Of a stretch of DNA of 64,000 nt, positions 1-64,000 are shown piece after piece. Position 1 is the first letter of the stretch. The number at the start of each line of letters is the position of its first letter. The notes beneath the pieces are model-generated. The model searched no databases. It had not been told where the DNA came from and saw nothing but the letters and a program-made list of their open reading frames with translations. The position numbers and the translations under genes were made by a program. Source of the stretch: Legionella quinlivanii (lineage in GTDB: Bacteria; Pseudomonadota; Gammaproteobacteria; Legionellales; Legionellaceae); the NCBI RefSeq assembly GCF_900461555.1, contig NZ_UGOX01000001.1:2927501-2991500 (forward strand), written 5' to 3'.

Positions 1-2623
1 CGGGTAAAATCCGCCGCATGGCCACTGCCCGCGTTCGCCGCTCTTCCAAGGGCGCATCGTCAAGAAAAGCATAAGGGTTTGCATTAAGAATCTCATGCGA
101 GAATACTGAGGGCGTTGGCGTGTCCACCGCGATACAATGAATCGTTCCCGATTTAATCCCTTTCAACAGTTCACGCAAACCCTCAATATCCATCGCTTCG
201 GTCAGGCAGTCTTTGATGGTTTCATCGATCAAAGGATGTTCCGGCAATTCCACGTCTTTTCCGGCCAGGTTGTCCTGACAAGCAGCGGCTTGCGGGAAAA
301 CGGCAGCCAGAAGATCATCTGCACGCATGCGCAATATATTAGGCGGTACTTTGCGGCCATTGCGGTATCGCATTAAAGCCAAAGCCCTGATTGCATCCCA
401 GCGCCAGCGGGTTGTGAAAACAGGCGATTGCAAAACGGCCTGCACCAGAACCTTTTTAATTGTTGCCGGATGGAGAAACTGAAAAACATCCTCAAGCGGA
501 AAGCTGTGCTGCTCGGCTAAGGAGATCGCTAGCCCATCGTCCGTTGCCGCTGCCTGTAATTCAAAATTAAAGGAACGGCAGAAACGTTTGCGTAATGCCA
601 GCCCCCAGGCCTTATTGATACGCGCACCAAAAGGGGCGTGAATAATTAGCTGCATCCCGCCTGACTCATCAAAAAACCGCTCGGCAATAATCGTCTGCTG
701 GCTCGGAACTGCACCTAATAAAGCACGTCCTTCAAGCAGATAATCAATCATTTGACCCGCAGCATAGTCACTGACATGACAGTTGGCGGCTAACCATTCC
801 CTGGCTTTTTTCTGACTTTCAGGATTTGTTGCAGTTGATAATGGGAGTAAGGCATCTATTTTGGTTCGTAAACTGGAGACTTGCAAAGACAATTCGTTAC
901 TGCGAGCTGGTGCTTCTCCCAGCCAGAAAGGTACCGTGGGGGCTGCACCCTGAGCATCTTCAACAATGACTCTTCCTCTGGTATTTTCAACTTTGTACAC
1001 TCTCCAGGACGTATTGCCCAACAGAATGACATCGCCGCGATGGCTTTCCACCGCGAACTCTTCATCGAGAGTACCTACTACAATCTCTTCAGGAACAGCA
1101 ATTACCGTAAATAAATTGGTTTCCGGAATCGCACCGCCATTCATAATGGCCGCCATACGGCTGCCTCTTCGTCCCTTTACAATGCCATTGATTCGATCAC
1201 GAAAGAGATAGGCTCCATAGCGCCCGCGAGAAGCGGCAATGCCTTCGCTGAGCATTTCCAGAACGGTGTTAAAAACCTCTCTTTTCAAATGACGATAAGG
1301 ATAACTGCGTTTCACTAATTTGAATAATTCGTCCTCGTTCCACTCATCGGTGGCGCAGGCCGCCACTATCTGCTGGGCCAGAATATCCAGCGGCTGCTCG
1401 GGTATGATCAGCCGATCCAAATCGCCGCTGTAGATGCCATATACCAATGCGGCGCACTCCAGCAGCTCATCGCGGGTAGTAGCAAAAAAATGGCCTCTCG
1501 AAATAGCACCATGCCAATGACCGGCACGGCCCACACGCTGTAATGCAGCGGCTAACGCCCGTGGAGAGCCAATCTGGCACACCAGATCCACCGTACCGAT
1601 ATCAATGCCAAGCTCTAAAGACGCAGTAGCGACAATCACTTTTAAAGCGCCTGTTTTCAACCCATTTTCAGCTGCCAGGCGTAATTTGCGCGATAAACTG
1701 CCGTGATGGGCGGCCACCCATTCCTTGCCTATGCGGTTAGCAAGATGATGCGACATGCGCTCGGATAGTTTCCGGGTATTGACAAAGACCAGGGTGGAGC
1801 GATTCTGCATGGCCAACTCTGCAACGCGATCATAAATTTCATCCCAGACATCATTGGATGTGACCGACTCCAGCGCGGTTTTAGGAACTTCCACCTTAAG
1901 ATCCAAATGCCGCTGATGACCTATGTTAATGATATTCGGAACGGCCCGAGAACTGCCGCTTAAAAATTTAGCCACTTCTTCAATGGGTTTTTGGGTCGCA
2001 GATAAGCCAATCCGGACAGGCAATTCACAGGCCAGCTTTTCCAGACGCTCGAGAGACAAGGCCAGATGAGTTCCGCGCTTACTATTAACCAGAGCATGGA
2101 TTTCATCGACGATGACAGTGCGAACTGTTTTTAACAAAGCTCGGCTTTTTTCTGCAGTCAGTAACAAATAGAATGATTCCGGTGTTGTTACCAGAATATG
2201 AGGCGGCTTTTTCAACATCGATTGCCTGTCCTTTGCCGGTGTGTCGCCAGTTCTGACGGCAACCCGAATATCATCTATGATGATGCCAGCCGCATTCGCA
2301 TTCTGCTGAATTTGTTTTAAAGGACCAAGAAGATTCTTTTGAATGTCGTTGCCGAGGGCTTTCAGAGGGGAAATATAAATCACTTCGATTTGATTCTCTA
2401 ACCTGTTCTCCACCGCTGCGCGCAGCAGTTGATCAATGCAGACCATAAAGGCAGCAAAGGTTTTGCCCGAACCGGTTGGCGCAGAAATTAAAGTATGCTC
2501 GCCAGCCAGGATTCCTGGCCAACCTTCAATCTGCGGTGCGGTAGGCGTCTCAAACTGATTAACGAACCATTCCTTAATTAAGGGATGAGCCCAATCGATA
2601 CTATGTGGATAGGAAGAGATCAT
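1..2623 (-). CDS. lhr: Lhr-type ATP-dependent DNA/RNA helicase (3' part outside window)
   Basis: Superfamily 2 helicase of the Lhr family, involved in nucleic-acid repair or RNA processing. The reading frame runs open from an ATG at 2623 to the window edge, giving at least 874 codons. From its start I read a Walker A motif (APTGSGKT, about residue 51), a DEIH box (about residue 171) and motif III (GLSATQ). The last visible residues include APLEERRTRAV, which resembles the Lhr core. Lhr proteins usually exceed 1,400 residues, so a long C-terminal part is missing here. The gene is divergent from the methyltransferase that follows. The family call is firm; the choice between full Lhr and a shorter ligase-associated Lhr cannot be settled from this portion. 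Confidence 0.85.
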   Translation of the reverse strand, partial: MISSYPHSIDWAHPLIKEWFVNQFETPTAPQIEGWPGILAGEHTLISAPTGSGKTFAAFMVCIDQLLRAAVENRLENQIEVIYISPLKALGNDIQKNLLGPLKQIQQNANAAGIIIDDIRVAVRTGDTPAKDRQSMLKKPPHILVTTPESFYLLLTAEKSRALLKTVRTVIVDEIHALVNSKRGTHLALSLERLEKLACELPVRIGLSATQKPIEEVAKFLSGSSRAVPNIINIGHQRHLDLKVEVPKTALESVTSNDVWDEIYDRVAELAMQNRSTLVFVNTRKLSERMSHHLANRIGKEWVAAHHGSLSRKLRLAAENGLKTGALKVIVATASLELGIDIGTVDLVCQIGSPRALAAALQRVGRAGHWHGAISRGHFFATTRDELLECAALVYGIYSGDLDRLIIPEQPLDILAQQIVAACATDEWNEDELFKLVKRSYPYRHLKREVFNTVLEMLSEGIAASRGRYGAYLFRDRINGIVKGRRGSRMAAIMNGGAIPETNLFTVIAVPEEIVVGTLDEEFAVESHRGDVILLGNTSWRVYKVENTRGRVIVEDAQGAAPTVPFWLGEAPARSNELSLQVSSLRTKIDALLPLSTATNPESQKKAREWLAANCHVSDYAAGQMIDYLLEGRALLGAVPSQQTIIAERFFDESGGMQLIIHAPFGARINKAWGLALRKRFCRSFNFELQAAATDDGLAISLAEQHSFPLEDVFQFLHPATIKKVLVQAVLQSPVFTTRWRWDAIRALALMRYRNGRKVPPNILRMRADDLLAAVFPQAAACQDNLAGKDVELPEHPLIDETIKDCLTEAMDIEGLRELLKGIKSGTIHCIAVDTPTPSVFSHEILNANPYAFLDDAPLEERRTRAVAMRRILP

Positions 2624-2720
2624 GGCTATAGTATAGCAAATCCCGGCTTTGCAAAGGACAAACCTATAGATTTGCAAAAACCCTATTTCAATTCTAAGTT
2701 TATTAAATGAACAGGGAATA

Positions 2721-3797
2721 GTGAGACCCCAAATGCTAGCCTTCAATCAGGATAAAGCAGAACAATTTTCGCAACATTTATTACTGCTTCTGAACCACGC
2801 CGCTTTAGCTTTAATGATATCGATAGGCCATCGCAGTAAACTGTTTGATGTAATGAGTACTATGGATGCGGCAAATAGTGAAACCATTGCTCAGAATGCC
2901 AACCTAAATGAGCGCTATGTTCGTGAGTGGCTCAATGCGATGGTCACAGGCGGCATCATTGATTATGATACACATCAAAAGCTTTATTCTTTACCAGCGG
3001 AACATGCCGCTTTTCTGACCCGGGCAGCCTCTCCGAATAATATTGCAGTGATCGCCCAGTTTATTCCTATTCTGGCTAACGTAGAGGATTTAATTCTGAA
3101 TGCGTTTATACATGGCGGCGGCGTACCTTATGAAGCCTATCACCGCTTTCACAGCGTCATGGCAGAACAAAGCGGGCAGACCATTTATCTGGCTTTACTG
3201 GATAAAATTATTCCCCTGGTTAATGGGCTGAGGGAGCAACTCCAGCAAGGCATCAAAGTGCTCGATATTGGCTGCGGTTATGGTCGAGCGCTCAGCTTAA
3301 TGGCCGAACATTTTCCCAATAGCCAGTTTTATGGATTCGACTTATGCGAAGAAACCATTAACCATGCCAATGCACTGGCCCTGCAGAAAGGTTTGACTAA
3401 CCTTCATTTCATGCGTAGAGACTTAGCTAAATGGCATGAACAAAACCAATACGATTTGATTACCAGCTTTGATGTGATTCACGATCAGGCCCATCCAAAG
3501 GACGTCCTCAAGGCTGTTTATGAGGCCTTAAAACCACAAGGAGTGTTTTTAATGCAAGATATAAAGACTTCCAGTCAAGTAGAAAATAACACTAATCACC
3601 CTATTGCACCGCTGATTTATACCATTTCATGTCTTCATTGCATGACGGTTTCTCTGTCACAAAATGGAGCGGGGCTGGGAGCTGCCTGGGGAGAAGAGCT
3701 GGCGGAGGAAATGTTAAAAGATGCCGGATTTACCCAGATTGAAAAACGCTATCTTGAACATGACATTATGAATACCTATTACATTGTTCACAAATAA
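2721..3797 (+). CDS. Class I SAM-dependent methyltransferase with N-terminal winged helix
   Basis: Predicted methyltransferase of 358 residues. The N-terminal 100 residues look like the winged-helix dimerisation domain of the Rv2258c/O-methyltransferase type (RYVREWLNAMVTGGII). A Rossmann SAM-binding motif, VLDIGCGYGRA, lies near residue 180, and ITSFDVIHDQ near residue 250 fits motif IV. I chose the GTG at 2721 because AGGG sits just upstream; the in-frame ATG at 2733 has no obvious ribosome site. It is followed after 60 bp by a secreted FAD oxidoreductase on the same strand, so the two may be co-transcribed. The substrate cannot be told from sequence. Confidence 0.85.
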   Translation: MRPQMLAFNQDKAEQFSQHLLLLLNHAALALMISIGHRSKLFDVMSTMDAANSETIAQNANLNERYVREWLNAMVTGGIIDYDTHQKLYSLPAEHAAFLTRAASPNNIAVIAQFIPILANVEDLILNAFIHGGGVPYEAYHRFHSVMAEQSGQTIYLALLDKIIPLVNGLREQLQQGIKVLDIGCGYGRALSLMAEHFPNSQFYGFDLCEETINHANALALQKGLTNLHFMRRDLAKWHEQNQYDLITSFDVIHDQAHPKDVLKAVYEALKPQGVFLMQDIKTSSQVENNTNHPIAPLIYTISCLHCMTVSLSQNGAGLGAAWGEELAEEMLKDAGFTQIEKRYLEHDIMNTYYIVHK

Positions 3798-3857
3798 AGG
3801 ATTTTGCTTAAAATTCAATCTATATTTTAAACAGGCTATTTTCGCAGGTTAAACATC

Positions 3858-5330
3858 ATGAACTCTTTACGTCAGGCTGTTGTCATGTGTTTTTTAAGCC
3901 TGATTATTTCTTTTAGCCAGGCCCAGACTGTTCCAACTCAGCCTGGCACACTGCTTAATGATATCCATTCCGGCTTAAATCCTACCCAGCATCTACAAGT
4001 CATTCATCCGGTTTCAATAAAAGAGATTCAAGATACGATTCAGAAAGCCAGGCAGAAGGGTTTATCCATCAGTATTAGCGGTGGTCAACATTCAATGGGG
4101 GGACAACAATATGGCAGAGGCACTATTAATTTGAATATGTCTCGCTTTAACAAAGTAATCAGTCTCGACAGTGACAAAGGGATTGTGGAAGTTCAGGCCG
4201 GGATTGAATGGCCAGAATTAGTCACCTGGCTGCTTAAAAATCAAACTAATCCTCCACAGTGGGGAATCCGGCAAAAGCAAACCGGGGCCGACAAATTGAG
4301 TATTGGCGGCGCCCTGTCCTCCAATATTCATGGGCGCGGTCTTAATATGTCGCCCATAATTGAGGATGTCGAATCGTTTACACTCGTGGATGCCAATGGA
4401 GATTTGCTGGAATGCAGCCGCACTCAGAATGCCGAGCTATTTAAACTGGTTATTGGGGGTTATGGACTGTTCGGCGTTATTGCAACTATCAAACTGCGCT
4501 TGGCACCGGTAACCACGCTTGAAAGAGAGGTACAGGTAATTAATATTGATCAATTCATTCCTCTGGTGAGTCAGCGAATCAGAGAAGGTTATCTGTATGG
4601 CGATTTTCAGTTTGCAATTGATCCCGCCTCGGATGATTTCATGAAGAAGGGCATTTATTCTTTGTATAAGCCAGTCAATCTTCAAATGGATACGCAAAAA
4701 CCCAAGAAAGAATTGTCGAATCAGGACTGGACAAAATTGCTGATATTAGCCCATAAAAACAAATCGGCAGCTTTCACAATTTATTCAAACTATTATCTGG
4801 GAACCAATGGCCAGCTTTATCGCTCTGACACGCATCAAATGGGATTTTATTTAAATAATTATCATCAGCTGATTGATTCCAATTCCTCGGAGATGATTAG
4901 CGAAATTTATGTGCCGAGAGATCAGCTGGTTCCTTTGTTTAATCAATTGCGCAACGATTTTCGCAAATATAAAATCAATCTGATATACGGAACTATACGT
5001 CTGATAAAAAAAGAGAATGAAAGCTATTTACCCTGGGCAACACAGGATTATGCCTGTATCGTTTTCAATTTCCATGTGGACCATTCAAAACAGGGCATCG
5101 CGAAGGCCTATCATGATTTCCGATTAATTATCGACAGGGCCTTGGAACATAATGGCAGCTACTTCCTGACCTATCATCGCTGGGCCAGAAAAGATCAGGT
5201 CCTTAAGGCATATCCACAATTTATTGAATTTTTAAAGCTTAAAAAGAAGTATGATCCTGATGAAATTTTTCAATCCAACTGGTACCGTTATTACAAACAA
5301 ATGTTTAATTTAAATAGTAGCACCTCGTAA
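3858..5330 (+). CDS. Secreted FAD-linked oxidoreductase (PCMH/VAO type)
   Basis: A 490-residue flavoprotein with an N-terminal signal peptide (hydrophobic residues 7-20, cleavage probably after SQAQ). The FAD-binding PCMH domain is recognisable from ISISGGQHSMGGQQ near residue 74 and from GADKLSIGGALSSNIHGRG near residue 145. The C-terminal end KKYDPDEIFQSNWYR is typical of berberine-bridge, alditol-oxidase or aldonolactone-oxidase relatives. These enzymes oxidise sugars, lactones or phenolics with oxygen or a dye as acceptor; which substrate applies is unknown. The signal peptide suggests a periplasmic or secreted location. Confidence 0.82.
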   Translation: MNSLRQAVVMCFLSLIISFSQAQTVPTQPGTLLNDIHSGLNPTQHLQVIHPVSIKEIQDTIQKARQKGLSISISGGQHSMGGQQYGRGTINLNMSRFNKVISLDSDKGIVEVQAGIEWPELVTWLLKNQTNPPQWGIRQKQTGADKLSIGGALSSNIHGRGLNMSPIIEDVESFTLVDANGDLLECSRTQNAELFKLVIGGYGLFGVIATIKLRLAPVTTLEREVQVINIDQFIPLVSQRIREGYLYGDFQFAIDPASDDFMKKGIYSLYKPVNLQMDTQKPKKELSNQDWTKLLILAHKNKSAAFTIYSNYYLGTNGQLYRSDTHQMGFYLNNYHQLIDSNSSEMISEIYVPRDQLVPLFNQLRNDFRKYKINLIYGTIRLIKKENESYLPWATQDYACIVFNFHVDHSKQGIAKAYHDFRLIIDRALEHNGSYFLTYHRWARKDQVLKAYPQFIEFLKLKKKYDPDEIFQSNWYRYYKQMFNLNSSTS

Positions 5331-5369
5331 TCATGTTATAATCGCCGCAAATTGTTTGTTTATTTTCAT

Positions 5370-6038
5370 ATGATACGAATCGCTTTTCTCTTAATCTTTC
5401 TGGTTTTTTCAATGAATGCCGGCGCCTATTCGTACTTTAAAAGCCGCATCAAATCCATTCCTCAGTCGACTCAAATTTTGATGAAACGATATACATGGAG
5501 ACCAGGCTGTCCTGTTCCTATTAACCAACTGGTTTTAGTCAAACTTTCTTATTGGGGGTTTGATAAAAAAACACATGAGGGGATGCTGATTGTGCATCAG
5601 GACATTGCCCATGAAGTGGTAGAAATTTTTCGCCGTCTGTACCAAAAAAAATACCCTGTTGAGCAAATGAAATTAATGGAAGAATATAAGGGGAATGACG
5701 AGTTGTCCATGCAGGCGAATAATACCTCCGCCTTTAACTGCCGCGAAGTGACTAATCAGCCAGGCATCTATTCACAACATAGTTATGGACGTGCTATTGA
5801 TATTAATCCCCTTATTAATCCCTATGTCAAAGGCGCTTTAATTCTACCGCAGCAGGCAAAGAATTTTGCAAGCCGAAAGCAAACTTATCCGGGAAAAATT
5901 GCTGAAAATACCCCGTTTTATCAACTTTTCAAATCCTATCACTGGGATTGGGGCGGCAGTTGGTTTGATTTGCAGGACTATCAGCACTTTGAAAAAAGAG
6001 CCAATGGGGAAAAAAGAAATCCCTACGGCTACTCTTGA
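5370..6038 (+). CDS. Exported M15-family peptidoglycan peptidase (VanY/Ply type)
   Basis: Predicted zinc D,D-carboxypeptidase or L-Ala-D-Glu endopeptidase of about 222 residues with a signal peptide (IRIAFLLIFLVFSMNAGA). The zinc-site pattern of M15 enzymes is visible: QHSYGRAIDINP near residue 137 supplies the His and Asp, and WDWGGSW followed by a late His (DYQHFEK) supplies the rest. It probably acts on peptidoglycan peptides in the periplasm. An in-frame TTG at 5352 would add six residues, but neither start has a clear ribosome site, so I prefer the ATG at 5370. Confidence 0.8.
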   Translation: MIRIAFLLIFLVFSMNAGAYSYFKSRIKSIPQSTQILMKRYTWRPGCPVPINQLVLVKLSYWGFDKKTHEGMLIVHQDIAHEVVEIFRRLYQKKYPVEQMKLMEEYKGNDELSMQANNTSAFNCREVTNQPGIYSQHSYGRAIDINPLINPYVKGALILPQQAKNFASRKQTYPGKIAENTPFYQLFKSYHWDWGGSWFDLQDYQHFEKRANGEKRNPYGYS

Positions 6039-6061
6039 CTCCATTAACCGGATACAAGACC

Positions 6062-6222
6062 GGCGTTGTTGCGTAAACAGAACCAAGCAACTAACCTGTC
6101 GTCTTTGCGAACAAAGTGAAGCAATCCAGATAGAAACTTGAACAAAGCAAGGAGCTGGATTGCTTCGCAAACGCTCGCAAAGACAGTTTTTTGCGCAGCC
6201 ATCTTCATTTACGCAACTATGC
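6062..6222. repeat. Palindromic 160-bp element, copy 1
   Basis: Imperfect copy of a dispersed element. Outer inverted ends read GGCGTTGTTGCGTAAA on the left and the complement of GGCATAGTTGCGTAAA on the right. The core is a long inverted repeat built from GTCTTTGCGA and GAAGCAATCCAG against CTGGATTGCTTCG and CGCAAAGAC. Further copies lie at 8965, 33259 and 57361. No protein is encoded, so it is MITE-like or can form a large RNA hairpin. Confidence 0.8.
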
Positions 6223-6322
6223 CTACAAGACCGCTATTTGCGCCAAAGGTTGTTTACCTGCCAAATCTGTGCTTAGTTTTAATGAGGGATATTTAAAATA
6301 ACCGCAAAGGGAGCTTGTGATT

Positions 6323-7114
6323 ATGGCAAATGGAATCACTAAACCAGCTAAAGCAGCAAGAAAAAAATCAGGTAACTTCTGGGAACCTATGCAACATACT
6401 CGCAGTATTGTTCAACGCTGGCATAAGCAGTTACTATCCGCCGATTTTTCAATTGAGGATATCAAAAGACTGGAAAATGAAATTCTTCAGGACAGCCGAT
6501 TTCATCCAATTGATCTAAGCTCCAATGAAAAAATTACCTATAGTGATAGTGCCTATACACAAAAAGAAGCCATGATTGATTTTGTTCTGGCTGTATGCCC
6601 TTATCTGTCACTACATGGCTTGCATCAACTGACGTCCCTCGCCTTAACCAAAGAAATAAATACTATTGATAATACATTTTTACGCAATAATGAACTGGCT
6701 CGTTATTTACTGGTTTATGAAGCAGGGATTTATGCCAGCAAACCCAGTGAACTAGAAGCGATGTTATTGTCTCAGTTTAAGGAAATTGCCGGTTATTTTA
6801 GCGAAGAGGGCTGGTTCAATGTCATTAATCACAGTATCTTGCAAACATTGAGTAATTTAAAAAGAGATTATGCCGGCTTTGAAGCCTTGTATCTGTCAGA
6901 AGGAGTTTCTCCGGAGATGATTCACCGCTTAAAGCAAGCAGGATCTGAAGTACCCCTGTTTAAACCCGAGCAGGATCAGCCCGAGCTTCCTGAATGGTTT
7001 CATCCCCAGGAAGAACGAAAATGCCATCGTAAACTGCGCTTTTTTGGTTTTCGAGATAAAGAGGTTTCGCAATCCTATAGCCCCAATCCACAAAGTGCAT
7101 CCAGGCTGGATTAA
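6323..7114 (+). CDS. Hypothetical protein, possible Legionella-specific
   Basis: A 263-residue soluble protein I do not recognise. It has no signal peptide or membrane segment. It begins with a basic stretch (KPAKAARKKSG) and is then mostly predicted helical. The ATG at 6323 is preceded by GGGAG with 9-nt spacing, which is better than the GTG at 6317. The C-terminus is polar and proline-rich (PELPEWFHPQEERK). Size, lack of relatives and polar tail would suit a Dot/Icm effector or a lineage-specific cytoplasmic protein; neither is shown. Confidence 0.7.
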   Translation: MANGITKPAKAARKKSGNFWEPMQHTRSIVQRWHKQLLSADFSIEDIKRLENEILQDSRFHPIDLSSNEKITYSDSAYTQKEAMIDFVLAVCPYLSLHGLHQLTSLALTKEINTIDNTFLRNNELARYLLVYEAGIYASKPSELEAMLLSQFKEIAGYFSEEGWFNVINHSILQTLSNLKRDYAGFEALYLSEGVSPEMIHRLKQAGSEVPLFKPEQDQPELPEWFHPQEERKCHRKLRFFGFRDKEVSQSYSPNPQSASRLD

Positions 7115-7251
7115 ACACAGATGGACCTTGCCTTTCCAGGCTGCAACCTGCGAGGCTGAATAGTACCGGTGAAATAACATCCCGCAGCGGGTATTTTACT
7201 TCCCTGAATTTCGTGATATTTTGCAGCATCGAAGTTCACAGAGGCTATTTC

Positions 7252-8571
7252 ATGCCGCAGCTTCATTTGTCCTCTCAAGAGAAAAAAACAATTGTGCTGG
7301 CTGCCTTAGGTGGAGCACTTGAGTTTTATGACTTCATTATTTATGTCATCTTTGCTCCCTTAATCAGTGAAATATTTTTTCCACAAAGTGATCGCCTGGC
7401 CTCATTGATGAGCGTCTATGCAATTTTTGCGATTGGCTATTTTATTCGTCCGCTGGGCGGAATCATTTTCAGTCATTTTGGCGATAAATACGGGCGAAAA
7501 AAAACCTTCCTTGTTTCTATTGCCCTAATGGCCATTCCTACCTTTCTAATAGGCCTTTTGCCTACCTATGAACAATTAGGCTTTGGCGCCAGTCTGCTGC
7601 TGATCATTCTTCGGGTTTTGCAGGGGCTGTCCATCGGCGGTGAAATACCTGGAGCACTCACCTTTACTTGCGAGCATGTTGCCAGAGAAAAGCGAAGTTT
7701 TGCCTGCGGTGTAATCTTCTCTTTTCTTAATATTGGTATTTTATTGGGCAATAGCTTAAGCTTGCTGCTCAATCAACTATTAACAGCAGAACAATTAACC
7801 AGTTACGGCTGGCGTATTCCCTTTCTTTTAGGGGGTGTCTTGGGCCTTATCAGCTTTATTATCCGCCGTCAGCTCAGCGAAAGCCCCCTCTTTCTGGCCC
7901 TGCAATCACAACATAGACAAACCCGCCTTCCATTTTTCGAAGCCCTGAGTAATCACTGGCGGCAGATTTTGCAGGGGGTAGGACTCACGGTGCTGGCCTG
8001 CGCCGTTATTAATTTATTATTCCTCTATCTTCCAGGCTATTTGTCCGGCGTTATGACTTATCCCAAACAACAGGCTCATCTCTTTAGTACGATTATGCTG
8101 GTAATCTATACCTTCCTGCTGCTCTTTTTCTGCTGGTTGGGTGATCGCCTTGGCCGGCGTCGGCTTCTTTGTCTTGGCGCCCTCGGATTTAGTATTTTCA
8201 GTTATCTGATTTTTCTGATATTAAGTTTTGAAACCATGGCAAGCTTAAGTACAGCCATGATGTTAATTGCTGTATTAAGCAGCATGATAATGGTTTATCC
8301 CAGCCTACTGGTGGATTTATTCCCTACATCCATCCGCTTTACCGGGATTGCGATATCCTACAACATTACTTTCGCCATTTTTGGAGGATTAACCCCATTA
8401 ATTGCGACGCTTTTAATCAAGTATACTCAGAATAAGCTGGCACCAGGATATTATTTAATTCTTTGTGCATTACTCTGTCTGTTTTCACTCACGACAATCA
8501 GGACGTTGTGTTTTAACAAAAATGGCCCTGCTAAAGTGCAAAACAACTTATCCGCTTCTTTCGGAGAATAA
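7252..8571 (+). CDS. MFS transporter, metabolite:H+ symporter (ProP-like) family
   Basis: A 439-residue major facilitator with about 12 hydrophobic segments. The first helix reads GALEFYDFIIYVIFAPL, and the loop 2-3 signature is visible as GDKYGRKK, with a second copy GDRLGRR after helix 8. These are hallmarks of the metabolite:H+ symporter branch (ProP, KgtP, ShiA) that imports carboxylates or osmolytes. I use the ATG at 7252, preceded by AGAGG, rather than the upstream GTG at 7213. It stops 1 bp before the next start, so it is probably co-transcribed with the small secreted protein that follows. The substrate is unknown. Confidence 0.85.
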   Translation: MPQLHLSSQEKKTIVLAALGGALEFYDFIIYVIFAPLISEIFFPQSDRLASLMSVYAIFAIGYFIRPLGGIIFSHFGDKYGRKKTFLVSIALMAIPTFLIGLLPTYEQLGFGASLLLIILRVLQGLSIGGEIPGALTFTCEHVAREKRSFACGVIFSFLNIGILLGNSLSLLLNQLLTAEQLTSYGWRIPFLLGGVLGLISFIIRRQLSESPLFLALQSQHRQTRLPFFEALSNHWRQILQGVGLTVLACAVINLLFLYLPGYLSGVMTYPKQQAHLFSTIMLVIYTFLLLFFCWLGDRLGRRRLLCLGALGFSIFSYLIFLILSFETMASLSTAMMLIAVLSSMIMVYPSLLVDLFPTSIRFTGIAISYNITFAIFGGLTPLIATLLIKYTQNKLAPGYYLILCALLCLFSLTTIRTLCFNKNGPAKVQNNLSASFGE

Positions 8572-8572
8572 T

Positions 8573-8863
8573 ATGAAACGATTGAGTAAACTGCTTATTC
8601 CAGCTTTCTTTCTAAGCTTAATGTTCTCAGGTCATGCCCAGGCCTGGTATGGTGTTTATGGGGGCGGAGGGTACAGAGATCACCATCATCACGGCTATGA
8701 ACGCGGTTATGGCTGGGGTGGTTTTTACGGTGGCGGCTGGGGTCCAGGACCCAATGTCATCATCAATGTTCCAGCAGAACCACGCTATTATGTGCCCTGC
8801 GAAACCGTGCGCATTTGCGATCAGGCCACCGATCAATGCTGGCTTGAACGACACTGCGGGTAA
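8573..8863 (+). CDS. Small Gly/Tyr/His-rich exported protein
   Basis: A 96-residue protein with a clean signal peptide (KLLIPAFFLSLMFSGHAQA). The mature part is a Gly/Tyr/His-rich stretch (HHHHGYERGYGWGG) followed by a short domain with four cysteines (PCETVRICDQ and QCWLERHC). It has a good ribosome site (CGGAG) and lies 1 bp after the transporter stop. Function is unknown; His and Cys could bind metal. It is probably periplasmic or surface-exposed. Confidence 0.7.
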   Translation: MKRLSKLLIPAFFLSLMFSGHAQAWYGVYGGGGYRDHHHHGYERGYGWGGFYGGGWGPGPNVIINVPAEPRYYVPCETVRICDQATDQCWLERHCG

Positions 8864-8881
8864 ATAGGCCGTTCTAAAATC

Positions 8882-8902
8882 CTCTCTCCCTCAGGGAGAG
8901 AG
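8882..8902 (+). terminator. Stem-loop, terminator-like or repeat
   Basis: A perfect nine-base-pair stem (CTCTCTCCC / GGGAGAGAG) with a three-base loop, 18 bp after the small exported protein. No U-tract follows, so this may be a relative of the purine-rich inverted repeat seen near 15.5 kb rather than a true intrinsic terminator. Confidence 0.4.
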
Positions 8903-8964
8903 TTAGAGAGAGGGATTTAAAAATTAATCACTCAATTGTAATAATTATACTGTCATACCTGCAC

Positions 8965-9115
8965 GGCATTGTTGCGTGAATAACGATAGATACTCAAAAC
9001 CGTCTTTGCGAGCGTAGCGAAGCAATCCAGATTGAAGCTTGAATAAAGATAGGATCTGGATTGCTTCACTTCGTTCGCAAAGACGACAGCTTAGTTTGCC
9101 TGGTTCTTCTTAACA
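8965..9115. repeat. Palindromic 160-bp element, copy 2
   Basis: Left end GGCATTGTTGCGTGAATA is intact. The core pairs GTCTTTGCGAGCGTAGCG plus GAAGCAATCCAG with CTGGATTGCTTCACTTCG plus CGCAAAGACG. The right outer end is eroded. Together with the hairpin at 8882 it fills most of the 360 bp between the exported protein and the HAD gene; I see no gene there. Confidence 0.75.
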
Positions 9116-9227
9116 GTACTAAACATCACTTCATGAAATCATTCTCATTCACCCTAAGGAATAAACTTTTTTTACAGGCTTTGTCTACAATAAAAGAATT
9201 GGTCACCGATAATCTTCTGGAGCAAAT

Positions 9228-9920
9228 ATGCCCTGGACAGAGTTGTTTAAGAAAATAGACGCAATCATTTTTGATTTTGACGGGGTTATTTTTGATAGCG
9301 AATTTCTGCATTACCAAGCCTGCTGTCATGCACTAAAACCCTTGGGAACTCCGCTGAGCTATGAAGAATATGTTGAGCATTATCTGGGCTTTGTTGATAA
9401 GGAAATGTTCCCACGGCTGATACACAATAAAAACCACAAACTATCGGCACGGGAAATTGACGATCTGATTAATAAAAAAGTCGCCGCATACACCCAGCTT
9501 ATCCAGACCCGTAATGAATTACCTCTAATCGCAGACTTCGAGGCGTTCCTTTTTAATGTAATTTCCAGGGTAAATCAGTTAGCCATTTGCAGCGGTTCTT
9601 CAAGAGCTGAAATTTCAGCCGTACTTTCCAAAGTAAGCCAGGGCAAACTGCTGCAGTATTTTCATACCATTGTCACCGCAGATGATGTCAAAACGGGTAA
9701 ACCCTCTCCTGAAGGGTATTTATTGACTGCCAGCAAGTTGAATATTTCTCCAGATCGCTGCCTGGTTTTTGAGGACACACCCCATGGGATTGATGCCGCT
9801 AAAAATGCCGGCATGCACGTTATTGGCCTGTTAACTACCTACAAGAATCATCATATTGCCAATGCGGATCAGATTGCCACAGGCTTCAAACAATTGCTGG
9901 ACGAAGCACGCCCGCTATGA
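9228..9920 (+). CDS. HAD-superfamily hydrolase, beta-phosphoglucomutase-like
   Basis: A 230-residue HAD phosphatase. Motif I is FDFDGVIFDSE near residue 17 (nucleophile Asp plus acid/base Asp). A helical cap follows. Motif II is CSGSSRAE, motif III is the Lys of KTGKPSPEGY, and motif IV is VFEDTPHGIDAA. This order and the small cap match the beta-PGM/phosphatase subfamily (GPH, YcjU, YqaB). ATG at 9228 is preceded by TGGAG. It is likely a cytoplasmic sugar-phosphate phosphatase or mutase; the exact substrate is unclear. It appears monocistronic. Confidence 0.85.
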   Translation: MPWTELFKKIDAIIFDFDGVIFDSEFLHYQACCHALKPLGTPLSYEEYVEHYLGFVDKEMFPRLIHNKNHKLSAREIDDLINKKVAAYTQLIQTRNELPLIADFEAFLFNVISRVNQLAICSGSSRAEISAVLSKVSQGKLLQYFHTIVTADDVKTGKPSPEGYLLTASKLNISPDRCLVFEDTPHGIDAAKNAGMHVIGLLTTYKNHHIANADQIATGFKQLLDEARPL

Positions 9921-10086
9921 TTGAGGCATTTAGTTGCTTCTCATTCTATCTTTGCTTAGAATAATTCCTCCTGCATTTCTCTTTAGGCCGCCTGCAAAGA
10001 GATGGCCGCTCGCAAAGACGATTCCCTGGCAATGCCAGTCTGCCCTTTCGTTTTTCAGTTAGCTTATCGCCCATTGGAGATTCATA

Positions 10087-12015
10087 ATGTTGGTTAAAGG
10101 ACTAATTTTTATCCTGCTGCAATGCATTATTACATCGTTATTTGCACACACTGCCCATGTTCGCCTGCCCAATCCTGAGTTATCATTAATCCAAAAGGCA
10201 GAACGTCTAGGCCCATTAAATCACGAGAAAAAACTTAGCGTTACTCTCTGGCTTAAATTACGTAACCCAACACAACTGGATCAGCAGGTCAAGTCCATAT
10301 ACGACCCGCAAAGTCCGGCTTTCCAGCAATTTCTGAATGCGGATCAAGTGAAACGTGATTATCTACCCGATGATGAAACCATCAGAGCAATTAAAGCTTA
10401 TTTTGAGCATCAAGGCATGCAGGTCGAGCCGCTCTACTCCAATCTGAAAATTACGGGAACTGCGGAGCAAATCGAGCAGATTTTTCACATCAAACTGAAT
10501 CATTATCGTTACAAAAACAAGATTGTCTACGGCAATGATCAAGCCCCCCTGCTCCCCCGGGAAATCGCCGCTCATGTGGCGGGAGTCAGTGGACTGAGCA
10601 ACATCCCTTACGCGAGCCCTAAACGGAGGTTTAAACCCAAAAATCTCAATATAGACACCGCACATTGGCAGCCAGAGGAAATAAAACTCCTTTGGGATTC
10701 ATTTACCCCCGCCGCTCTGCCAACCACTACCTCTTTGCAAGGCGTGTCCGGCAGTCATCTGAGAACAGTCTATCAGCTTAATCAAATTCCCCCGGTTAAT
10801 GGGGTAGCCATTGATGGAGCCAATCAAACCATTGTCATCATCGACGGCTGCGGAAATTCAACGCCAAACCAGATATTGGCACACGTTAATCATTACAATA
10901 CAGAAAACAGCCTGCCCCAGCTTAACGCCAGTAACTTTGCGGTAGTCAAGCCTGACGGCTCTCCCTATACCGGCCCCTGCGCCAATCCCAATGGATGGGA
11001 TGGTGAAATTATCCTCGATATCGACGCCTCTCATACGATCGCTCCGGCCGCCAATATTGTATTGGTGATGACTGATGATGTGAATAACGCAGAAGTAGCA
11101 CATGCGCTGACCACCATCACCAGCAATCAATTTTCCATTGGCGGTTTTTCCAATGCCTATGTGGTATCCAATAGCTGGGATAATGATGTGGAACATCCAT
11201 TTGAAATGCTGGAAGCCATTTTACAACTTTCAGCTGCCCAGGGTTTAAGCGTTAATTTTGCGGCCGGCGACTGCGGTGATCAAACCTATGCCAGCAGCTG
11301 GCCATGCAGCATTATGGGGGCAGAGCCGAGCGTGCAATATCCGGTCAGTTCAGCTTTTGTCACGGCTGTCAGCGGTACCAGTCTGTTTGTTGACCAATTA
11401 TGGAATTATGCGTTTGAAACAGGCTGGGGAACCTTAGTCAATGGCTCCTTCTACTCAGGCAGTATGGGCGGAGTCAGCCGCTATCGCAGTGCGCCAGTTT
11501 GGCAGAGTTCAATTAGTAATTTTATTGTCGGCGGCTATCCTCAGGGTACGAATAACAAACGTGCCCTGCCCGATATTGCTATGCTGGGCGACCTTTACAC
11601 GGGCTTATTAACCTATTCAGACGGCTGCAATCCCTGCTGGGATGGTGGTGCCAGCCTGGCAACTCCTTTATTTTCAGGTACACTCACGCTGGTCAATCAG
11701 GCGAGAGCGGCTCTGGCGGGTAATCCACACCCCATAGGCCTCGCTGCCCCCTATTTTTATGTTTATAACGCCAGTTTACTACAGAACAAAGCGATTAACC
11801 TGATCACCCCTCCGCATCTGGTCATCAGCGGTGCAACGCCAATCAATGGAGGTCCTGTTTCTGCCTTCAAGCTACACGATCCTTATTTTAATCAGGAGAT
11901 TGGATTTAATTGGGATTCATCACTCACTATTGTAGAAAATCAGTTCTGGAATGATGTGGTCGGTGTGGGCTCCCCAAATATTCCTAACTTTGTCCAAATG
12001 ATGGCTAGAATGTGA
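10087..12015 (+). CDS. Secreted S53-family serine-carboxyl peptidase (sedolisin/kumamolisin-like)
   Basis: A 642-residue pre-pro-peptidase. Residues 1-21 form a signal peptide. The next 170 residues are a Pro-kumamolisin activation domain (LRNPTQLDQQVKSIYDPQSP, then EQIFHIKLNHY). The catalytic domain carries Glu and Asp in GEIILDIDASH (about 305), the oxyanion Asp in AAGDCGD (about 393) and the nucleophile Ser in DGGASLATPLFSG (about 521). The usual GTS is GAS here, but the Ser is kept. The end GVGSPN fits the calcium-site region. Such enzymes are acid-active endopeptidases. Its stop overlaps the next start by 4 bp, so the pair is translationally coupled. Confidence 0.9.
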   Translation: MLVKGLIFILLQCIITSLFAHTAHVRLPNPELSLIQKAERLGPLNHEKKLSVTLWLKLRNPTQLDQQVKSIYDPQSPAFQQFLNADQVKRDYLPDDETIRAIKAYFEHQGMQVEPLYSNLKITGTAEQIEQIFHIKLNHYRYKNKIVYGNDQAPLLPREIAAHVAGVSGLSNIPYASPKRRFKPKNLNIDTAHWQPEEIKLLWDSFTPAALPTTTSLQGVSGSHLRTVYQLNQIPPVNGVAIDGANQTIVIIDGCGNSTPNQILAHVNHYNTENSLPQLNASNFAVVKPDGSPYTGPCANPNGWDGEIILDIDASHTIAPAANIVLVMTDDVNNAEVAHALTTITSNQFSIGGFSNAYVVSNSWDNDVEHPFEMLEAILQLSAAQGLSVNFAAGDCGDQTYASSWPCSIMGAEPSVQYPVSSAFVTAVSGTSLFVDQLWNYAFETGWGTLVNGSFYSGSMGGVSRYRSAPVWQSSISNFIVGGYPQGTNNKRALPDIAMLGDLYTGLLTYSDGCNPCWDGGASLATPLFSGTLTLVNQARAALAGNPHPIGLAAPYFYVYNASLLQNKAINLITPPHLVISGATPINGGPVSAFKLHDPYFNQEIGFNWDSSLTIVENQFWNDVVGVGSPNIPNFVQMMARM

Positions 12016-13400
12016 GAAGCAAAGTGAACAAATTAAATCAACTATTCAAAGTTTTAAGCCTGTTAACTTTATCTCTCATAAGCAAGCTGGCACTGGCCGG
12101 CTCTCCGGTATTCACCATGATCCCGCAAACGCCAGTGGTATTGCAATTAGCGAGCGGTGAGACGGCCATTGTTAAATATCTGGTAACTAACCAGTCGCTC
12201 AAACCACACACCATCACCATGAAGCCTATTGCCGGTGTTATTCAGTTAACTGATTCCGGCAGTTGCCCTAATCCTTTTACCCTTACCGCCCGGCAATCCT
12301 GTATTCTGAGTCTGCAGATTACCGCCAGTCAAATTTCCGGCAAAATCAATGAAGGACCGATTATTTGTCAAATAGCGCCTGACGGCAATCCCAGTCCACT
12401 GCTTTGTAATCAACCCAGTCCAGCTAACAGCCTGAATATCAGCGTACAAGCAGCAAATCAATACACAGTGAACATCAGTGCGGGCAGTGGCGGCAGTGTC
12501 TTCCCCAGCGGCACACAGGCGGTTAATAGCGGATCCAGCCTGCCATTGTATGCTAATCCTGCCCCGGGATTTTCTGTTTATCAATGGCTTGTCGACGGCT
12601 CGGTAGTGCAAATGGGCGGGAGCAATTTTACACTGACTAATATCACCGCCAATCATCAGGTTTCAGTCAGTTTTACCAGCAATCCTGTTTTTTTTAGCGG
12701 CGCTCAAAACGGCAATGTCTATTATTCATTTTCAGGCGGCTTGAGCTGGAGCGCAACGGTGCAAATGCCAGGTGCGGGTAGTCCGGTCAATAGTTTATGG
12801 ATCAACCCTCTGGTGATGTATTCAGGGAATGCCAATGGCTTTATTTATTATTCCCTGAATAATGGGAATAGCTGGCAGCAAACCACATCCCCTGATGGCA
12901 GCGCCATTAACGCGGTGTTTGTATTGAATAATCAGCTGTATGCGGGAACCGCCAGTGGTTTTATTTACTATTCCCTCAATAATGGCAGCAGCTGGAATCT
13001 CCTTTCTTCTCCGGATGGAAGTGCGGTAAACGCTCTGTTTTTAACTAACAGTGCCTTTTATACCGGGACCAGTAATGGCAATGTCTATTATTCATCCAAT
13101 AACGGTGTCAGCTGGACTGCGATCAATGGTTTGGTTGATGGCAGCCCGGTTAAGGGCGTTTATGTTGCCAATAACAGTCTATTTGCCAACACGGCAAACG
13201 AATATGTGTATTCCAGCAATGCACTTATGGGTGGGGGTAACTGGGGAAGTATTGCTCAGACCGTGTTTAGTCTTTTTGTTAATTCATCGGGTCTTTTATT
13301 CGCTGGAACTCAGGGAGGCTATGTGTATTCAGTTAGCGAAGGCCTGGATTTGGGTTTTATTACTTATAGCCCGATGAACGCAGTGGTGGTTTTAAATTGA
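12012..13400 (+). CDS. Secreted protein with B-repeat-like domain and BNR-type beta-propeller
   Basis: A 462-residue exported protein coupled to the sedolisin gene. After a signal peptide (VLSLLTLSLISKLALA) comes a beta-sandwich-like domain with paired Cys (SGSCPNPFTLTARQSC). A bacterial repeat domain follows (ISAGSGGSVFPSG ... TANHQVSVSF). Then come six repeats of about 40 residues from residue 230, each with a (G)N/F-V/I-YYS-xNNGxSW core, as in BNR/sialidase-type propeller blades. No catalytic motif is visible. It may bind the peptidase or a surface polymer. The start is GTG at 12012 or 12024; both keep the signal peptide. Confidence 0.72.
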   Translation: MRSKVNKLNQLFKVLSLLTLSLISKLALAGSPVFTMIPQTPVVLQLASGETAIVKYLVTNQSLKPHTITMKPIAGVIQLTDSGSCPNPFTLTARQSCILSLQITASQISGKINEGPIICQIAPDGNPSPLLCNQPSPANSLNISVQAANQYTVNISAGSGGSVFPSGTQAVNSGSSLPLYANPAPGFSVYQWLVDGSVVQMGGSNFTLTNITANHQVSVSFTSNPVFFSGAQNGNVYYSFSGGLSWSATVQMPGAGSPVNSLWINPLVMYSGNANGFIYYSLNNGNSWQQTTSPDGSAINAVFVLNNQLYAGTASGFIYYSLNNGSSWNLLSSPDGSAVNALFLTNSAFYTGTSNGNVYYSSNNGVSWTAINGLVDGSPVKGVYVANNSLFANTANEYVYSSNALMGGGNWGSIAQTVFSLFVNSSGLLFAGTQGGYVYSVSEGLDLGFITYSPMNAVVVLN

Positions 13401-13462
13401 AACAAAACTTGTGTCGGAGTAATCAATGCCTCTTGTAGCACGAAATCGATAATCCCGCCTCT

Positions 13463-13566
13463 AGAACGCTACGTACCCCTAAGAGACTACGTACCCCGCT
13501 TTATGCGGGGTATCCATAAAAATGGCAGTGAGTTTTAAAATGCTTTTGCCAATCAGACGCTCTGAG
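13463..13566. repeat. REP-like element, inverted single-palindrome copy
   Basis: Contains the palindrome TACCCCGCTTTATGCGGGGTA (13492-13512; 8-bp arms, TTTAT loop), preceded by about one and a half units of the 19-bp GTACGTAG(N)CTCTTA repeat in reverse orientation. It is followed by the conserved spacer ending GCCAATCAGACGC. It lies between the convergent propeller and phosphatase-like genes. The same element is found at 22.4-22.75, 34.5-34.7, 46.8 and 57.3-59.4 kb. Confidence 0.8.
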
Positions 13567-13570
13567 CAAG

Positions 13571-14410
13571 CTAATAACTCCTCTGCTGGGGAATGATACA
13601 TTCAGAATCGAGCTTGGGGGCCCATGAGGGATCGCTTGTACAATCCTTTTTGTAAAAAACCTGCTGATAAACCCGCATATTAACAAATTTCCCTTCTTCA
13701 TTTTGATCCGAATATACCCAGAGGGTGGTTCTTGAGGGATCCAGGGCAAATGAGCCGTCAGCGGGGAGTTTATTGGGGAAGTTTTTAAGTAATGGAGTAA
13801 AGTCTTTATAAGAGATTTTCGACTCAGGTGAACTAAGCCAGGTAACCAGCTTGGCATAATCTTCTGCGGTGGGATTTAAACCTTGCTTATCCCAGGCAAT
13901 TATTACCGAAAATTGAGCCTGATTACCACTATAATCAAAAAGCTTTTTCTTGGCATCCGCATTCCATTGAAAGCTGCTCCAGTATTGGGTTTCACCATTG
14001 TCTGTAGTAATTGGAATTCCAAGGCTTTCGCTAACTTTCAGGATGGTCTGATAGGGGTTTGAGCTGGGGTTAGGATTGGGATTTCGGGGTGAAACATCCC
14101 CGCCCTTGTCGCTGATACTTATTATTTTCCCCACCGGACAAACACAGGCCGGATTTTTGTCTTTGCCAATGCTATGCGTGTCACCCCATATGTAGTCATT
14201 GAATAACTTGATATATAACTCTGCATGCTTCATTCCTTCAGCAGTCAATGCATGAGGACCCGATGCGGTATCCTCCGCATGCCGTACCACAAATACGACA
14301 GGCATGCAGCCATTCGCATTCCTGAAAGCACCTGAGGAACTACAGACAGATTCGGCAGCTGAGACATCAAAAGCAATCCATCCTAGAAAAAAAGCAATAA
14401 TGAGTCTCAT
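13571..14410 (-). CDS. Exported histidine-phosphatase-like protein
   Basis: A 279-residue protein with a signal peptide (LIIAFFLGWIAFDVSA). The motif VVFVVRHAED followed by LTAEGMKHAELY is the RHG core of the histidine phosphatase superfamily (phosphoglycerate mutase/SixA fold). The second catalytic histidine normally follows a hydrophobic strand; here the comparable strand reads SVIIAWDKQ, with no His. It may therefore be catalytically altered, or the true second His lies elsewhere. It is periplasmic or secreted, with unknown substrate. It converges with the propeller gene across a REP-like element. Confidence 0.68.
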   Translation of the reverse strand: MRLIIAFFLGWIAFDVSAAESVCSSSGAFRNANGCMPVVFVVRHAEDTASGPHALTAEGMKHAELYIKLFNDYIWGDTHSIGKDKNPACVCPVGKIISISDKGGDVSPRNPNPNPSSNPYQTILKVSESLGIPITTDNGETQYWSSFQWNADAKKKLFDYSGNQAQFSVIIAWDKQGLNPTAEDYAKLVTWLSSPESKISYKDFTPLLKNFPNKLPADGSFALDPSRTTLWVYSDQNEEGKFVNMRVYQQVFYKKDCTSDPSWAPKLDSECIIPQQRSY

Positions 14411-14541
14411 CTTAAGCTCACTCTCTGTTTATCTTCTTAACAGTTTAGCAGATGGCTGACTTTTAGGGCTGATGCATTTGTCTCTTAATTGATGACATAA
14501 CCAGTTCTTCCGTTGCCCTGGCTATGTGGTTTTTAATGGAT

Positions 14542-15054
14542 TTAATCTTTAGATTTTAAAGCATTTACAATCTGTTGTACGTGTGAATCAATTTCGCCAT
14601 CATCCGAACTCAGGGAAAATACAGAGGCTTCTTTATACAAACGGTCATGCTGATGATGTCTGCTTTCTAAAAATTTTGCATAGTTTTCGACTGGCAAAAG
14701 AGGACGATTATAGGAGATTCTTTCTAATTGAATATTTAAACTGACTTGCAAATAGATAGTGAATTCGGAGGCCAATAATTTTCTGTTTTTTTCACTGAAG
14801 ATAATACTTTCATCAGTAGTAACTACTATATTGTCTTTAGTCATTTGATACGCCAATATCTCCGACTGGCAATTTTGAAATGCCTGAGCACCCTGCTCAC
14901 TGATTATTTCCTCTATGTTTCGACCGATGGAAGACTCCAGTGCAAAATCTGTACTTATAAATTTCCAGCCAAGCTCTTTGGCAAGTGCCTGTGCCAGAAC
15001 CCCCTTCCCCGCACCGGAATGGCCAATAATAAAAATACGTTTACGATCTACCAT
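14542..15054 (-). CDS. Small P-loop kinase, shikimate kinase-like
   Basis: A 170-residue cytoplasmic protein with a Walker A motif GHSGAGKG near residue 11. An AroK-like sequence follows: FISTDFALESSIGRNIEEIISEQG matches the shikimate-binding D-x-E-x-x-x-G-x-x-I pattern. The lid region contains RISYNRPLL. The ATG at 15054 is preceded by AAGAGG, which decides against the longer upstream starts. It may be a true shikimate kinase or a related nucleoside/gluconate-type kinase. A housekeeping aroK elsewhere would make this an accessory paralogue. Confidence 0.7.
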   Translation of the reverse strand: MVDRKRIFIIGHSGAGKGVLAQALAKELGWKFISTDFALESSIGRNIEEIISEQGAQAFQNCQSEILAYQMTKDNIVVTTDESIIFSEKNRKLLASEFTIYLQVSLNIQLERISYNRPLLPVENYAKFLESRHHQHDRLYKEASVFSLSSDDGEIDSHVQQIVNALKSKD

Positions 15055-15247
15055 GATAATTTTCCTCTTAATTGATACCAGGAAAAGCATTGTAGATCGC
15101 TCTAAAAAATGCAAGAAAAAATGATAAGTCGAGGATTGCAGTGCTGATATATAAAATACCGGTTCAAATATTCATTTTAACTAAATGCTCTGGTTATAGA
15201 CTACACTTTTCTTGAGCGTGCCCATTTTATAGACAAGGAGAGTTATA

Positions 15248-15475
15248 ATGAAAACTAAATTAACAGGTTTGGTATTCCTGAGCTGCTGTTTTATTGCCAG
15301 TCCAATTGCATTTGCTTCACAAACTTTAAGCACTCAGGGTCAAAGCAGCAACGGTTGTCAGCCTTCCTGTGCCGGCATACCGAAAGGACAATGTTCCTGT
15401 GTGACCACAAATCACATTAAATGCTGCGGTAAAAAAACAGATGGACTCACTTCCAAACCAGCAACCAATGACTAA
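15248..15475 (+). CDS. Small exported Cys-rich peptide
   Basis: A 75-residue precursor with strong ribosome site (AAGGAG) and a signal peptide (LTGLVFLSCCFIASPIAFA). The mature peptide of about 50 residues has six cysteines (CQPSCAGIPKGQCSC and KCC), a spacing compatible with disulfides or metal binding. I do not recognise the family. It is intergenic to divergent and unrelated genes, so it is probably its own transcript. Confidence 0.65.
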   Translation: MKTKLTGLVFLSCCFIASPIAFASQTLSTQGQSSNGCQPSCAGIPKGQCSCVTTNHIKCCGKKTDGLTSKPATND

Positions 15476-15489
15476 TATTCAAGAGATGG

Positions 15490-15765
15490 GCAATTGCCCA
15501 TAGCCGACAGGCTAAGAATATCTGATCCCCTCTCCACCGCGCGCAGCGTGGGGGAGAGGGTTAGGGTGAGGGGGCTATAAATAAGGTCGCGTAGCGATTC
15601 ATTACTCATTTTTGTGGCTATGATTTAATATCACAACAAAATGGAATCACTAACGTGATAAATTTTTTAACCCCCTCTCCCTACCCTCTCCCCCACGCTA
15701 CGCGCGGTGGAGAGGGGATACTTTAAACCTTAGCCTGACGGCTATGGGCAAAATGCCCCCCTCAC
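15490..15765. repeat. Large inverted repeat (two arms of about 85 bp)
   Basis: The left arm (from about 15490) reads GGGCAATTGCCCATAGCCG, then GGCTAAG, then CCCCTCTCCACCGCGCG, then a purine-rich GGGGGAGAGGGTTAGGG. The right arm, ending near 15765, is its reverse complement with few mismatches. About 80 bp of spacer with a different, AT-rich sequence lies between. It encodes nothing and fills the gap between the Cys-rich peptide and the next gene. It looks like a MITE or a dispersed palindromic repeat. Confidence 0.75.
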
Positions 15766-15846
15766 CTCGGAGATCGCTGTTATACCCATGGCATTTTATG
15801 GACAAAAAAAGTATACTGCGTAAAATTATTAACAATTTTATGGCAA

Positions 15847-16641
15847 ATGCTTAAGTCCACCATCAAATTTAAATATGAGTCAGATCCTGGTTATTATGTG
15901 AGATTCAGGTGCGCAATCGATATCCCTCATCATGATTTTATTAATCAAGTGAATATTTGTATTACAGAATATGAAAATACAAACTATGAAAAAAAAACAG
16001 TGTGTAGCCTGAGCTTGAGAATCCCGCGGTCTTGGTCAGACAGCCCTGAAACACTGAAGAAAAGCAGAGAAGAGGAGGTCTCATCCTGGTTTAATAATGA
16101 AGAGAATTCTCTCTCTATTGACGATGAATCAAAGCTGATTTTTGCTTACATAACAGAACAGCAATGTGAACAAAAGTTGCAGGTTATTCTTGATAAACTT
16201 CCATTCGCTCCTGATGAAGTGCAGAAAATTAAAGGCTTTATTCAGAATAAAATGTATCGAACTACTGACGAGGTCTTGACTGATATTGAGCAGTTAATTA
16301 AAAAGGAACAACATGAAGAGGCCCTTGAAAAGACATTAACATGTATTGATTGGGGATATGGATGTGATTTATTACTGGTTGCCGGCGATCAGTTTTTTGA
16401 AAAACGCCGTTTTTTGGAAGCGATAGAGTGTTTTTCCAGGGTACCCTTTGAAAGTACGCGAATAAAAGCAAAAATAGAAGAGGCAAAACACACAATCAAT
16501 GAAGCCCTTCATCAGCAAGCCTCACTGGAAACACAAATAAAATCCCTTAATGCCGAGCTGAAGAGATACAGGAAACAGCCTATAGAGAGAGTTGGTTTCT
16601 TTCCAGGTGAAGAACCAAGCTCACCGAGAATGCCGAAATAA
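15847..16641 (+). CDS. Hypothetical protein with C-terminal coiled coil
   Basis: A 264-residue protein without signal peptide or transmembrane segment. The first 90 residues look like a beta-rich domain (STIKFKYESDPGYYVRFRCAI). A helical middle with TPR-like helices follows (EQLIKKEQHEEALEKTLTCIDWGY; FFEKRRFLEAIECFSRVPF), then a predicted coiled coil at about 215-250 (ASLETQIKSLNAELKRYRK) and a basic, proline-containing tail. The ribosome site is weak. I do not recognise it; the architecture resembles Legionella effectors, which is only a guess. Confidence 0.62.
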   Translation: MLKSTIKFKYESDPGYYVRFRCAIDIPHHDFINQVNICITEYENTNYEKKTVCSLSLRIPRSWSDSPETLKKSREEEVSSWFNNEENSLSIDDESKLIFAYITEQQCEQKLQVILDKLPFAPDEVQKIKGFIQNKMYRTTDEVLTDIEQLIKKEQHEEALEKTLTCIDWGYGCDLLLVAGDQFFEKRRFLEAIECFSRVPFESTRIKAKIEEAKHTINEALHQQASLETQIKSLNAELKRYRKQPIERVGFFPGEEPSSPRMPK

Positions 16642-16658
16642 TTAACTTAAGGAACCCA

Positions 16659-17924
16659 TTAATCGTTTCCAGATAGAGAACGCTTGCTGGTGGAGATTGT
16701 TAATGGGTTAAAATACCTTAGATATTCAAATGTATGACTTATGTTGTGAAAGCAGTCGTCCCAAAACAGAATGCTGCAGGCACTGTCCAGTAAGCTCGCG
16801 GCCTGCTCCATCGAATCACCATTCTTAACTACGCTAAAAAACTGATAATTAACAGACAGTTCCGGTTTTCTGATCTCACTCAAGGTACCTTCTATTTTGG
16901 GAAAAGTGATCCAACCCGCAAGCGTTTTCGGTTTCTCAATCGTTAATTCCTGCTCAGGAAATAATTGGACATGATAATGCAATTCCTCCAGATGCCTGCC
17001 CATGATCATCTTGTACATGTCAGGAACCATTGCGCCGGGCGTCCTGGCAGCGGCTTCCAGGAATATTAATTCCCCGGTTTGACTATGCTTGAATACTTCA
17101 ATATGAAATGCGGATGAAAAACGGCCAAGCGCGTTTAAAACCCTTTCAGTGAAGTCTTTTAAACGAGAAAGCAGGCTATCATCGTTTACTGGAATGCTCC
17201 CCATAGGTGAGCCTTTGGAAAACCGTGCCAGTGGCCAGGCATATTGACCCGCCATAAAAAACTCGCTGCGATTGTTACGAACAATCACATCGCAATGAAA
17301 CAATTCGCCTTCAATGAATTCATCAATTTCAAAATCCCAGGGCTTTTCCACAATTTTTGCAAGTACCGCTCGCAAGCTGGCTTCATCTGGAATATGAAAT
17401 GTATCAATGCTGCTGACTAAATCAACCGGCTTAATAAACATTGGAAAGCCGATAGATTGGATCACTTCATTGATGTAAAGTTCAGCGTCAGTCTGGTAGG
17501 CTTTTTTCTCAAAGGGGGTAAATCGGGGAGTTCTCAACTGCCCCTGAAGTTTATTCTTTGACACCAGCTTATTTACATAAGGCAATACCTGGGCAAGAGA
17601 GTTTCCAGGGATACCATACTGTTCTCTTAATTGCGCACAGACTAACTGAGTACTGTCTTCATTGGATAAGAGCCGCAAATTTTTTGCGCCATAACGTTCA
17701 ATAAGGCTCAATACAATGTGCTCTACTTCCTGATGATGGATTTGATGAAAACTCCTGTTATGAACAGGATGAATTTCATCAAAAAGCCCTTTATTCTCAG
17801 CAGAAAGATGACTTAAACAATAGTGGCTTCCAATCAGGATAAATGGAGTATCAGCCTTGTTTTTAAGCGCTGTCAAATCGGCTTTGACAGGGACCACATT
17901 GTATAGAAAAACATTAACAGTCAT
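16659..17924 (-). CDS. ATP-grasp family carboxylate-amine ligase
   Basis: A 421-residue ATP-grasp enzyme. A pre-ATP-grasp region (1-110) is followed by the ATP-binding core: FPMFIKPVDLVSS (Lys near residue 155), then DEFIEGELFHCDV, and the metal-binding FHIEVFKHSQTGELIFLEAAARTPG. It belongs to the BtrJ/BacD/carnosine synthase-like group that joins a carboxylate to an amine through an acyl phosphate. Start ATG at 17924 has GAGGG upstream. It is divergently placed from the histidine kinase. The substrate is unknown. Confidence 0.78.
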   Translation of the reverse strand: MTVNVFLYNVVPVKADLTALKNKADTPFILIGSHYCLSHLSAENKGLFDEIHPVHNRSFHQIHHQEVEHIVLSLIERYGAKNLRLLSNEDSTQLVCAQLREQYGIPGNSLAQVLPYVNKLVSKNKLQGQLRTPRFTPFEKKAYQTDAELYINEVIQSIGFPMFIKPVDLVSSIDTFHIPDEASLRAVLAKIVEKPWDFEIDEFIEGELFHCDVIVRNNRSEFFMAGQYAWPLARFSKGSPMGSIPVNDDSLLSRLKDFTERVLNALGRFSSAFHIEVFKHSQTGELIFLEAAARTPGAMVPDMYKMIMGRHLEELHYHVQLFPEQELTIEKPKTLAGWITFPKIEGTLSEIRKPELSVNYQFFSVVKNGDSMEQAASLLDSACSILFWDDCFHNISHTFEYLRYFNPLTISTSKRSLSGND

Positions 17925-18118
17925 TTTCCCTCGAGGTGTAGAGTATCCTGAACAATCATAATATCAAATTAAATGCATTATGTACAATATTTTTTCAGAT
18001 AATGCATTTTTCTCCTCGCTCACCCAACCGCTATCATCGATCGCAGCTCACTATTGTTGTTCAACTAACACCCAAATCAATCTATACTAGACGTATGTTA
18101 ATCTGATGAACGCAACGG

Positions 18119-20152
18119 ATGAATCCGACTCAGAAGTTAGAAATTCTTGAATTGCTCTTTAATAGCATGCCTTTTAATTATATTTTCTGGAAAAACAAAG
18201 AAGGCGTTTATATGGGGGCAAATACCAATCAAATCGCCCTGTTTGATCATAATGGACAAGGTTTCATAGGTAAAACAATTTATGAAATAATAACAGATTA
18301 TGAAGCTGCCAGGAAAATCGACGAGATTGATCGGAAAGTAATGCAGGATGGAACCCCACTAACACTCGAGGACCTGGTCACGACCGCGCAAGGCGAACAG
18401 CGGGTTTTTCTGACGCAAAAGCAACCTATTCGTAGTCGCAGTGGAGAAATTGTCGGCCTCCTGGGCTTCTCAGTCGATATAACTGAGCGCAAAAAAATGG
18501 AAGATGAGCTGAGGCGCTCCAAAGAGCTTGCCGAAGAAGCCAATAAAGCCAAAACCGAATTCCTTGAGAACATGCGCCATGATATTCGGACGCCCCTGAC
18601 TGGAATTGTTGGATTTGCTGATTTGCTCAAGATGGACTCCAATACCCCTCATATTCATGAATATGCCGATAACTTAATCGCCTCCAGTCATGCGCTGCTT
18701 GAGCTGATGGATGAAGTACTGGAAGCGATTCGCGTAAGCTCGGGAGAAATTCCAAAGCTGAAGAAAAAATTCGATTTGCGGCATTCGTTAGAACACGTGA
18801 TAAAACTGAACCGGGCCCGCGCCGCGCAAAAAAGTTTGTCGCTCTCTTTGGATTTTGATAAGTCGATACCGCGTTATGTGATTGGCGATAAGGTACGCAT
18901 TCATCGCATTGTCCTTGAGTTAGTAGCGAATGCTTTAAACTTTACTGACACTGGATTTGTAAAACTGTCCGCTTTGCTTGCCAAACGGCAGGGGCAACAG
19001 CTGGTAATAAAACTAACTATCGAAGACTCAGGAATTGGCATTCCCAAAGATAAACAACAGGAGATCTATGTTCAATTCAAGCGTCTTACTCCTTCCTACC
19101 AGGGCATTTATAAGGGCGCTGGTTTAGGGCTGTCAGTAGTCAAACAATTCGTGGATGAACTAAACGGAGAAATTTATGTCAAGAGCGAACCACGGATAGG
19201 CTCCTGCTTTACCTGTATAATTCCGCTGCAAGAGCCGCTGCTTGATGACGATTTGGGAGTCGAGGAGTATTCATCAACAGCGGAAGATGAACTCTATGAA
19301 ACAACCTATGCACAGCAAATTAAACCGCCCGGCCCTTTTGTGCAATCTCTGGAGCATCGGGTGCTTGTGGTCGAAGATAATATTATCGCCCAGCATGCGG
19401 CTAAATCCCTTCTCACCAAGCTTCAATGCACCGTAGATATCGCAGAAAATGGAATAAAGGCGCTAGAGCTTTGGAAAATGCAGCACTACGATTTAATTTT
19501 AATGGACATCGGCTTACCTGATATTGATGGTTACGAAGTAACGCATGCCATTCGCGTCCATGAATTAACTAAAAAAACACATACCCCGATTATTGCTCTG
19601 ACTGCTCATGCCGGTGATGAAAATAAAAAACGCTGTATTGATGCAGGCATGAACGCAGTGCTCACCAAACCTTTGACCGCTAAAAATTGCTCTGATATTG
19701 TCATTGCCTTTATTCCAGGACGTCATGCGCCCGAGAATGGCCCGGAAAATAGCTATCGTTCCGACCTGCCTCAAATCGAATCGCATCTATTCAAACTGAA
19801 TGCATTCCCACTGCTGGATATTGAAGAAGGACTTAAAACCAATGGAACTGAGAGTCAACTCGCCGACATGCTTAGCTTCATGGTGAAAGACTCCCTGCCT
19901 CAGGACTTTCTTTTAATGAAGGAAGCGCATAATCAGGGAAATTGGGAGAAAACCCAGCAACTGGCTCATAAGATAAAAGGCGGCGCAGTCTACGTGGGGG
20001 CTCTTCGTATCAAAATGGCCTGTCAATATCTGGAACGCTACTGGAAGTCAGGTCAAAGGAAATTACTGGAGCCTCTTTATCAGCAGGCTGCAGCGGTTAT
20101 TACGGAGAGTATTCGAGCGATTAATGAATGGCTGGAAGAAAAAAGACTATAA
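18119..20152 (+). CDS. Hybrid sensor histidine kinase/response regulator (PAS-HisKA-HATPase-REC-Hpt), paralogue 1
   Basis: A 677-residue cytoplasmic phosphorelay kinase with no membrane segment. A PAS/PAC domain covers about 10-130 (FNYIFWKNKEGVYMGAN ... GFSVDITERKK). The HisKA box ENMRHDIRTPLTG has its His near 153. HATPase motifs are visible (ELVANALNFT; EDSGIGIPKDK; GAGLGLSVVKQF). The REC domain has ILMDIGLPDIDGYE (Asp near 461) and the phosphotransfer domain LAHKIKGGAVYVG (His near 616). All relay residues are present. A close paralogue follows at 24,497. It converges with the CvfB-like gene, with only 9 bp between the two stops. Confidence 0.92.
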   Translation: MNPTQKLEILELLFNSMPFNYIFWKNKEGVYMGANTNQIALFDHNGQGFIGKTIYEIITDYEAARKIDEIDRKVMQDGTPLTLEDLVTTAQGEQRVFLTQKQPIRSRSGEIVGLLGFSVDITERKKMEDELRRSKELAEEANKAKTEFLENMRHDIRTPLTGIVGFADLLKMDSNTPHIHEYADNLIASSHALLELMDEVLEAIRVSSGEIPKLKKKFDLRHSLEHVIKLNRARAAQKSLSLSLDFDKSIPRYVIGDKVRIHRIVLELVANALNFTDTGFVKLSALLAKRQGQQLVIKLTIEDSGIGIPKDKQQEIYVQFKRLTPSYQGIYKGAGLGLSVVKQFVDELNGEIYVKSEPRIGSCFTCIIPLQEPLLDDDLGVEEYSSTAEDELYETTYAQQIKPPGPFVQSLEHRVLVVEDNIIAQHAAKSLLTKLQCTVDIAENGIKALELWKMQHYDLILMDIGLPDIDGYEVTHAIRVHELTKKTHTPIIALTAHAGDENKKRCIDAGMNAVLTKPLTAKNCSDIVIAFIPGRHAPENGPENSYRSDLPQIESHLFKLNAFPLLDIEEGLKTNGTESQLADMLSFMVKDSLPQDFLLMKEAHNQGNWEKTQQLAHKIKGGAVYVGALRIKMACQYLERYWKSGQRKLLEPLYQQAAAVITESIRAINEWLEEKRL

Positions 20153-20161
20153 GCACTTTGA

Positions 20162-21001
20162 TCATTTATGCTTGTCTACCAGACGGATACCATTCGACTC
20201 GATGATAATTTCACCACGTTTATAGAGCTGGCCTATAGCACTTTTAAAGCTCTTTTTACTCTCGCTAAACGCTCGCATGATTTCGAGAGAAGTGCTCTTG
20301 TCGTGCAGAGGGAGAAAGCCGCCATTTTTTCGTAAATCACTTAAAATCCGCTGCGAAAGATCCTGAATATTTTCCTGCCCCATTTTTCTCAGAACAACAT
20401 CAATTTTTCCATCATCGCGTACAGTTTTGATATAACCACGGGTTCTTTTACCATACTGCAAGGGCTGGAAAATATCAGAAGAATGAATAAGCCCCCAACT
20501 ACGATTATTAATAATCACTTTTCGACCAAGAGGACTGGCATCCGCAATTAATAAATCCACTTCTTCACCACGTGTGAATTGACCAGGATTTTTTTCTAAA
20601 AAGCGATCCAGTTTGGAGCTTGCAATTATTCGTCCCTGATTATCCAGTTTGGCATAGACCAGATAGGATTTATTTTTTTCCATCGGACGCTGCTGTTCAG
20701 GCACAGGAACAAGTAAATCCTTATCCAGCCCCCAATCAAGAAATGCCCCCACTCGATTCACATCAATCACTTTCAAAAGTGCACAACTTCCCACCAGAAT
20801 AGCGGGCTTGGAAGTAGTGGCAATCATTCGATCATCGGAGTCAAAATAGATAAAAACTTCAACCAGATCACCCAAGGCTGTATCTTTAGGGACATATTTC
20901 CTGGGCAGCAGAACCTCTCCCCAATCATAGGCATCCAGATACACACCAAAAGCCACCTCTTTGATAACCCTTAATTTATTATACTGTCCGACTTTAATCA
21001 T
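20162..21001 (-). CDS. cvfB: CvfB-like S1 RNA-binding protein
   Basis: A 279-residue protein matching the CvfB/YitL family: repeated S1-like OB folds and a C-terminal winged helix. Markers are NKLRVIKEVAFGVYLDA at the start, GAFLDWGLDKDLLVPVPEQ in the second S1 repeat, WGLIHSSDIFQPLQYGKRTRGYI in the third, and LRKNGGFLPLHDKSTSLEI leading into the winged helix. Relatives bind RNA and, in Staphylococcus, affect virulence gene expression. It is cytoplasmic and appears to be a single-gene unit convergent with the kinase. Confidence 0.85.
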   Translation of the reverse strand: MIKVGQYNKLRVIKEVAFGVYLDAYDWGEVLLPRKYVPKDTALGDLVEVFIYFDSDDRMIATTSKPAILVGSCALLKVIDVNRVGAFLDWGLDKDLLVPVPEQQRPMEKNKSYLVYAKLDNQGRIIASSKLDRFLEKNPGQFTRGEEVDLLIADASPLGRKVIINNRSWGLIHSSDIFQPLQYGKRTRGYIKTVRDDGKIDVVLRKMGQENIQDLSQRILSDLRKNGGFLPLHDKSTSLEIMRAFSESKKSFKSAIGQLYKRGEIIIESNGIRLVDKHK

Positions 21002-21185
21002 AATCTGCTCTATTTAGTACTATTGCCGAGCTTATCATAAAAAGCGTTTTCCCGCTTGCGGGTGAGGAGCGCAGCTACATTAAACAAATAGAGACCATGA
21101 TAATTTTAGGATTTGCGAAATAATTGTATTTTTTATATAGTTAATCCCGCTATATTTAGCGTCACGAAATAAAAGGATTTAGAAA

Positions 21186-22184
21186 ATGATGTACACAAAA
21201 AAATATTTACCTTTGCTTTTAGCAAGTATATACGCTTCAGGAAGTGCTTTTGCGGGAACCATGGGTGAGGTAGGCTGTACATCAGTACTTTGTGCTGTTG
21301 ACGCACCTGGTGGTTTCTATCTCGGGGGAACAGCTTATTATGTAAAACCCAGTGAAACTGGAATTGGCATGGTAACTGACAGCTGGTTATTTACTAGCCC
21401 GGGTGGCTTTACTGCTAGAAGCAAACCGTTTAATCCCCCGCATCGTTGGGCAGGAAACGTCAAACTGGGATACGATTTCCCTATGTCTGCCAATAATATC
21501 GAAGCCAACTATTTGTTTTTAGAAAATAAAACACATGCAACCAATGATTTCTCAAATGGCTCAATTGGATTTGGCAGTATTTTATTTCCTGATGCAACCG
21601 TTCCTCCATCCTTCGGTTTTGTGAGCGACGCTCAGTTAAAATATGAAGTTGATCAGGTTGATCTGAGAGTTGGAAGAAAATATACCGATGTAAATCATAA
21701 TTTCTCAATACGGCCCTCAGTGGGTGTTCGCTATGCTGAACTGAAACACTCTCTTACCTTTGCTGCTCCTGGTAATATGATTAGCAAATATGACGGTGCA
21801 GGCCCAATGGTCAGTATCGAGGGAAATTATATGCTGGCTTATGGAATTGGACTGGTAGGCTATTTTGATTATGGTTTGTTAGCCGGGCAAAGCCAGACAA
21901 ATTCCTATGTAAGTCTGGCAGGTACAAACTTCGGATTTAGCTGGCCAAAACAGGATAGAGTCGTAAGCAGTATAACGGCAAGAGTGGGTGCTAACTATTC
22001 TTATGCATTTTCAAATGCTGCCAATTTAACTCTGGAAGCGGGTTATCAGGTTAACGAATTCCTCAATGCAATGGACACAATCAGAGGAACAATCGCTTTT
22101 GATGGTATTCAGCGCATTAATGGACTTGAGACCAACGACTTCGGCTTTCGGGGACCGTATATTAGTTTGACAGTACACGCTTAG
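21186..22184 (+). CDS. Lpg1974-family pore-forming outer-membrane protein (MOMP-like)
   Basis: A 332-residue outer-membrane beta-barrel protein. A signal peptide (LPLLLASIYASGSAFAG) is followed by GGFYLGGTAYYVKPSETGIGM, the typical N-terminus of Legionella MOMP-like porins. Amphipathic strands with aromatic girdles run through the protein, and it ends in a strand (GPYISLTVHA) as barrels do. The ribosome site AAAGGA is 9 nt upstream of the first of two ATGs. Legionella carries many such paralogues. A hairpin follows the stop, so it is probably monocistronic. Confidence 0.88.
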   Translation: MMYTKKYLPLLLASIYASGSAFAGTMGEVGCTSVLCAVDAPGGFYLGGTAYYVKPSETGIGMVTDSWLFTSPGGFTARSKPFNPPHRWAGNVKLGYDFPMSANNIEANYLFLENKTHATNDFSNGSIGFGSILFPDATVPPSFGFVSDAQLKYEVDQVDLRVGRKYTDVNHNFSIRPSVGVRYAELKHSLTFAAPGNMISKYDGAGPMVSIEGNYMLAYGIGLVGYFDYGLLAGQSQTNSYVSLAGTNFGFSWPKQDRVVSSITARVGANYSYAFSNAANLTLEAGYQVNEFLNAMDTIRGTIAFDGIQRINGLETNDFGFRGPYISLTVHA

Positions 22185-22193
22185 TTCTTCATT

Positions 22194-22226
22194 AAAAGCA
22201 TCAGGTTTTCCACTCCTGATGCTTTG
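22194..22226 (+). terminator. Stem-loop terminator of the porin gene
   Basis: Eleven-base-pair perfect stem, AAAGCATCAGG and CCTGATGCTTT, with a nine-base loop, 10 bp after the porin stop. The descending arm ends in TTT but the downstream U-tract is short, so efficiency is uncertain. Confidence 0.65.
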
Positions 22227-22410
22227 CTCAACATAGATAACCTTACTGTTTAGTATCATACATCTGACATAATTCATTCTTACTTATGGCAAAAATCCAG
22301 GCCTTATCCCATTAGCCCCTGTCATTAAGTCCATAAGTATCTACACATCTCAGAAAACAGAGTCAGCTCCTCGCTTCTACGTTTCTCGGTCTACTCTTCG
22401 TTTCTACGTA

Positions 22411-22760
22411 CCGCGCTTTATGCCTGAGGCTCCCCTCATTATTTATATAGTCAACGGATGATTAATAATTACCCAAACAGATCTATTGTCGTGTCGTTCC
22501 CTCGTAGGCGGGAATCTATTTCTCAGGATAATTCCTAACGTTGTTTGCAAGATGGATTTCCGCCTACGCGGAAACGACACAATTAAAGTCATTTTGACCT
22601 GATAAGCTACTTTTTTTTAACGAAAAAATGAGGGGAGCCCTCAGGCTTTATGCGCGGTATCCAGACAATGCGTTTGATTGGCAAAAGCATTTTAAAACTC
22701 ACTAGCATTTTTATGGATACCCCGCATAAAGCGGGGTACGTAGGCTCTTATAGGAGGAAT
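22411..22760. repeat. REP-like two-palindrome element, left palindrome split by a MITE
   Basis: The left palindrome (ACCGCGCTTTAT ... TTTATGCGCGGT) is interrupted by an IS4-related MITE at 22,422-22,646. The spacer runs from ATCCAGACAATGCG to ATTTTTATGGA. The intact right palindrome TACCCCGCATAAAGCGGGGTA lies at 22,718-22,738, followed by one 19-bp unit (GTACGTAGGCTCTTATAGG). The 690-bp gap between the porin and the next gene holds nothing else I can name. Confidence 0.8.
22422..22646. mobile_element. IS4-related MITE, copy 1 (225 bp)
   Basis: Ends are inverted repeats GCCTGAGGCTCCCCTCAT and ATGAGGGGAGCCCTCAGGC, the same as those of the IS4-family element at 57,693. It is flanked by direct repeats TTTAT (22,417-22,421 and 22,647-22,651). 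Inside is another inverted repeat, GTGTCGTT(C)CC(T)CGTAGGCGGGAATC-like. No coding capacity; presumably mobilised by the full-length transposase. Confidence 0.8.
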
Positions 22761-22913
22761 TCGGCAATCACTTTAACTTAAGAATGATAAATGATTTCAA
22801 AAAAAATCAGCCCACCAATCAATCACTTTGCATCAACTTATCAATGACAGTCATATTTTAATCTAAACTAAGCATAAATGTGTCAATGTTTAATTAAAAA
22901 TGGATCACTCGCA

Positions 22914-24464
22914 ATGGAAGAAAAAAGAGAAGTTAAGGACAATAATGGAATGCCATTCTGGCTGCAGTATGCAGATCTATACCTCAATTCTGAGTTTTTT
23001 AAACGGGGGTTATTAATCATTACTCCGCACACAGAGGATAAATCCGTTTCCCAGGAAGCGCAGAGTTTCGTTATCAACAATCGTGAATTTTATTTCCACC
23101 AGGAACAAAACGGTAAAAGCTCACTCAGCCCGAATGCCCGTGCTGTTAAAAAAACCCAGACCTTATTGGCAGCCCTAACCCATGCCTCAGGCCCAAAGAA
23201 CCTTTTGCCATTACCTGAGAAACCCACTGTGCTGTTCAATAAACAACGACGCGATGAAATATTTTTACCCCTTCTTTTTAAAAATCAGAATACAACCCTT
23301 GGCACTTACATTTACCCCTGGTTAACCAAGTCATCTTCAGCATTTCAGCAATTTAATGGCTTTAGTCAATTTGTTACAGCCGGATGTATGTTTGGAGCGA
23401 GCCTTCGGGCGGTGCCCGATAAAGGGGAAGAAATTGAGTTGATCAACCATCAGATTCGCCTGGAGCCTGGTGCTACGATTACCGCGGTTCGCCATGAAAA
23501 CCCTCTGGATAACGCCGAGGATAAGACCAGTAATCCCTTCGAGCTAATACTATTAAACGAGTTCGAGAAGAACTGTCTGTTAATGAAATCACTCGCCAAG
23601 CCCAATGCCGATATTACCATACATTATCATTTGCCTGTCTATGACTATCTTTTGTTTGGACTCAAACTTTCCTTCCATCAGCAAATCACCGATCAGGCAT
23701 TTGGCGAATTTGTTAAACTGATTTTGGAACGAAAAACTTTTTACCAGAAACAGCTGAGTCAAGTCGCTTCTCAACAAGGAATCAAAGTCATTTTTCAATC
23801 GCCCTTTGATAACCTTTTGCAGGAATTAAACTCAGAAAATCCATCAGCCTCACTATCCAGCCAATTCAATTTAAGTAGTTTTTTTGCAACTCAAAACCCG
23901 TATGAAAGAGAGAAATCATTCGTTAAACTATGCCTGAATCGTTTAGCTGAAAATGAGATAAATCCTTTACATAAACAAGTCTGGCAAGATGCGTTAAAAG
24001 CCCAGGAAACACTGCCAGAGACATTGGAAGATCTGTTCAAATTAGCCAATGCAGTGTTTATCGCGGCATCTGCCAGAAATCAAAAACCCTATGAAACCTG
24101 TTCTTTACTTCCATTATCCGAGAAACAAATCCAGTTACACTATGAAACCTTGCATACCCAATTCGAGAAACACTTTCAGAAAGACCAGAATCCTTATCCT
24201 CCTGCTGTAAATATAACCGGTATGGAACCGGTGATAACCTATTCGCCAAACACCAAAGGTTTACTATTTTATTTCGCCTGCTGCCTGCAAACCTTGTCTG
24301 GTTTAATTTCTAATCAGAAACTCGCCCATCATGCCGCTCGCAATATCGGCTTTTTCACACAATCCGCATCCACCAGTCCAAAAGAAAACGCAGGCGGCGA
24401 GCTATCTGGCCCCGTAGACTTGCCATCCCTGCTCCCGGAAGCAAAACCAGTTTTGAAACACTAA
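22914..24464 (+). CDS. Hypothetical protein upstream of hybrid kinase 2
   Basis: A 516-residue soluble protein I do not recognise. It lacks signal peptide and clear membrane helices except a mildly hydrophobic stretch near the C-terminus (GLLFYFACCLQTLSGLI). The middle contains HYHLPVYDYLLFGLKLSFHQQ. The C-terminus is polar with EN/GGE. I favour the ATG at 22,914 because GGA lies 9 nt upstream; an in-frame ATG at 22,878 would add 12 residues. It ends 32 bp before the kinase start, so the two form an operon. A role as partner of the kinase or as an effector is possible. Confidence 0.65.
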   Translation: MEEKREVKDNNGMPFWLQYADLYLNSEFFKRGLLIITPHTEDKSVSQEAQSFVINNREFYFHQEQNGKSSLSPNARAVKKTQTLLAALTHASGPKNLLPLPEKPTVLFNKQRRDEIFLPLLFKNQNTTLGTYIYPWLTKSSSAFQQFNGFSQFVTAGCMFGASLRAVPDKGEEIELINHQIRLEPGATITAVRHENPLDNAEDKTSNPFELILLNEFEKNCLLMKSLAKPNADITIHYHLPVYDYLLFGLKLSFHQQITDQAFGEFVKLILERKTFYQKQLSQVASQQGIKVIFQSPFDNLLQELNSENPSASLSSQFNLSSFFATQNPYEREKSFVKLCLNRLAENEINPLHKQVWQDALKAQETLPETLEDLFKLANAVFIAASARNQKPYETCSLLPLSEKQIQLHYETLHTQFEKHFQKDQNPYPPAVNITGMEPVITYSPNTKGLLFYFACCLQTLSGLISNQKLAHHAARNIGFFTQSASTSPKENAGGELSGPVDLPSLLPEAKPVLKH

Positions 24465-24496
24465 AATGAGATAAGAGATTGATAAAAGGATCACTG

Positions 24497-26623
24497 ATGA
24501 AAAATTCAAGTATTAGCCCTGAAACGCAATTAAGTGAGATAGAGCAACTCTTGAGCATTGACCATCGCCAGAATCATAGCGTTGAAGACGTTCTTGAAAA
24601 AGTCATCCGTTATTATGAAACCATTATCGGCTGCATGCCTGGTAACGTGTATTGGCTAGATAAAGAGGGGCGTGCCGTAGGCTGCAACAAGAATGTGTTA
24701 AACATGTTTGGCTTAGACTCTATCAATGATTTCAAAGGTTTGAGTTTCGATGAAATGCGCACTATCGGGCGATGGAGTGATACCGCCGCTCAATCTTTTA
24801 AAAAGGACACTCTCGAAGTCATTGCCACAGGCCTTCCCAAGTTAAACATTGAAGAACCTCCGATTCCCCATAGCGATGGACGTATTATTCATTTTCTCAC
24901 CCATCGGGTCCCCCTTTTTGATGACAAAAAAGAAATAATTGGCGTAGTTGGGATTTCAATTGATATCACTGAGCGAAAACAATTGGAACAGGCACTTAAA
25001 GAAGCCAAAGAACGTGCGGAAGCCGCCAATCAATCTAAAAATGAGTTCATGGAAAACATGCGGCATGACATCCGCACCCCGCTGACCGGCATTGTAGGCT
25101 TTGCAGACCTTCTAAAGATGGAGCCTGATCTCCATAATATACAAGAGTATGCCGATAATCTGGTCGCTTCCAGCCACGCGCTTTTGGACCTCCTCGATGA
25201 AGTCCTTGAGGCCATTCGCGTAAGTTCAGGCGAAATTCCAAAACTTAAGAAAAAGTTTAATCTTTTTGAGGTCCTGGAGCATGTGATTCAATTAAATCGT
25301 GCCAAGGCTGCACAGAAAAAACTATCGCTTTCCATGCATTTTGATTCCTCCCTGCCAAAATACGTGATTGGTGATAAAGTGCGGCTTCACCGAGTCGCCT
25401 TAGAGCTATTGGCTAATGCCTTGAATTTCACTGATAGGGGTTTTGTCAAACTGTCAATCTGTCTTGCCAAACGCGATGAACAGAAACTGGTCATTAAGCT
25501 CGCCGTCGAAGATTCCGGAATAGGTATCCCCAAGGATAAGCAGGAAGAAATTTATGTGCAATTCAAGCGGCTAACTCCATCCTATCAGGGTATTTATAAG
25601 GGAGCGGGCCTTGGTTTGGCCGTGGTGAAACAATTCATTGATGAACTCAATGGCGAAATTTATGTGGAAAGTGAGCCTCTGAAAGGAACCTGTTTCACCT
25701 GCTTTATTCCTCTTCAAAAGCCTCTCCTGGAGGATGAATTTGGAGTCGATAGCACGCTGGGAACAACGCTGGAGAGAGCCTATGAAACGGCTCAGCAAAT
25801 AAAGCCTGCTGCTATGACTAACCATCGCTTTCGCGTTTTGGTTGTGGAAGACAATGCCATTGCACAGACGGCTGCCCGCTCCATTTTATCAAAATTAAAC
25901 TGCGAAGCAGAAATTGCAGAGTCAGGAAGAGCGGCAATCGATCTCTGGAAAAATGGTCATTATGATCTGATTTTAATGGACATCGGCTTACCGGATCTGG
26001 ATGGATATGAAGTTACTCATCAAATCCGTGTCCAGGAATTAGCAAAAAAAACACATGTTCCGATCATTGCACTAACTGCCCATGTGGGCGATGAAAGCAA
26101 AAAACGCTGTCTTGAGGCCGGCATGAATGCTGTACTGAGCAAACCGCTGACGATAAAAAACTGCGAGGACATGCTGGATGCATTTATTCCTGGCCGCAGA
26201 TCAAAAGAAGAAGCTCTGGCAGAAAAGCAAAATGATACAACAACGCTTAACTTACAGGAGCATTGGTTTCAGCTTTCAGAGTTTCCTCTGCTAGATATTG
26301 AAGAAGGATTAAAAACCTTAAACGATATTGACAGCCTTTCTGAAATGCTTAAGTTCATGCTGTCTGAATCCCTGCCCGTCGAGACCGAGCAATTAGTACT
26401 TGCTCATCAGCAAGGAAACTGGGATAAAACTCAGCAGCTGATACACAAGATTAAGGGCGGCGCTGTGTATGTCGGCACGATCCGGCTAAAAATGGCCTGT
26501 CAATACTTTGACCGATATTGGAAATCCGGGGAGCGTGAATTATTAGAACCGCTTTATCAGCATGTACTCACTATTATTGAAAACAGTAAAGAAGCCATCT
26601 CTCATTGGCTAAACAAGAATTAA
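24497..26623 (+). CDS. Hybrid sensor histidine kinase/response regulator, paralogue 2
   Basis: A 708-residue paralogue of the kinase at 18,119 with the same order PAS-HisKA-HATPase-REC-Hpt. Relay residues are kept: ENMRHDIRTPLTG (His near 189), ILMDIGLPDLDGYE (Asp near 494), LIHKIKGGAVYVG (His near 650). The HATPase domain is nearly identical (KRLTPSYQGIYKGAGLGL in both). The PAS domain and the first 70 residues differ (CMPGNVYWLDKEGRAV), so the input signal is probably different. Start ATG at 24,497 follows AAGGA; a TTG at 24,479 is less likely. Confidence 0.92.
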   Translation: MKNSSISPETQLSEIEQLLSIDHRQNHSVEDVLEKVIRYYETIIGCMPGNVYWLDKEGRAVGCNKNVLNMFGLDSINDFKGLSFDEMRTIGRWSDTAAQSFKKDTLEVIATGLPKLNIEEPPIPHSDGRIIHFLTHRVPLFDDKKEIIGVVGISIDITERKQLEQALKEAKERAEAANQSKNEFMENMRHDIRTPLTGIVGFADLLKMEPDLHNIQEYADNLVASSHALLDLLDEVLEAIRVSSGEIPKLKKKFNLFEVLEHVIQLNRAKAAQKKLSLSMHFDSSLPKYVIGDKVRLHRVALELLANALNFTDRGFVKLSICLAKRDEQKLVIKLAVEDSGIGIPKDKQEEIYVQFKRLTPSYQGIYKGAGLGLAVVKQFIDELNGEIYVESEPLKGTCFTCFIPLQKPLLEDEFGVDSTLGTTLERAYETAQQIKPAAMTNHRFRVLVVEDNAIAQTAARSILSKLNCEAEIAESGRAAIDLWKNGHYDLILMDIGLPDLDGYEVTHQIRVQELAKKTHVPIIALTAHVGDESKKRCLEAGMNAVLSKPLTIKNCEDMLDAFIPGRRSKEEALAEKQNDTTTLNLQEHWFQLSEFPLLDIEEGLKTLNDIDSLSEMLKFMLSESLPVETEQLVLAHQQGNWDKTQQLIHKIKGGAVYVGTIRLKMACQYFDRYWKSGERELLEPLYQHVLTIIENSKEAISHWLNKN

Positions 26624-26662
26624 TTGCCAAACACCTGAGGTGTGCAATTAGAAAGCCTGCAT

Positions 26663-26706
26663 ATCGCTCAATCCATTTACGATGGAATACTTCCCTGATA
26701 CTGTTT
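26663..26706 (+). promoter_or_regulatory. 44-bp repeat upstream of bufB (copy 1)
   Basis: ATCGCTCAATCCATTTACGA and the following 24 bases recur at 30,936-30,979 with two mismatches, in the same orientation. Here the repeat ends 53 bp before the bufB start; at the second site it ends 36 bp before the Gly-rich protein start. The position suggests a shared promoter or operator. Confidence 0.5.
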
Positions 26707-26759
26707 AATATGATCAGATGCCTGGTGCGCTTGCCGCAATTGATTGAGTTATTGAACTG

Positions 26760-27620
26760 ATGAATGTTGACAATATACATCCTGAAAAGCTGCCATACCT
26801 GGGCTTTGGTTTAGGCTTGCGCACGCAACACTATGAAGACATATTAAACTATTTACCTGACACAGACTGGTTTGAAATCATCAGCGAGAACTATCTTATT
26901 CCAGGCGGAAAGCCTTTGTATTATCTTGACAAAATTCGCGAGCACTATCCTATGGTTATGCATGGCGTCTCTCTGTCATTAGGCAGTAGCGATCCCATTC
27001 AGTGGGATTATCTTAAACAAGTGAAGGAGCTGGCTTCCCGCATCGAACCAGTCTGGATATCAGACCATCTTTGCTGGACAGGCGTGAATGGTTTGAATAT
27101 GCACGATTTGCTTCCTGTACCCTACACTAAAGAAATAATTTTACATATTGTGTCACGGCTGACACAGATTCAGGATTACCTGAAGAAACCTTTTCTAATA
27201 GAAAATGTTTCCAGTTATCTTAGCTATAAGCACTCGGAGATGACGGAGTGGGAATTTATCACCAGTATCCTGAGACAATCTGGTTGTTATATGTTGCTCG
27301 ATGTGAATAATGTCTATGTGAGTGCAGTGAATCATGGTTTTGATCCCATGGATTATTTGAATGCACTGCCGCCGGAGAAAATCATCCAAATTCATTTAGC
27401 CGGACATTCCAACTGCGGCAATTATCTGATAGATACCCATGATGCATTCGTTATTGAACCGGTCTGGGAGCTTTACGAAAAAGCGGTTCAACGATTTGGA
27501 CCAGTATCAACCATGATTGAGCGTGATGACAATATCCCACCGTTAGCTGAGTTATTAACTGAGCTTGGGAGAGCCAGAGAGGTTGCCCGTCTTGCTATGC
27601 AGGAGCATTGCTATGAGTAA
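26760..27620 (+). CDS. bufB: BufB: multinuclear non-heme iron oxidase (DUF692/MNIO family)
   Basis: A 286-residue TIM-barrel enzyme of the DUF692 family, which modifies cysteines of bufferin-type peptides into metal-binding groups together with a BufC partner. Family motifs are clear: LGFGLGLRTQHYEDIL at the start, WFEIISENYLIPGG, VMHGVSLSLGSSDP, ISDHLCWTG, LIENVSSY, LLDVNNVYVSA and IHLAGH, which supply His, Asp, Asn and Glu iron ligands. It overlaps bufC by 8 bp. The ribosome site is weak. Unusually, the bufferin precursor gene comes after bufC rather than before bufB. Confidence 0.92.
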   Translation: MNVDNIHPEKLPYLGFGLGLRTQHYEDILNYLPDTDWFEIISENYLIPGGKPLYYLDKIREHYPMVMHGVSLSLGSSDPIQWDYLKQVKELASRIEPVWISDHLCWTGVNGLNMHDLLPVPYTKEIILHIVSRLTQIQDYLKKPFLIENVSSYLSYKHSEMTEWEFITSILRQSGCYMLLDVNNVYVSAVNHGFDPMDYLNALPPEKIIQIHLAGHSNCGNYLIDTHDAFVIEPVWELYEKAVQRFGPVSTMIERDDNIPPLAELLTELGRAREVARLAMQEHCYE

Positions 27621-28386
27621 CTGGGAACAATTGCAACGGGATTTTCAGAATTATTTACATTGCGGGCATTTGGACATTGAACAGGCAGTTGTGGGTACCG
27701 CGCTTGCATCCGCGAAGACCTGTCTGCAGATATATCGTGATGCCTATCAAACACGCCTGGAAAAGGCAATGGCCAGCAACTTCCCTCATCTTAAGACATG
27801 TTTAGGGGATGAGGTTTTCCATCAAATGTCCCTGGATTATCTGGCGTCTTACCCTTCTACCTACCGCTCCATTCGCTGGTATGGGGATAAACTTGCATCT
27901 TTTTTAGCAAGTTATTATCGCGAGCCGTTTATCGCTGAGCTTGCGCAATTTGAATGGAATATGACGCTTGCCTTCGATGCTGCAGAGAGCTCTGTATTTC
28001 AGTTAGATCAGATGGCAGCGATCCCAACCGAATTATGGGAAAGCATGATTCTGAAAGCCCATCCTTCATTAAGCCGCATGAATTTTTCATGGAATGTGGT
28101 TGACCTCTGGGAAGCCTTGGCTAATGGTCAGGAACTCCCGACGATGAACAAGAGTCTTAAGCCCTCGCCCTGGGTATTGTGGCGCCATGAATATAGTAAT
28201 CGCTTTTATTTACTGGCAGATGATGAAGCCTGGGCTCTTGACAAAACATTACAGGGATTATCGTTCGGAGAACTCTGTGAAGGCTTATGCCAATGGCATG
28301 ATGAAGATATGATTGGCATGCGAGCTGCTTCTCTTTTAAAAAGCTGGATTCAGTCAGGATTTATTACCGATATTTCATTTCAATAA
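27613..28386 (+). CDS. bufC: BufC: DUF2063-domain partner protein
   Basis: A 257-residue protein with the DUF2063 N-terminal domain (WEQLQRDFQNYLHCG, then ICLQIYRDAYQTRLEKAMASNFPHLKTCLGDE-like pattern). In bufferin and methanobactin-like systems this partner presents the precursor peptide to the MNIO enzyme. The ATG at 27,613 is preceded by AGGAG with 7-nt spacing and overlaps the bufB stop, showing coupling. The conserved FHQMSLDYLASYPSTYRSIRWYG segment supports the family call. Confidence 0.88.
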   Translation: MSNWEQLQRDFQNYLHCGHLDIEQAVVGTALASAKTCLQIYRDAYQTRLEKAMASNFPHLKTCLGDEVFHQMSLDYLASYPSTYRSIRWYGDKLASFLASYYREPFIAELAQFEWNMTLAFDAAESSVFQLDQMAAIPTELWESMILKAHPSLSRMNFSWNVVDLWEALANGQELPTMNKSLKPSPWVLWRHEYSNRFYLLADDEAWALDKTLQGLSFGELCEGLCQWHDEDMIGMRAASLLKSWIQSGFITDISFQ

Positions 28387-28400
28387 TAAGGATATTTACA

Positions 28401-28685
28401 ATGATTAATAAAGACAAGCTTGTACAATCAGCAATTACAGCTTTTTTAGTGCTGTCTTCCAGCCATTCTGCCATTGCAGCCTCAGAGACCACAGATTCAG
28501 GATCTAATGAAAAATGCTATGGTATTGTAAAAGCAGGTATGAATGATTGCTCTACAGCAACCTCCTCTTGCGCAGGATCTGCCACCAAAGATAGTCAACC
28601 AGACGCATTCGTGTTTATGCCTAAAGGTCTCTGTGATAAATTGGTAGGCGGGAGCCTTAAATCAGAGACAAAACCAGCTAGTTAG
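28401..28685 (+). CDS. bufA: BufA: bufferin precursor peptide (DUF2282)
   Basis: A 94-residue precursor with a signal peptide (AITAFLVLSSSHSAIA). The mature part has the DUF2282 core with four cysteines: EKCYGIVKAGMNDCST, then SSCAGSATKDSQ, then MPKGLCDKL. Bufferins are exported peptides whose Cys residues are modified to bind copper or other metals. It starts 14 bp after bufC, with AAGGA upstream. The order bufB-bufC-bufA is the reverse of the usual A-B-C layout. Confidence 0.9.
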   Translation: MINKDKLVQSAITAFLVLSSSHSAIAASETTDSGSNEKCYGIVKAGMNDCSTATSSCAGSATKDSQPDAFVFMPKGLCDKLVGGSLKSETKPAS

Positions 28686-28727
28686 ATGCAGGCGTTTTTG
28701 TCAAAATAAGAATAATCAAGGGAGTTA

Positions 28728-29348
28728 ATGATGATAATAACGGTTCTCTTTCGCCAGTTGCTGGTCCTAATGATAGCATTGCTAGCCTGCTTTCCCCTTC
28801 ATGCGGCAGAAAAATGGACACTCGACAATCAACATAGTTATGTTTTATGGCGAATTAAACATTTAGGTTTTTCTACTCAGACAGGCAAATGGTATGTAAA
28901 CGGATTTGTGATTCTGGATAAAGAGAATCCTGAGAACAGTAAGGTGGAAGCGACGATTGATGTAGCCCGCTTTATTACTGGAATACCGGAATTAGATAAG
29001 CATCTCCAGGGCCAGTTATTTTTTGATGTGAAACGCTATCCTACAGCCATTTTTGTTAGCGACAAGGTGGAAATGACGGGTAAGAATAGCGCTAATGTGC
29101 ATGGAATACTCACAGTGCACGGGGTGAGCAAGCCAATAACCCTGGCTGTTACGCTTAATAAAATTGGGAAAAACCCTATTAATGACCGAATGACTGCCGG
29201 TTTTGTCGCCACCACTGAATTGAAACGCTCAGATTTTGGTATAAAAACCTTATTACCTGATCTGGGTGATGATGTGAGCATTGAAATTGGTGCAGAAGCC
29301 TATCAGCCTGATACTTCGGGAGATCACAATGCGTCTCAAAAACAGTAA
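28728..29348 (+). CDS. YceI-family periplasmic protein 1
   Basis: A 206-residue exported lipocalin-like protein: signal peptide, then WTLDNQHSYVLWRIKHLGFSTQTGKW and SVKATIDVARF-like strands, ending in the YceI core (FGIKTLLPDLGDDVSIEIGAEA). YceI proteins bind isoprenoid or other amphiphilic molecules and often pair with cytochrome b561. GGGAG precedes two adjacent ATGs (28,728 and 28,731); the second has better spacing. Its 3' end overlaps the cytochrome b561 start by 20 bp. Confidence 0.88.
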   Translation: MMIITVLFRQLLVLMIALLACFPLHAAEKWTLDNQHSYVLWRIKHLGFSTQTGKWYVNGFVILDKENPENSKVEATIDVARFITGIPELDKHLQGQLFFDVKRYPTAIFVSDKVEMTGKNSANVHGILTVHGVSKPITLAVTLNKIGKNPINDRMTAGFVATTELKRSDFGIKTLLPDLGDDVSIEIGAEAYQPDTSGDHNASQKQ

Positions 29349-29862
29349 CAGTCATTTTGGTCTGGTTGCTATTTTATTGCATTGGATTATGGCTGTTCTA
29401 ATCATCGGTTTGCTGGTCATAGGTATTTATATGGTAGAACTGCCTATCAGCCTGCAAAAACTGAAACTGTATGGTTGGCATAAAGAATACGGCTTATTGG
29501 CCCTCGCTTTGGTGGTAGTCCGATTGTGCTGGCGGATAATTAATATTAGTCCTGAACTATCATTACCGCGATATGAAATTATTGCAGCGCGGATTGTGCA
29601 CTGGGCTTTTTATGGCTTCATGTTCGCTATGCCCATTACCGGCTGGCTTATTACTTCCGCAGCCGGCTTGCCTGCTTCATTTTTTGGCTTATTTACTTTA
29701 CCCAATCTCATTGCGCCTAATGAAGAACAACGGCAGTTGTATGAGCTTGTTCATGAGTGGCTAGGGTATGGATTGATTGTGACGATTCTTCTTCATGCCA
29801 GTGCTGCTCTGAAGCATCATTTTATCAATCGGGACAATGTATTAAGGAGGATGATTTCATGA
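29329..29862 (+). CDS. Cytochrome b561
   Basis: A 177-residue inner-membrane di-heme cytochrome of the b561/CybB type with four transmembrane helices. Heme-ligand His candidates are in LLHWIMAVLII (helix 1), YGWHKEYGLLAL (helix 2), IVHWAFYGFM (helix 3) and LLHASAALKHHF (helix 4). It likely passes electrons from quinol to a periplasmic partner. The ATG at 29,329 has GGGAG six nt upstream. It sits between two yceI genes and overlaps both, so all three are co-translated. Confidence 0.9.
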   Translation: MRLKNSNSHFGLVAILLHWIMAVLIIGLLVIGIYMVELPISLQKLKLYGWHKEYGLLALALVVVRLCWRIINISPELSLPRYEIIAARIVHWAFYGFMFAMPITGWLITSAAGLPASFFGLFTLPNLIAPNEEQRQLYELVHEWLGYGLIVTILLHASAALKHHFINRDNVLRRMIS

Positions 29863-30428
29863 TTATTGAAAAAAGGAAGTGGCCATGGCTTTGTTTGGCT
29901 ATGATCCCTCTGTCAGTAAAGGCAGAGCCGCCTTCCTGGCAGATTGTTCCAGCTGAAAGTCAGTTGATCTTTACCGCAACTCAGAATGGAGCCCCAGTTT
30001 CAGGGGAATTCAAGCATTTTTCTGGCACAATCCTTGTTGACCCTAATGACTTAAAAAATAGCAGCATTGACATTATTGTCGATATTAGCTCCATCAGTGC
30101 CTCTTATGCTGAGTTAAAAGCGACATTGATTACCCCTGATTGGTTTAATGCCAAGCTTTTCCCAAAGGCTGAGTTTAAATCCACCCAAATTGAAAAAACA
30201 GGTGAAAACGCTTATCAGGCAAAAGGAATGTTGACCATTCGCGATAAAACACAGCCGGTTGTCTTATCATTTACAGGAAAGCAGTCTGATCCGAACAAAG
30301 GTGTTGTGACTGGAAGCACTGGAATTAAACGCATCGCTTTTGGAGTAGGACAGGGAGAGTGGTCAAGCACCGATGAAGTAAAGGACGAAGTAACTATTAA
30401 TTTTAAAGTGACTGCAATTAAAAAATAA
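29859..30428 (+). CDS. YceI-family periplasmic protein 2
   Basis: A 189-residue exported YceI protein (signal peptide ending SVKA; mature WQIVPAESQLIFTATQNGAPVSG; core FNAKLFPKAEFKSTQI; end KDEVTINFKVTAIKK). The ribosome site AAGGAGG with 8-nt spacing is the strongest in the operon. It overlaps the cytochrome stop by 4 bp. It is distinct in sequence from YceI 1, so the pair arose by old duplication or separate recruitment. Confidence 0.9.
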   Translation: MIIEKRKWPWLCLAMIPLSVKAEPPSWQIVPAESQLIFTATQNGAPVSGEFKHFSGTILVDPNDLKNSSIDIIVDISSISASYAELKATLITPDWFNAKLFPKAEFKSTQIEKTGENAYQAKGMLTIRDKTQPVVLSFTGKQSDPNKGVVTGSTGIKRIAFGVGQGEWSSTDEVKDEVTINFKVTAIKK

Positions 30429-30441
30429 AGCAGGAGTTTAT

Positions 30442-30897
30442 ATGCGACTTTTCAAAACCCGATTGCTGGGTATTTTGCTATCCTTTTTTTTAGTGCAATC
30501 TGCCGTCTTTTCTGAAGCCGCTGATTTTGGCGTGGCAGTGCAAGGCTATGATGTAGTAGGATATTTTACGGATAAAAAGCCTGTCAAAGGTAATGGCGAT
30601 CATGTGGTTTTTTATGATGGATTGAATTACTTGTTTGCCAGTGATGAGCATAAGAAAATATTTACTGAAAATCCTGAAAAATACCTGCCTCAGTATGGCG
30701 GCTGGTGTGCTTTTGGTACTTCTGTAGGTAAAAAAATACCTAGCGATCCCTTGGCGTGGGCTATCGTTGACGGAAAGCTTTATTTGAATCTAAATGCAAA
30801 AGTACAGAAGATTTGGAGTAAAAATACTCAAGATTATATAAATAAAGCGGATAATAATTGGCTAAAGATTAAAGACAAAGCTCCTTCATCGCTTTAA
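30442..30897 (+). CDS. Exported YHS-domain protein
   Basis: A 151-residue protein with signal peptide (LGILLSFFLVQSAVFSEAA) and one YHS domain (VQGYDVVGYFTDKKPVKGN, then HKKIFTENPEKYLPQYGGWCAFG). YHS domains bind metal, typically through Cys; here the GGWCAFG Cys is kept. It ends the bufferin-YceI-b561 operon, fitting a periplasmic metal or redox role. A GC-rich stem-loop follows. Confidence 0.85.
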   Translation: MRLFKTRLLGILLSFFLVQSAVFSEAADFGVAVQGYDVVGYFTDKKPVKGNGDHVVFYDGLNYLFASDEHKKIFTENPEKYLPQYGGWCAFGTSVGKKIPSDPLAWAIVDGKLYLNLNAKVQKIWSKNTQDYINKADNNWLKIKDKAPSSL

Positions 30898-30903
30898 GTT
30901 TTC

Positions 30904-30928
30904 AAGGGGAGATGTGTGCACTCCCCTT
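30904..30928 (+). terminator. Stem-loop after the bufferin/YceI operon
   Basis: Perfect eight-bp stem AAGGGGAG/CTCCCCTT with a nine-base loop, starting 6 bp after the YHS stop. No U-tract follows, so it may be a processing or attenuation hairpin rather than a strong terminator. Confidence 0.5.
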
Positions 30929-30935
30929 CAAGCCC

Positions 30936-30979
30936 ATCGCTCAATCCATTTACGATGGAATACTTCCGTGATACCGTTT
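30936..30979 (+). promoter_or_regulatory. 44-bp repeat upstream of Gly-rich protein gene (copy 2)
   Basis: Same 44-bp block as at 26,663-26,706 (42 of 44 bases match), in the same orientation and at a similar distance from a start codon. This supports a shared regulatory site rather than chance. Confidence 0.5.
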
Positions 30980-31015
30980 CAACCTGAATTTATTTTTGAA
31001 ACTGAAGGGATTCAC

Positions 31016-33169
31016 ATGTCATCCATCCTCAAACCGCTTGGCGTTTTAGTTTTTTTATTTTCTGCCTGTCATGCAACAGCAGCCATCCGAGTCGTTAATA
31101 GCACTTCAAACGATGCCAACACCATTGGAACCTTGCCTTACTGGCTTTTAAACGCCGACAACGGGGATACTATTGACTGTAGTTCGATTGCCGGACAATC
31201 AATTATATTAAGCGCTTCACTCCCTGCAATTACTAAAAATTATACGATTAATGGAGCAGGAATCACCATCGATGGTGCCAGCAGCTATCAAGCCTTTCAA
31301 ATAGCCGGTGGAAGCACTGTCATTAATAACATCAGGATTCAAAATGCCCTTTCCAAAGGGGGTGATGGCGGCGATGGATATTCGGGTGGAGGAGGCGCTG
31401 TAGGCGGTGGCGGCGCTTTATATATTCATGGAGATAGCTCACTAGTCCTTGCAGCTTCGAGTCTAATTAGTAATACGGCTCGGGGCGGTAATGGAGGAGC
31501 GGCGAATAACAATGGTAATGCCGGCGCCGGTGGAGGCGGAGGGTTTGGAGGTGGAAATGGCGGCAGCTCATTAACTATTGTCTCAACAGGGGGTGGCGGT
31601 GGAGGCCATAGCAACGGCGGAAATGGCGGCTCAAGCTCTTTTGTAAATGGCAGCAATGGCATTTACTTTGGAGGGGGTGGCGGCGGTGCTGGTATTAATA
31701 CTGTAGTGCCCGGCGGCTCAGGCGGCAATGCAAGCCCAACGGGTATATTTGTGGGTGGAGGCGAGTCCGGCGGTAACGGTGGAGGAGGTGCCGGAGACAG
31801 CCAGGATGGCTTTGCGGCCACTGGAAGTGGAGGTTCAGGTATACCTGGAAATGGAGGTAACGGTATTGGAGCTGATTTATTATTTGGAGCTGGCGGCGGA
31901 GGGGGTAGCGCTTCCGAGACTGGTTTCCCCGGCGGAATTGGCGTAGGTGCCGCGGGTGGCGGCGGCGGTTCTAATTTCTCAGGAGGAGCAGGAGGATTAC
32001 TGGGCGGCGGTGGCGGCGGCGGTCTTGGTGCTTTTGGAGGCGAAGGCGGATTCGGGGCTGGCGGCGGAGGAGCTGTAACTGGCGGTATAGGGGGTGGCAG
32101 CTTCAATGCTGGCGGGGGCAATGGCGCCTCAGACCCTAATGGTATAGGAGGCGGCGGTGGCGGTTCCGGGCTGGGAGGCGCGATTTTCATCCAAAGTAAT
32201 AGTACCCTCACTATCATCGACGCTCAACAAATTGCCAATAATAGCGCCATTGCCGGAATTGGCGGTTCCTCAACTAATGAAAGTGATCCTGGCTACATTC
32301 CTCCCGGCGATGGAGCGGCTATGGGCCATGACATCTTTGTACGCGAGCAGGGAACTATTATCTTTAATCTCAGCAATAGCCTGGCCATTGCTACTGCCAT
32401 TGAGGGTGATCAAAGCAACGGGCCCAACACGAGTGGCGGATTGCAAAAGCTTGGAAATGGTATTTTAACTCTTAATGGGGCCAACACCTATTCAGGGCTT
32501 ACTGCGGTAGGTGCAGGCACATTAAATTTGAATGGAAGCGTGATAGGAAACACGGTGATTGGTTCAGGAGGAAGACTTTCCGGTAATGCAACGGTGTTGG
32601 GCAATCTGGCCAGCCTGGGAACAGGAAGTATTATACATAATGACATCACTGCCGCCACTAAGTCTTTAATAACGGTTGCAGGAACGGCATCACTGGCAGG
32701 CATCCTTGAAATCAACTTAGCTCCGGATGCCCAGCCTGGACAGTATATACTGCTTACTTCATCAGGGATAACAGGGGCTTTTAGTTCCGTCAGATTTTCG
32801 GGAGGAACGCCAAATTATTCACTCAGCTATTTACCGGCAGGCGCCCCCACCTATGTGCAATTTAACTTTCTGGGTTACCCCTCCCCCCCTCCTCCGCCCG
32901 TTGAAATACCCGCTACAGTAAACGGCTTACCCATTTTAAATCCTGCCGTTGTTTGCTGCGGCAGACCCGTTATTCTAGGACCGTTACCCGTACCAGGAGC
33001 AGGCCCTACCTTTTATAGTGTCATCAATCAAACGGGAAATGTCCTATGTCAGATTGGGCAGACAGCGTCTCAAACCTATCTGAAGATGCATGGCAAGAAT
33101 GGTTCTTGTACCATTATTGGCAGAAAAGAAGGCGTTAACTCTAATCCTTTACTCGTAATCGCAGCCTGA
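31016..33169 (+). CDS. Secreted Gly-rich repetitive protein with autotransporter-associated beta-strand repeat
   Basis: A 717-residue exported protein. After a signal peptide (LGVLVFLFSACHATAA), a beta-helix-like N-domain covers about 25-110. Residues about 115-385 are almost entirely Gly with Asn, Ser and Ala (GGGGGFGGGNGG-type), and an autotransporter-associated repeat (LGNGILTLNGANTYSG) follows near 480. The C-terminus has a Pro stretch (PSPPPPPVE) and a small Cys-containing domain, but no outer-membrane barrel. Export may use type II secretion. ATG 31,016 follows AAGGGA. The Gly tract is a candidate for strain-to-strain length variation. Confidence 0.8.
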   Translation: MSSILKPLGVLVFLFSACHATAAIRVVNSTSNDANTIGTLPYWLLNADNGDTIDCSSIAGQSIILSASLPAITKNYTINGAGITIDGASSYQAFQIAGGSTVINNIRIQNALSKGGDGGDGYSGGGGAVGGGGALYIHGDSSLVLAASSLISNTARGGNGGAANNNGNAGAGGGGGFGGGNGGSSLTIVSTGGGGGGHSNGGNGGSSSFVNGSNGIYFGGGGGGAGINTVVPGGSGGNASPTGIFVGGGESGGNGGGGAGDSQDGFAATGSGGSGIPGNGGNGIGADLLFGAGGGGGSASETGFPGGIGVGAAGGGGGSNFSGGAGGLLGGGGGGGLGAFGGEGGFGAGGGGAVTGGIGGGSFNAGGGNGASDPNGIGGGGGGSGLGGAIFIQSNSTLTIIDAQQIANNSAIAGIGGSSTNESDPGYIPPGDGAAMGHDIFVREQGTIIFNLSNSLAIATAIEGDQSNGPNTSGGLQKLGNGILTLNGANTYSGLTAVGAGTLNLNGSVIGNTVIGSGGRLSGNATVLGNLASLGTGSIIHNDITAATKSLITVAGTASLAGILEINLAPDAQPGQYILLTSSGITGAFSSVRFSGGTPNYSLSYLPAGAPTYVQFNFLGYPSPPPPPVEIPATVNGLPILNPAVVCCGRPVILGPLPVPGAGPTFYSVINQTGNVLCQIGQTASQTYLKMHGKNGSCTIIGRKEGVNSNPLLVIAA

Positions 33170-33191
33170 AGAAATGATTCAGAAAATGCCC

Positions 33192-33215
33192 TGCGGGTGC
33201 TTAAAACCACCCGCA
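33192..33215 (+). terminator. GC-rich stem-loop after the Gly-rich protein gene
   Basis: Eight-bp stem TGCGGGTG/CACCCGCA with an eight-base loop, 22 bp after the stop. A TCTTTT run lies about 15 bp further, too far for a classic terminator. Confidence 0.5.
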
Positions 33216-33258
33216 AGCGTCTCATATCTTTTAAATAAGGAACCCAGTAATAACGCCT

Positions 33259-33412
33259 GCCATTGTTGCGTAAATACGTGTGCAGGAGGCCGTCTTTGCG
33301 AGCGTGAGCGAAGCAATCCAACTCCTACCCTGCTCAAGGTTTGATCTGGATTGCTTCACTTCGTTCGCAAAGACAACAGCTTATTGCCTGGTTCTATTTA
33401 CGCAACAACGCC
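33259..33412. repeat. Palindromic 160-bp element, copy 3 (most complete)
   Basis: Both outer ends are intact: left GCCATTGTTGCGTAAATA and right the complement of GGGCGTTGTTGCGTAAAT. The core pairs GTCTTTGCGAGCGTGAGCG plus GAAGCAATCCA with GGATTGCTTCACTTCG plus CGCAAAGAC. This copy best defines the unit. Confidence 0.8.
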
Positions 33413-33415
33413 CTA

Positions 33416-33590
33416 ACCTTTAACAATGAACTTAAAATAATCAATCAAATCCTCCAGATCGTCATCTTTTAAACCCACATAACTGGAACCGCTCATGCGA
33501 GAATTCGGGAGCTTTCGTACAGAATCCGGATTTCGTATGAATTGTTTCAGTCTCTTTATGTCAGGATAATACTCAAAGATAGTTTAGGCT
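33416..33590 (-). pseudogene. C-terminal remnant of a cytochrome c-like protein
   Basis: Minus-strand translation gives about 55 residues ending in a stop at 33,416: FEYYPDIKRLKQFIRNPDS, RKLPNSRMSG, then GLKDDDLEDLIDYFKFI. The Met-containing segment followed by L-x-D-D-D-L-x-D-L-I-x-Y is the usual C-terminal half of class I cytochrome c (axial Met, last helix). No CXXCH or start is present, so this is a fragment. It lies against the palindromic element. Confidence 0.55.
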
Positions 33591-33607
33591 CCTTGAAACC
33601 GGTAAAA

Positions 33608-34297
33608 CTAGGGAAGCCTGTCAATAAGATTTTTTATTTCATCGTAGTTAAAAAAGTTTCCCAGCATTAGGCTGGATTTATTTTTGAGAATATCACCAAA
33701 TGTCAGAAAATGTTTTTCGTAATATAGTGAATCCAAATAATCAATCAGACTTTTTTTAAAAAAATCGCCAGACTTTTTGCTTTTTTTAAATTGGTTCAGA
33801 TCAACAATTTTCTCTCTTTTTTCAGACTCCTCTTCTCTAATATTGACCTCCTTATTCAATTTATATTTATAGAGCGCCTCTATTTTTCCAACTGCTGCTG
33901 CATCTACTTTCAGAAATTGAGAGAGTGTGGTCAGGAAACATAAGTCTTTATATTCATGAGTTTGTTTATAGATGTACTCTTGCGACCAGTGGGTGTGTAA
34001 AGCGGCTGAAGCCGTATCTAAAACAGCTCCAACAGACCATTCCGGCTGATTGCGTTTGATTTTGTTCTCATTCCGCCAGACAAATTCCAGACCTTTCGCC
34101 AATGCAATTATTAGGTCATCAACCAGAGTTCTGTCTTTTGCCTGGAATAGATAATCAGGATAGCGCTCCCTGGCCTGTGCAGCCCAGGTATCGAATAGTA
34201 ATTTTGCTGTGGCTTTTATTTTGAAAATTAAGTGGGATTCAATAACAGCCTTAAAATAAACAGAATTTTTATCTATTAATATTCCCCTCGGGTCATC
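33608..34297 (-). pseudogene. Unknown protein, open frame without a convincing start
   Basis: The frame is open for 230 codons from a stop at 34,298 to 33,608. A TTG start would give only the last 164 residues, yet the coding-looking sequence (FDTWAAQARERYPDYLFQAKD) continues upstream of it, back to the in-frame stop, with no ATG, GTG or good ribosome site. A stray ATG in another frame (34,292 region, with AGGGG nearby) suggests a 5' frameshift or truncation. The protein is helical and Lys/Glu-rich, with no recognised domain. Confidence 0.45.
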
Positions 34298-34509
34298 TTA
34301 GCAATTTACTTTCAATCTATTATACCCAAAAATTTTATTAAAAAACCATTATGGTCACGGTAATCTACATTCAGAGCAGCCTGATTATTATGCAAATTTT
34401 GCCCAAAGACAGTCATCAGGACGAAGTTCAATGCCGAACGTGACCCGCGAGATGCACATGGTTTAAATTCACTGCCATCTGCCAAGTGACTGCTCCATAG
34501 TACCTACTT

Positions 34510-34737
34510 ACCGCGCATAAAGTGCGGTATCCAGGCAATGCGTCTGATTGGCAAGCATTTTAAAACTCACTACCATTGCTATGGATACCCCGCATAGAGC
34601 GGGGTACGTAGCTCTTACGGTGTACGGAGGTTCTTGCGGAGTACGTAGGTTCTTACGGGGTACGGAGGTTCTTGCGGAGTACGTAGGCTCTTACGGGGTA
34701 CGTAGGTTCTTACGGGGTATATAGATATTTAGGCGGT
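34510..34737. repeat. REP-like two-palindrome element with 19-bp tandem tail
   Basis: Left palindrome ACCGCGCATAAAGTGCGGT, spacer (GCGTCTGATTGGCAAGCATT onward) and right palindrome TACCCCGCATAGAGCGGGGTA. From 34,604 there are about seven units of a 19-bp repeat alternating GTACGTAGGTTCTTACGGG and GTACGGAGGTTCTTGCGGA. Neither palindrome is occupied by an IS. The 700 bp from 34,298 to the start of the biosynthetic operon holds this element and otherwise no gene that I can see. Confidence 0.8.
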
Positions 34738-34994
34738 ATTAGAGCTTAAATGATATGCAGGCATTTTGGCGGATCATAAGCGGTGGGAATGAAATGAATT
34801 GTAAACGCCCTGCTATTTAGCTTCTCGGGCTCCTTTTTGTTTACACTTCCAGGTTTTTTCTTGTCTTTCTCCTCGTTGTACATTATAGTTCTGCCCAGTT
34901 ATTTATGCCTTTAATTTTAGCACTCTGATAAAATATGAAGGCATTGGTATTGCACGCAAGATGCCAATTGGATGTAATTTTATACGGATTTTTT

Positions 34995-36077
34995 ATGGAA
35001 ATAATAAATACAAAAGATTTCGAGAAGGAGGCTCGACATAAATTAACTCAACCCATTTATGATTTTATCGCTGGAGGCGCCGGCGATGAATATACTATGA
35101 ACAGGAATGTTGAGGCATTCAGACAGATTCAACTTGTTCCCCAAATCTTTAGAAGCAGCAGCCATACCGACACCAGCATTTCCTTATTTAACCATCAATT
35201 ATCACATCCTTTCATGGTGGCCCCTTCGGCATTTCACTCCTGCGTCCATCCAGAAGGCGAAATAGCAACCGTTCGGGCAGTCAATCAAATGGGCATCGCG
35301 ATGGTTCTAAGCACGATGAGCTCGACAAGCCTTGAAGCTGTAGCCAAAGAAGCCACTTGTCCCCTATGGTTCCAGTTATATATTTTTAAAGATCGAAGTA
35401 TTACCCAACAGTTAATCCAAAGAGCTGTCGCAGCGGGGTATACTGCGCTTGTTTTAACGGTAGACGTTCCTATTATGGGAAATCGTGAGCGCGATCAACG
35501 CAATCGATTTAAATGGCAGGCTCCTTTTACCTCAACCCAGGCGATAACATCCGCGTTCCTGACAGAATCCGATGTAAAACAAACAACTGATGCATTATTT
35601 GCATCCGATCTGTCGTGGGATGATATCGAATGGTTAAAAGCACAAACCGATTTACCTATCATTTTGAAAGGGATTATGCATGAAAAAGATGCAGAAATAG
35701 CAATAAACCTGGATATCGCGGCCCTCGTTATTTCAAATCATGGGGGACGGCAATTAGATTATATGCCCTCCACTATGGAGGTATTACCCCCTATTGCCAA
35801 ACAAGTGGCGGGAAAAATACCGTTATTAATTGATGGGGGATTTCGCCGGGGAATTGATGTTTTCAAGGCCATCGCATTGGGAGCGGATTGCATTCTATTA
35901 GGGAGAAGTGTTCTTTGGGCTTTAGCTGTCAATGGAACGGAAGGTCTTAAAAATTTATTTGATTTGTACTCCAAAGAACTAAGTGAAACCATGATTTTCT
36001 GTGGTTGTAAAACAATTAACGATATAAAAATACACGGCAGAAACAGTATTCGTCTACTAAAAGGAAGTTTCTTTTAA
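34995..36077 (+). CDS. hmo: Hydroxymandelate oxidase-like FMN-dependent alpha-hydroxyacid oxidase (Hmo)
   Basis: A 360-residue FMN TIM-barrel enzyme of the lactate/glycolate/mandelate oxidase family. Signatures: YDFIAGGAGDEYTMNRN near the start, FMVAPSAFH, WFQLYIFKDR, LTVDVPIMGNRERD, LVISNHGGRQLDY (catalytic His and Arg, about 247-252) and DGGFRRGIDVFKAIALGAD. In Hpg pathways this enzyme oxidises 4-hydroxymandelate to 4-hydroxybenzoylformate. The function is inferred from the two genes that follow. The ATG at 34,995 gives a family-typical N-terminus; an in-frame ATG at 34,935 would add 20 atypical residues. It is the first gene of the operon and overlaps hmaS by 1 bp. Confidence 0.82.
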   Translation: MEIINTKDFEKEARHKLTQPIYDFIAGGAGDEYTMNRNVEAFRQIQLVPQIFRSSSHTDTSISLFNHQLSHPFMVAPSAFHSCVHPEGEIATVRAVNQMGIAMVLSTMSSTSLEAVAKEATCPLWFQLYIFKDRSITQQLIQRAVAAGYTALVLTVDVPIMGNRERDQRNRFKWQAPFTSTQAITSAFLTESDVKQTTDALFASDLSWDDIEWLKAQTDLPIILKGIMHEKDAEIAINLDIAALVISNHGGRQLDYMPSTMEVLPPIAKQVAGKIPLLIDGGFRRGIDVFKAIALGADCILLGRSVLWALAVNGTEGLKNLFDLYSKELSETMIFCGCKTINDIKIHGRNSIRLLKGSFF

Positions 36078-37120
36078 TGGAAAACATTGATTACATTGAG
36101 CTCTATGTCTCTGATTTAGAAAAATCAGTCGCTTTTTATGAAAGAACATTTCGATTGGTTCCTATAGCCTGTTCAGACCAGGACGATTATTCCTCCGTTT
36201 TGGTTCAACAAGGGTCTATACGCTTAGTGCTTACTTCGGCTAAAAAACCATCCAGCCCTGTCGCTCAGTTTATTGATACTCATGGTGAAGGCGTTAAAGA
36301 TATTGCCTTTTCCACTCCTCAGGTAGAACATCATTATCGCATTGCCATACAAAAAGGATGCCGCTCTGTTTTAGCGCCTTCTTCTTACCCAACAGGCCAG
36401 GAAGTGATCCATAAGGCGACGGTTAGCGCCTTTGGTACAGCCACTCATACCTTTATCAGCCGTACCTCCGAAAATAGCACCACCCTGCCTTTTTTTGAAC
36501 CTATAGAATCAGCAAAAATACAAACTTCCGCATTAAATGCCATTGATCATATCGCCATATGCGTTAATGTGGGTGAGGTCGACAGTTACGTTAATCAGTA
36601 TATTGATACCTATGGTTTTAAACAGTCACACGAAGAACAGGTCATTACAAACTACAGCGGAATGAAATCCAGGGCAGTCCAATCAGCGAATGAACAGATA
36701 AAAATTGTCTTTGTTGAACCTGTTACCGGTTTAAAAACATCGCAGGTTGCAGAATTTCTTCAGCAATTTGGCGGCCCGGGAGTACAGCATATTGCCTTTT
36801 CCACAGAGGATATTGTTTCTTCAGTACAACAACTTCGAGCGTCTGGTCTGGAAACATTAGCTATCCCGAATGAATATTACAATACGCTTCCTGTCAAAGA
36901 GAGCGACTGCCGAATACTTCGTCAGCATTCTATTTTGTTTGATACCAACGAGCAAGGTTCACTTTATCAAATATTTTCAAAATCTGTGGTAGCCCGCGCC
37001 ACACTATTTTTTGAAGTCATTCAACGGGTAGGCTGTACTGGTTTTGGCAGCAATAATATCAAAGCGCTTTTTCAGGCCATAGAACAGGAGCAATTTAAAC
37101 GTGCAACTGCGCTCATGTGA
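36077..37120 (+). CDS. hmaS: 4-hydroxymandelate synthase (HmaS), HPPD-like Fe(II) dioxygenase
   Basis: A 347-residue vicinal-oxygen-chelate protein that should turn 4-hydroxyphenylpyruvate into 4-hydroxymandelate. Iron ligands are read as His in IDHIAICV (about 157), His in GVQHIAFST (about 236) and Glu in FFEVIQRVG (about 311); the C-terminal GFGSNNIKALFQAIE is also typical. It could be an HPPD instead, but the usual LNEP substrate motif of HPPD reads VFVEP here, and the flanking hydroxymandelate oxidase and aminotransferase favour HmaS. It overlaps the aminotransferase start by 20 bp. Confidence 0.8.
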   Translation: MENIDYIELYVSDLEKSVAFYERTFRLVPIACSDQDDYSSVLVQQGSIRLVLTSAKKPSSPVAQFIDTHGEGVKDIAFSTPQVEHHYRIAIQKGCRSVLAPSSYPTGQEVIHKATVSAFGTATHTFISRTSENSTTLPFFEPIESAKIQTSALNAIDHIAICVNVGEVDSYVNQYIDTYGFKQSHEEQVITNYSGMKSRAVQSANEQIKIVFVEPVTGLKTSQVAEFLQQFGGPGVQHIAFSTEDIVSSVQQLRASGLETLAIPNEYYNTLPVKESDCRILRQHSILFDTNEQGSLYQIFSKSVVARATLFFEVIQRVGCTGFGSNNIKALFQAIEQEQFKRATALM

Positions 37121-38297
37121 ACATCTGAAATTAGCTGATTGGGTGAAGAACAATCCTCCTTCCGTTATGGAGGAATTACTCGCTGGCTCGTCTAAAGAAC
37201 AATGGATTTCCCTCGCCTTAGGCCTGCCGGCTGCTGCATTATTTCCAACGCATTTTATTGAAGAAGCCTTTGAGGATGTGCTGGCGTTAAATCATTCAGT
37301 ATTCCAATACCAGCCTCCTTTAGAAGAATTAAAATCGCATGTAAAACATATCATGGCCCTGCGCGGAGTACAGTGTCATGAAGATCAGATTTTATTAACC
37401 GCGGGTGCTCAGCAAGGGATTAGTTTAATCACACGATTATTACTAGAAGCACAGAGCAGAGTTGCCCTGGAAAAGCTCGCCTATCCAGGTTTACTGCAAG
37501 CATTAAAACCGTTTACACCAGACATCCTGACGATTAACACTCATATGAAAACGGGCATTGATCTGGATGAGGTGGAGACTGCGTTTAAAAGAAAGCGGCC
37601 AGCTTTTCTGTATCTGGTCGCTGATGGCGGCAATCCTCACAGCCTTACTCTTAATGACGAACAACGTAAAAAACTAGCCTACCTTGCCGCAGAGTATGAA
37701 GTGCCCATTATTGAAGACGATCCCTATGGGTTTTTAAATTATCAACAACCCAGATCGCCTATAAAAAAATACGCGGATGACTGGGTCTTCTACATAGGTT
37801 CTTTTTCTAAACTTTTGGCTCCTGCATTACGCGTTGGCTGGATAGTTGCCCCCCAATGTACGATGCGCCATTTGTCCTCATTAAAAGAATGCAGTGACAT
37901 TAATACAGCGAGCTTTAATCATCATCTTGTTAATGCTTTACTCAATAAAAATATATTTGAATCACAGATTCAAACATTACGAAACTACTATGCAAAACAG
38001 CGAGACTGCCTGGTAAATTCTTTAACACAGTATTTAACGTCTGACATCACATTCAGCATTCCTGAATGTGGCTTTTTTATTTGGGCGTACTTTTTGGAAA
38101 AAATAAATACAAGCCGTTTACTGCAGGAATCACTCAAACAAAACGTGGTTTTTGTTCCCAGTGAAGCCTTTGCAGTAACCCCTGACAGCACTATCTACAA
38201 TGGCATGCGCTTAAATTTTTCTTATCCCAGTGAGTATGAAATTGAAGAGGGCATAAAACGTTTGAGCCTATCCCTCCAGGCATTAATCAAGGAGTAA
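37101..38297 (+). CDS. hpgT: PLP-dependent aminotransferase, HpgT-like (4-hydroxyphenylglycine transaminase)
   Basis: A 398-residue fold-type I aminotransferase (MocR/2-aminoadipate aminotransferase subfamily, without the GntR domain). Motifs: LALGLPAAALFP, LTAGAQQGISLI, DGGNPHSLTL, EDDPYGFLNY and the PLP Lys in IGSFSKLLAPALRVGW (about 235). Downstream of HmaS and Hmo it should aminate 4-hydroxybenzoylformate to L-4-hydroxyphenylglycine, as HpgT does in glycopeptide clusters. The GTG start lies within the end of hmaS, with GGAG upstream. carA follows after 4 bp. Confidence 0.8.
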   Translation: MQLRSCEHLKLADWVKNNPPSVMEELLAGSSKEQWISLALGLPAAALFPTHFIEEAFEDVLALNHSVFQYQPPLEELKSHVKHIMALRGVQCHEDQILLTAGAQQGISLITRLLLEAQSRVALEKLAYPGLLQALKPFTPDILTINTHMKTGIDLDEVETAFKRKRPAFLYLVADGGNPHSLTLNDEQRKKLAYLAAEYEVPIIEDDPYGFLNYQQPRSPIKKYADDWVFYIGSFSKLLAPALRVGWIVAPQCTMRHLSSLKECSDINTASFNHHLVNALLNKNIFESQIQTLRNYYAKQRDCLVNSLTQYLTSDITFSIPECGFFIWAYFLEKINTSRLLQESLKQNVVFVPSEAFAVTPDSTIYNGMRLNFSYPSEYEIEEGIKRLSLSLQALIKE

Positions 38298-38301
38298 CCC
38301 G

Positions 38302-39825
38302 ATGGGAATTTATTATTCATTTGTTGCTGTATCGAGGAACAATAGCGACGATTTACTTGAAATATCTTCAAAAACTTTAGAACCTCACATCATTATTAAT
38401 ACAACGTCCTGGAGTTTTTTATTTAAAGGACAGAGCAAGCTCCCAGTTCAGAATGTTCTACATAGCCATGGCTCTTACGATTATTTTTTCATCGGTGAAG
38501 TATATAATGTGGCCGAATTGAGGGTTCTTCTTGCCAGGTATTCATCCAATGCTTTGACCTGCGCTATTCCTGAACTGCTTTATCTTTTATATGCTTTTCA
38601 CGGAAAGCAAGCCTTTTCTCTGGTTGATGGCCCATTTACATTTATAAAATGCCGCGATAAAGAATTAACAGTCATTACAGACGCTCTCGGCTGCCTGCCG
38701 GTCAATGTCATTTTTAACTCCTCTGTCTGGGTGAGCTCTGAGTTAAAAATGCTTGCTAAAACAAAAGCGGTTCAATTTGATTTTATTGCGCCAGAACAAT
38801 TAATCGCGATTGAAAATAAAAGCGATGATTTCTTGCCAATTAAAAATGTCCGAAAAATAAAGCCTGGACAAGAATTCAGCATTCATTGGGACGGCCAGAA
38901 TCACCCCTATGTTAATGCAGTTGACTTATGTACCTTGGCCTTGGGCAGAGATCAAAACATGGAAGCCGCGGAAGCCAGCCGCATCGTATTTCAGCTTATT
39001 GATAATTCATTACAGAATTGTATTCAAAATTAATCGCATATTTCCTTACCCCTCTCAGGCGGTATCGATTCAAGCCTTATTGCCGCATTGATGGCCAAAA
39101 AAGTGGAACACTTCAGCACTTATTCAATAGGCAGTGAAGAAAATAATGAATTTCCGTTTTCAAAAATTGTTGCAGACCATTTAAATACAAGGCATCAGGA
39201 ATTCATTTTATCTAATAACGATATTATGAGAGGTATAATTGAAGCTATTTTTTATAATGAAATATTTGATGGCCTCTCCGCTGAAATTCAATCGGGCTTA
39301 TTTAATTTATATCGATTAGACGCAGGAAAAAGCAGTGCCATGGTCACAGGCTATGGAGCTGATTTAATTTTTGGAGGGGTATTAGATCACACATGCTCCG
39401 CTGAACGGGTTAATCAATTATTATGGGAACAAATATACAGGACTCGCTGGACAGGAGAGTTTTCAAACTTTGGCGCTTTACACTATGGAATAAAAATTAA
39501 GCATCCATTTTGGAATCTTAAATTAATCAGTTATTGCTTGAATTTAGATCCCTCACTCAAACTCGCGAGAGGCGAAGTTAAAGTATTCGTTCGTGATCAT
39601 CTGCATAGTCAACAATTGCTTCCAGATGCAATAACCTGGAGGAAAAAAATCGGTATTCATGAAGGCTCATCAAAGAATAAAATTTTTGCTCAGCTAATTG
39701 GAGTGGACACTGCCAATTATGAAGCAAAATCCCTGTTTAGTTACGAATTATACAAGCGTTTTTTAACTGGAAGCCCGATTCCTGAATCCTTGATGACTTC
39801 CGATTTTCGTCAATTAGTAGCCTAA
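38302..39825 (+). pseudogene. carA: CarA-like beta-lactam (carbapenam) synthetase with in-frame TAA
   Basis: An asparagine-synthetase-fold enzyme of the beta-lactam synthetase family. The frame is continuous for 507 codons except for one TAA at 39,031-39,033, in the linker between the N-domain and the synthetase domain. After it, in the same frame, comes the PP-loop ISLPLSGGIDSSLIAAL, then FYNEIFDGLSAEIQSGLFN, GYGADLIFGG, YRTRWTGEF and WRKKIGIHEGSS. These match CarA of carbapenem producers very closely, from memory. The N-domain lacks a catalytic Cys (starts MGIYYS), as in CarA. No start codon precedes the PP-loop in the second half, so activity would need stop readthrough. A C-to-T change (CAA to TAA) would explain it. 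Confidence 0.8.
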
Positions 39826-39833
39826 GGATTATA

Positions 39834-40595
39834 ATGACAAATTTAGTATCTATTGAAGACAGAGCGGATATTCGCATACTGACTTTTAATCACCCCAACC
39901 AGCATAATCCGTTTAATAATGCTTTAGAAAATGCAGTAATCGATGCATTAGAAGAAGCAGACAAAGCACCACAGATTAATGCGGTGGTGGTCTATGGAGG
40001 AAAAAATCGTTCCTTTAGCGTCGGTGGTGATTTCAATGAGGTAAAACTTTTTACCGGCGGAGAGGATGTTGAACAATGGATTGATAGAATTATTAATCTA
40101 TATTTAGCAGCGCTTAACCTTAAAAAGCCAAGCATTGCCTGTTTAGATGGTTTCTCAATCGGGATTGGTTTTCAGCTGGCTATGATGTTTGATTGGCGCA
40201 TCATGGCGGACACGGGTGTTTTAATCATGCCTGAATTAAAACACGGAATAGGATGCACCATTGGAGCGGCCATCCTCTCTAAAGTATGTGGTTACAACGC
40301 AATGAAAGAGATTATTTATGGTTGTGAACCTATTAATCCAGAACGCGCATTGGTCTATCAATTGATTAATGAAATTCATCCCGCGGAACAGGCTTTGGAG
40401 CAAGCTGTATCACATGCAAAAAAAATGTCAGCTTACTCGCAGGTTTCTTTTCAAAATACAAAACGTGCTATCAATAAACCCATGATTGAAGCGCTATTAC
40501 GTACGGCTGAAGAATCTAAAAATACCCATAAGGCATGTTTTGCTAATAAAAGCGCAGAACAGCATTTCATCAAAATACTTGGCGAAAAATATTAG
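39834..40595 (+). CDS. carB: CarB-like carboxymethylproline synthase (crotonase)
   Basis: A 253-residue crotonase that closely resembles CarB: HPNQHNPF, VVVYGGKNRSFSVGGDFNEV (oxyanion-hole Gly), MPELKHGIGCTIGAAIL (catalytic Glu near 132) and NTKRAINKP, ending in LGEKY. CarB decarboxylates malonyl-CoA and adds the enolate to pyrroline-5-carboxylate. The whole length and C-terminal ending agree, so this is more specific than a generic enoyl-CoA hydratase. TAAGGA precedes the ATG; the carrier-protein ATG follows the stop directly. The real electrophile in this pathway is unknown. Confidence 0.85.
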   Translation: MTNLVSIEDRADIRILTFNHPNQHNPFNNALENAVIDALEEADKAPQINAVVVYGGKNRSFSVGGDFNEVKLFTGGEDVEQWIDRIINLYLAALNLKKPSIACLDGFSIGIGFQLAMMFDWRIMADTGVLIMPELKHGIGCTIGAAILSKVCGYNAMKEIIYGCEPINPERALVYQLINEIHPAEQALEQAVSHAKKMSAYSQVSFQNTKRAINKPMIEALLRTAEESKNTHKACFANKSAEQHFIKILGEKY

Positions 40596-40877
40596 ATGAA
40601 TACCCAGCAATTCAATACCCTTATAGCGGATGAAGAGATACCGGATGGACTTATCGATTCATTGCAGAAATGTTGGTTAGAGCTATTCAATTCTACAAGT
40701 ATCGATCTCAATGAATCATTCTTTCATTTAGGCGCCGATTCTATCACTGTATTGAAGCTGCTCTTTCGTATCCAACAACAATTCGGGATCCGCTTAGTTT
40801 TCAGGGATATTTTTGAAAACCCAACGATAAATTTACAGGCACATTTAATTAAATGCAAAACGCATGAATTATCATAA
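40596..40877 (+). CDS. Stand-alone peptidyl/acyl carrier protein
   Basis: A 93-residue carrier domain. The phosphopantetheine site is FFHLGADSITVLKLL, with Ser near residue 50. The tail FRDIFENPTINLQAHL is typical of PCP helix 3. The start codon directly abuts the carB stop. It needs a 4'-phosphopantetheinyl transferase encoded elsewhere and loading by an adenylation domain; the only one in this window is in the NRPS at 42,449. It may carry Hpg or another acyl donor for that NRPS. Confidence 0.88.
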   Translation: MNTQQFNTLIADEEIPDGLIDSLQKCWLELFNSTSIDLNESFFHLGADSITVLKLLFRIQQQFGIRLVFRDIFENPTINLQAHLIKCKTHELS

Positions 40878-40940
40878 TGAATATTGACTAAAAGGCAGTA
40901 ATTTAACATGAAGCATTGCAGCACAAATACCGGGAGAAAA

Positions 40941-42434
40941 ATGAATACTAGCCCAAAAAATCATCCAAAATCATTGCGCGTTTTCTTCGCAACCGAGATG
41001 TGGGAGCGTTACGGTTTCTACGTGATACAAACCTTGCTGGCACTTTATCTTGCAAAACACTTTAATTGGAATGATAAAGATATTTATGCTCTTGTAGGTT
41101 CCTTTACAGCTCTCACTTATGTTTCGCCGGTTTTAGGCGGCTGGGTTGCCGATAAACTACTTGGCCAGAAAAGAACGATCATTACTGGAGGGATTATCTT
41201 ATTCTGTTGCTATTTACTATTGGGATTTATCGATTCCAACTTTAGCTTACTCTGTTCTTTAGCAGGGATTTCCGTTGGCACAGGTTTATTCAAGCCTAAT
41301 ATCTCCTCTTTGCTCGGCAATGAATATGCAGATGACTCCAATCAAAGAGAAAACGGGTTTACCATTTTTTATATGGGCATCACTCTGGGGATCATTTTTG
41401 GCTGTACTTTTCCAAACCAATTGACCTACTATTTTGGATGGCCTGTGTCATTTATTAGCGCAGCCATTGGCATGCTATTTGGATTACTAGTCTTTGTTTT
41501 GGGCATTATTAAATATCAGATAGACGATTATGCCGCCTACGAATATTCATTTAAAAATATTCTATTAGCAGCTCTGGTAGTGGTGGTTTTATGGTTGGCC
41601 TCGTTTTTTATTCTGACCTACACAACCTTAGCCAATTTTGCATTTGCCGGCATTGTACTGCTCTCAGCGGGTTATTTTGCATACACAATAAAAGAACAAT
41701 CATCCTATGATGCACGAAAAACAATAGTCATTAGCTTGTTATGCATTATTTCCATTATTTTTTGGGCTTTTTATTTTCAAATGTTTTTGTCATTCACTTT
41801 GTTTATTGCACGAGTGGTGAAACAAAACTTATTCGGATTACACTTCCCTCCACCTTATTATGTGAGCATTCAAAGTTTTGGCGCGATTGTGTTTGGTCTG
41901 TATTTATCTCGACGGAAATATAATGCCGTAACCCGGCATGCAGGGATTCAATCAGCGAATAAATTTCTATTGTCGATGTGTTTTATGACCGCGGCCTTTT
42001 TATCGCTAACCCTTATCTGCAGAACCAGTGAAAACGACCTGCTGTTATCCCCCCTGCTGTTTATTCCTATTTACCTAATGATCTCGTTAGCGGAATTATT
42101 GTTATATCCGATTGGACTTTCAATTGTCACCGTGCTCGCACCCCGTAAAAAAGTAAGCACCATGACAGGCATTTTTTTCGTCTCCCTGGGGGTCGGAGGT
42201 TTTCTGGCCGGGAAGTTAGCTGAATTAGCAGCTGTACCCCATCAGGAGTTATCTTTGCCGGTATTAAAAGCCTATTATGCCTCTGGCTTTAGTACGATTA
42301 CCTGCTTATTGATAGCCGCTCTTTTTATATGCTTTATTTTGAATCGGCTCATAAAACGCTTGCTATCTAATGCCCCTGCAGAATATCAAAGTGCTGGAGA
42401 TCATTTCGCTGAAAGTCAGATTGAAGCGTGTTGA
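40941..42434 (+). CDS. POT/PTR-family proton-coupled peptide transporter
   Basis: A 497-residue membrane protein with about 12-14 helices. The ExxER proton-coupling motif appears as FATEMWERYGFYVIQTLLALYL; GGWVADKLLGQ and FTIFYMGITLGIIFG are POT family motifs, and the second PTR signature region is also visible. Start is ATG 40,941 (GGGAG 4 nt upstream); an ATG at 40,908 is possible. Inside the biosynthetic operon it is probably the export or import system for the peptide-like product or its amino-acid building blocks. Direction cannot be read from sequence. Confidence 0.85.
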   Translation: MNTSPKNHPKSLRVFFATEMWERYGFYVIQTLLALYLAKHFNWNDKDIYALVGSFTALTYVSPVLGGWVADKLLGQKRTIITGGIILFCCYLLLGFIDSNFSLLCSLAGISVGTGLFKPNISSLLGNEYADDSNQRENGFTIFYMGITLGIIFGCTFPNQLTYYFGWPVSFISAAIGMLFGLLVFVLGIIKYQIDDYAAYEYSFKNILLAALVVVVLWLASFFILTYTTLANFAFAGIVLLSAGYFAYTIKEQSSYDARKTIVISLLCIISIIFWAFYFQMFLSFTLFIARVVKQNLFGLHFPPPYYVSIQSFGAIVFGLYLSRRKYNAVTRHAGIQSANKFLLSMCFMTAAFLSLTLICRTSENDLLLSPLLFIPIYLMISLAELLLYPIGLSIVTVLAPRKKVSTMTGIFFVSLGVGGFLAGKLAELAAVPHQELSLPVLKAYYASGFSTITCLLIAALFICFILNRLIKRLLSNAPAEYQSAGDHFAESQIEAC

Positions 42435-42448
42435 TACAGGAGAACAGT

Positions 42449-45400
42449 ATGGCTGCATCTGGTTTACAGACACTTGAACTCTCAACCGCTCAAAGAAACA
42501 TGTGGCTTCTTAATGCATTGGATAAGGAAAATACCTCCTATGTCATTACTTTAGCTTATGAGCTCGAAGGTCCGCTTAACCTTCGGGCCTTAGAGCAAAG
42601 TATCGAGGTGGTCTGCGAGAGACATCCTCTCTTAAAAAGCTACTATCCCTCTGAAGAGGGAGTGCCGGTTAAAAAGCAGGATTCGGCACTTCAAATTAAA
42701 CTTGAGCAGATGGATCAATCTTCCTTTGGGTTTTCAGATAATGAAATCCTCGATTATGTCAATCAATTAGCCAATCGTGTCTTTGATATTAGCAAACCGC
42801 CGCTTATTCGATTTTGTTTGATTAAGTGCTCCGAACAAAAGCATGTTCTCATTTTTTCCATGCATCATATTATTTCCGATGGATGGAGTTTGGGGATATT
42901 ACTGAATGATTTGAGTGAAGCGTATAATGCGTATAGTTCCAATAGAACGCCAGGTTTTAGCCGGAACTTAAGCACTTATGAGGAATACATCCAACACCAT
43001 GATTTTTCTCGTTTAAGTGAGACAGAGCGTAAAAAGATTCAATCCTATTGGCAGGAGCATCTTGATGGCTATGAAGTGGTCAACTTCCCCTATGATAATT
43101 CCAGGCTGCCGACCCAACAATTTAAAAGCAAGAAGTACGAGGTTTTCATTGATCTCAATACAACTATGGCCCTGGAATCATTGTGTGTAGAGCATTCAGC
43201 GACCCTTTATATGGGCTTAATGACTCTCTTCTGCCTCATTTTAAAACGTTATACAGGCCAAAATGATCTCATCTTGGGAACACCAGTATGTAATAGACCT
43301 GCTCCAGAATTTGAACACACGGTCGGTTTATTCGTTAATTCTCTGGTTGTTCGACTGAAATTTCAAAAAAATCCCAGTTTTATTGAGGCCTTGGCTGTCG
43401 TCAGAGAAGAAATGCTCCAGGGGCTTGAACACCAGGATATGCCTTTTGACAAACTGGTTGAGTTGATAAGCCCTGAGCGCACTATAGGGAAAAATCCCAT
43501 TTTCCAGACCATGTTTGCCTTACAAAATGCATACAACAATACCCTGGATTTTAATCATATTCATTGCACAGAACTTTTATCCGATACCGCTCTCTCCCGA
43601 TTTGATCTGGAATCCGTTTTTTGGCGTACCGCCCAAGGGATAAAATGGCGAATCGTTTATAACGAACATCTGATATCCGATCGAAAATGCAAAGCCATGG
43701 CCGAGCATTTTAAAAATATTCTACAGGACATTATTCAGACACCGACAAAACCATTAAATAGCATTGCCTATTTAACTAAAAGCGAAGCAGATTATATCCA
43801 ATGCATTTCGCAGGGCGCTTCCAGCATTCCGGATAGCATTTCCTGCATTCACGAACTCATTGAACGAAATGCAGGTATCTGGAGTAATAAGCTGGCAATT
43901 AAACAATGGGAAAATGACCGCTTAACTTACCAGGAGCTAGATACCCAATCTTCGCAATTAGCCAGAATTTTATTCAAGAAATATTCCACAACTGACGAAC
44001 AAATTCGAGTCGCTGTACGAATGAAACCTGGAGTGGAATTAGCGATAACATTACTAGCCATTTTAAAAGCGGGAATGATCATTATTCCATTGAATTACGA
44101 TGATCCAGAGGAGCGTATACACGCGATTATTAAAAGCGCCAATACGGATGTGGTCATTGTGGACGGCCTCAGGATGAACATCCCTGAATGTATTACTTAT
44201 GACTCACTTTATGCGCTTTCAATCACCTCTCAGCTACAGCTTGTCTTGCCCAAAGTATCTCCTGAGACACTCGCCTATATTATTTTTACCTCAGGAACTA
44301 CAGGGGATCCCAAAGGGGTAATGATTGAGCATAAAAGTTTAACCAATACTTTACTCGCCTGTCAGAATGCCTTTATGTTCAATGAAGCGGATGTTTTTGC
44401 CTGTGCCTCCGTCTTTGCCTTTGACATCTTTTTCTTTGAGTTTTTTGCTGCATTAATTGCCGGGGGAACCACTTATTTTATTAATAAGATGGAGCTGCTG
44501 GATCCAGAAATAATTAGCCTTATTATTCCAGAAATTACCTGTATGCATCTGGTTCCAGGTGTCGCTCATAGTGTAATCAATTTACTCCAGGCTCATCACC
44601 TGTTTTCATCCCCGACTATGCGCCATTTTGCAACAGGAGGCGATTTAGTTAACCAAAATCTGCTGATAGAGCTTAGAAAACAATTTCCTAATGCCGAGCT
44701 TAGCGTGTTATATGGCCCCACTGAAACGGCTATTCTTGCATCGCGCTATATAGTTAACAGCCAAAACTGGGATGGGAAACATCCGATCGGTAAGCCGCTG
44801 GATAATACGATTATTTTAATTGCGGATGATGCAGGTAATCCGCAGCCTATTGGCATTCCTGGCATGCTCTATATTGGCGGTCCTGGTGTTTCACGCGGCT
44901 ATATCAATGCACCCGATTTAAATCAGGAAAAATTTGTTAGCATCCATAATGAGCGCTATTTTAAAACTGGCGATATTGCACAATGGCTTCCCAATGGAAT
45001 CATTGATTTCATAGGAAGGAGCGATAATCAAATAAAAATCAGAGGTCACCGTATTGAGCTCGGTGAAGTGAACGCATGCCTTAATTCCTATCCAGCGGTA
45101 AAAGAGGCAATCGTTTTAGTCGATATGGCAGAGAACCATAAACAGTTAATCGCTTATGCTGTTCTAAAAAAAGAAGGTCCAACGCAGGAAATACTGCAGG
45201 CACTTAAGTCTCATTTGCAATCAAAACTACCCCATTATATGGTCCCCAATACCATTGTTATTTTAGATAAGTTGCCGTTAACCAAGAATGGTAAAATAGA
45301 TAAAAAAGCTTTGTCAGCTTGTAGACCGATCGTTTCATTGGATGAGCATTCAAATCAGGCACTCAATGCAGTGGAACATATTGTTCATCAAGTGTTTTGT

Positions 45401-46801
45401 CAGGTTTTGAACTTAAAACAAATGAGTGCCGACGCCAATTTCTTCGATATGGGCGGCAACTCTCTGTTATCAATTCAGGTGGTGATTAAATTAAGGCAAA
45501 AAAATTTCTTAATTAAACCGCAGGATTTATTTAAATATCAGAGCATTACGGCACTTAGTAAGGCGATTCAACAGGTACATCCAACGCCAATAATAAAGTC
45601 AGAAGTGGATTCCAAACAACATTCTACAGTCCGCTATAAAGACCAACCGGGTATAAAAAACATTTTATTGCTCGGCAGTACTGGCTTTTTAGGTATACAT
45701 CTTTTAAATCAACTCGTGAATTGCAATGTACGCATTTACTGCATTATCAGAGGAACTGCAGAACAAACCTCGTTAATGCGTTTAAGAGCGCTTTATCAGT
45801 TTTATTTTCCTGAAGAACGAAATGCGCTGCTTTTTAATAAAATCATTGTATTAGATGGCGATATTAGCTTTCCTGATTTTAAACTGAGCCGAGATAAATA
45901 TACAGAGTTAACAAATACAGTCGATACCATTATTAATGCGGCCGCGAATGTGAACCATATTGGGCCAAAAGAAAATCTGACGTCGGTGAATGTCGATGGG
46001 ATCCGAAATCTAATTAATTTATGTACCCTTGGCTGTGCCAAAACCCTGCACCATATTTCCACTGTCGGCATTAAGGGTTTATATAAAGAACAGCCGCTTG
46101 TTTTTGATGAAAGCATGCTTCATGTGGATCAAATTCATACCGAACAATATTCTGAAAGTAAATATGAAGCAGAGTTACTGATTCATCAGTATATGCAGCA
46201 AGGCGGGCAAGCAAATATCTATAGAGTGGGAACGATAGGACCTCATTATCACAGCGGATCGTTTCAAAAAAATATAGAGCAACATTTCCTTTCAAGATAT
46301 ATTCATTCAACTATTCAATTAGGTTTAGCCGGCTGCTGGCAGGATGAAATCCTTGATATTACCCCTGTGGACAGTTTGGCAACAGCCATCACCCTGTTCG
46401 TATTTAATTCGCAATATATCAACAAAACCTTTCATCTCGTATCACCTGACACCATTTCTTATTATGAATTGGTCAGATTTTTACAAAATTGCGGTTATCC
46501 GATACGAATGATTGACAACCAGGAATTTAAAAACAAACTATTTTCCCTCAATCATTCAGAACAAGGTGAACAGGCATTAACAGGGATCATTCAACTTCTG
46601 GACAGCCATGAGTCACCTCATAACCAATTAAGCTGCGAGTCGACAACTAAAACCCTGCTTTTTTTGGAGTACCATTATCCTGAACTGACCAGCCGCTATT
46701 TAAGCAAATTCATGCAACATGGCATTCGTCGGAATTATTTTCCCAAGCCATGCTATTGGGATGAATTAATCAGCTATCCCGCTTTAACCCTTAATTCGTA
46801 A
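42449..46801 (+). CDS. Nonribosomal peptide synthetase, C-A(Hpg?)-T-R
   Basis: A 1,450-residue single-module NRPS. The condensation domain has MHHIISDGWS (His near 138). The adenylation domain has FTSGTTGDPKG (about 612), YGPTETA (about 754), GRSDNQIKIRGHRIELGE and LTKNGKIDKK (about 942). My hand-read specificity pocket is D-I-F-H-F-T-L-I-L-K, whose first four residues equal the recalled Hpg code (DIFHLGLLCK). The carrier site is FFDMGGNSLLS (Ser near 1,005). A terminal reductase domain has the NAD(P)H motif LLLGSTGFLG (about 1,071) and YSESKYEAE catalytic Tyr/Lys, so the chain should leave as aldehyde or alcohol. AGGAG supports ATG 42,449. Confidence 0.92.
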   Translation: MAASGLQTLELSTAQRNMWLLNALDKENTSYVITLAYELEGPLNLRALEQSIEVVCERHPLLKSYYPSEEGVPVKKQDSALQIKLEQMDQSSFGFSDNEILDYVNQLANRVFDISKPPLIRFCLIKCSEQKHVLIFSMHHIISDGWSLGILLNDLSEAYNAYSSNRTPGFSRNLSTYEEYIQHHDFSRLSETERKKIQSYWQEHLDGYEVVNFPYDNSRLPTQQFKSKKYEVFIDLNTTMALESLCVEHSATLYMGLMTLFCLILKRYTGQNDLILGTPVCNRPAPEFEHTVGLFVNSLVVRLKFQKNPSFIEALAVVREEMLQGLEHQDMPFDKLVELISPERTIGKNPIFQTMFALQNAYNNTLDFNHIHCTELLSDTALSRFDLESVFWRTAQGIKWRIVYNEHLISDRKCKAMAEHFKNILQDIIQTPTKPLNSIAYLTKSEADYIQCISQGASSIPDSISCIHELIERNAGIWSNKLAIKQWENDRLTYQELDTQSSQLARILFKKYSTTDEQIRVAVRMKPGVELAITLLAILKAGMIIIPLNYDDPEERIHAIIKSANTDVVIVDGLRMNIPECITYDSLYALSITSQLQLVLPKVSPETLAYIIFTSGTTGDPKGVMIEHKSLTNTLLACQNAFMFNEADVFACASVFAFDIFFFEFFAALIAGGTTYFINKMELLDPEIISLIIPEITCMHLVPGVAHSVINLLQAHHLFSSPTMRHFATGGDLVNQNLLIELRKQFPNAELSVLYGPTETAILASRYIVNSQNWDGKHPIGKPLDNTIILIADDAGNPQPIGIPGMLYIGGPGVSRGYINAPDLNQEKFVSIHNERYFKTGDIAQWLPNGIIDFIGRSDNQIKIRGHRIELGEVNACLNSYPAVKEAIVLVDMAENHKQLIAYAVLKKEGPTQEILQALKSHLQSKLPHYMVPNTIVILDKLPLTKNGKIDKKALSACRPIVSLDEHSNQALNAVEHIVHQVFCQVLNLKQMSADANFFDMGGNSLLSIQVVIKLRQKNFLIKPQDLFKYQSITALSKAIQQVHPTPIIKSEVDSKQHSTVRYKDQPGIKNILLLGSTGFLGIHLLNQLVNCNVRIYCIIRGTAEQTSLMRLRALYQFYFPEERNALLFNKIIVLDGDISFPDFKLSRDKYTELTNTVDTIINAAANVNHIGPKENLTSVNVDGIRNLINLCTLGCAKTLHHISTVGIKGLYKEQPLVFDESMLHVDQIHTEQYSESKYEAELLIHQYMQQGGQANIYRVGTIGPHYHSGSFQKNIEQHFLSRYIHSTIQLGLAGCWQDEILDITPVDSLATAITLFVFNSQYINKTFHLVSPDTISYYELVRFLQNCGYPIRMIDNQEFKNKLFSLNHSEQGEQALTGIIQLLDSHESPHNQLSCESTTKTLLFLEYHYPELTSRYLSKFMQHGIRRNYFPKPCYWDELISYPALTLNS

Positions 46802-46817
46802 CTGCTCACCGCCTACG

Positions 46818-46837
46818 TACCGCGCTTATGCGCGGTA
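46818..46837. repeat. REP-like palindrome, single left-type copy
   Basis: TACCGCGCTTATGCGCGGTA, a perfect palindrome with a shortened loop, between the NRPS stop and the aldo/keto reductase start. It could end or process the NRPS operon transcript. Confidence 0.7.
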
Positions 46838-46894
46838 TCCCGTGTTGGTAAAAGAGTAGTTACCCTTAATCAATAATTTGTAAGGATATTCATT

Positions 46895-47890
46895 GTGGAA
46901 TACAGGCAATTAGGTAAATCAGGACTTCAGGTCAGTGTACTGGGTTTAGGCACATGGACTACGATTGGTGAACGGCTTGATTTAAATGCCTCCAAAGCGG
47001 TATTAGATTGCGCGTTTGAGCAAGGCATCAATTTTTTTGATACGGCAGATGTCTATAATAATGGGCAGTCAGAGCGTGTTTTGGGGGAATTATTAAACTA
47101 TTTTAACTGGCCCCGTGAAGCGTATGTCATTTCCAGTAAAGTATTTTTTGGATTAGGAGCTAATCCAAGGCCCAATACCTATGGCTTAAGCCGTAAACAT
47201 ATCATCGAGGCCTGTCATGCCTCTTTAAAGCGCCTCAATCTCGAGTATCTGGATCTGTATTTTTGCCACCGTCCCGATCCGAATACCCCTCTTTTAGAAA
47301 CCGTGCAGGCAATGAGCAGCTTAATCCATCAAGGCAAGATATTGTATTGGGGAACCTCTGAATGGACCGCGGCTCAATTATTGGAAGTGTACCAGCTTAC
47401 AGAGAATAATTCCTTTCTTATTCCCCCTATCTCAGAGCAAAGCCAATATAACTTATTTGCTCGCGAGCGGGTTGAGAATGAACTAACGCCTTTATATGAG
47501 AGTCATGGTTTAGGAATTACCGTCTGGTCGCCTTTGCGTTCAGGATTACTTGCTGGCCGATATAATAATGGCGTCCCCCCCGACTCAAGACTTGCGGCTA
47601 AAGAGAATGAAGCCTCACGACGGGAAGTAATGGGACACAATGAGGACGAGCGCATCTTCCTTGTGAACCAATTGACAGACTATGTACAACAGGAATTAAA
47701 CATCAGTTTAGCGGAGCTTGCATTAGCATGGTGCCTTAGAAATAAAAGCGTATCTTCCGCAATCATAGGGGCATCGACTGCCAGTCAAATTATTGATAAT
47801 TGCAAAGGGATCTCTTTTGCAGAAACAATGAATACCGGCATTATGCGAAAGCTGGATGACATTATGCTGAATAATGTGTACGCGACATAA
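46895..47890 (+). CDS. Aldo/keto reductase (Kv-beta-like)
   Basis: A 331-residue NADPH-dependent reductase. Family signatures: LGLGTWTTIG, FFDTADVYNNGQSE (catalytic Asp and Tyr), ISSKVFFG (Lys), YLDLYFCHRPDP, and SAIIGASTASQI near the cofactor site. It matches the voltage-gated K channel beta/YghZ-like subfamily. GTG start at 46,895 follows AAGGA. It is the same orientation as the NRPS, about 90 bp downstream across a REP palindrome. It may reduce an aldehyde released by the NRPS reductase domain, but could equally be unrelated. Confidence 0.82.
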   Translation: MEYRQLGKSGLQVSVLGLGTWTTIGERLDLNASKAVLDCAFEQGINFFDTADVYNNGQSERVLGELLNYFNWPREAYVISSKVFFGLGANPRPNTYGLSRKHIIEACHASLKRLNLEYLDLYFCHRPDPNTPLLETVQAMSSLIHQGKILYWGTSEWTAAQLLEVYQLTENNSFLIPPISEQSQYNLFARERVENELTPLYESHGLGITVWSPLRSGLLAGRYNNGVPPDSRLAAKENEASRREVMGHNEDERIFLVNQLTDYVQQELNISLAELALAWCLRNKSVSSAIIGASTASQIIDNCKGISFAETMNTGIMRKLDDIMLNNVYAT

Positions 47891-48097
47891 CCGAAGAATT
47901 CATTCCTTGATATTTAGGGCGGCATAAGCTGTATTTTTGAAGTCTTAGCTTCATGTGAGCTAGTCCGCATATGTTTCACCCAATCCTTAAAAGCTTCATC
48001 TTCGAACTGTTATATACCAAAACTATTTTTGTGAGTAGGTTTTTATTGGAAAGTCTTCGAAGGGAGTTTTGTGCGGCTGCATCGGTTCTTTTCCGTA

Positions 48098-48469
48098 TTA
48101 TTTAAGGCTGTCAGGTACGACGCCGCCACTTTCGGCAAGCTTAATCATAACCTGCTTGTGGAGCCAGACATTCATCTCAGCCGAACCGTCGAGGGCTCCA
48201 GTATAGCCAAGTTCCTGGGCAAGCTGCTTGCGGCTGCTAAGGCTTGAATCGAGGTTCAGTAGCTTCATCAAGTCGACAATGGATTGTTTCCAATTGTAGT
48301 CCTTACGACCAGTAGTATCGGCGATCTTTTGGATCATCGCTTCGACTTCAGCTCCTGTCATCGGCTTTGGGGTGGAGGGGGCTGCCGTCGTGTTGCCGGC
48401 GGTGACCGCTGCTGTAGCTGCTTTTGCAGTACCAAAAATTGCGGAAACAATGCTACCAAAAATGCTCAT
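48098..48469 (-). CDS. DUF3597 domain protein
   Basis: A 123-residue protein of the DUF3597 family, widespread and of unknown function. The start reads MSIFGSIVSAIFG, then an Ala/Pro-rich linker, then the domain: NWKQSIVDLMKLLNLDSSLSSRKQLAQELGYTG and a late MNVWLHKQVMIKLAESGG. AAGGAGG ribosome site is excellent. Probably a single-gene unit. No function can be given beyond the family. Confidence 0.88.
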   Translation of the reverse strand: MSIFGSIVSAIFGTAKAATAAVTAGNTTAAPSTPKPMTGAEVEAMIQKIADTTGRKDYNWKQSIVDLMKLLNLDSSLSSRKQLAQELGYTGALDGSAEMNVWLHKQVMIKLAESGGVVPDSLK

Positions 48470-48696
48470 GACTTCCTCCTTGACTAAATTCCGAACGCAT
48501 CCTGGCGCCCGTTCTTGGGTTAAGTCTAGTGCCCAGTTTCTGATCTTACAACCGTCTGTTGATAAAAATTGTTTTTTCCAATAAGACGTCTATTAGCCAC
48601 AGCATTAACCGCATAATTAATCTTAACAATAGAGGGCCTCCCAATGTATGGAAACCCTTTTATTGCGGTTTAAGTACAGACCTGCTTATAAATGAG

Positions 48697-49725
48697 CTAT
48701 CCCACTAAATTAGGTAGTCCGGAAATCATGTGGCCCACATCATCCGGATTTTTAGCCCTATCGTACCTGTGTGAATCTACAACCGTTCTCAGCAGCTTTT
48801 TACACGTTTCAGGATAATATCTCTGTACAAACTTTTTTGAAGTGGCCTGAAGGAAGGTAATTTTAAGCAGAAGAGTGTCATCACCAACTAGCCCTTCGTC
48901 TATTTTAAAATCAGTGCCCTCCTTAAAATCAGAATTTCTGCTTTCCTTCATGAAAGTTTCTCTATATTTAGGCTCGAGAAACCAAACTATTTTCGTGGAT
49001 TCTGGTGAGGCGCTGCGTTTATGTAAGGCGATACTTCGCTCTACTGTTTCAGGAAAACAGACGGCCAGCTCTGATAGGGTAAGTTGTTTATAGAAACAAA
49101 TGACATACCAGTCCATGCCTGTCTCGAAAAACTTCGCATCAATTTTACGGTCTGGCATCTCCCCGTAAACACTAAGGATCTCATATTTAAGGGAACTGTG
49201 CTTTGCTTCCTTATCGAATATTGGCAGCACTTCCTCTGTAACCAACAAATGAAACACCGGTTTTTTAAAACGATCAGTTTGCTTAAACCTTTGTATTGAT
49301 GACGTTTCCTTATTTTTATAACAGGAAAAAAGGGAGCAGGACCAGCTATCTGTTGAATATTTTCTGGCAAACAGTCCAGGCCCTTCTTTCGTTAAAAACA
49401 AGAGGGAATTGGAGGAGTCATTTTCATCCGTATAACGGTAAACATCGACTACATCATCCGTGTCGTCAACGGGAATTTCCTGGAATAGGGGATAATACAA
49501 CTGTTTTTTTTTCAAAGGCATAAAATATTGCCCTTCTGCAAGAGAATCCAGATTCCTAACTTCAAAAGGCAACTGCTTCGGTGCTCTAAACCCAATTTCT
49601 CCTTGTTGTACGCCATAAGCCAGCGCATGCGGATAGGCGTCTTTTGCTTCGTAAGAACAAAAACTCATTAAAATTGCATGTTTATTCAGCCATTTCTGAG
49701 AAACTCTAATTTGTTCAACTGGCAT
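48697..49725 (-). CDS. Hypothetical protein
   Basis: About 342 residues, soluble, no signal peptide, with many aromatic and charged residues. I do not recognise a domain. It has scattered Cys and a Ser/Thr-rich middle (YSTDSWSCSLFSCYKNK). Start ATG 49,725 follows a G-run; two further ATGs lie upstream, at 49,740 and 49,743. The gene sits in the accessory region between the NRPS locus and the broken LOG genes. It could be a secreted effector, which is a guess only. Confidence 0.6.
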   Translation of the reverse strand: MPVEQIRVSQKWLNKHAILMSFCSYEAKDAYPHALAYGVQQGEIGFRAPKQLPFEVRNLDSLAEGQYFMPLKKKQLYYPLFQEIPVDDTDDVVDVYRYTDENDSSNSLLFLTKEGPGLFARKYSTDSWSCSLFSCYKNKETSSIQRFKQTDRFKKPVFHLLVTEEVLPIFDKEAKHSSLKYEILSVYGEMPDRKIDAKFFETGMDWYVICFYKQLTLSELAVCFPETVERSIALHKRSASPESTKIVWFLEPKYRETFMKESRNSDFKEGTDFKIDEGLVGDDTLLLKITFLQATSKKFVQRYYPETCKKLLRTVVDSHRYDRAKNPDDVGHMISGLPNLVG

Positions 49726-50080
49726 ATATATCCCCCCCATCATTCAAAACAATCACACAAAAAGAGTACATTATACACAAAACAGACAAAATAAGCACAG
49801 CGAAAGCGCTATTAACCGAACGTATTGACTCATACTGCCAAAATATGGCAACAGCAACGTCTCGTGAAATGCTTTGTCCCGCAAAAAATCATCTCTTAGC
49901 CCTGCCACGCAATTCGTAAAGAATATAAGCTGGAAATCGCTTATTCCGATTACGAAAGAGACAGCCGGACAATGGTTCAAGGGGGTAATAAAAGTGGTAA
50001 CGGCAAGCTCGGGGAATTATAAGCCGTGAACTAGGATATTCTCATTTGAATATCACTAACGCTTATTTAGGCTAATTATC

Positions 50081-50457
50081 TTACACCACGCTATTAGAAA
50101 CAGAATGGCCTGCTTTGTATTGCTCAAGCATTTCATTCCAAAGCAATCGAATATTAGAACTTGAAATAGGGATATTGCTTGCCCGTGCAGTTAGGAAACC
50201 AGCTTGCTCACATGAATTCACGAATGAAAATAGTCCATCAAAATATCCATTAATATTTAAAATACCAATGGGTTTTGTTAATTCTCCAATTTTTATTGCA
50301 TTCCATGTCTCAATTGCTTCTTCTAACGTTCCAAGGCCGCCAGGCATCACAACAAACATATCAGATATTTTTTGCATCATAGCCTTACGTTGCTGCATGG
50401 AGTCTACAACATGTAATTCGTCTAATATTTTTAAAGGCTTTTCTTGTTCGAAAAGTC
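50081..50457 (-). pseudogene. LOG-family nucleotide hydrolase, copy 1 (5' truncated)
   Basis: C-terminal two thirds of a LOG-family protein (TIGR00730, cytokinin-type phosphoribohydrolase): EQEKPLKILDELHVVD, then MPGGLGTLEEAIETWNAIKIG with the family PGGxGT-x-x-E motif, and the normal C-terminus to a stop at 50,081. The N-terminal Rossmann part is missing: homology to copy 2 ends near 50,457, where the plus strand turns into the DUF1998 remnant. About 88% identity to copy 2 over 66 shared residues (my count). Confidence 0.7.
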
Positions 50458-51998
50458 CAACCACTGGTCTATGGCTAGGTGATTCAAAGAAAGAGCGCAT
50501 TATTGCTTCAACACTTGCATTAGCTTTAAGAAATTCGATTGCGGAACAACTTGGAATCTCTGCTGTTGAAATGGGGTTTGGATATAGATTAGATAAAGAC
50601 TTGGAAACAGGCCAAGGCCGCTCCGTATGTCAAATTTTTGATAATGTCAGTGGAGGAGCAGGATTTGTTCTTTCTGGAATAGATGATATTGTCAGTTTAC
50701 TTAAAAATGCCAGTGAAAAATTAACTTGTACGGCTGACTGTGATAATATTTGTTCTTTTTGTTTAGCAAATCAAGATAGTCGTGTCGAGATAGAGGAACT
50801 TAACAGAAAGGTAGCGAAAAGCTGGCTTGAAGATAATCAATTGATTACTCACCTCCATCTTCCTTTGTCTCTGTCAACTATTGAAGGTGCTACATATTGC
50901 TCCATAGGTGCTCAACGTTTCTTACGCTCAATAATCAATAAAATTGATACACATAATGAATCCACAGTAATTCAAATAGCGCTTCGTGGCAGTCCAAAAG
51001 ATTGGGATCTTATAAACCCATCATTTCGTGAAAAAATTCTCAATTGGCAATTGATAGATAAAATTAATATTCACATAGGCATTTATGATGTAAGTTATTT
51101 ATCTCAAGACATAAAAGAATGTTTAGCTACTCTTGTTAAAATAGGAATTAAAGTATTTGAAATTAATTCTCAATGGGACAAGTATAAAGTACCACTTATT
51201 GCTCAAATAAGTAATTCTTCTTCCACTTACAGTTTATTCTGTACCAGTGATTTACCCAGCCAACCTGGAGAAAATTGGCTCGATGCCAATCAATCTTCTA
51301 TTTGGGTTACTTCTAAGCTAATTCCAATAATACTTACAAAACAGATTGATACTGCTAATTGGAACATAGTTGATCCTGGCGCGAGAGTTCTTAAAGTTTC
51401 AACAGAGTTAGACGGACCTGTTAAAAATTTAAAAAATCGCATAGAAAAGTTATTCTCTGAAATGGCACCAGAGTTTTTTCAATTAATTCAGGATGATAAC
51501 GCTATTAACATCACATATTCAGATCGATATTTAAAGTCCCCTTGGTCCATTATTTTATTAAGTTCATTCTTACAAATATTTAAAAATGATAAATTGAGTC
51601 GCTTAAAAATTCTTACTGTAGAATCAAATAACTTATTACAACCCAATAAGATTCATCATGATTGGAAAGCCAACAATGAATTATCTGAAATGATAAAGAT
51701 ATGGTTAAGTAATAACTTTAAATTAATCCCTGAAATAATAATAAAGTCAGCGAATAGAGAACTACAGCATAGTAGAGAAATATCTATAACTTGGGCCTCT
51801 GGTCTTAAAAGTAAAATTATCCTAGATCAAGGCATGGGGTATTGGCAAATTAATATGCCACATAAATATCTTTTAGATTTTGATTTCCATCAAAACCATA
51901 ATGAACAGCTTAACGATATGATAAATAGATTAAAAGTTGCTAGAATGATAGGGAGTAATCAGTGGCCTACGTATATCACCATTTTATCTAAAATGTAG
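50458..51998 (+). pseudogene. C-terminal remnant of a DUF1998 (MZB) defence-type protein
   Basis: About 510 residues with no start of its own. The first 110 contain the DUF1998 core: RIIASTLALALRNSIAEQLG, IFDNVSGGAGFVLSG and a four-Cys cluster CTADCDNICSFCLANQ. This domain is typical of helicase-linked proteins in DISARM (DrmB), Druantia (DruE) and Dpd systems. The 400 residues that follow (KVAKSWLEDNQLITHLHLPLS onward) have no domain I recognise. The N-terminal or helicase part is replaced by the truncated LOG gene on the opposite strand, so this looks like a recombination remnant of a defence island. Confidence 0.65.
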
Positions 51999-52007
51999 TA
52001 GTTCAAA

Positions 52008-53185
52008 CTTGATCTGACAGTTGCCGGTTTTTCAGAAGTGTCTGTCAGGTCAAATTCAGTTTATAAATTTTTCCATCCAGATTGGTTTGCTATCCACCAA
52101 AGTTTGTATTGGGGTTCGTCCACAACACATTTTGCCCTGATGGGTTCGCTCATTATTGTAGTAATAAAGCCATTCGTCCAGATCTTTCTGAAGTTCATCA
52201 AGATTATCGTAAAGTTTCTTACGGAATGTCACCTGGTAAAACTCCTGTAAAATCGTTTTATGGAAGCGCTCGCAGATCCCATTGGTTTGTGGTGATTGCG
52301 CCTTGGTTTTTGTATGCTCGATGTTGTTAATCGCTAAATACAGCTGGTAATCATGTTGCTCGACCTTCCCGCAATACTCAGTACCTCTGTCGGTTAAAAT
52401 GCGCAACATCGGCAGTTGATGGTGCTCAAAGAAAGGTAGAATTTTGTCATTAAGAATATCCGCTGAGGTAATTGGGGTTTTAGTTGTATACAAGTTGGCA
52501 AATGCGACTTTGCTGTAGGTATCAACGAATGTTTGTTGATAAATCTGGCCTACACCTTTGAGAGTACCCACATACAATGTGTCTTGAGAACCCAAGTAAC
52601 CAGGGTGAGCTGTTTCAATTTCACCGCAGGCCTCATCGTCCAATTTCTTTCGCTCCAAAGCAATAACCTGAGATTCAGTTAGGATGATACCCTCTGATGC
52701 CACCTTGGCCTCCAGCGCTCTTAATCGTTCTTTGAAATTCTCCAAATTATGTCTTAGCCATACACTTCGTACGCCGCTGCCAGAAACAAAAATTCCCTTC
52801 TTTCGTAGCTCATTACTGGTGCGCTGCTGCCCATGAGCTGGATATTCTATAGCATATTCCTTTACGGCCAGCTCAATCGACTCATCAATTCGATTCTTGT
52901 GGTTGGGTTTCCTGCGGGTTTGATCGAATAATGCGTCTACTCCACCTGACTCTACTGCTGATTTGTAACGATAAAAAGTATCTCGCGACAAGCCCATTAC
53001 TTTACAGGCTTTAGATACATTGTCTAATTCTTCGGCTAAATTAAGCAATCCAACTTTATGTTTAATTATTTTAACGCTATTATCTATTATGAGAGTTTTC
53101 CTCTTGGTTTGATTTAAAGTTCGCACTTCTATCAAAACCGGAAACTCTCACCTTTTCAAGTGATTGTGTCAGATTAAGTCAAAAC
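52008..53185 (-). mobile_element. IS481-family insertion sequence
   Basis: Transposase ORF at 52,056-53,135 with imperfect ends sharing ATCTGACA: left CTTGATCTGACAG near 52,010, right the complement of CTTAATCTGACAC near 53,166-53,180. The exact termini and target duplication could not be fixed by eye. It lies between the end of the DUF1998 remnant and the point where LOG copy 2 is truncated. Confidence 0.65.
52056..53135 (-). CDS. IS481-family transposase
   Basis: A 359-residue DDE transposase. An N-terminal helix-turn-helix region (SKACKVMGLSRDTFYRYKSA) with a DNA-binding second part (RTSNELRKKGIFVSGSGVRSVW) precedes the rve-type core. The core has TFVDTYSKVAFANLY, ILTDRGTEYCG and the Glu in NGICERFHKTI, in line with D-D-E order. 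It ends RTHQGKMCCGRTPIQTL, typical of IS481. The frame looks complete, so the element could still be active. Confidence 0.9.
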   Translation of the reverse strand: MIEVRTLNQTKRKTLIIDNSVKIIKHKVGLLNLAEELDNVSKACKVMGLSRDTFYRYKSAVESGGVDALFDQTRRKPNHKNRIDESIELAVKEYAIEYPAHGQQRTSNELRKKGIFVSGSGVRSVWLRHNLENFKERLRALEAKVASEGIILTESQVIALERKKLDDEACGEIETAHPGYLGSQDTLYVGTLKGVGQIYQQTFVDTYSKVAFANLYTTKTPITSADILNDKILPFFEHHQLPMLRILTDRGTEYCGKVEQHDYQLYLAINNIEHTKTKAQSPQTNGICERFHKTILQEFYQVTFRKKLYDNLDELQKDLDEWLYYYNNERTHQGKMCCGRTPIQTLVDSKPIWMEKFIN

Positions 53186-53542
53186 TAATTCAATTAATAT
53201 TTAAAAAACCAATGGGTTTTGTTAATTCGCCAATTTTTATTGCGTTCCATGTCTCAATTGCCTCTTCTAAAGTTCCTAGCCCGCCTGGCATCACAATAAA
53301 CATATCAGATATTTGTTGCATCATTGACTTACGTTCCTGCATAGAATCTACAATATATAATTCATCTAAGCATTTTAACGGCTTTTCTTGTTCAATAAGA
53401 TGATGAGTAATTATCCCCACTACCTTTCCACCACATTCTTTCACTGTATTAGCAAGAAGGCCCATCATCCCTAAACTTGAACCACCATAAACTAGAGTCA
53501 AACCCTCAGCTGATCCTCCCCCAAAAACTGGGCCATTCTAAA

Positions 53543-54360
53543 CTAGAAAATCCTGACACTTATTAACTTTCTGCCTGAACTGATTCGGTGTTAAATTGTT
53601 CAGGGAAGAATGGGGTCTGAAATCATTATAATCCTGTCGCCACTCTTCAGTTTTGTTTTAGCATCTTCAAGAGAAAGAAACCAGTGACTGTTCAAACATT
53701 CATCACGAAAACTACCATTAAATGATTCAATGAATGCATTATCTGTTGGCTTCCCTGGTCTTGAGAAGTCAAGGGTAACTTTTTCTGATAGGCCCATTTG
53801 TCCAGTATTTTAGAAATAAATTCCGGTCCATTATCAATCCTTATGCTTTTTGGCCGCTGTTTTCCATTACCCTGAGCCCCTCAAGAACACAGGCAACATC
53901 CTCGCCCCGGATAGCCTGCCCCACGTGAATGGCAAGGCATTCCCGACTAAAATTATCCACTATGGTTAAAGCACGAATTCTCCTTCCATTAAACAGGCTG
54001 TCGGAAACAAAATCCATACTCCAGCACTCATCTAAAGCAGAGGCAAGCGACCGGTCTTCCCTGTGAGCGCCTGCTACATTACGTCGTGGACGTTTCCTGC
54101 GAAGGTTAAGACCCTCTTCGCAATAGATACGGTGAACTTTTTTATGATTGATAATCCACCCTTCTCGCTGCAGCAAAACATGTATACGCTGATATCCGTA
54201 TCTGACTCGTGTTTCAGCAATCTCCCGAATCCTGTGCCTTACAACAGCATCTGTGCCACGGCGAGAACGATAATGGTACACACTCCGGCTTATCATCAAT
54301 ACCTCACAGCTCTTGCGGATACTTATCTGATAACTGTCCTGGAGGATTATTGCCAGTTCA
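53543..54360 (-). pseudogene. IS3 OrfB transposase, frameshifted
   Basis: DDE integrase domain in at least three pieces. The N-part reads KPRKKRELAIILQDSYQ and MISRSVYHYRS, then GYQRIHVLLQREGW and WSMDFVSDSLF (first Asp). The frame then breaks near 53,850, where IDNGPEFISKILDKWA (second Asp) continues in another frame. It breaks again before VTLDFSRPGKPTDNAFIESF (Glu) and once more near 53,650 before EEWRQDYNDFRPHSSLNNL, ending at a stop at 53,543. It cannot make an active transposase. Confidence 0.85.
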
Positions 54361-54376
54361 CGTTTCTTCCGTGGCT

Positions 54377-54643
54377 TTAAAGCTTTTTTGACAGTACATC
54401 CTGAAGCATCTGTTTATCCAGACTTAGATCGGCGACCATCTGTTTCAGACGTCTGTTTTCATCTTCCAGCTGACGTAGCTTTCTTAGCTCCGAGGTACCA
54501 AGTCCTCCATACTTCTTCTTCCAGATATAGAACGTTGCCTCACTTATCCCCATCTTCCGGCAAACTTCGGACACACGTGTACCCAACTCCGCCTGCTTTA
54601 ACCCAAACATGATTTGTTCTTCTGTAAATTTGCTTTTCTTCAT
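54377..54643 (-). CDS. IS3-family OrfA
   Basis: An 88-residue helix-turn-helix protein with a leucine zipper: FTEEQIMFGLKQAELG, then SEVCRKMGISEATFYIWKKKYGG, then LRQLEDENRRLKQMVADLSLD. It ends near an A6-G run (TCAAAAAAGC), where -1 slippage would normally produce the OrfAB fusion. OrfA is intact, but OrfB is not. Confidence 0.88.
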   Translation of the reverse strand: MKKSKFTEEQIMFGLKQAELGTRVSEVCRKMGISEATFYIWKKKYGGLGTSELRKLRQLEDENRRLKQMVADLSLDKQMLQDVLSKKL

Positions 54644-54893
54644 GGCTAATACCCTACCTTTTGCTTCTTTGATATTCTGCCAGAGTCTCTACTTTAACGT
54701 GGATCTATTTTTAGGGAGGAGATCACAGCAGCTATTTTTTTACCTAATAAAATAGCCTCATCACTATATTTATTATCATTACCAAATTGAGCACCCAAAT
54801 AAACACAGACAGTTTTCATATGGTTCCAGTGAATTACAAATATGCTGTCATAGTAGAGTAATTTAAGATTGAAAAGCAAACCTAGTCTTTTTT

Positions 54894-55433
54894 TCAGTAA
54901 ATATAATATACTAACGATACTGACAACGTTAGTGATATGAGCATAGTCGTCCCCATCCGAATTTGTTGAACTTCTGATCTGGAAAAACTAAAACTCAAAA
55001 TTTTTAGACTCTGAATCACCAATTCAAATATTCTTGACGAAACAAAATTAACGATTGGATAGAGAAAAAAGGTAAACATAACTGAAATTGGAGTTACTCC
55101 GTCTCGAATATATTCATAAGCTAACTGAGATATAAAATTATCTTGAATAGGATGGTGGATATACTTTGAATAGTAAAAAATAGACATGCAGCCTAAAGCT
55201 AAAATACAATAAAGCCAGATCATAGTGACAAAATAATATGTCCAGTTGGACAAAAATACTCTCTCGTTAATCTGTTCCCCAAGTGATTGTTTTTTTGTAT
55301 TAAGAATATTAATTTCTGAACTAATTTTTAGTAGATGTTCACTAGATTTTTCTCCAGTCCATATTTTGTCTAGCCACTTTGCAAATACGACACTAACTAA
55401 TGCGACGAAAATTTGTTGAAGCATTTCTAACAT
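54894..55433 (-). CDS. Hypothetical inner-membrane protein
   Basis: About 179 residues with roughly four hydrophobic segments: IFVALVSVVFAKWL, YYFVTMIWLYCILALGCM, SVMFTFFLYPIVNFVS and TTMLISLTLSVSLVYYI. A coiled-coil-like stretch (SSEHLLKISSEINILNTKKQSL) follows the first. ATG 55,433 is preceded by ACGGA. No family recognised. Position between tRNA-Pro and a broken LOG gene suggests an accessory cargo gene. Confidence 0.6.
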   Translation of the reverse strand: MLEMLQQIFVALVSVVFAKWLDKIWTGEKSSEHLLKISSEINILNTKKQSLGEQINERVFLSNWTYYFVTMIWLYCILALGCMSIFYYSKYIHHPIQDNFISQLAYEYIRDGVTPISVMFTFFLYPIVNFVSSRIFELVIQSLKILSFSFSRSEVQQIRMGTTMLISLTLSVSLVYYIY

Positions 55434-55567
55434 AAACGATCCGTGTTTTATTAATTCTAATTTTTCGAAAGTACCTAAGTACACCCAGAAGTACACCTAG
55501 CAAAATTTTTGATTTGAATGGGGTTTGATACTGATTATGCAACCTACTGATTTCAAAAGGGATTTGA

Positions 55568-55644
55568 TGGTCGGGACGGAAGGATTTGAACCTTCGACCA
55601 CTAGCACCCCATGCTAGTACGCTACCAGGCTGCGCTACGCCCCG
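55568..55644 (-). tRNA. tRNA-Pro (GGG)
   Basis: A 77-nt minus-strand tRNA with encoded CCA. Acceptor arm CGGGGCG pairs with CGTCCCG. The anticodon arm CTAGC-ATGGGGT-GCTAG has anticodon GGG, reading proline codons. The T-arm carries GGTTCAAATCC. The sequence to its left (48-55.5 kb) is full of mobile remnants, as often seen next to tRNA integration sites. Confidence 0.93.
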
Positions 55645-55684
55645 AGATAGCGAATAATACTCTGATCTCTTGGAAATGACAAGA

Positions 55685-56671
55685 TCACTTTTGGAGTTGC
55701 TGGGTAAATTCGTAGGCTTGTTTTTGCAGGTTGTTTCCGCTGCAGATGGGGCTGGCCCATTTGTCCGGGCAGGGGCGGTCTCTGGCTATGGACCACATGG
55801 ATAAGCTTCCGATGTTTTTGCTTATTGCAAATTCGCGGAGTTTTTTGGCATTTTCGAGGGTGAATTGTTCTGAGTTGATGTCGTTCACGCCAATCATGGG
55901 GGTTATTTCAATCATGGACCAGAGCTCGGATTCGGTCTTTTTGGGGTAGAGTATTCGCAATTCATCTCGGAGAGAATTTGCGGATTCAATTGCATAATCG
56001 CCCATATCGCCGGTGTAGGCTGGGCCATAATCCATTGCCATGATATTGACGTTAAACACCAGATCGGTTGCTTTTGCCATTTCAATCAGTTCTTTTCCCT
56101 GACTAGTTAGCCCTTCTGGCAAGATGGGCAGTGTAAAACTGATGGTAATCTCAGGATTTTGCTGCTGAAAAATCTGTAGAGCCTGAATCAGGGTAGGCAC
56201 ATCCGCTGTATTGTTTTCCACATCAAAATCGAGGGCTTTTGCATTATAAATCTCCCTGACTTTACTTAAAATTAATTTCAGCTGCTCAACATTACAGTTC
56301 ATGGATAAATCAGTGCCGGAGGCGCCGCCAAATGAAACAGTAACCTCAACATTGTTCTTCATTAATTTGTCAGTTAGATGCTGACCCCACTTATCGGAAA
56401 CCAGATAAGCGGCATGGCCGCCCCAGGCTGGCTGGCAGTGTCCTGAATCGGTGATGAATGCCAGGCGAAATGATTCTAAATTCTGCTCTTTTGCAATCTT
56501 GCTTAAATCCATCGGCTCTATCGATTGATAGGACGGATCCCAATAGGTATTGATAGTCATATCGGCATAAGGGCTAAACGGCGGTTTTGCCGTAGCTTCC
56601 AATGGATGCGCGAAAACGCTTGTCGGAAAAAATGTACTGATTAATAAGAAGCTTGTTAATTTATTAATCAT
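55685..56671 (-). CDS. Exported GH18-family chitinase-like protein
   Basis: A 328-residue protein with a signal peptide (LTSFLLISTFFPTSVFA). The TIM barrel carries GH18 markers: INTYWDPSYQS on strand 1, VTVSFGGASGTD on strand 3, and ALDFDVEN with the catalytic Glu on strand 4 (about residue 150; the typical form is DxxDxDxE). NIMAMDYGPAY and MWSIARD follow at strands 6 and 8. It is probably secreted; a chitin- or GlcNAc-polymer hydrolase is likely. No separate carbohydrate-binding domain is present. Confidence 0.82.
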   Translation of the reverse strand: MINKLTSFLLISTFFPTSVFAHPLEATAKPPFSPYADMTINTYWDPSYQSIEPMDLSKIAKEQNLESFRLAFITDSGHCQPAWGGHAAYLVSDKWGQHLTDKLMKNNVEVTVSFGGASGTDLSMNCNVEQLKLILSKVREIYNAKALDFDVENNTADVPTLIQALQIFQQQNPEITISFTLPILPEGLTSQGKELIEMAKATDLVFNVNIMAMDYGPAYTGDMGDYAIESANSLRDELRILYPKKTESELWSMIEITPMIGVNDINSEQFTLENAKKLREFAISKNIGSLSMWSIARDRPCPDKWASPICSGNNLQKQAYEFTQQLQK

Positions 56672-56726
56672 TGTTGAACCTTTTATTATCCCTAGCTAAA
56701 GGATAGTCCATTATTTGTCCATATGA

Positions 56727-57074
56727 TTACATGTTGTTATTCAGATTATTGGTTTCTTCAAATTGCTCTGCGGTTTCATCAATACCGGCATCGACGCCGG
56801 TGGTGTAATAACCAGGAACCCCGTTGCCCAACATATTGACCATGCCATCGCCCACACAGGACTGTTGCATGAGTTCATTAGTACCAATTTTCAGGGATTC
56901 TTTTACGGACTCAGGAGTTAAAAGTTGCAGAGGATTCAGGCAAGTATCAGGCTTTTCACCCAGTTTTATATCTTTTGCCTTTTTCTTGGCAAGAGACTTA
57001 TCATCATCCTTATCGTCTTTTGACTTGCTGGTATATTCTCTAGTAAGAATAGGACGCGTTTTTAGAATGCCCAT
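56727..57074 (-). CDS. Small hypothetical protein with acidic C-terminus
   Basis: About 115 residues. The N-half is Lys/Asp-rich (SKSKDDKDDDKSLAKKKAKD); the middle has two Cys. The C-terminus, DETAEQFEETNNLNNNM, is rich in Glu and Asn. An E-rich tail is one feature of Dot/Icm substrates, but it is weak evidence. Start ATG 57,074 is chosen over an upstream TTG at 57,092. No domain recognised. Confidence 0.55.
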   Translation of the reverse strand: MGILKTRPILTREYTSKSKDDKDDDKSLAKKKAKDIKLGEKPDTCLNPLQLLTPESVKESLKIGTNELMQQSCVGDGMVNMLGNGVPGYYTTGVDAGIDETAEQFEETNNLNNNM

Positions 57075-57279
57075 GGGTCTTCGCCTGTACAATTACTTAT
57101 TTAATTATACAATATAATAGCTGATTTGGTCTACAGGAATACAATTTACTCGGAATTTTATATAAAGAGACAGGAGACTATTATGGATGTCGCGGACAAA
57201 GCCTGAGAGATGGTCACAAAATTTGAACAGAACACATTGATTTATAATTAATGTTAAACCCCTACGTACCGCGCTTTAT

Positions 57280-57609
57280 GCCGGAGGAATCCCCTCATTT
57301 TTTCGTTCAAAAAAACGTAGCTTATCAGGTCAAAATGACTTTAATAGTGTCGTTTCCGCGTGGCATTGTTGCGTGGATAAAGATAAGTGTACAACAAACT
57401 GTCTTTGCGAGCGTTAGCGAAGCAATCCAGATCAATCTTTGACCAGAGTTATGGGCTGGATTGCTTCGCTACGCTCGCAAAGACGAACTTATGCTCACCT
57501 GTTTTCATTTGCGCAACAACTCCACGCGGGAACGACACGATAATAGACCTGTTTGAGCAATTGTTAAGTCATCCGCTGACTATATAAAAAAGAAGGGGAG
57601 CCCTCAGGC
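57280..57609. mobile_element. IS4-related MITE, copy 2, carrying a nested palindromic element
   Basis: Ends GCCGGAGGAATCCCCTCATT and AAGGGGAGCCCTCAGGC are inverted repeats matching the IS at 57,693. Direct repeats TTTAT flank it (57,275-57,279 and 57,610-57,614). Compared with the 225-bp copy at 22,422, it is longer because the 160-bp palindromic element sits inside it at 57,361-57,522. Confidence 0.78.
57361..57522. repeat. Palindromic 160-bp element, copy 4 (nested)
   Basis: Left end TGGCATTGTTGCGTGGATAA and right end ATTTGCGCAACAACTCCA. The core pairs GTCTTTGCGAGCG plus GAAGCAATCCAG with CTGGATTGCTTCGCTACG plus CGCAAAGACG. It interrupts the inner GTTTCCGCG / CGCGGGAAC arms of the surrounding MITE. 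Confidence 0.78.
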
Positions 57610-57692
57610 TTTATGCGCGGTATACAGGCAATGCGTTTGATTGGCAAAAGCATTTTAAAACTCACTTCCTTTTTATGGATACCCCGCATAAA

Positions 57693-58985
57693 GCCTGAGG
57701 GCTCCCCTCATAAATAAGGATATTAAAAAGTGGCAGTGCATGAAGATATATGATCAAATAGTTTTGCGAACAATTTTGATTAGGATATCTCATGCACATA
57801 AAGCGATTTTTACACAATTTGCTATCAAGTACTATCCATGGAAAACGATTTAATACGCTTAATTTATTTATCAATGCCTTACTCAGGGAAAAAAAGCTGT
57901 CGTTAACTCAGTTGGGGCGAGCATTAAAAAATAAGGCTCAAGAAAAGAATAATATTAAACGCTGTGATCGTTTTTTAGGGAATAAAAACCTGCATGGAGA
58001 GCGATTCTCGATATACCAAAAAACAGCCCATAGGTTAATTGGAACAAATAGTCGTCCTATTATCCTGGTAGATTGGAGCCATGTTCCTAATACAACGCAT
58101 TATTTGCTTAGAGCCTCATTAGTCGCTAAAGGCCGTGCGTTATCAGTCTATGAAGAGGTATTTCCTCGCCAATATGAAAATAGTGACAAAGCGCATCACT
58201 TATTTTTACAGAATTTAAAGCAAGTTCTGCCTGAGACAAGTCTCCCGATATTAGTTACGGATGCTGGTTTTTATAATTCATGGTTTCGGTTGGTGTTAAA
58301 ACAAGGTTGGGACTATGTTGGCCGTATTCGGGGTAATATATGTTATCGATTGGATACCCATACTTACTGGGAATATTATTGTGATTCAAAGGAAAAGGCG
58401 ACCGAACAAGGGCAATCTCTGGGGTGGGGCATTGTCTCTAAAACAGACCCAATAGAAACATTTCTTTATTTAATAAAGCTATCCGGAAAAAAACGTACAC
58501 GTTTTAATAAGTACAAAAAGAAAGCGCAAAGCAAGAAAGACAAGGTGTATTCAAAATCAGCCAATGAACCTTGGCTTTTAGCAAGTTCATTAAACAATAC
58601 AGAAACATCGTTTAACCCTTTTTCAATCTATTTCAAACGCATGCAAATAGAGCAGAATTTTCGAGATTTAAAGTCATCTCAATATGGCTTTAGCTTTGAA
58701 CATGCTTACTCAAAATCAATAGAGCGAATTCAAGTGTTACTAATGATTGCTATGTTGGCTACTTTAATTGCTTATTTAACCGGCTTCGTTGCTGAAAACA
58801 AGCGATGGCATCTCTCTTTTCAAGCCAACACATCCCAAAAAAAACGAGTGCTTTCTTTGTTCTATCTCGGCTGTCGAATCATACAAAGGAAATTTAAATA
58901 TAGAATTGATTATGATAAAGCCGTCGAGGCCCTGCAAATAGAGATACTCGTTGCAGGGAGAGAATTATGAGGGGATCCCTCAGGC
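57693..58985 (+). mobile_element. IS4-family insertion sequence (1,293 bp)
   Basis: Terminal inverted repeats GCCTGAGGGCTCCCCTCATAA and TTATGAGGGGATCCCTCAGGC flank one transposase. Direct repeats ATAAA at 57,688-57,692 and 58,986-58,990 are the target duplication. Joining the flanks across one ATAAA restores ACCCCGCATAAAGCGGGGT, a REP-like palindrome. The element looks intact. Confidence 0.88.
57792..58970 (+). CDS. IS4-family transposase
   Basis: A 392-residue DDE transposase of the IS4 family (IS10/IS50-like). First Asp is in IILVDWSHVP, second in ILVTDAGFYNSW, and the C-terminal YREK signature is exact: YFKRMQIEQNFRDLKSSQYGF has Tyr, two residues, Arg, three residues, Glu, six residues, Lys. 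The frame is uninterrupted, so the element is likely active. The stop lies just inside the right inverted repeat. Confidence 0.93.
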   Translation: MHIKRFLHNLLSSTIHGKRFNTLNLFINALLREKKLSLTQLGRALKNKAQEKNNIKRCDRFLGNKNLHGERFSIYQKTAHRLIGTNSRPIILVDWSHVPNTTHYLLRASLVAKGRALSVYEEVFPRQYENSDKAHHLFLQNLKQVLPETSLPILVTDAGFYNSWFRLVLKQGWDYVGRIRGNICYRLDTHTYWEYYCDSKEKATEQGQSLGWGIVSKTDPIETFLYLIKLSGKKRTRFNKYKKKAQSKKDKVYSKSANEPWLLASSLNNTETSFNPFSIYFKRMQIEQNFRDLKSSQYGFSFEHAYSKSIERIQVLLMIAMLATLIAYLTGFVAENKRWHLSFQANTSQKKRVLSLFYLGCRIIQRKFKYRIDYDKAVEALQIEILVAGREL

Positions 58986-58995
58986 ATAAAGCGGG

Positions 58996-59394
58996 GTACG
59001 TAGGATGTTACGGGGTAGGTAGGATCTTACGAGGTTCGTAGGATCTTACGAGGTTCGTAGGATCTTACGGGGTTCGTAGGATCTTACGAGGTTCGTAGGA
59101 TCTTACGAGGTTCGTAGGATCTTACGGGGTTCGTAGGATCTTACGAGGTTCGTAGGATCTTACGAGGTTCGTAGGATCTTACGAGGTTCGTAGGATCTTA
59201 CGAGGTTCGTAGGATCTTACGAGGTTCGTAGGATCTTACGGGGTTCGTAGGATCTTACGGGGTTCGTAGGATCTTACGGGGTTCGTAGGATCTTACGGGG
59301 TTCGTAGGCTCTTACGGGGTTCGTAGGATCTTACGAGGTTCGTAGGATCTTACGGGGTTCGTAGGCTCTTATGGGTACGTAGCCTCTTATAGGA
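58996..59394. repeat. Tandem array of about 21 copies of a 19-bp repeat
   Basis: Unit GTTCGTAGGATCTTACGAG, with alternate ending GGG, repeated about 21 times; first and last units revert to the ancestral GTACGTAG(N)CTCTTA form. It is the same unit as the tail of the 34.5-kb element, here expanded and homogenised. It lies between the IS4 element and the 3' end of gcdH, with no gene inside. Confidence 0.93.
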
Positions 59395-59448
59395 TGGTTC
59401 AATTTTGTGAACCATCTCTCCGGGACAAAGCCGCAGCAGGGAGCGGTA

Positions 59449-60606
59449 TCAGCCAAAGGCATTAATGCCAGTAATATGGCGCCCAAGAACCAGAGTATGC
59501 ACGTTATCTGTTCCCTCGTAGGTAAAAACGGACTCCAGATTGAGCATGTGACGAATCACGGGATATTCAAGGCTGATACCATTAGCACCTAAAAGATTAC
59601 GACAGGAACGGGCGATTTTTATCGCTTCCCGGCAAGCATTGCCTTTGGCGAGAGAAATCATCACCGGTGTTTCGCGATATTGATCTTTCAAGCGGCCAAT
59701 TTGCAAATTTAGACATTGGGCTTTAATGATCTCGGTATACATATCTGCCAGGTCTTTTTGTACCAATTGAAATGAAGCCAATGGTTTGGCAAATTGTTTA
59801 CGTTCAAGCAGATAATCCCTGGTCGCATCGAAGCAGGCCATAGCAGCCCCCATTGCTCCCCAGGCGATTCCGTATCGCGCCTGGCTTAAACAGCTTAATG
59901 GAGCGCCCAGACCTTTATTGCTGCCCGGCAGATAATTTTCATCCGGTACAAAAACGTCTTCAAATACCAGCTCGCCTGTCAAAGAAGCGCGCAACGACAT
60001 TTTATGTTTCACTTCCGGTGCTGAAAAGCCCTTGGATTTTGAATCAACGATAAAACCGCGGATCCCTTCTTCGGTTTTAGCCCAGACAATAGCAATGTCG
60101 GCAATAGGCGCATTGGTAATCCACATTTTAGAACCATTCAAACGCCAGCCGCCCTCTACTTTTTTAGCATAGGTACGCATACTGGCAGGATCAGATCCTG
60201 AGTCTGGCTCAGTCAGTCCAAAGCAGCCAATGATTTCCCCTCTGGCCATACCCGGTAGATAACGCAGCCTTTGTTCTTCTGAACCATAGCGAAAAATAGG
60301 ATACATACATAAAGAACTTTGGACAGAAACAAAGCTTCGTAAACCGCTATCCCCTTTTTCAAGCTCCTGACATACCAAACCATAGGAAACATAGGAGGCC
60401 TCTGCCCCGCCGTATTCTGCAGGCAAGGTTAAACCGAGTAAGCCCAATTCCGCTGATTGCTTAATGAGTTGACGAGGAAATTCGCCGTGCTCAAAGGCTT
60501 CGGCCATTAAGGGTATTACATCATGGTTTACAAAACGGGCGACACTGTCCCGAATCATTCGTTCATCATCTTGTAATTGTTCTTCAAGAAACAGCAAGTC
60601 GTCCAC
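59449..60606 (-). CDS. gcdH: Glutaryl-CoA dehydrogenase-like acyl-CoA dehydrogenase
   Basis: A 385-residue FAD acyl-CoA dehydrogenase. Motifs: GCFGLTEPDSGSDPASM (substrate/FAD site), GWRLNGSKMWITNAP, a mid-domain QARYGIAWGAMGAA, and the catalytic Glu in VFTYEGTDNVHTLVLG. The order and details fit glutaryl-CoA dehydrogenase, which converts glutaryl-CoA to crotonyl-CoA in lysine and tryptophan breakdown. Its start overlaps the end of the E1 gene by 23 bp, so both are coupled in one operon. Confidence 0.88.
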   Translation of the reverse strand: MDDLLFLEEQLQDDERMIRDSVARFVNHDVIPLMAEAFEHGEFPRQLIKQSAELGLLGLTLPAEYGGAEASYVSYGLVCQELEKGDSGLRSFVSVQSSLCMYPIFRYGSEEQRLRYLPGMARGEIIGCFGLTEPDSGSDPASMRTYAKKVEGGWRLNGSKMWITNAPIADIAIVWAKTEEGIRGFIVDSKSKGFSAPEVKHKMSLRASLTGELVFEDVFVPDENYLPGSNKGLGAPLSCLSQARYGIAWGAMGAAMACFDATRDYLLERKQFAKPLASFQLVQKDLADMYTEIIKAQCLNLQIGRLKDQYRETPVMISLAKGNACREAIKIARSCRNLLGANGISLEYPVIRHMLNLESVFTYEGTDNVHTLVLGRHITGINAFG

Positions 60607-62821
60607 TTTCTTTCTCCCTTTTCACTGAATTCAAATCAAGAACTGCTTCAACAATTGATTCTTTGCTGGGCAATAGGTATTGCCATGCAGTTCCTAACGG
60701 GATGAAGCAATCTTCACCCGTAATGCGTTTTATTTTCAAACGAGATGAGGCTTCTTCCGCAAGCAATGTGGTTAATCCTTCGCTAATGGAAGCACTGCGC
60801 CGTCCCTCATCGACTATCAGAACACGCTTTGCCTTTGCTACTTCGCGTAAAATGGCTTGTGCAGGCAGAGGGCTTAACCAGCGTAAATCGACGATCTTCA
60901 CTTTGATCTGGTATTGATCGCGTAAAATTTTTGCGGCTTGCCGTGATAAGTAGTAGCCATTGGCATAGCTAAGAATCACTGTATCTCCCTCACCGAAGAC
61001 GCCAACCTCTCCGGCCGCAATGGTTTCATGGGCAGGCGGATACTCAAACAGCCAGCCATTATCCCCATTTTCATGCAGATCTTTAGTCATATACAGAGCG
61101 ATAGGCTCAAGGAACACCACCACCCGGCCTTCTTCATGGGCCAGTTTTATGCAAGTTCTTAGCATTTTAGCGGCATCGGGTCCATTTGAAGGACAGGCAA
61201 CAATGACTCCTGGTAAATCCCGAAGCACAGCAATCGAATTGTCATTATGAAAATGACCGCCAAAACCTTTCTGATAAGCTAAACCGGCAATACGTATGAC
61301 CATCGGATTACAATATTGACCATTAGAAAAGAACGACAAAGTCGATGCTTCTCCGCGCAACTGATCCTCGGCGTTATGCAAATAGGCTAAAAACTGGATT
61401 TCCGGAACAGGAATAAAGCCATTATGTGACAGGCCAATCGCTGTTCCAAGAATTGTTGTTTCATCCAGAATGGAGTCAAACACGCGCCGCTGACCAAATC
61501 TTGTCTGCAAATCAGCAGTGACCCGGTATACACCGCCCTTTTTACCCACGTCCTCGCCAAAAATCAGCATATTAGGGTATTGAGCCATGAGGTCGGTTAA
61601 AGCGAAATTAATATTCTGGCAAAGATTGCGTTTTAGGCTTAGCTGGTTATAAGCACTGCCAAAAGCTTTGATACGTGCAGCTTCGTCTGGTACGGGATAA
61701 AGAGTGGCTGATGTGGGTTTAGGAATAATCGAGGACATGACTTCAGCGGCGCTGCTCATGCGCGGCAAACGTACAGCCTCCATTGCCTTCGCCTCAATCA
61801 GCGACTTGTTATCCAGATATAACTCAGCCATCGACTCTAAACTCATCCAGTCCTGTTCATGTAATATTCTTGCCGTATGAAGCAAGGGATCATTGGCTTC
61901 TATTCGTTCAATCTCCGCCTGGCTGTGGTATTGCGATTCAATATCAGAACCTGCATGGCCTAAAAGGCGTACACATTTCATATGTAGAAAAACCGGCTGC
62001 TTTTTCTGCCTTGCTATTTGCTGCGCCTCCTGCGCTTTCAGAAAGGTATCCGCTATGTTCAGTCCATCGCAACTCAGATAATGAATTGCAGGACGGTTCT
62101 TTATGGAGGATTCAATCCAATGATTAGGCGTGGGCACGGAAATACCAATTCCATTATCTTCACAAATGAAGACTAAGGGCAGCGGATAACCCTGGCTGGC
62201 AATCCAGGAACAGGCATTTAAGGTGGTTTGTGAAGAGGCGTGATTGGTAGACGCGTCTCCGAATGAGCAAAGGACAATGGAGTCAGCAGGAAGCTTTGAT
62301 TTGATACCCAACTCTCTGGCACGAGTGATGGAAATTGCCGCTCCCAAGGCTTTGGGTAAATGAGAAGCAATGGTTGAGGTTTGCGGGGGAATGGATAAAG
62401 GCACGCTGCCAAACACCTTATGCCGGCCTCCGGCAATCGGCTCTTCTGCAGCAGCTACCAGAGAGAGCAGGATATCGCGAACCCCATCACAGCCTGCGAC
62501 CTGCTTAGCACGCTGAAGATAAAATCCTCCGCTTCTGTAATGAAGAAATGCCATATCAGCAGGGCGAAAGACTTGTCCGAAAACGGCATTGCCTTCATGG
62601 CCGCTGCTGCCAATCGTATAAAAAGACAAGCCTTTTTCTTTCAGTTGACGGGCGATTAAATCAAGAAGACGCGATTTAATCTGAGAATCAAATAACTCAA
62701 TGGCGAGCTTCTTATCAAGTCCTGCCTGCCCAGGTTGCGTATTACTTAAAGCAGCCGGAAAATCGGCAGCTTTTATTTTTTTCAGGAACTGCTCATCCAC
62801 TACACTTGCTCTATCCAGCAT
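60584..62821 (-). CDS. Fused E1 alpha/beta subunit of a 2-oxoacid dehydrogenase
   Basis: A 745-residue thiamine-diphosphate enzyme with alpha and beta E1 parts in one chain. The alpha half has FYTIGSSGHEGN, GRHKVFGS, and the TPP motif GDAST ... EDNGIGIS. The beta half starts near 400 (FALTDLMAQYPNMLIFGEDVG) with FGGHFHNDNS, VACPSNGPDAAKML and LDLRWLSPLP-like segments. Such fused E1 belongs to the branched-chain or 2-oxoisovalerate type. E2/E3 are not in the window. Coupling with GcdH suggests use in amino-acid breakdown. ATG 62,821 is best spaced from AGGG; 62,824 and GTG 62,827 are alternatives. Confidence 0.85.
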   Translation of the reverse strand: MLDRASVVDEQFLKKIKAADFPAALSNTQPGQAGLDKKLAIELFDSQIKSRLLDLIARQLKEKGLSFYTIGSSGHEGNAVFGQVFRPADMAFLHYRSGGFYLQRAKQVAGCDGVRDILLSLVAAAEEPIAGGRHKVFGSVPLSIPPQTSTIASHLPKALGAAISITRARELGIKSKLPADSIVLCSFGDASTNHASSQTTLNACSWIASQGYPLPLVFICEDNGIGISVPTPNHWIESSIKNRPAIHYLSCDGLNIADTFLKAQEAQQIARQKKQPVFLHMKCVRLLGHAGSDIESQYHSQAEIERIEANDPLLHTARILHEQDWMSLESMAELYLDNKSLIEAKAMEAVRLPRMSSAAEVMSSIIPKPTSATLYPVPDEAARIKAFGSAYNQLSLKRNLCQNINFALTDLMAQYPNMLIFGEDVGKKGGVYRVTADLQTRFGQRRVFDSILDETTILGTAIGLSHNGFIPVPEIQFLAYLHNAEDQLRGEASTLSFFSNGQYCNPMVIRIAGLAYQKGFGGHFHNDNSIAVLRDLPGVIVACPSNGPDAAKMLRTCIKLAHEEGRVVVFLEPIALYMTKDLHENGDNGWLFEYPPAHETIAAGEVGVFGEGDTVILSYANGYYLSRQAAKILRDQYQIKVKIVDLRWLSPLPAQAILREVAKAKRVLIVDEGRRSASISEGLTTLLAEEASSRLKIKRITGEDCFIPLGTAWQYLLPSKESIVEAVLDLNSVKREKESGRLAVS

Positions 62822-63007
62822 CATCACACCCTGTCAATTAGTTCCAATCCTTTCATGAACCATCAGGCGATGCTCATGAAAATCTGCGTATAAGCTACGT
62901 GAAAAAAGCGTTAATAGCCAGATCTTGCGTTATAAAAAAGTGTATACTTTACAAGAATCGCCGTAGGTGTAGAGTGTGAGTGCCTGCGGCCCTAAGGAAA
63001 GAACAAG

Positions 63008-64000
63008 ATGGCCACGGAATTGGTTATTGCCCAAAACCTGCGTTTAAATCCTGTTTCCAGCGAACCTCGTCCTGGCAGAAGTCAGGAGCTTTATATCGGG
63101 CAGCTCTTAAGAGCAGTCGTCAACTTTCAAAATGCGAATGAAGTCAGCATCAATATTAATGGTCAGAATATCAATGCCAAAACCTCTCACCATTTTACAC
63201 CGGGCGAGTTACTGGAGATTAAAGTCGCTAAAACAGGTGAATCCACTGTTTTGCAGGTCATTAAAGACCCTGTTCCCTTAAACACTTTAAATCAGGCCTT
63301 ATTGCATTATTTGCCGCGACAGCTGCCTGCTACCCAGTTAATGCCTTTACTAAGTCTTTTGCAGAATCAGGAAAATCTCCCTGAATCGCTGAGATCGCAA
63401 GTGCAGCAGTTGCTGCAAAGTATCGTTCCCTTAAACGAACTGCCGCAGAAATTTCAACAGGCCTTGGTTCACAGCGGTTATTTTCTGGAAGCGTCACTGC
63501 TTAATTTTAATAAACAATCCCAACTGGGGAGTGATTTTAAAGGCCAATGCCTGCAATTGCTGGCAGCCATTCAGAAAGATTTTCCGAATAGCGGCAGCGT
63601 TATCACAGTGGCAAGTGATCGCTCCGTTCAAAAAGAAAATCTGCCTCTGCCCGGCGTTTTACCACAACCCTATGCCAGGCCTTCTCCGATTGCCGATTTA
63701 GCCATTGATGAATTGCTTCCGCTGGTGCGCGATCACCTGGAACATGTGCTGGCACGCATTACGGCGGGCCAACTCACTCACTTACTCCACACAAACCCCT
63801 TTCCTTACAGTGTAATGGTTGATCTGCCCGTCAATACTAGTGAGCAAGCCGATATTATCCCGCTTTTAATTAAAGAAGAACCTGAACAGAATGCCCAGGA
63901 AAGCAACTGGTCTATTCGCTTTGCAGTCAATTTGGAGCATTTAGGTGCAATACAAGCTAAATTAACTCTGCAAGGAGATGCTTTGGATGTCCAGTTAAAC
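63008..64000 (+). CDS. FliK-like flagellar hook-length control protein (3' end outside window)
   Basis: Open from ATG 63,008 (AAGGAAAG upstream) to the window edge, 331 codons. N-part: ELYIGQLLRAVVNFQNANEV and PGELLEIKVAKTG. Late in the visible part, SNWSIRFAVNLEHLGAIQAKLTLQGDALDVQL matches the start of the FliK C-terminal Flg_hook domain. FliK controls hook length and substrate switching in flagellar export; family members without flagellar neighbours also exist. It is divergent from the E1 gene. Confidence 0.75.
   Translation, partial: MATELVIAQNLRLNPVSSEPRPGRSQELYIGQLLRAVVNFQNANEVSININGQNINAKTSHHFTPGELLEIKVAKTGESTVLQVIKDPVPLNTLNQALLHYLPRQLPATQLMPLLSLLQNQENLPESLRSQVQQLLQSIVPLNELPQKFQQALVHSGYFLEASLLNFNKQSQLGSDFKGQCLQLLAAIQKDFPNSGSVITVASDRSVQKENLPLPGVLPQPYARPSPIADLAIDELLPLVRDHLEHVLARITAGQLTHLLHTNPFPYSVMVDLPVNTSEQADIIPLLIKEEPEQNAQESNWSIRFAVNLEHLGAIQAKLTLQGDALDVQLN

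What the first reader, a model, noticed from the sequence alone, without database searches (positions are those of the whole stretch)
34995..47890. Hybrid biosynthetic cluster joining an Hpg pathway, a CarA/CarB beta-lactam pair and a C-A-T-R NRPS
Seen: tightly spaced or overlapping genes for hydroxymandelate oxidase, HmaS-like dioxygenase, HpgT-like aminotransferase, CarA-like synthetase, CarB-like crotonase, a carrier protein, a POT transporter and an NRPS ending in a reductase domain. Known: Hmo, HmaS and HpgT make 4-hydroxyphenylglycine in glycopeptide and nocardicin producers; CarB and CarA build carbapenam in Pectobacterium and Photorhabdus. I know of no described cluster that combines both modules with a reductive NRPS, least of all in Legionella-like bacteria. 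Inference: the locus makes a new Hpg-containing peptide with a beta-lactam or related strained ring.
Basis: partly seen in the sequence, partly recalled or inferred. Interest (0 to 1): 0.95.

Follow-up and report, generated by a model that had tools for sequence, protein, structure and literature searches.

The report
Hydroxyphenylglycine and carbapenam hybrid gene cluster
A Legionella-like bacterium carries one tight gene cluster that joins the enzymes for an unusual amino acid (hydroxyphenylglycine) to relatives of the enzymes that make carbapenem antibiotics, but the gene for the ring-closing step is cut by a stop codon in this sequence.

Summary
The genes are real. Hmo, HmaS and HpgT form an overlapping triplet. 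HmaS carries the Ile that marks hydroxymandelate synthases and falls with them in a tree (99/96); the genome's separate HPPD carries Phe. CarB is a true relative of carboxymethylproline synthase (50% to PDB 2A7K). CarA's C-terminal half keeps the catalytic residues and groups with CarA (100/100). The NRPS is C-A-T-reductase; its A-domain code, DIFHFTLILK, is near the recalled Hpg code. As sequenced, beta-lactam closure is doubtful. The Hpg triplet is not unique: 8 of 140 family genomes have it; carB was found in 1 of 143. CarA/CarB beside adenylation genes also occurs in Nocardia, Streptomyces, Rhodococcus, Acinetobacter and Oxalobacteraceae loci, each with a CarC-like dioxygenase and a ligase, both absent here. 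Hpg plus CarA/CarB plus a reductive NRPS was seen, among the loci examined, only in this window. Best reading: an operon for an Hpg-containing, reductively released small peptide that also makes carboxymethylproline, with the carbapenam step interrupted or recently lost.

The parts
34995..36077 (+). Hmo-like FMN-dependent 2-hydroxyacid oxidase
   Evidence: Pfam FMN_dh 417.6 bits; Hmo 5ZZP 254.9 bits but glycolate oxidase 286.5, and a lactate oxidase chain with two matched stretches 455.1 in sum; 38-42% to full-length ORFs in stretches around HmaS in other bacteria
36077..37120 (+). HmaS (4-hydroxymandelate synthase)
   Evidence: best PDB 2R5V; FGSNNIKAL with Ile at the HPPD F337/F364 place; tree with HmaS
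37101..38297 (+). HpgT-like PLP aminotransferase
   Evidence: Aminotran_1_2; hits the same NCBIfam models (PdxR, MocR types, MppQ, GntC), all below cut-off, as 4 aminotransferases near HmaS elsewhere
38302..39033 (+). CarA N-terminal piece (glutaminase-like domain), ends at in-frame TAA
   Evidence: Pfam CarA_N 59.3 bits, cut-off 21; stop at 39031-39033
39034..39825 (+). CarA C-terminal piece (synthetase domain) in the same frame after the stop; first ATG/GTG/TTG is at 39088
   Evidence: 1Q15 CarA 272 bits for 39088-39822; SGGIDSS and Tyr345, Glu380, Lys443 equivalents kept; CarA clade 100/100
39834..40595 (+). CarB-like carboxymethylproline synthase
   Evidence: 2A7K 284 bits; Gly62, Trp79, Gln111, Glu131, His229 kept, Met108 is Ile
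40596..40877 (+). free-standing carrier protein; start abuts the carB stop
   Evidence: PP-binding 51.9 bits; gap 0
40941..42434 (+). POT/PTR2-family transporter
   Evidence: PTR2 141.8 bits; TIGR00924 231.8, above its 130.2 cut-off
42428..46801 (+). NRPS, C-A-T-reductase
   Evidence: Pfam domains; HH...DG, TSG..G.PKG, GG.S, G.TGF.G motifs; A code DIFHFTLILK; NCBIfam TIGR01746 200.9 bits, just under its 213.35 cut-off
46895..47890 (+). aldo-keto reductase, probably part of the cluster
   Evidence: Aldo_ket_red 225.6 bits; no match at E<=1e-60 in the 10 other genomes of the genus

Best explanation
A biosynthetic operon. HmaS, Hmo and HpgT turn 4-hydroxyphenylpyruvate into L-4-hydroxyphenylglycine (shown at the level of family, residue, tree and gene order; activity inferred). 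CarB makes (2S,5S)-carboxymethylproline from malonyl-CoA and pyrroline-5-carboxylate (family and residues shown; activity inferred). The NRPS activates Hpg, joins it to an acyl group carried by the free-standing carrier protein, and releases the product by reduction as an aldehyde, which the aldo-keto reductase may reduce to an alcohol (inferred). The acyl group is most simply carboxymethylproline or its carbapenam (inferred, weakest step). CarA would close the carbapenam ring, but as sequenced it is cut by a stop before its ATP-binding motif, so this step is probably lost or impaired in this strain.
For: CarA/CarB scores, residues and CarA tree. HmaS residue and tree. Hmo/HmaS/HpgT overlap here and lie together in 7 of 7 other family loci read; in 10 HmaS-type loci of the order of Nocardia nova an Hmo match lies in the 19 kb stretch in 9 and an HpgT match in 8 (two of the Hmo matches, L060 and L062, are partial and 8-9 kb away). 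A code DIFHFTLILK shares 6 of 10 with DIYHVTLLCK of the NRPS gene next to HmaS in L053 and 6 of 10 with the recalled Hpg code. Near-continuous operon. P5C source: one proline dehydrogenase match, in a 1059-residue open frame, in the genome. CarB chemistry: passages of PMC6542682.
Against: carA is interrupted. No adenylation enzyme for the free-standing carrier protein and no CarC-like dioxygenase in the operon, although 5 of 8 comparator loci have a ligase and 7 of 8 a dioxygenase. NCBIfam's 4HPPD model accepts HmaS above cut-off, 328 against 277 bits. By score Hmo is nearer glycolate oxidase than Hmo. The A code differs from the recalled Hpg code at 4 of 10 places, and only 4 of 12 other HmaS loci with an extracted A domain show the D-I-x-H pattern. 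The first CarA tree, with long rows in it, had weak support. The two modules could feed two products.
Confidence: 0.55

Rival explanations
1. A decaying cluster: it once made a carbapenam-Hpg compound, carA was hit by a nonsense mutation, and the rest is drifting. (This overlaps with the best explanation, so the odds do not add to one.)
For: One in-frame TAA in carA; the cluster is found in 1 of 143 family genomes by carB at E<=1e-35; transposase remnants lie 6-10 kb downstream.
Against: The other eight genes are open and the motifs examined in CarB, the CarA C-piece and the NRPS are kept; only one stop inside the 508-codon carA frame, against 28 and 46 in the other two frames. A recent event or an assembly error fits as well.
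Confidence: 0.3
2. Two separate products from one operon: CarB (with or without CarA) makes free carboxymethylproline or carbapenam, and the Hpg-NRPS makes its own reductively released compound.
For: No adenylation domain other than the NRPS's own is in the operon; CarA/CarB stand without an NRPS match in G822 and without an annotated NRPS in Pantoea; Hpg triplets stand without CarA/CarB in the 7 of 7 other family loci read.
Against: carB abuts the carrier-protein gene with no gap; in Nocardia, Streptomyces decoyicus and Oxalobacteraceae CarA/CarB sit with carrier or NRPS genes.
Confidence: 0.25
3. The carrier protein is loaded with malonate and CarB works on it, leaving carboxymethylproline on the carrier for the NRPS without any ligase.
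For: carB and carrier gene abut and no separate ligase is present.
Against: CarB keeps Glu131 and His229, which I recall as linked to thioester hydrolysis; no acyltransferase in the operon.
Confidence: 0.06
4. Ordinary paralogues (HPPD, enoyl-CoA hydratase, asparagine synthetase) wrongly read as biosynthetic.
For: NCBIfam calls HmaS 4HPPD.
Against: Scores, residues and trees.
Confidence: 0.02

Closest known systems
Carbapenem cluster carA-carB-carC-carD-carE of Pectobacterium type (here G822 L021 and Pantoea sp. At-9b L101; the cluster name is recalled)
   Same: CarA C-piece 53% (L021) and 57% over its first 206 residues (L101); CarB 50% and 46%; same order carA-carB
   Different: those two have a TauD-type dioxygenase, proline dehydrogenase and 2Fe-2S protein after carB, absent here; carA interrupted here; Hpg genes and NRPS added here
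CarA/CarB with adenylate-forming ligase in Nocardia nova (L007), Streptomyces decoyicus (L102), Rhodococcus fascians D188 (L105), Acinetobacter indicus (L104), Oxalobacteraceae BJB404 (L006); NRPS genes too in L007 and L102
   Same: CarA/CarB pair with adenylation or carrier genes
   Different: each has a TauD-type dioxygenase and a ligase; the CarA C-piece is 53% to L006 but only 23-28% to the other four; no Hmo, HmaS or HpgT match in the stretches
Hmo-HmaS-HpgT pathway of glycopeptide and related clusters (loci L053-L062; Streptomyces sp. NBC_01435 L106)
   Same: same three enzyme families, Hmo and HmaS genes overlapping by 4 bases in 6 of the 10 loci
   Different: HmaS 34-38% only; no CarA or CarB match in these stretches
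Hpg triplets of the window's own family (G044, G057, G059; G077, G124, G125, G133)
   Same: same gene order; 48-58% in three, 30-40% in four; a C-A-T-reductase NRPS about 8 kb from the triplet in G125
   Different: no CarB at E<=1e-35 in the 142 other family genomes searched
Nocardicin (Hpg plus beta-lactam; recalled)
   Same: Hpg plus a beta-lactam idea
   Different: there a condensation domain of the NRPS closes the ring (passage of PMC11298585); here a CarA-type ATP enzyme would

Membership tests
4-Hydroxymandelate synthase (HmaS) | Ile in place of HPPD Phe337/Phe364 in the last helix | tested here: met
   FGSNNIKAL; HmaS 2R5V and 3ZGJ FGSSNIKAL; own-genome HPPD FGEGNFQAL. F337I effect: passages of PMC3739788. 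3ZGJ is labelled HPPD in the PDB table; that it is an HmaS is recalled
4-Hydroxymandelate synthase (HmaS) | groups with HmaS and not HPPD | tested here: met
   20-row HmaS side against 12-row HPPD side, 99/96, 32 rows
4-Hydroxymandelate synthase (HmaS) | makes 4-hydroxymandelate | not testable with these tools
   no assay
Hpg pathway | HmaS, Hmo and HpgT genes together | tested here: met
   overlapping triplet; shared NCBIfam fingerprint of the aminotransferase
Carboxymethylproline synthase (CarB) | closest to CarB, active-site residues kept | tested here: met
   284 bits to 2A7K, 169 to 5O34, 84 or less to the others listed; Gly62, Trp79, Gln111, Glu131, His229 kept, Met108 is Ile
Carbapenam synthetase (CarA) | ATP motif SGGxDS and Tyr345/Glu380/Lys443 | tested here: met
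   C-terminal piece, alignment with G822 CarA; residue numbers recalled
Carbapenam synthetase (CarA) | one intact reading frame | tested here: not met
   TAA at 39031-39033
Carbapenam synthetase (CarA) | groups with CarA in a tree | tested here: met
   with L006, L021 and L101 at 100/100 against 5 Asn-type rows; in the first tree, with very divergent rows (L003, L004, L007, 1JGT) in it, only 81/91 with L021 and 1Q15 and deeper forks open
Carbapenem cluster | CarC-type Fe/2OG dioxygenase | tested here: not met
   no TauD-type domain among the 10 protein pieces of the operon
Reductive-release NRPS | C-A-T followed by NAD(P)-dependent reductase | tested here: met
   NAD_binding_4 150.9 bits and motifs; TIGR01746 just under cut-off
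Hpg-activating A domain | Hpg specificity code | tested here: inconclusive
   DIFHFTLILK, positions set by hand from motifs, 6 of 10 against the recalled code; that code was not found in the paper library

The most novel reading that the evidence does not exclude
The operon makes a new class of molecule, a carbapenam or carboxymethylproline acyl group joined to 4-hydroxyphenylglycine and released as an aldehyde or alcohol, with CarA either working as two chains, read through its stop, or intact in the real genome.
Probability: 0.2. Interest if true: 0.9.

Novelty: new variant of a known kind. Interest (0 to 1): 0.6.

Why it matters
Each module is known, but the mix was seen in no other locus examined here. 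If the product holds both parts, it would be a beta-lactam or proline-derived peptide with an aromatic non-protein amino acid and a reactive end group. The work also shows an Hpg triplet in 8 of 140 genomes searched in the window's bacterial family. The cut in carA makes a clear, testable question: lost antibiotic step or assembly error.

Tried and rejected
Rejected: HmaS as the genome's ordinary HPPD (a separate HPPD exists at G000:C1:1242334-1243239). CarB and CarA as ordinary ECH and AsnB. A working restart after the carA stop: the codons from 39034 to 39087 hold no ATG, GTG or TTG; the first, TTG 39088, lies after SGGIDSS; ATT at 39040 is the only rare start before the motif that I saw, with no clear ribosome site by eye.

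Led nowhere: naming the organism through the first 20 kb of its second contig (3822 plasmid records matched, none with 80% cover; the ten listed share heavy-metal genes); promoter scan (25 sites, 39.1 expected; terminators 14, 12.6 expected); Rfam at gathering threshold (only a tRNA); paper searches for the Hpg code (0) and for carboxymethylproline synthase with nonribosomal peptide (0).

Weak points: the genome-contig scan uses six short peptides and returned only 2 loci, so absence there means little. MIBiG and antiSMASH were not available. No structure was predicted. Genome samples were drawn, not complete. Rows dropped: L011 and L013 gave no SGG-type motif by my pattern and were left out of the CarA tree (2 of 9 Asn-type candidates); for I further left out L003, L004, L007, 1Q15 and 1JGT because of long branches or partial rows, and used only a 206-residue piece of L101. 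For the HmaS tree I used 8 of the 20 Phe-type loci, 10 HmaS-type loci of that order and the 7 other family loci. The A-domain pattern was loosened twice: 2 domains, 18, 28, the window's included each time. Of 12 HmaS-bearing loci with an extracted A domain (L053, L060, L062, L094) had a D-I-x-H code; L054 to L059, L091 and L092 had none, though their NRPS genes are partly outside the stretches. CarB tree: CarB rows apart from two ECH rows at 94/92, with no starred branch.
Full report
What is there. Nine + strand genes from 34995 to 47890 (ten open stretches, carA being in two) are nearly continuous: Hmo-like oxidase, HmaS, HpgT-like aminotransferase, CarA in two pieces, CarB, a carrier protein, a POT transporter, a C-A-T-reductase NRPS and an aldo-keto reductase, the last after a 93-base gap. 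The window lies in a 3.6 Mb genome in 2 contigs, 100% complete by the tool.

Hpg module. HmaS scores best against HmaS 2R5V, then HPPD 1T47, 214 against 200 bits. At the place where HPPD has Phe (S. avermitilis F337, human F364; passages of PMC3739788) it has Ile, like 2R5V and 3ZGJ. The genome's other family member, at 1.24 Mb, has Phe. In 298 genomes of the order of Nocardia nova, 170 had a match at E<=1e-50; of the 30 loci fetched, the best-scoring ones, 9 had Ile, 1 Val and 20 Phe at that place. In a 32-row tree the window protein joins three family proteins (100/98), and these join the HmaS side, split from HPPD at 99/96. Against this, NCBIfam's 4HPPD model accepts it, and at the next helix place it has Phe like HPPD, where 2R5V has Tyr and 3ZGJ Ala. 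In 19 kb around ten loci (nine Ile, one Val), an Hmo match lies in 9 of 10 and an HpgT match in 8 of 10. Four of those aminotransferases hit the same NCBIfam models as the window's.

The Hpg triplet is shared in the family. Of 140 family genomes, 8 including this one have HmaS at E<=1e-42. The 7 others, read in stretches, have Hmo, HmaS and HpgT together in the same order, with one extra ORF in G077. Three are 48-58% identical and four 30-40%. All seven have Ile at the marker place. In G125 a C-A-T-reductase NRPS of 1471 residues lies about 8 kb from the triplet; in G059 and G057 no other window protein matched in the stretches read. The genomes other than this one in the 143-genome search had no CarB at E<=1e-35.

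CarB and CarA. CarB is 50% identical to 2A7K over 246 columns and keeps the active-site residues Gly62, Trp79, Gln111, Glu131 and His229; Met108 of the oxyanion hole (PMC6542682 passages) is Ile. The CarA C-piece keeps SGGIDSS and the Tyr345, Glu380 and Lys443 equivalents (numbers recalled). The N-piece matches CarA_N at 59.3 bits, above cut-off; an intact CarA of G822 scores 125.7. With the long rows removed, the C-piece groups with three CarA rows at 100/100 against five asparagine-synthetase-type rows; with them in, support was weak. In 369 genomes of the class, CarA_N rings in 8: this one at 59.4 bits and 7 at 19.9 to 24.9 bits in open frames of 591 to 647 residues, which look like asparagine synthetases. 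In 398 genomes of the phylum, CarB at E<=1e-40 was found in 2, this one and G822.

The stop. The carA frame is open from 38302 to 39825 except for TAA at 39031-39033; the other two frames hold 28 and 46 stops. The stop lies between the two domains. After it no ATG, GTG or TTG occurs before 39088, past the ATP motif. The gene is therefore most simply read as interrupted. Whether this is real, recent or an error cannot be told here, because one genome per species is held.

Comparators for CarA/CarB. G822 (L021) and Pantoea sp. At-9b (L101) have the carbapenem type with dioxygenase, proline dehydrogenase and a 2Fe-2S protein. Oxalobacteraceae BJB404 (L006), Nocardia nova (L007), Streptomyces decoyicus (L102), Acinetobacter indicus (L104) and Rhodococcus fascians (L105) have a dioxygenase and an adenylate-forming ligase near CarA/CarB; L007 and L102 have NRPS-type genes. 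Bradyrhizobium L103 has CarB-like genes without a listed CarA and without a CarA match (that gene table is incomplete). So of 8 loci, 7 have the dioxygenase and 5 the ligase; the window has neither. None of the 8 gave an Hmo, HmaS or HpgT match at E<=1e-6 in the stretch held. The genomes of L006 and L007 hold one HmaS-family match each at E<=1e-8, both with Phe. The plasmid search found 10 of 72,556 records with CarB at E<=1e-25; I read the surroundings in 5 of them.

How it may work. Hpg is made by the first three enzymes. CarB makes carboxymethylproline, with pyrroline-5-carboxylate from the genome's single proline dehydrogenase match. The NRPS A domain reads DIFHFTLILK (code places set by hand from motifs, numbering recalled). 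A module of the NRPS next to HmaS in L053 reads DIYHVTLLCK, and one in the G044 family locus reads DIWHLCLIEK. These share D-I-x-H and Leu at the seventh place with the recalled Hpg code DIFHLGLLCK. The A domains extracted from G125 and G124 do not, nor do those of the 6 loci L054 to L059. The condensation domain would take its donor from the free-standing carrier protein, whose gene abuts carB. What loads that carrier is unknown. Release by the reductase domain gives an aldehyde; a monomodular NRPS with a reductase end, predicted to give an aldehyde or alcohol, has been reported in Legionella (PMC5126622, section 17 and passages read).

Literature. A search for Legionella with hydroxyphenylglycine gave one unrelated paper (listing). 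Other searches (listings only: 20 of 196 shown, none, 20 of 34, 10 of 134, 10 of 107) showed no described cluster of this make-up. The library lacks most subscription journals, so this is weak evidence that it is unpublished.

Verdict. Its most striking step, beta-lactam closure, is interrupted in this sequence.

Noticed in passing
window 34599-34719: Tandem repeat, 38-base unit, 3.2 copies, about 280 bases upstream of Hmo.
   Followed up: no
window 50081-53501: By eye only, minus-strand ORFs 53190-53501 and 50081-50500 look like two ends of one LOG-family gene with about 2.7 kb between them; an ORF there (50115-51998, +) resembles part of a DUF1998-type defence protein.
   Followed up: no
window 53841-54299 and 57792-58970: Transposase remnants: HTH_21/rve piece and a DDE_Tnp_1 gene.
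   Followed up: partly
window 30914-33169: Very glycine-rich 751-residue ORF with no Pfam or NCBIfam match at E<=0.001.
   Followed up: no
L091 215-16178 (G125): A different Hpg-linked cluster: FAD-binding oxygenase, formyltransferase with AMP-binding part, A-T-ketosynthase protein and C-A-T-reductase NRPS.
   Followed up: partly
L086 and L087 (G059, G057): Hmo-HmaS-HpgT triplet with no NRPS match in the stretches read (L086, L087, L098); use unknown. G057 has a reductase-type NRPS on another contig (L095).
   Followed up: partly
L006 9152-9928: A second CarB-like crotonase beside CarB in which Glu131 and Gly62 are not kept.
   Followed up: no
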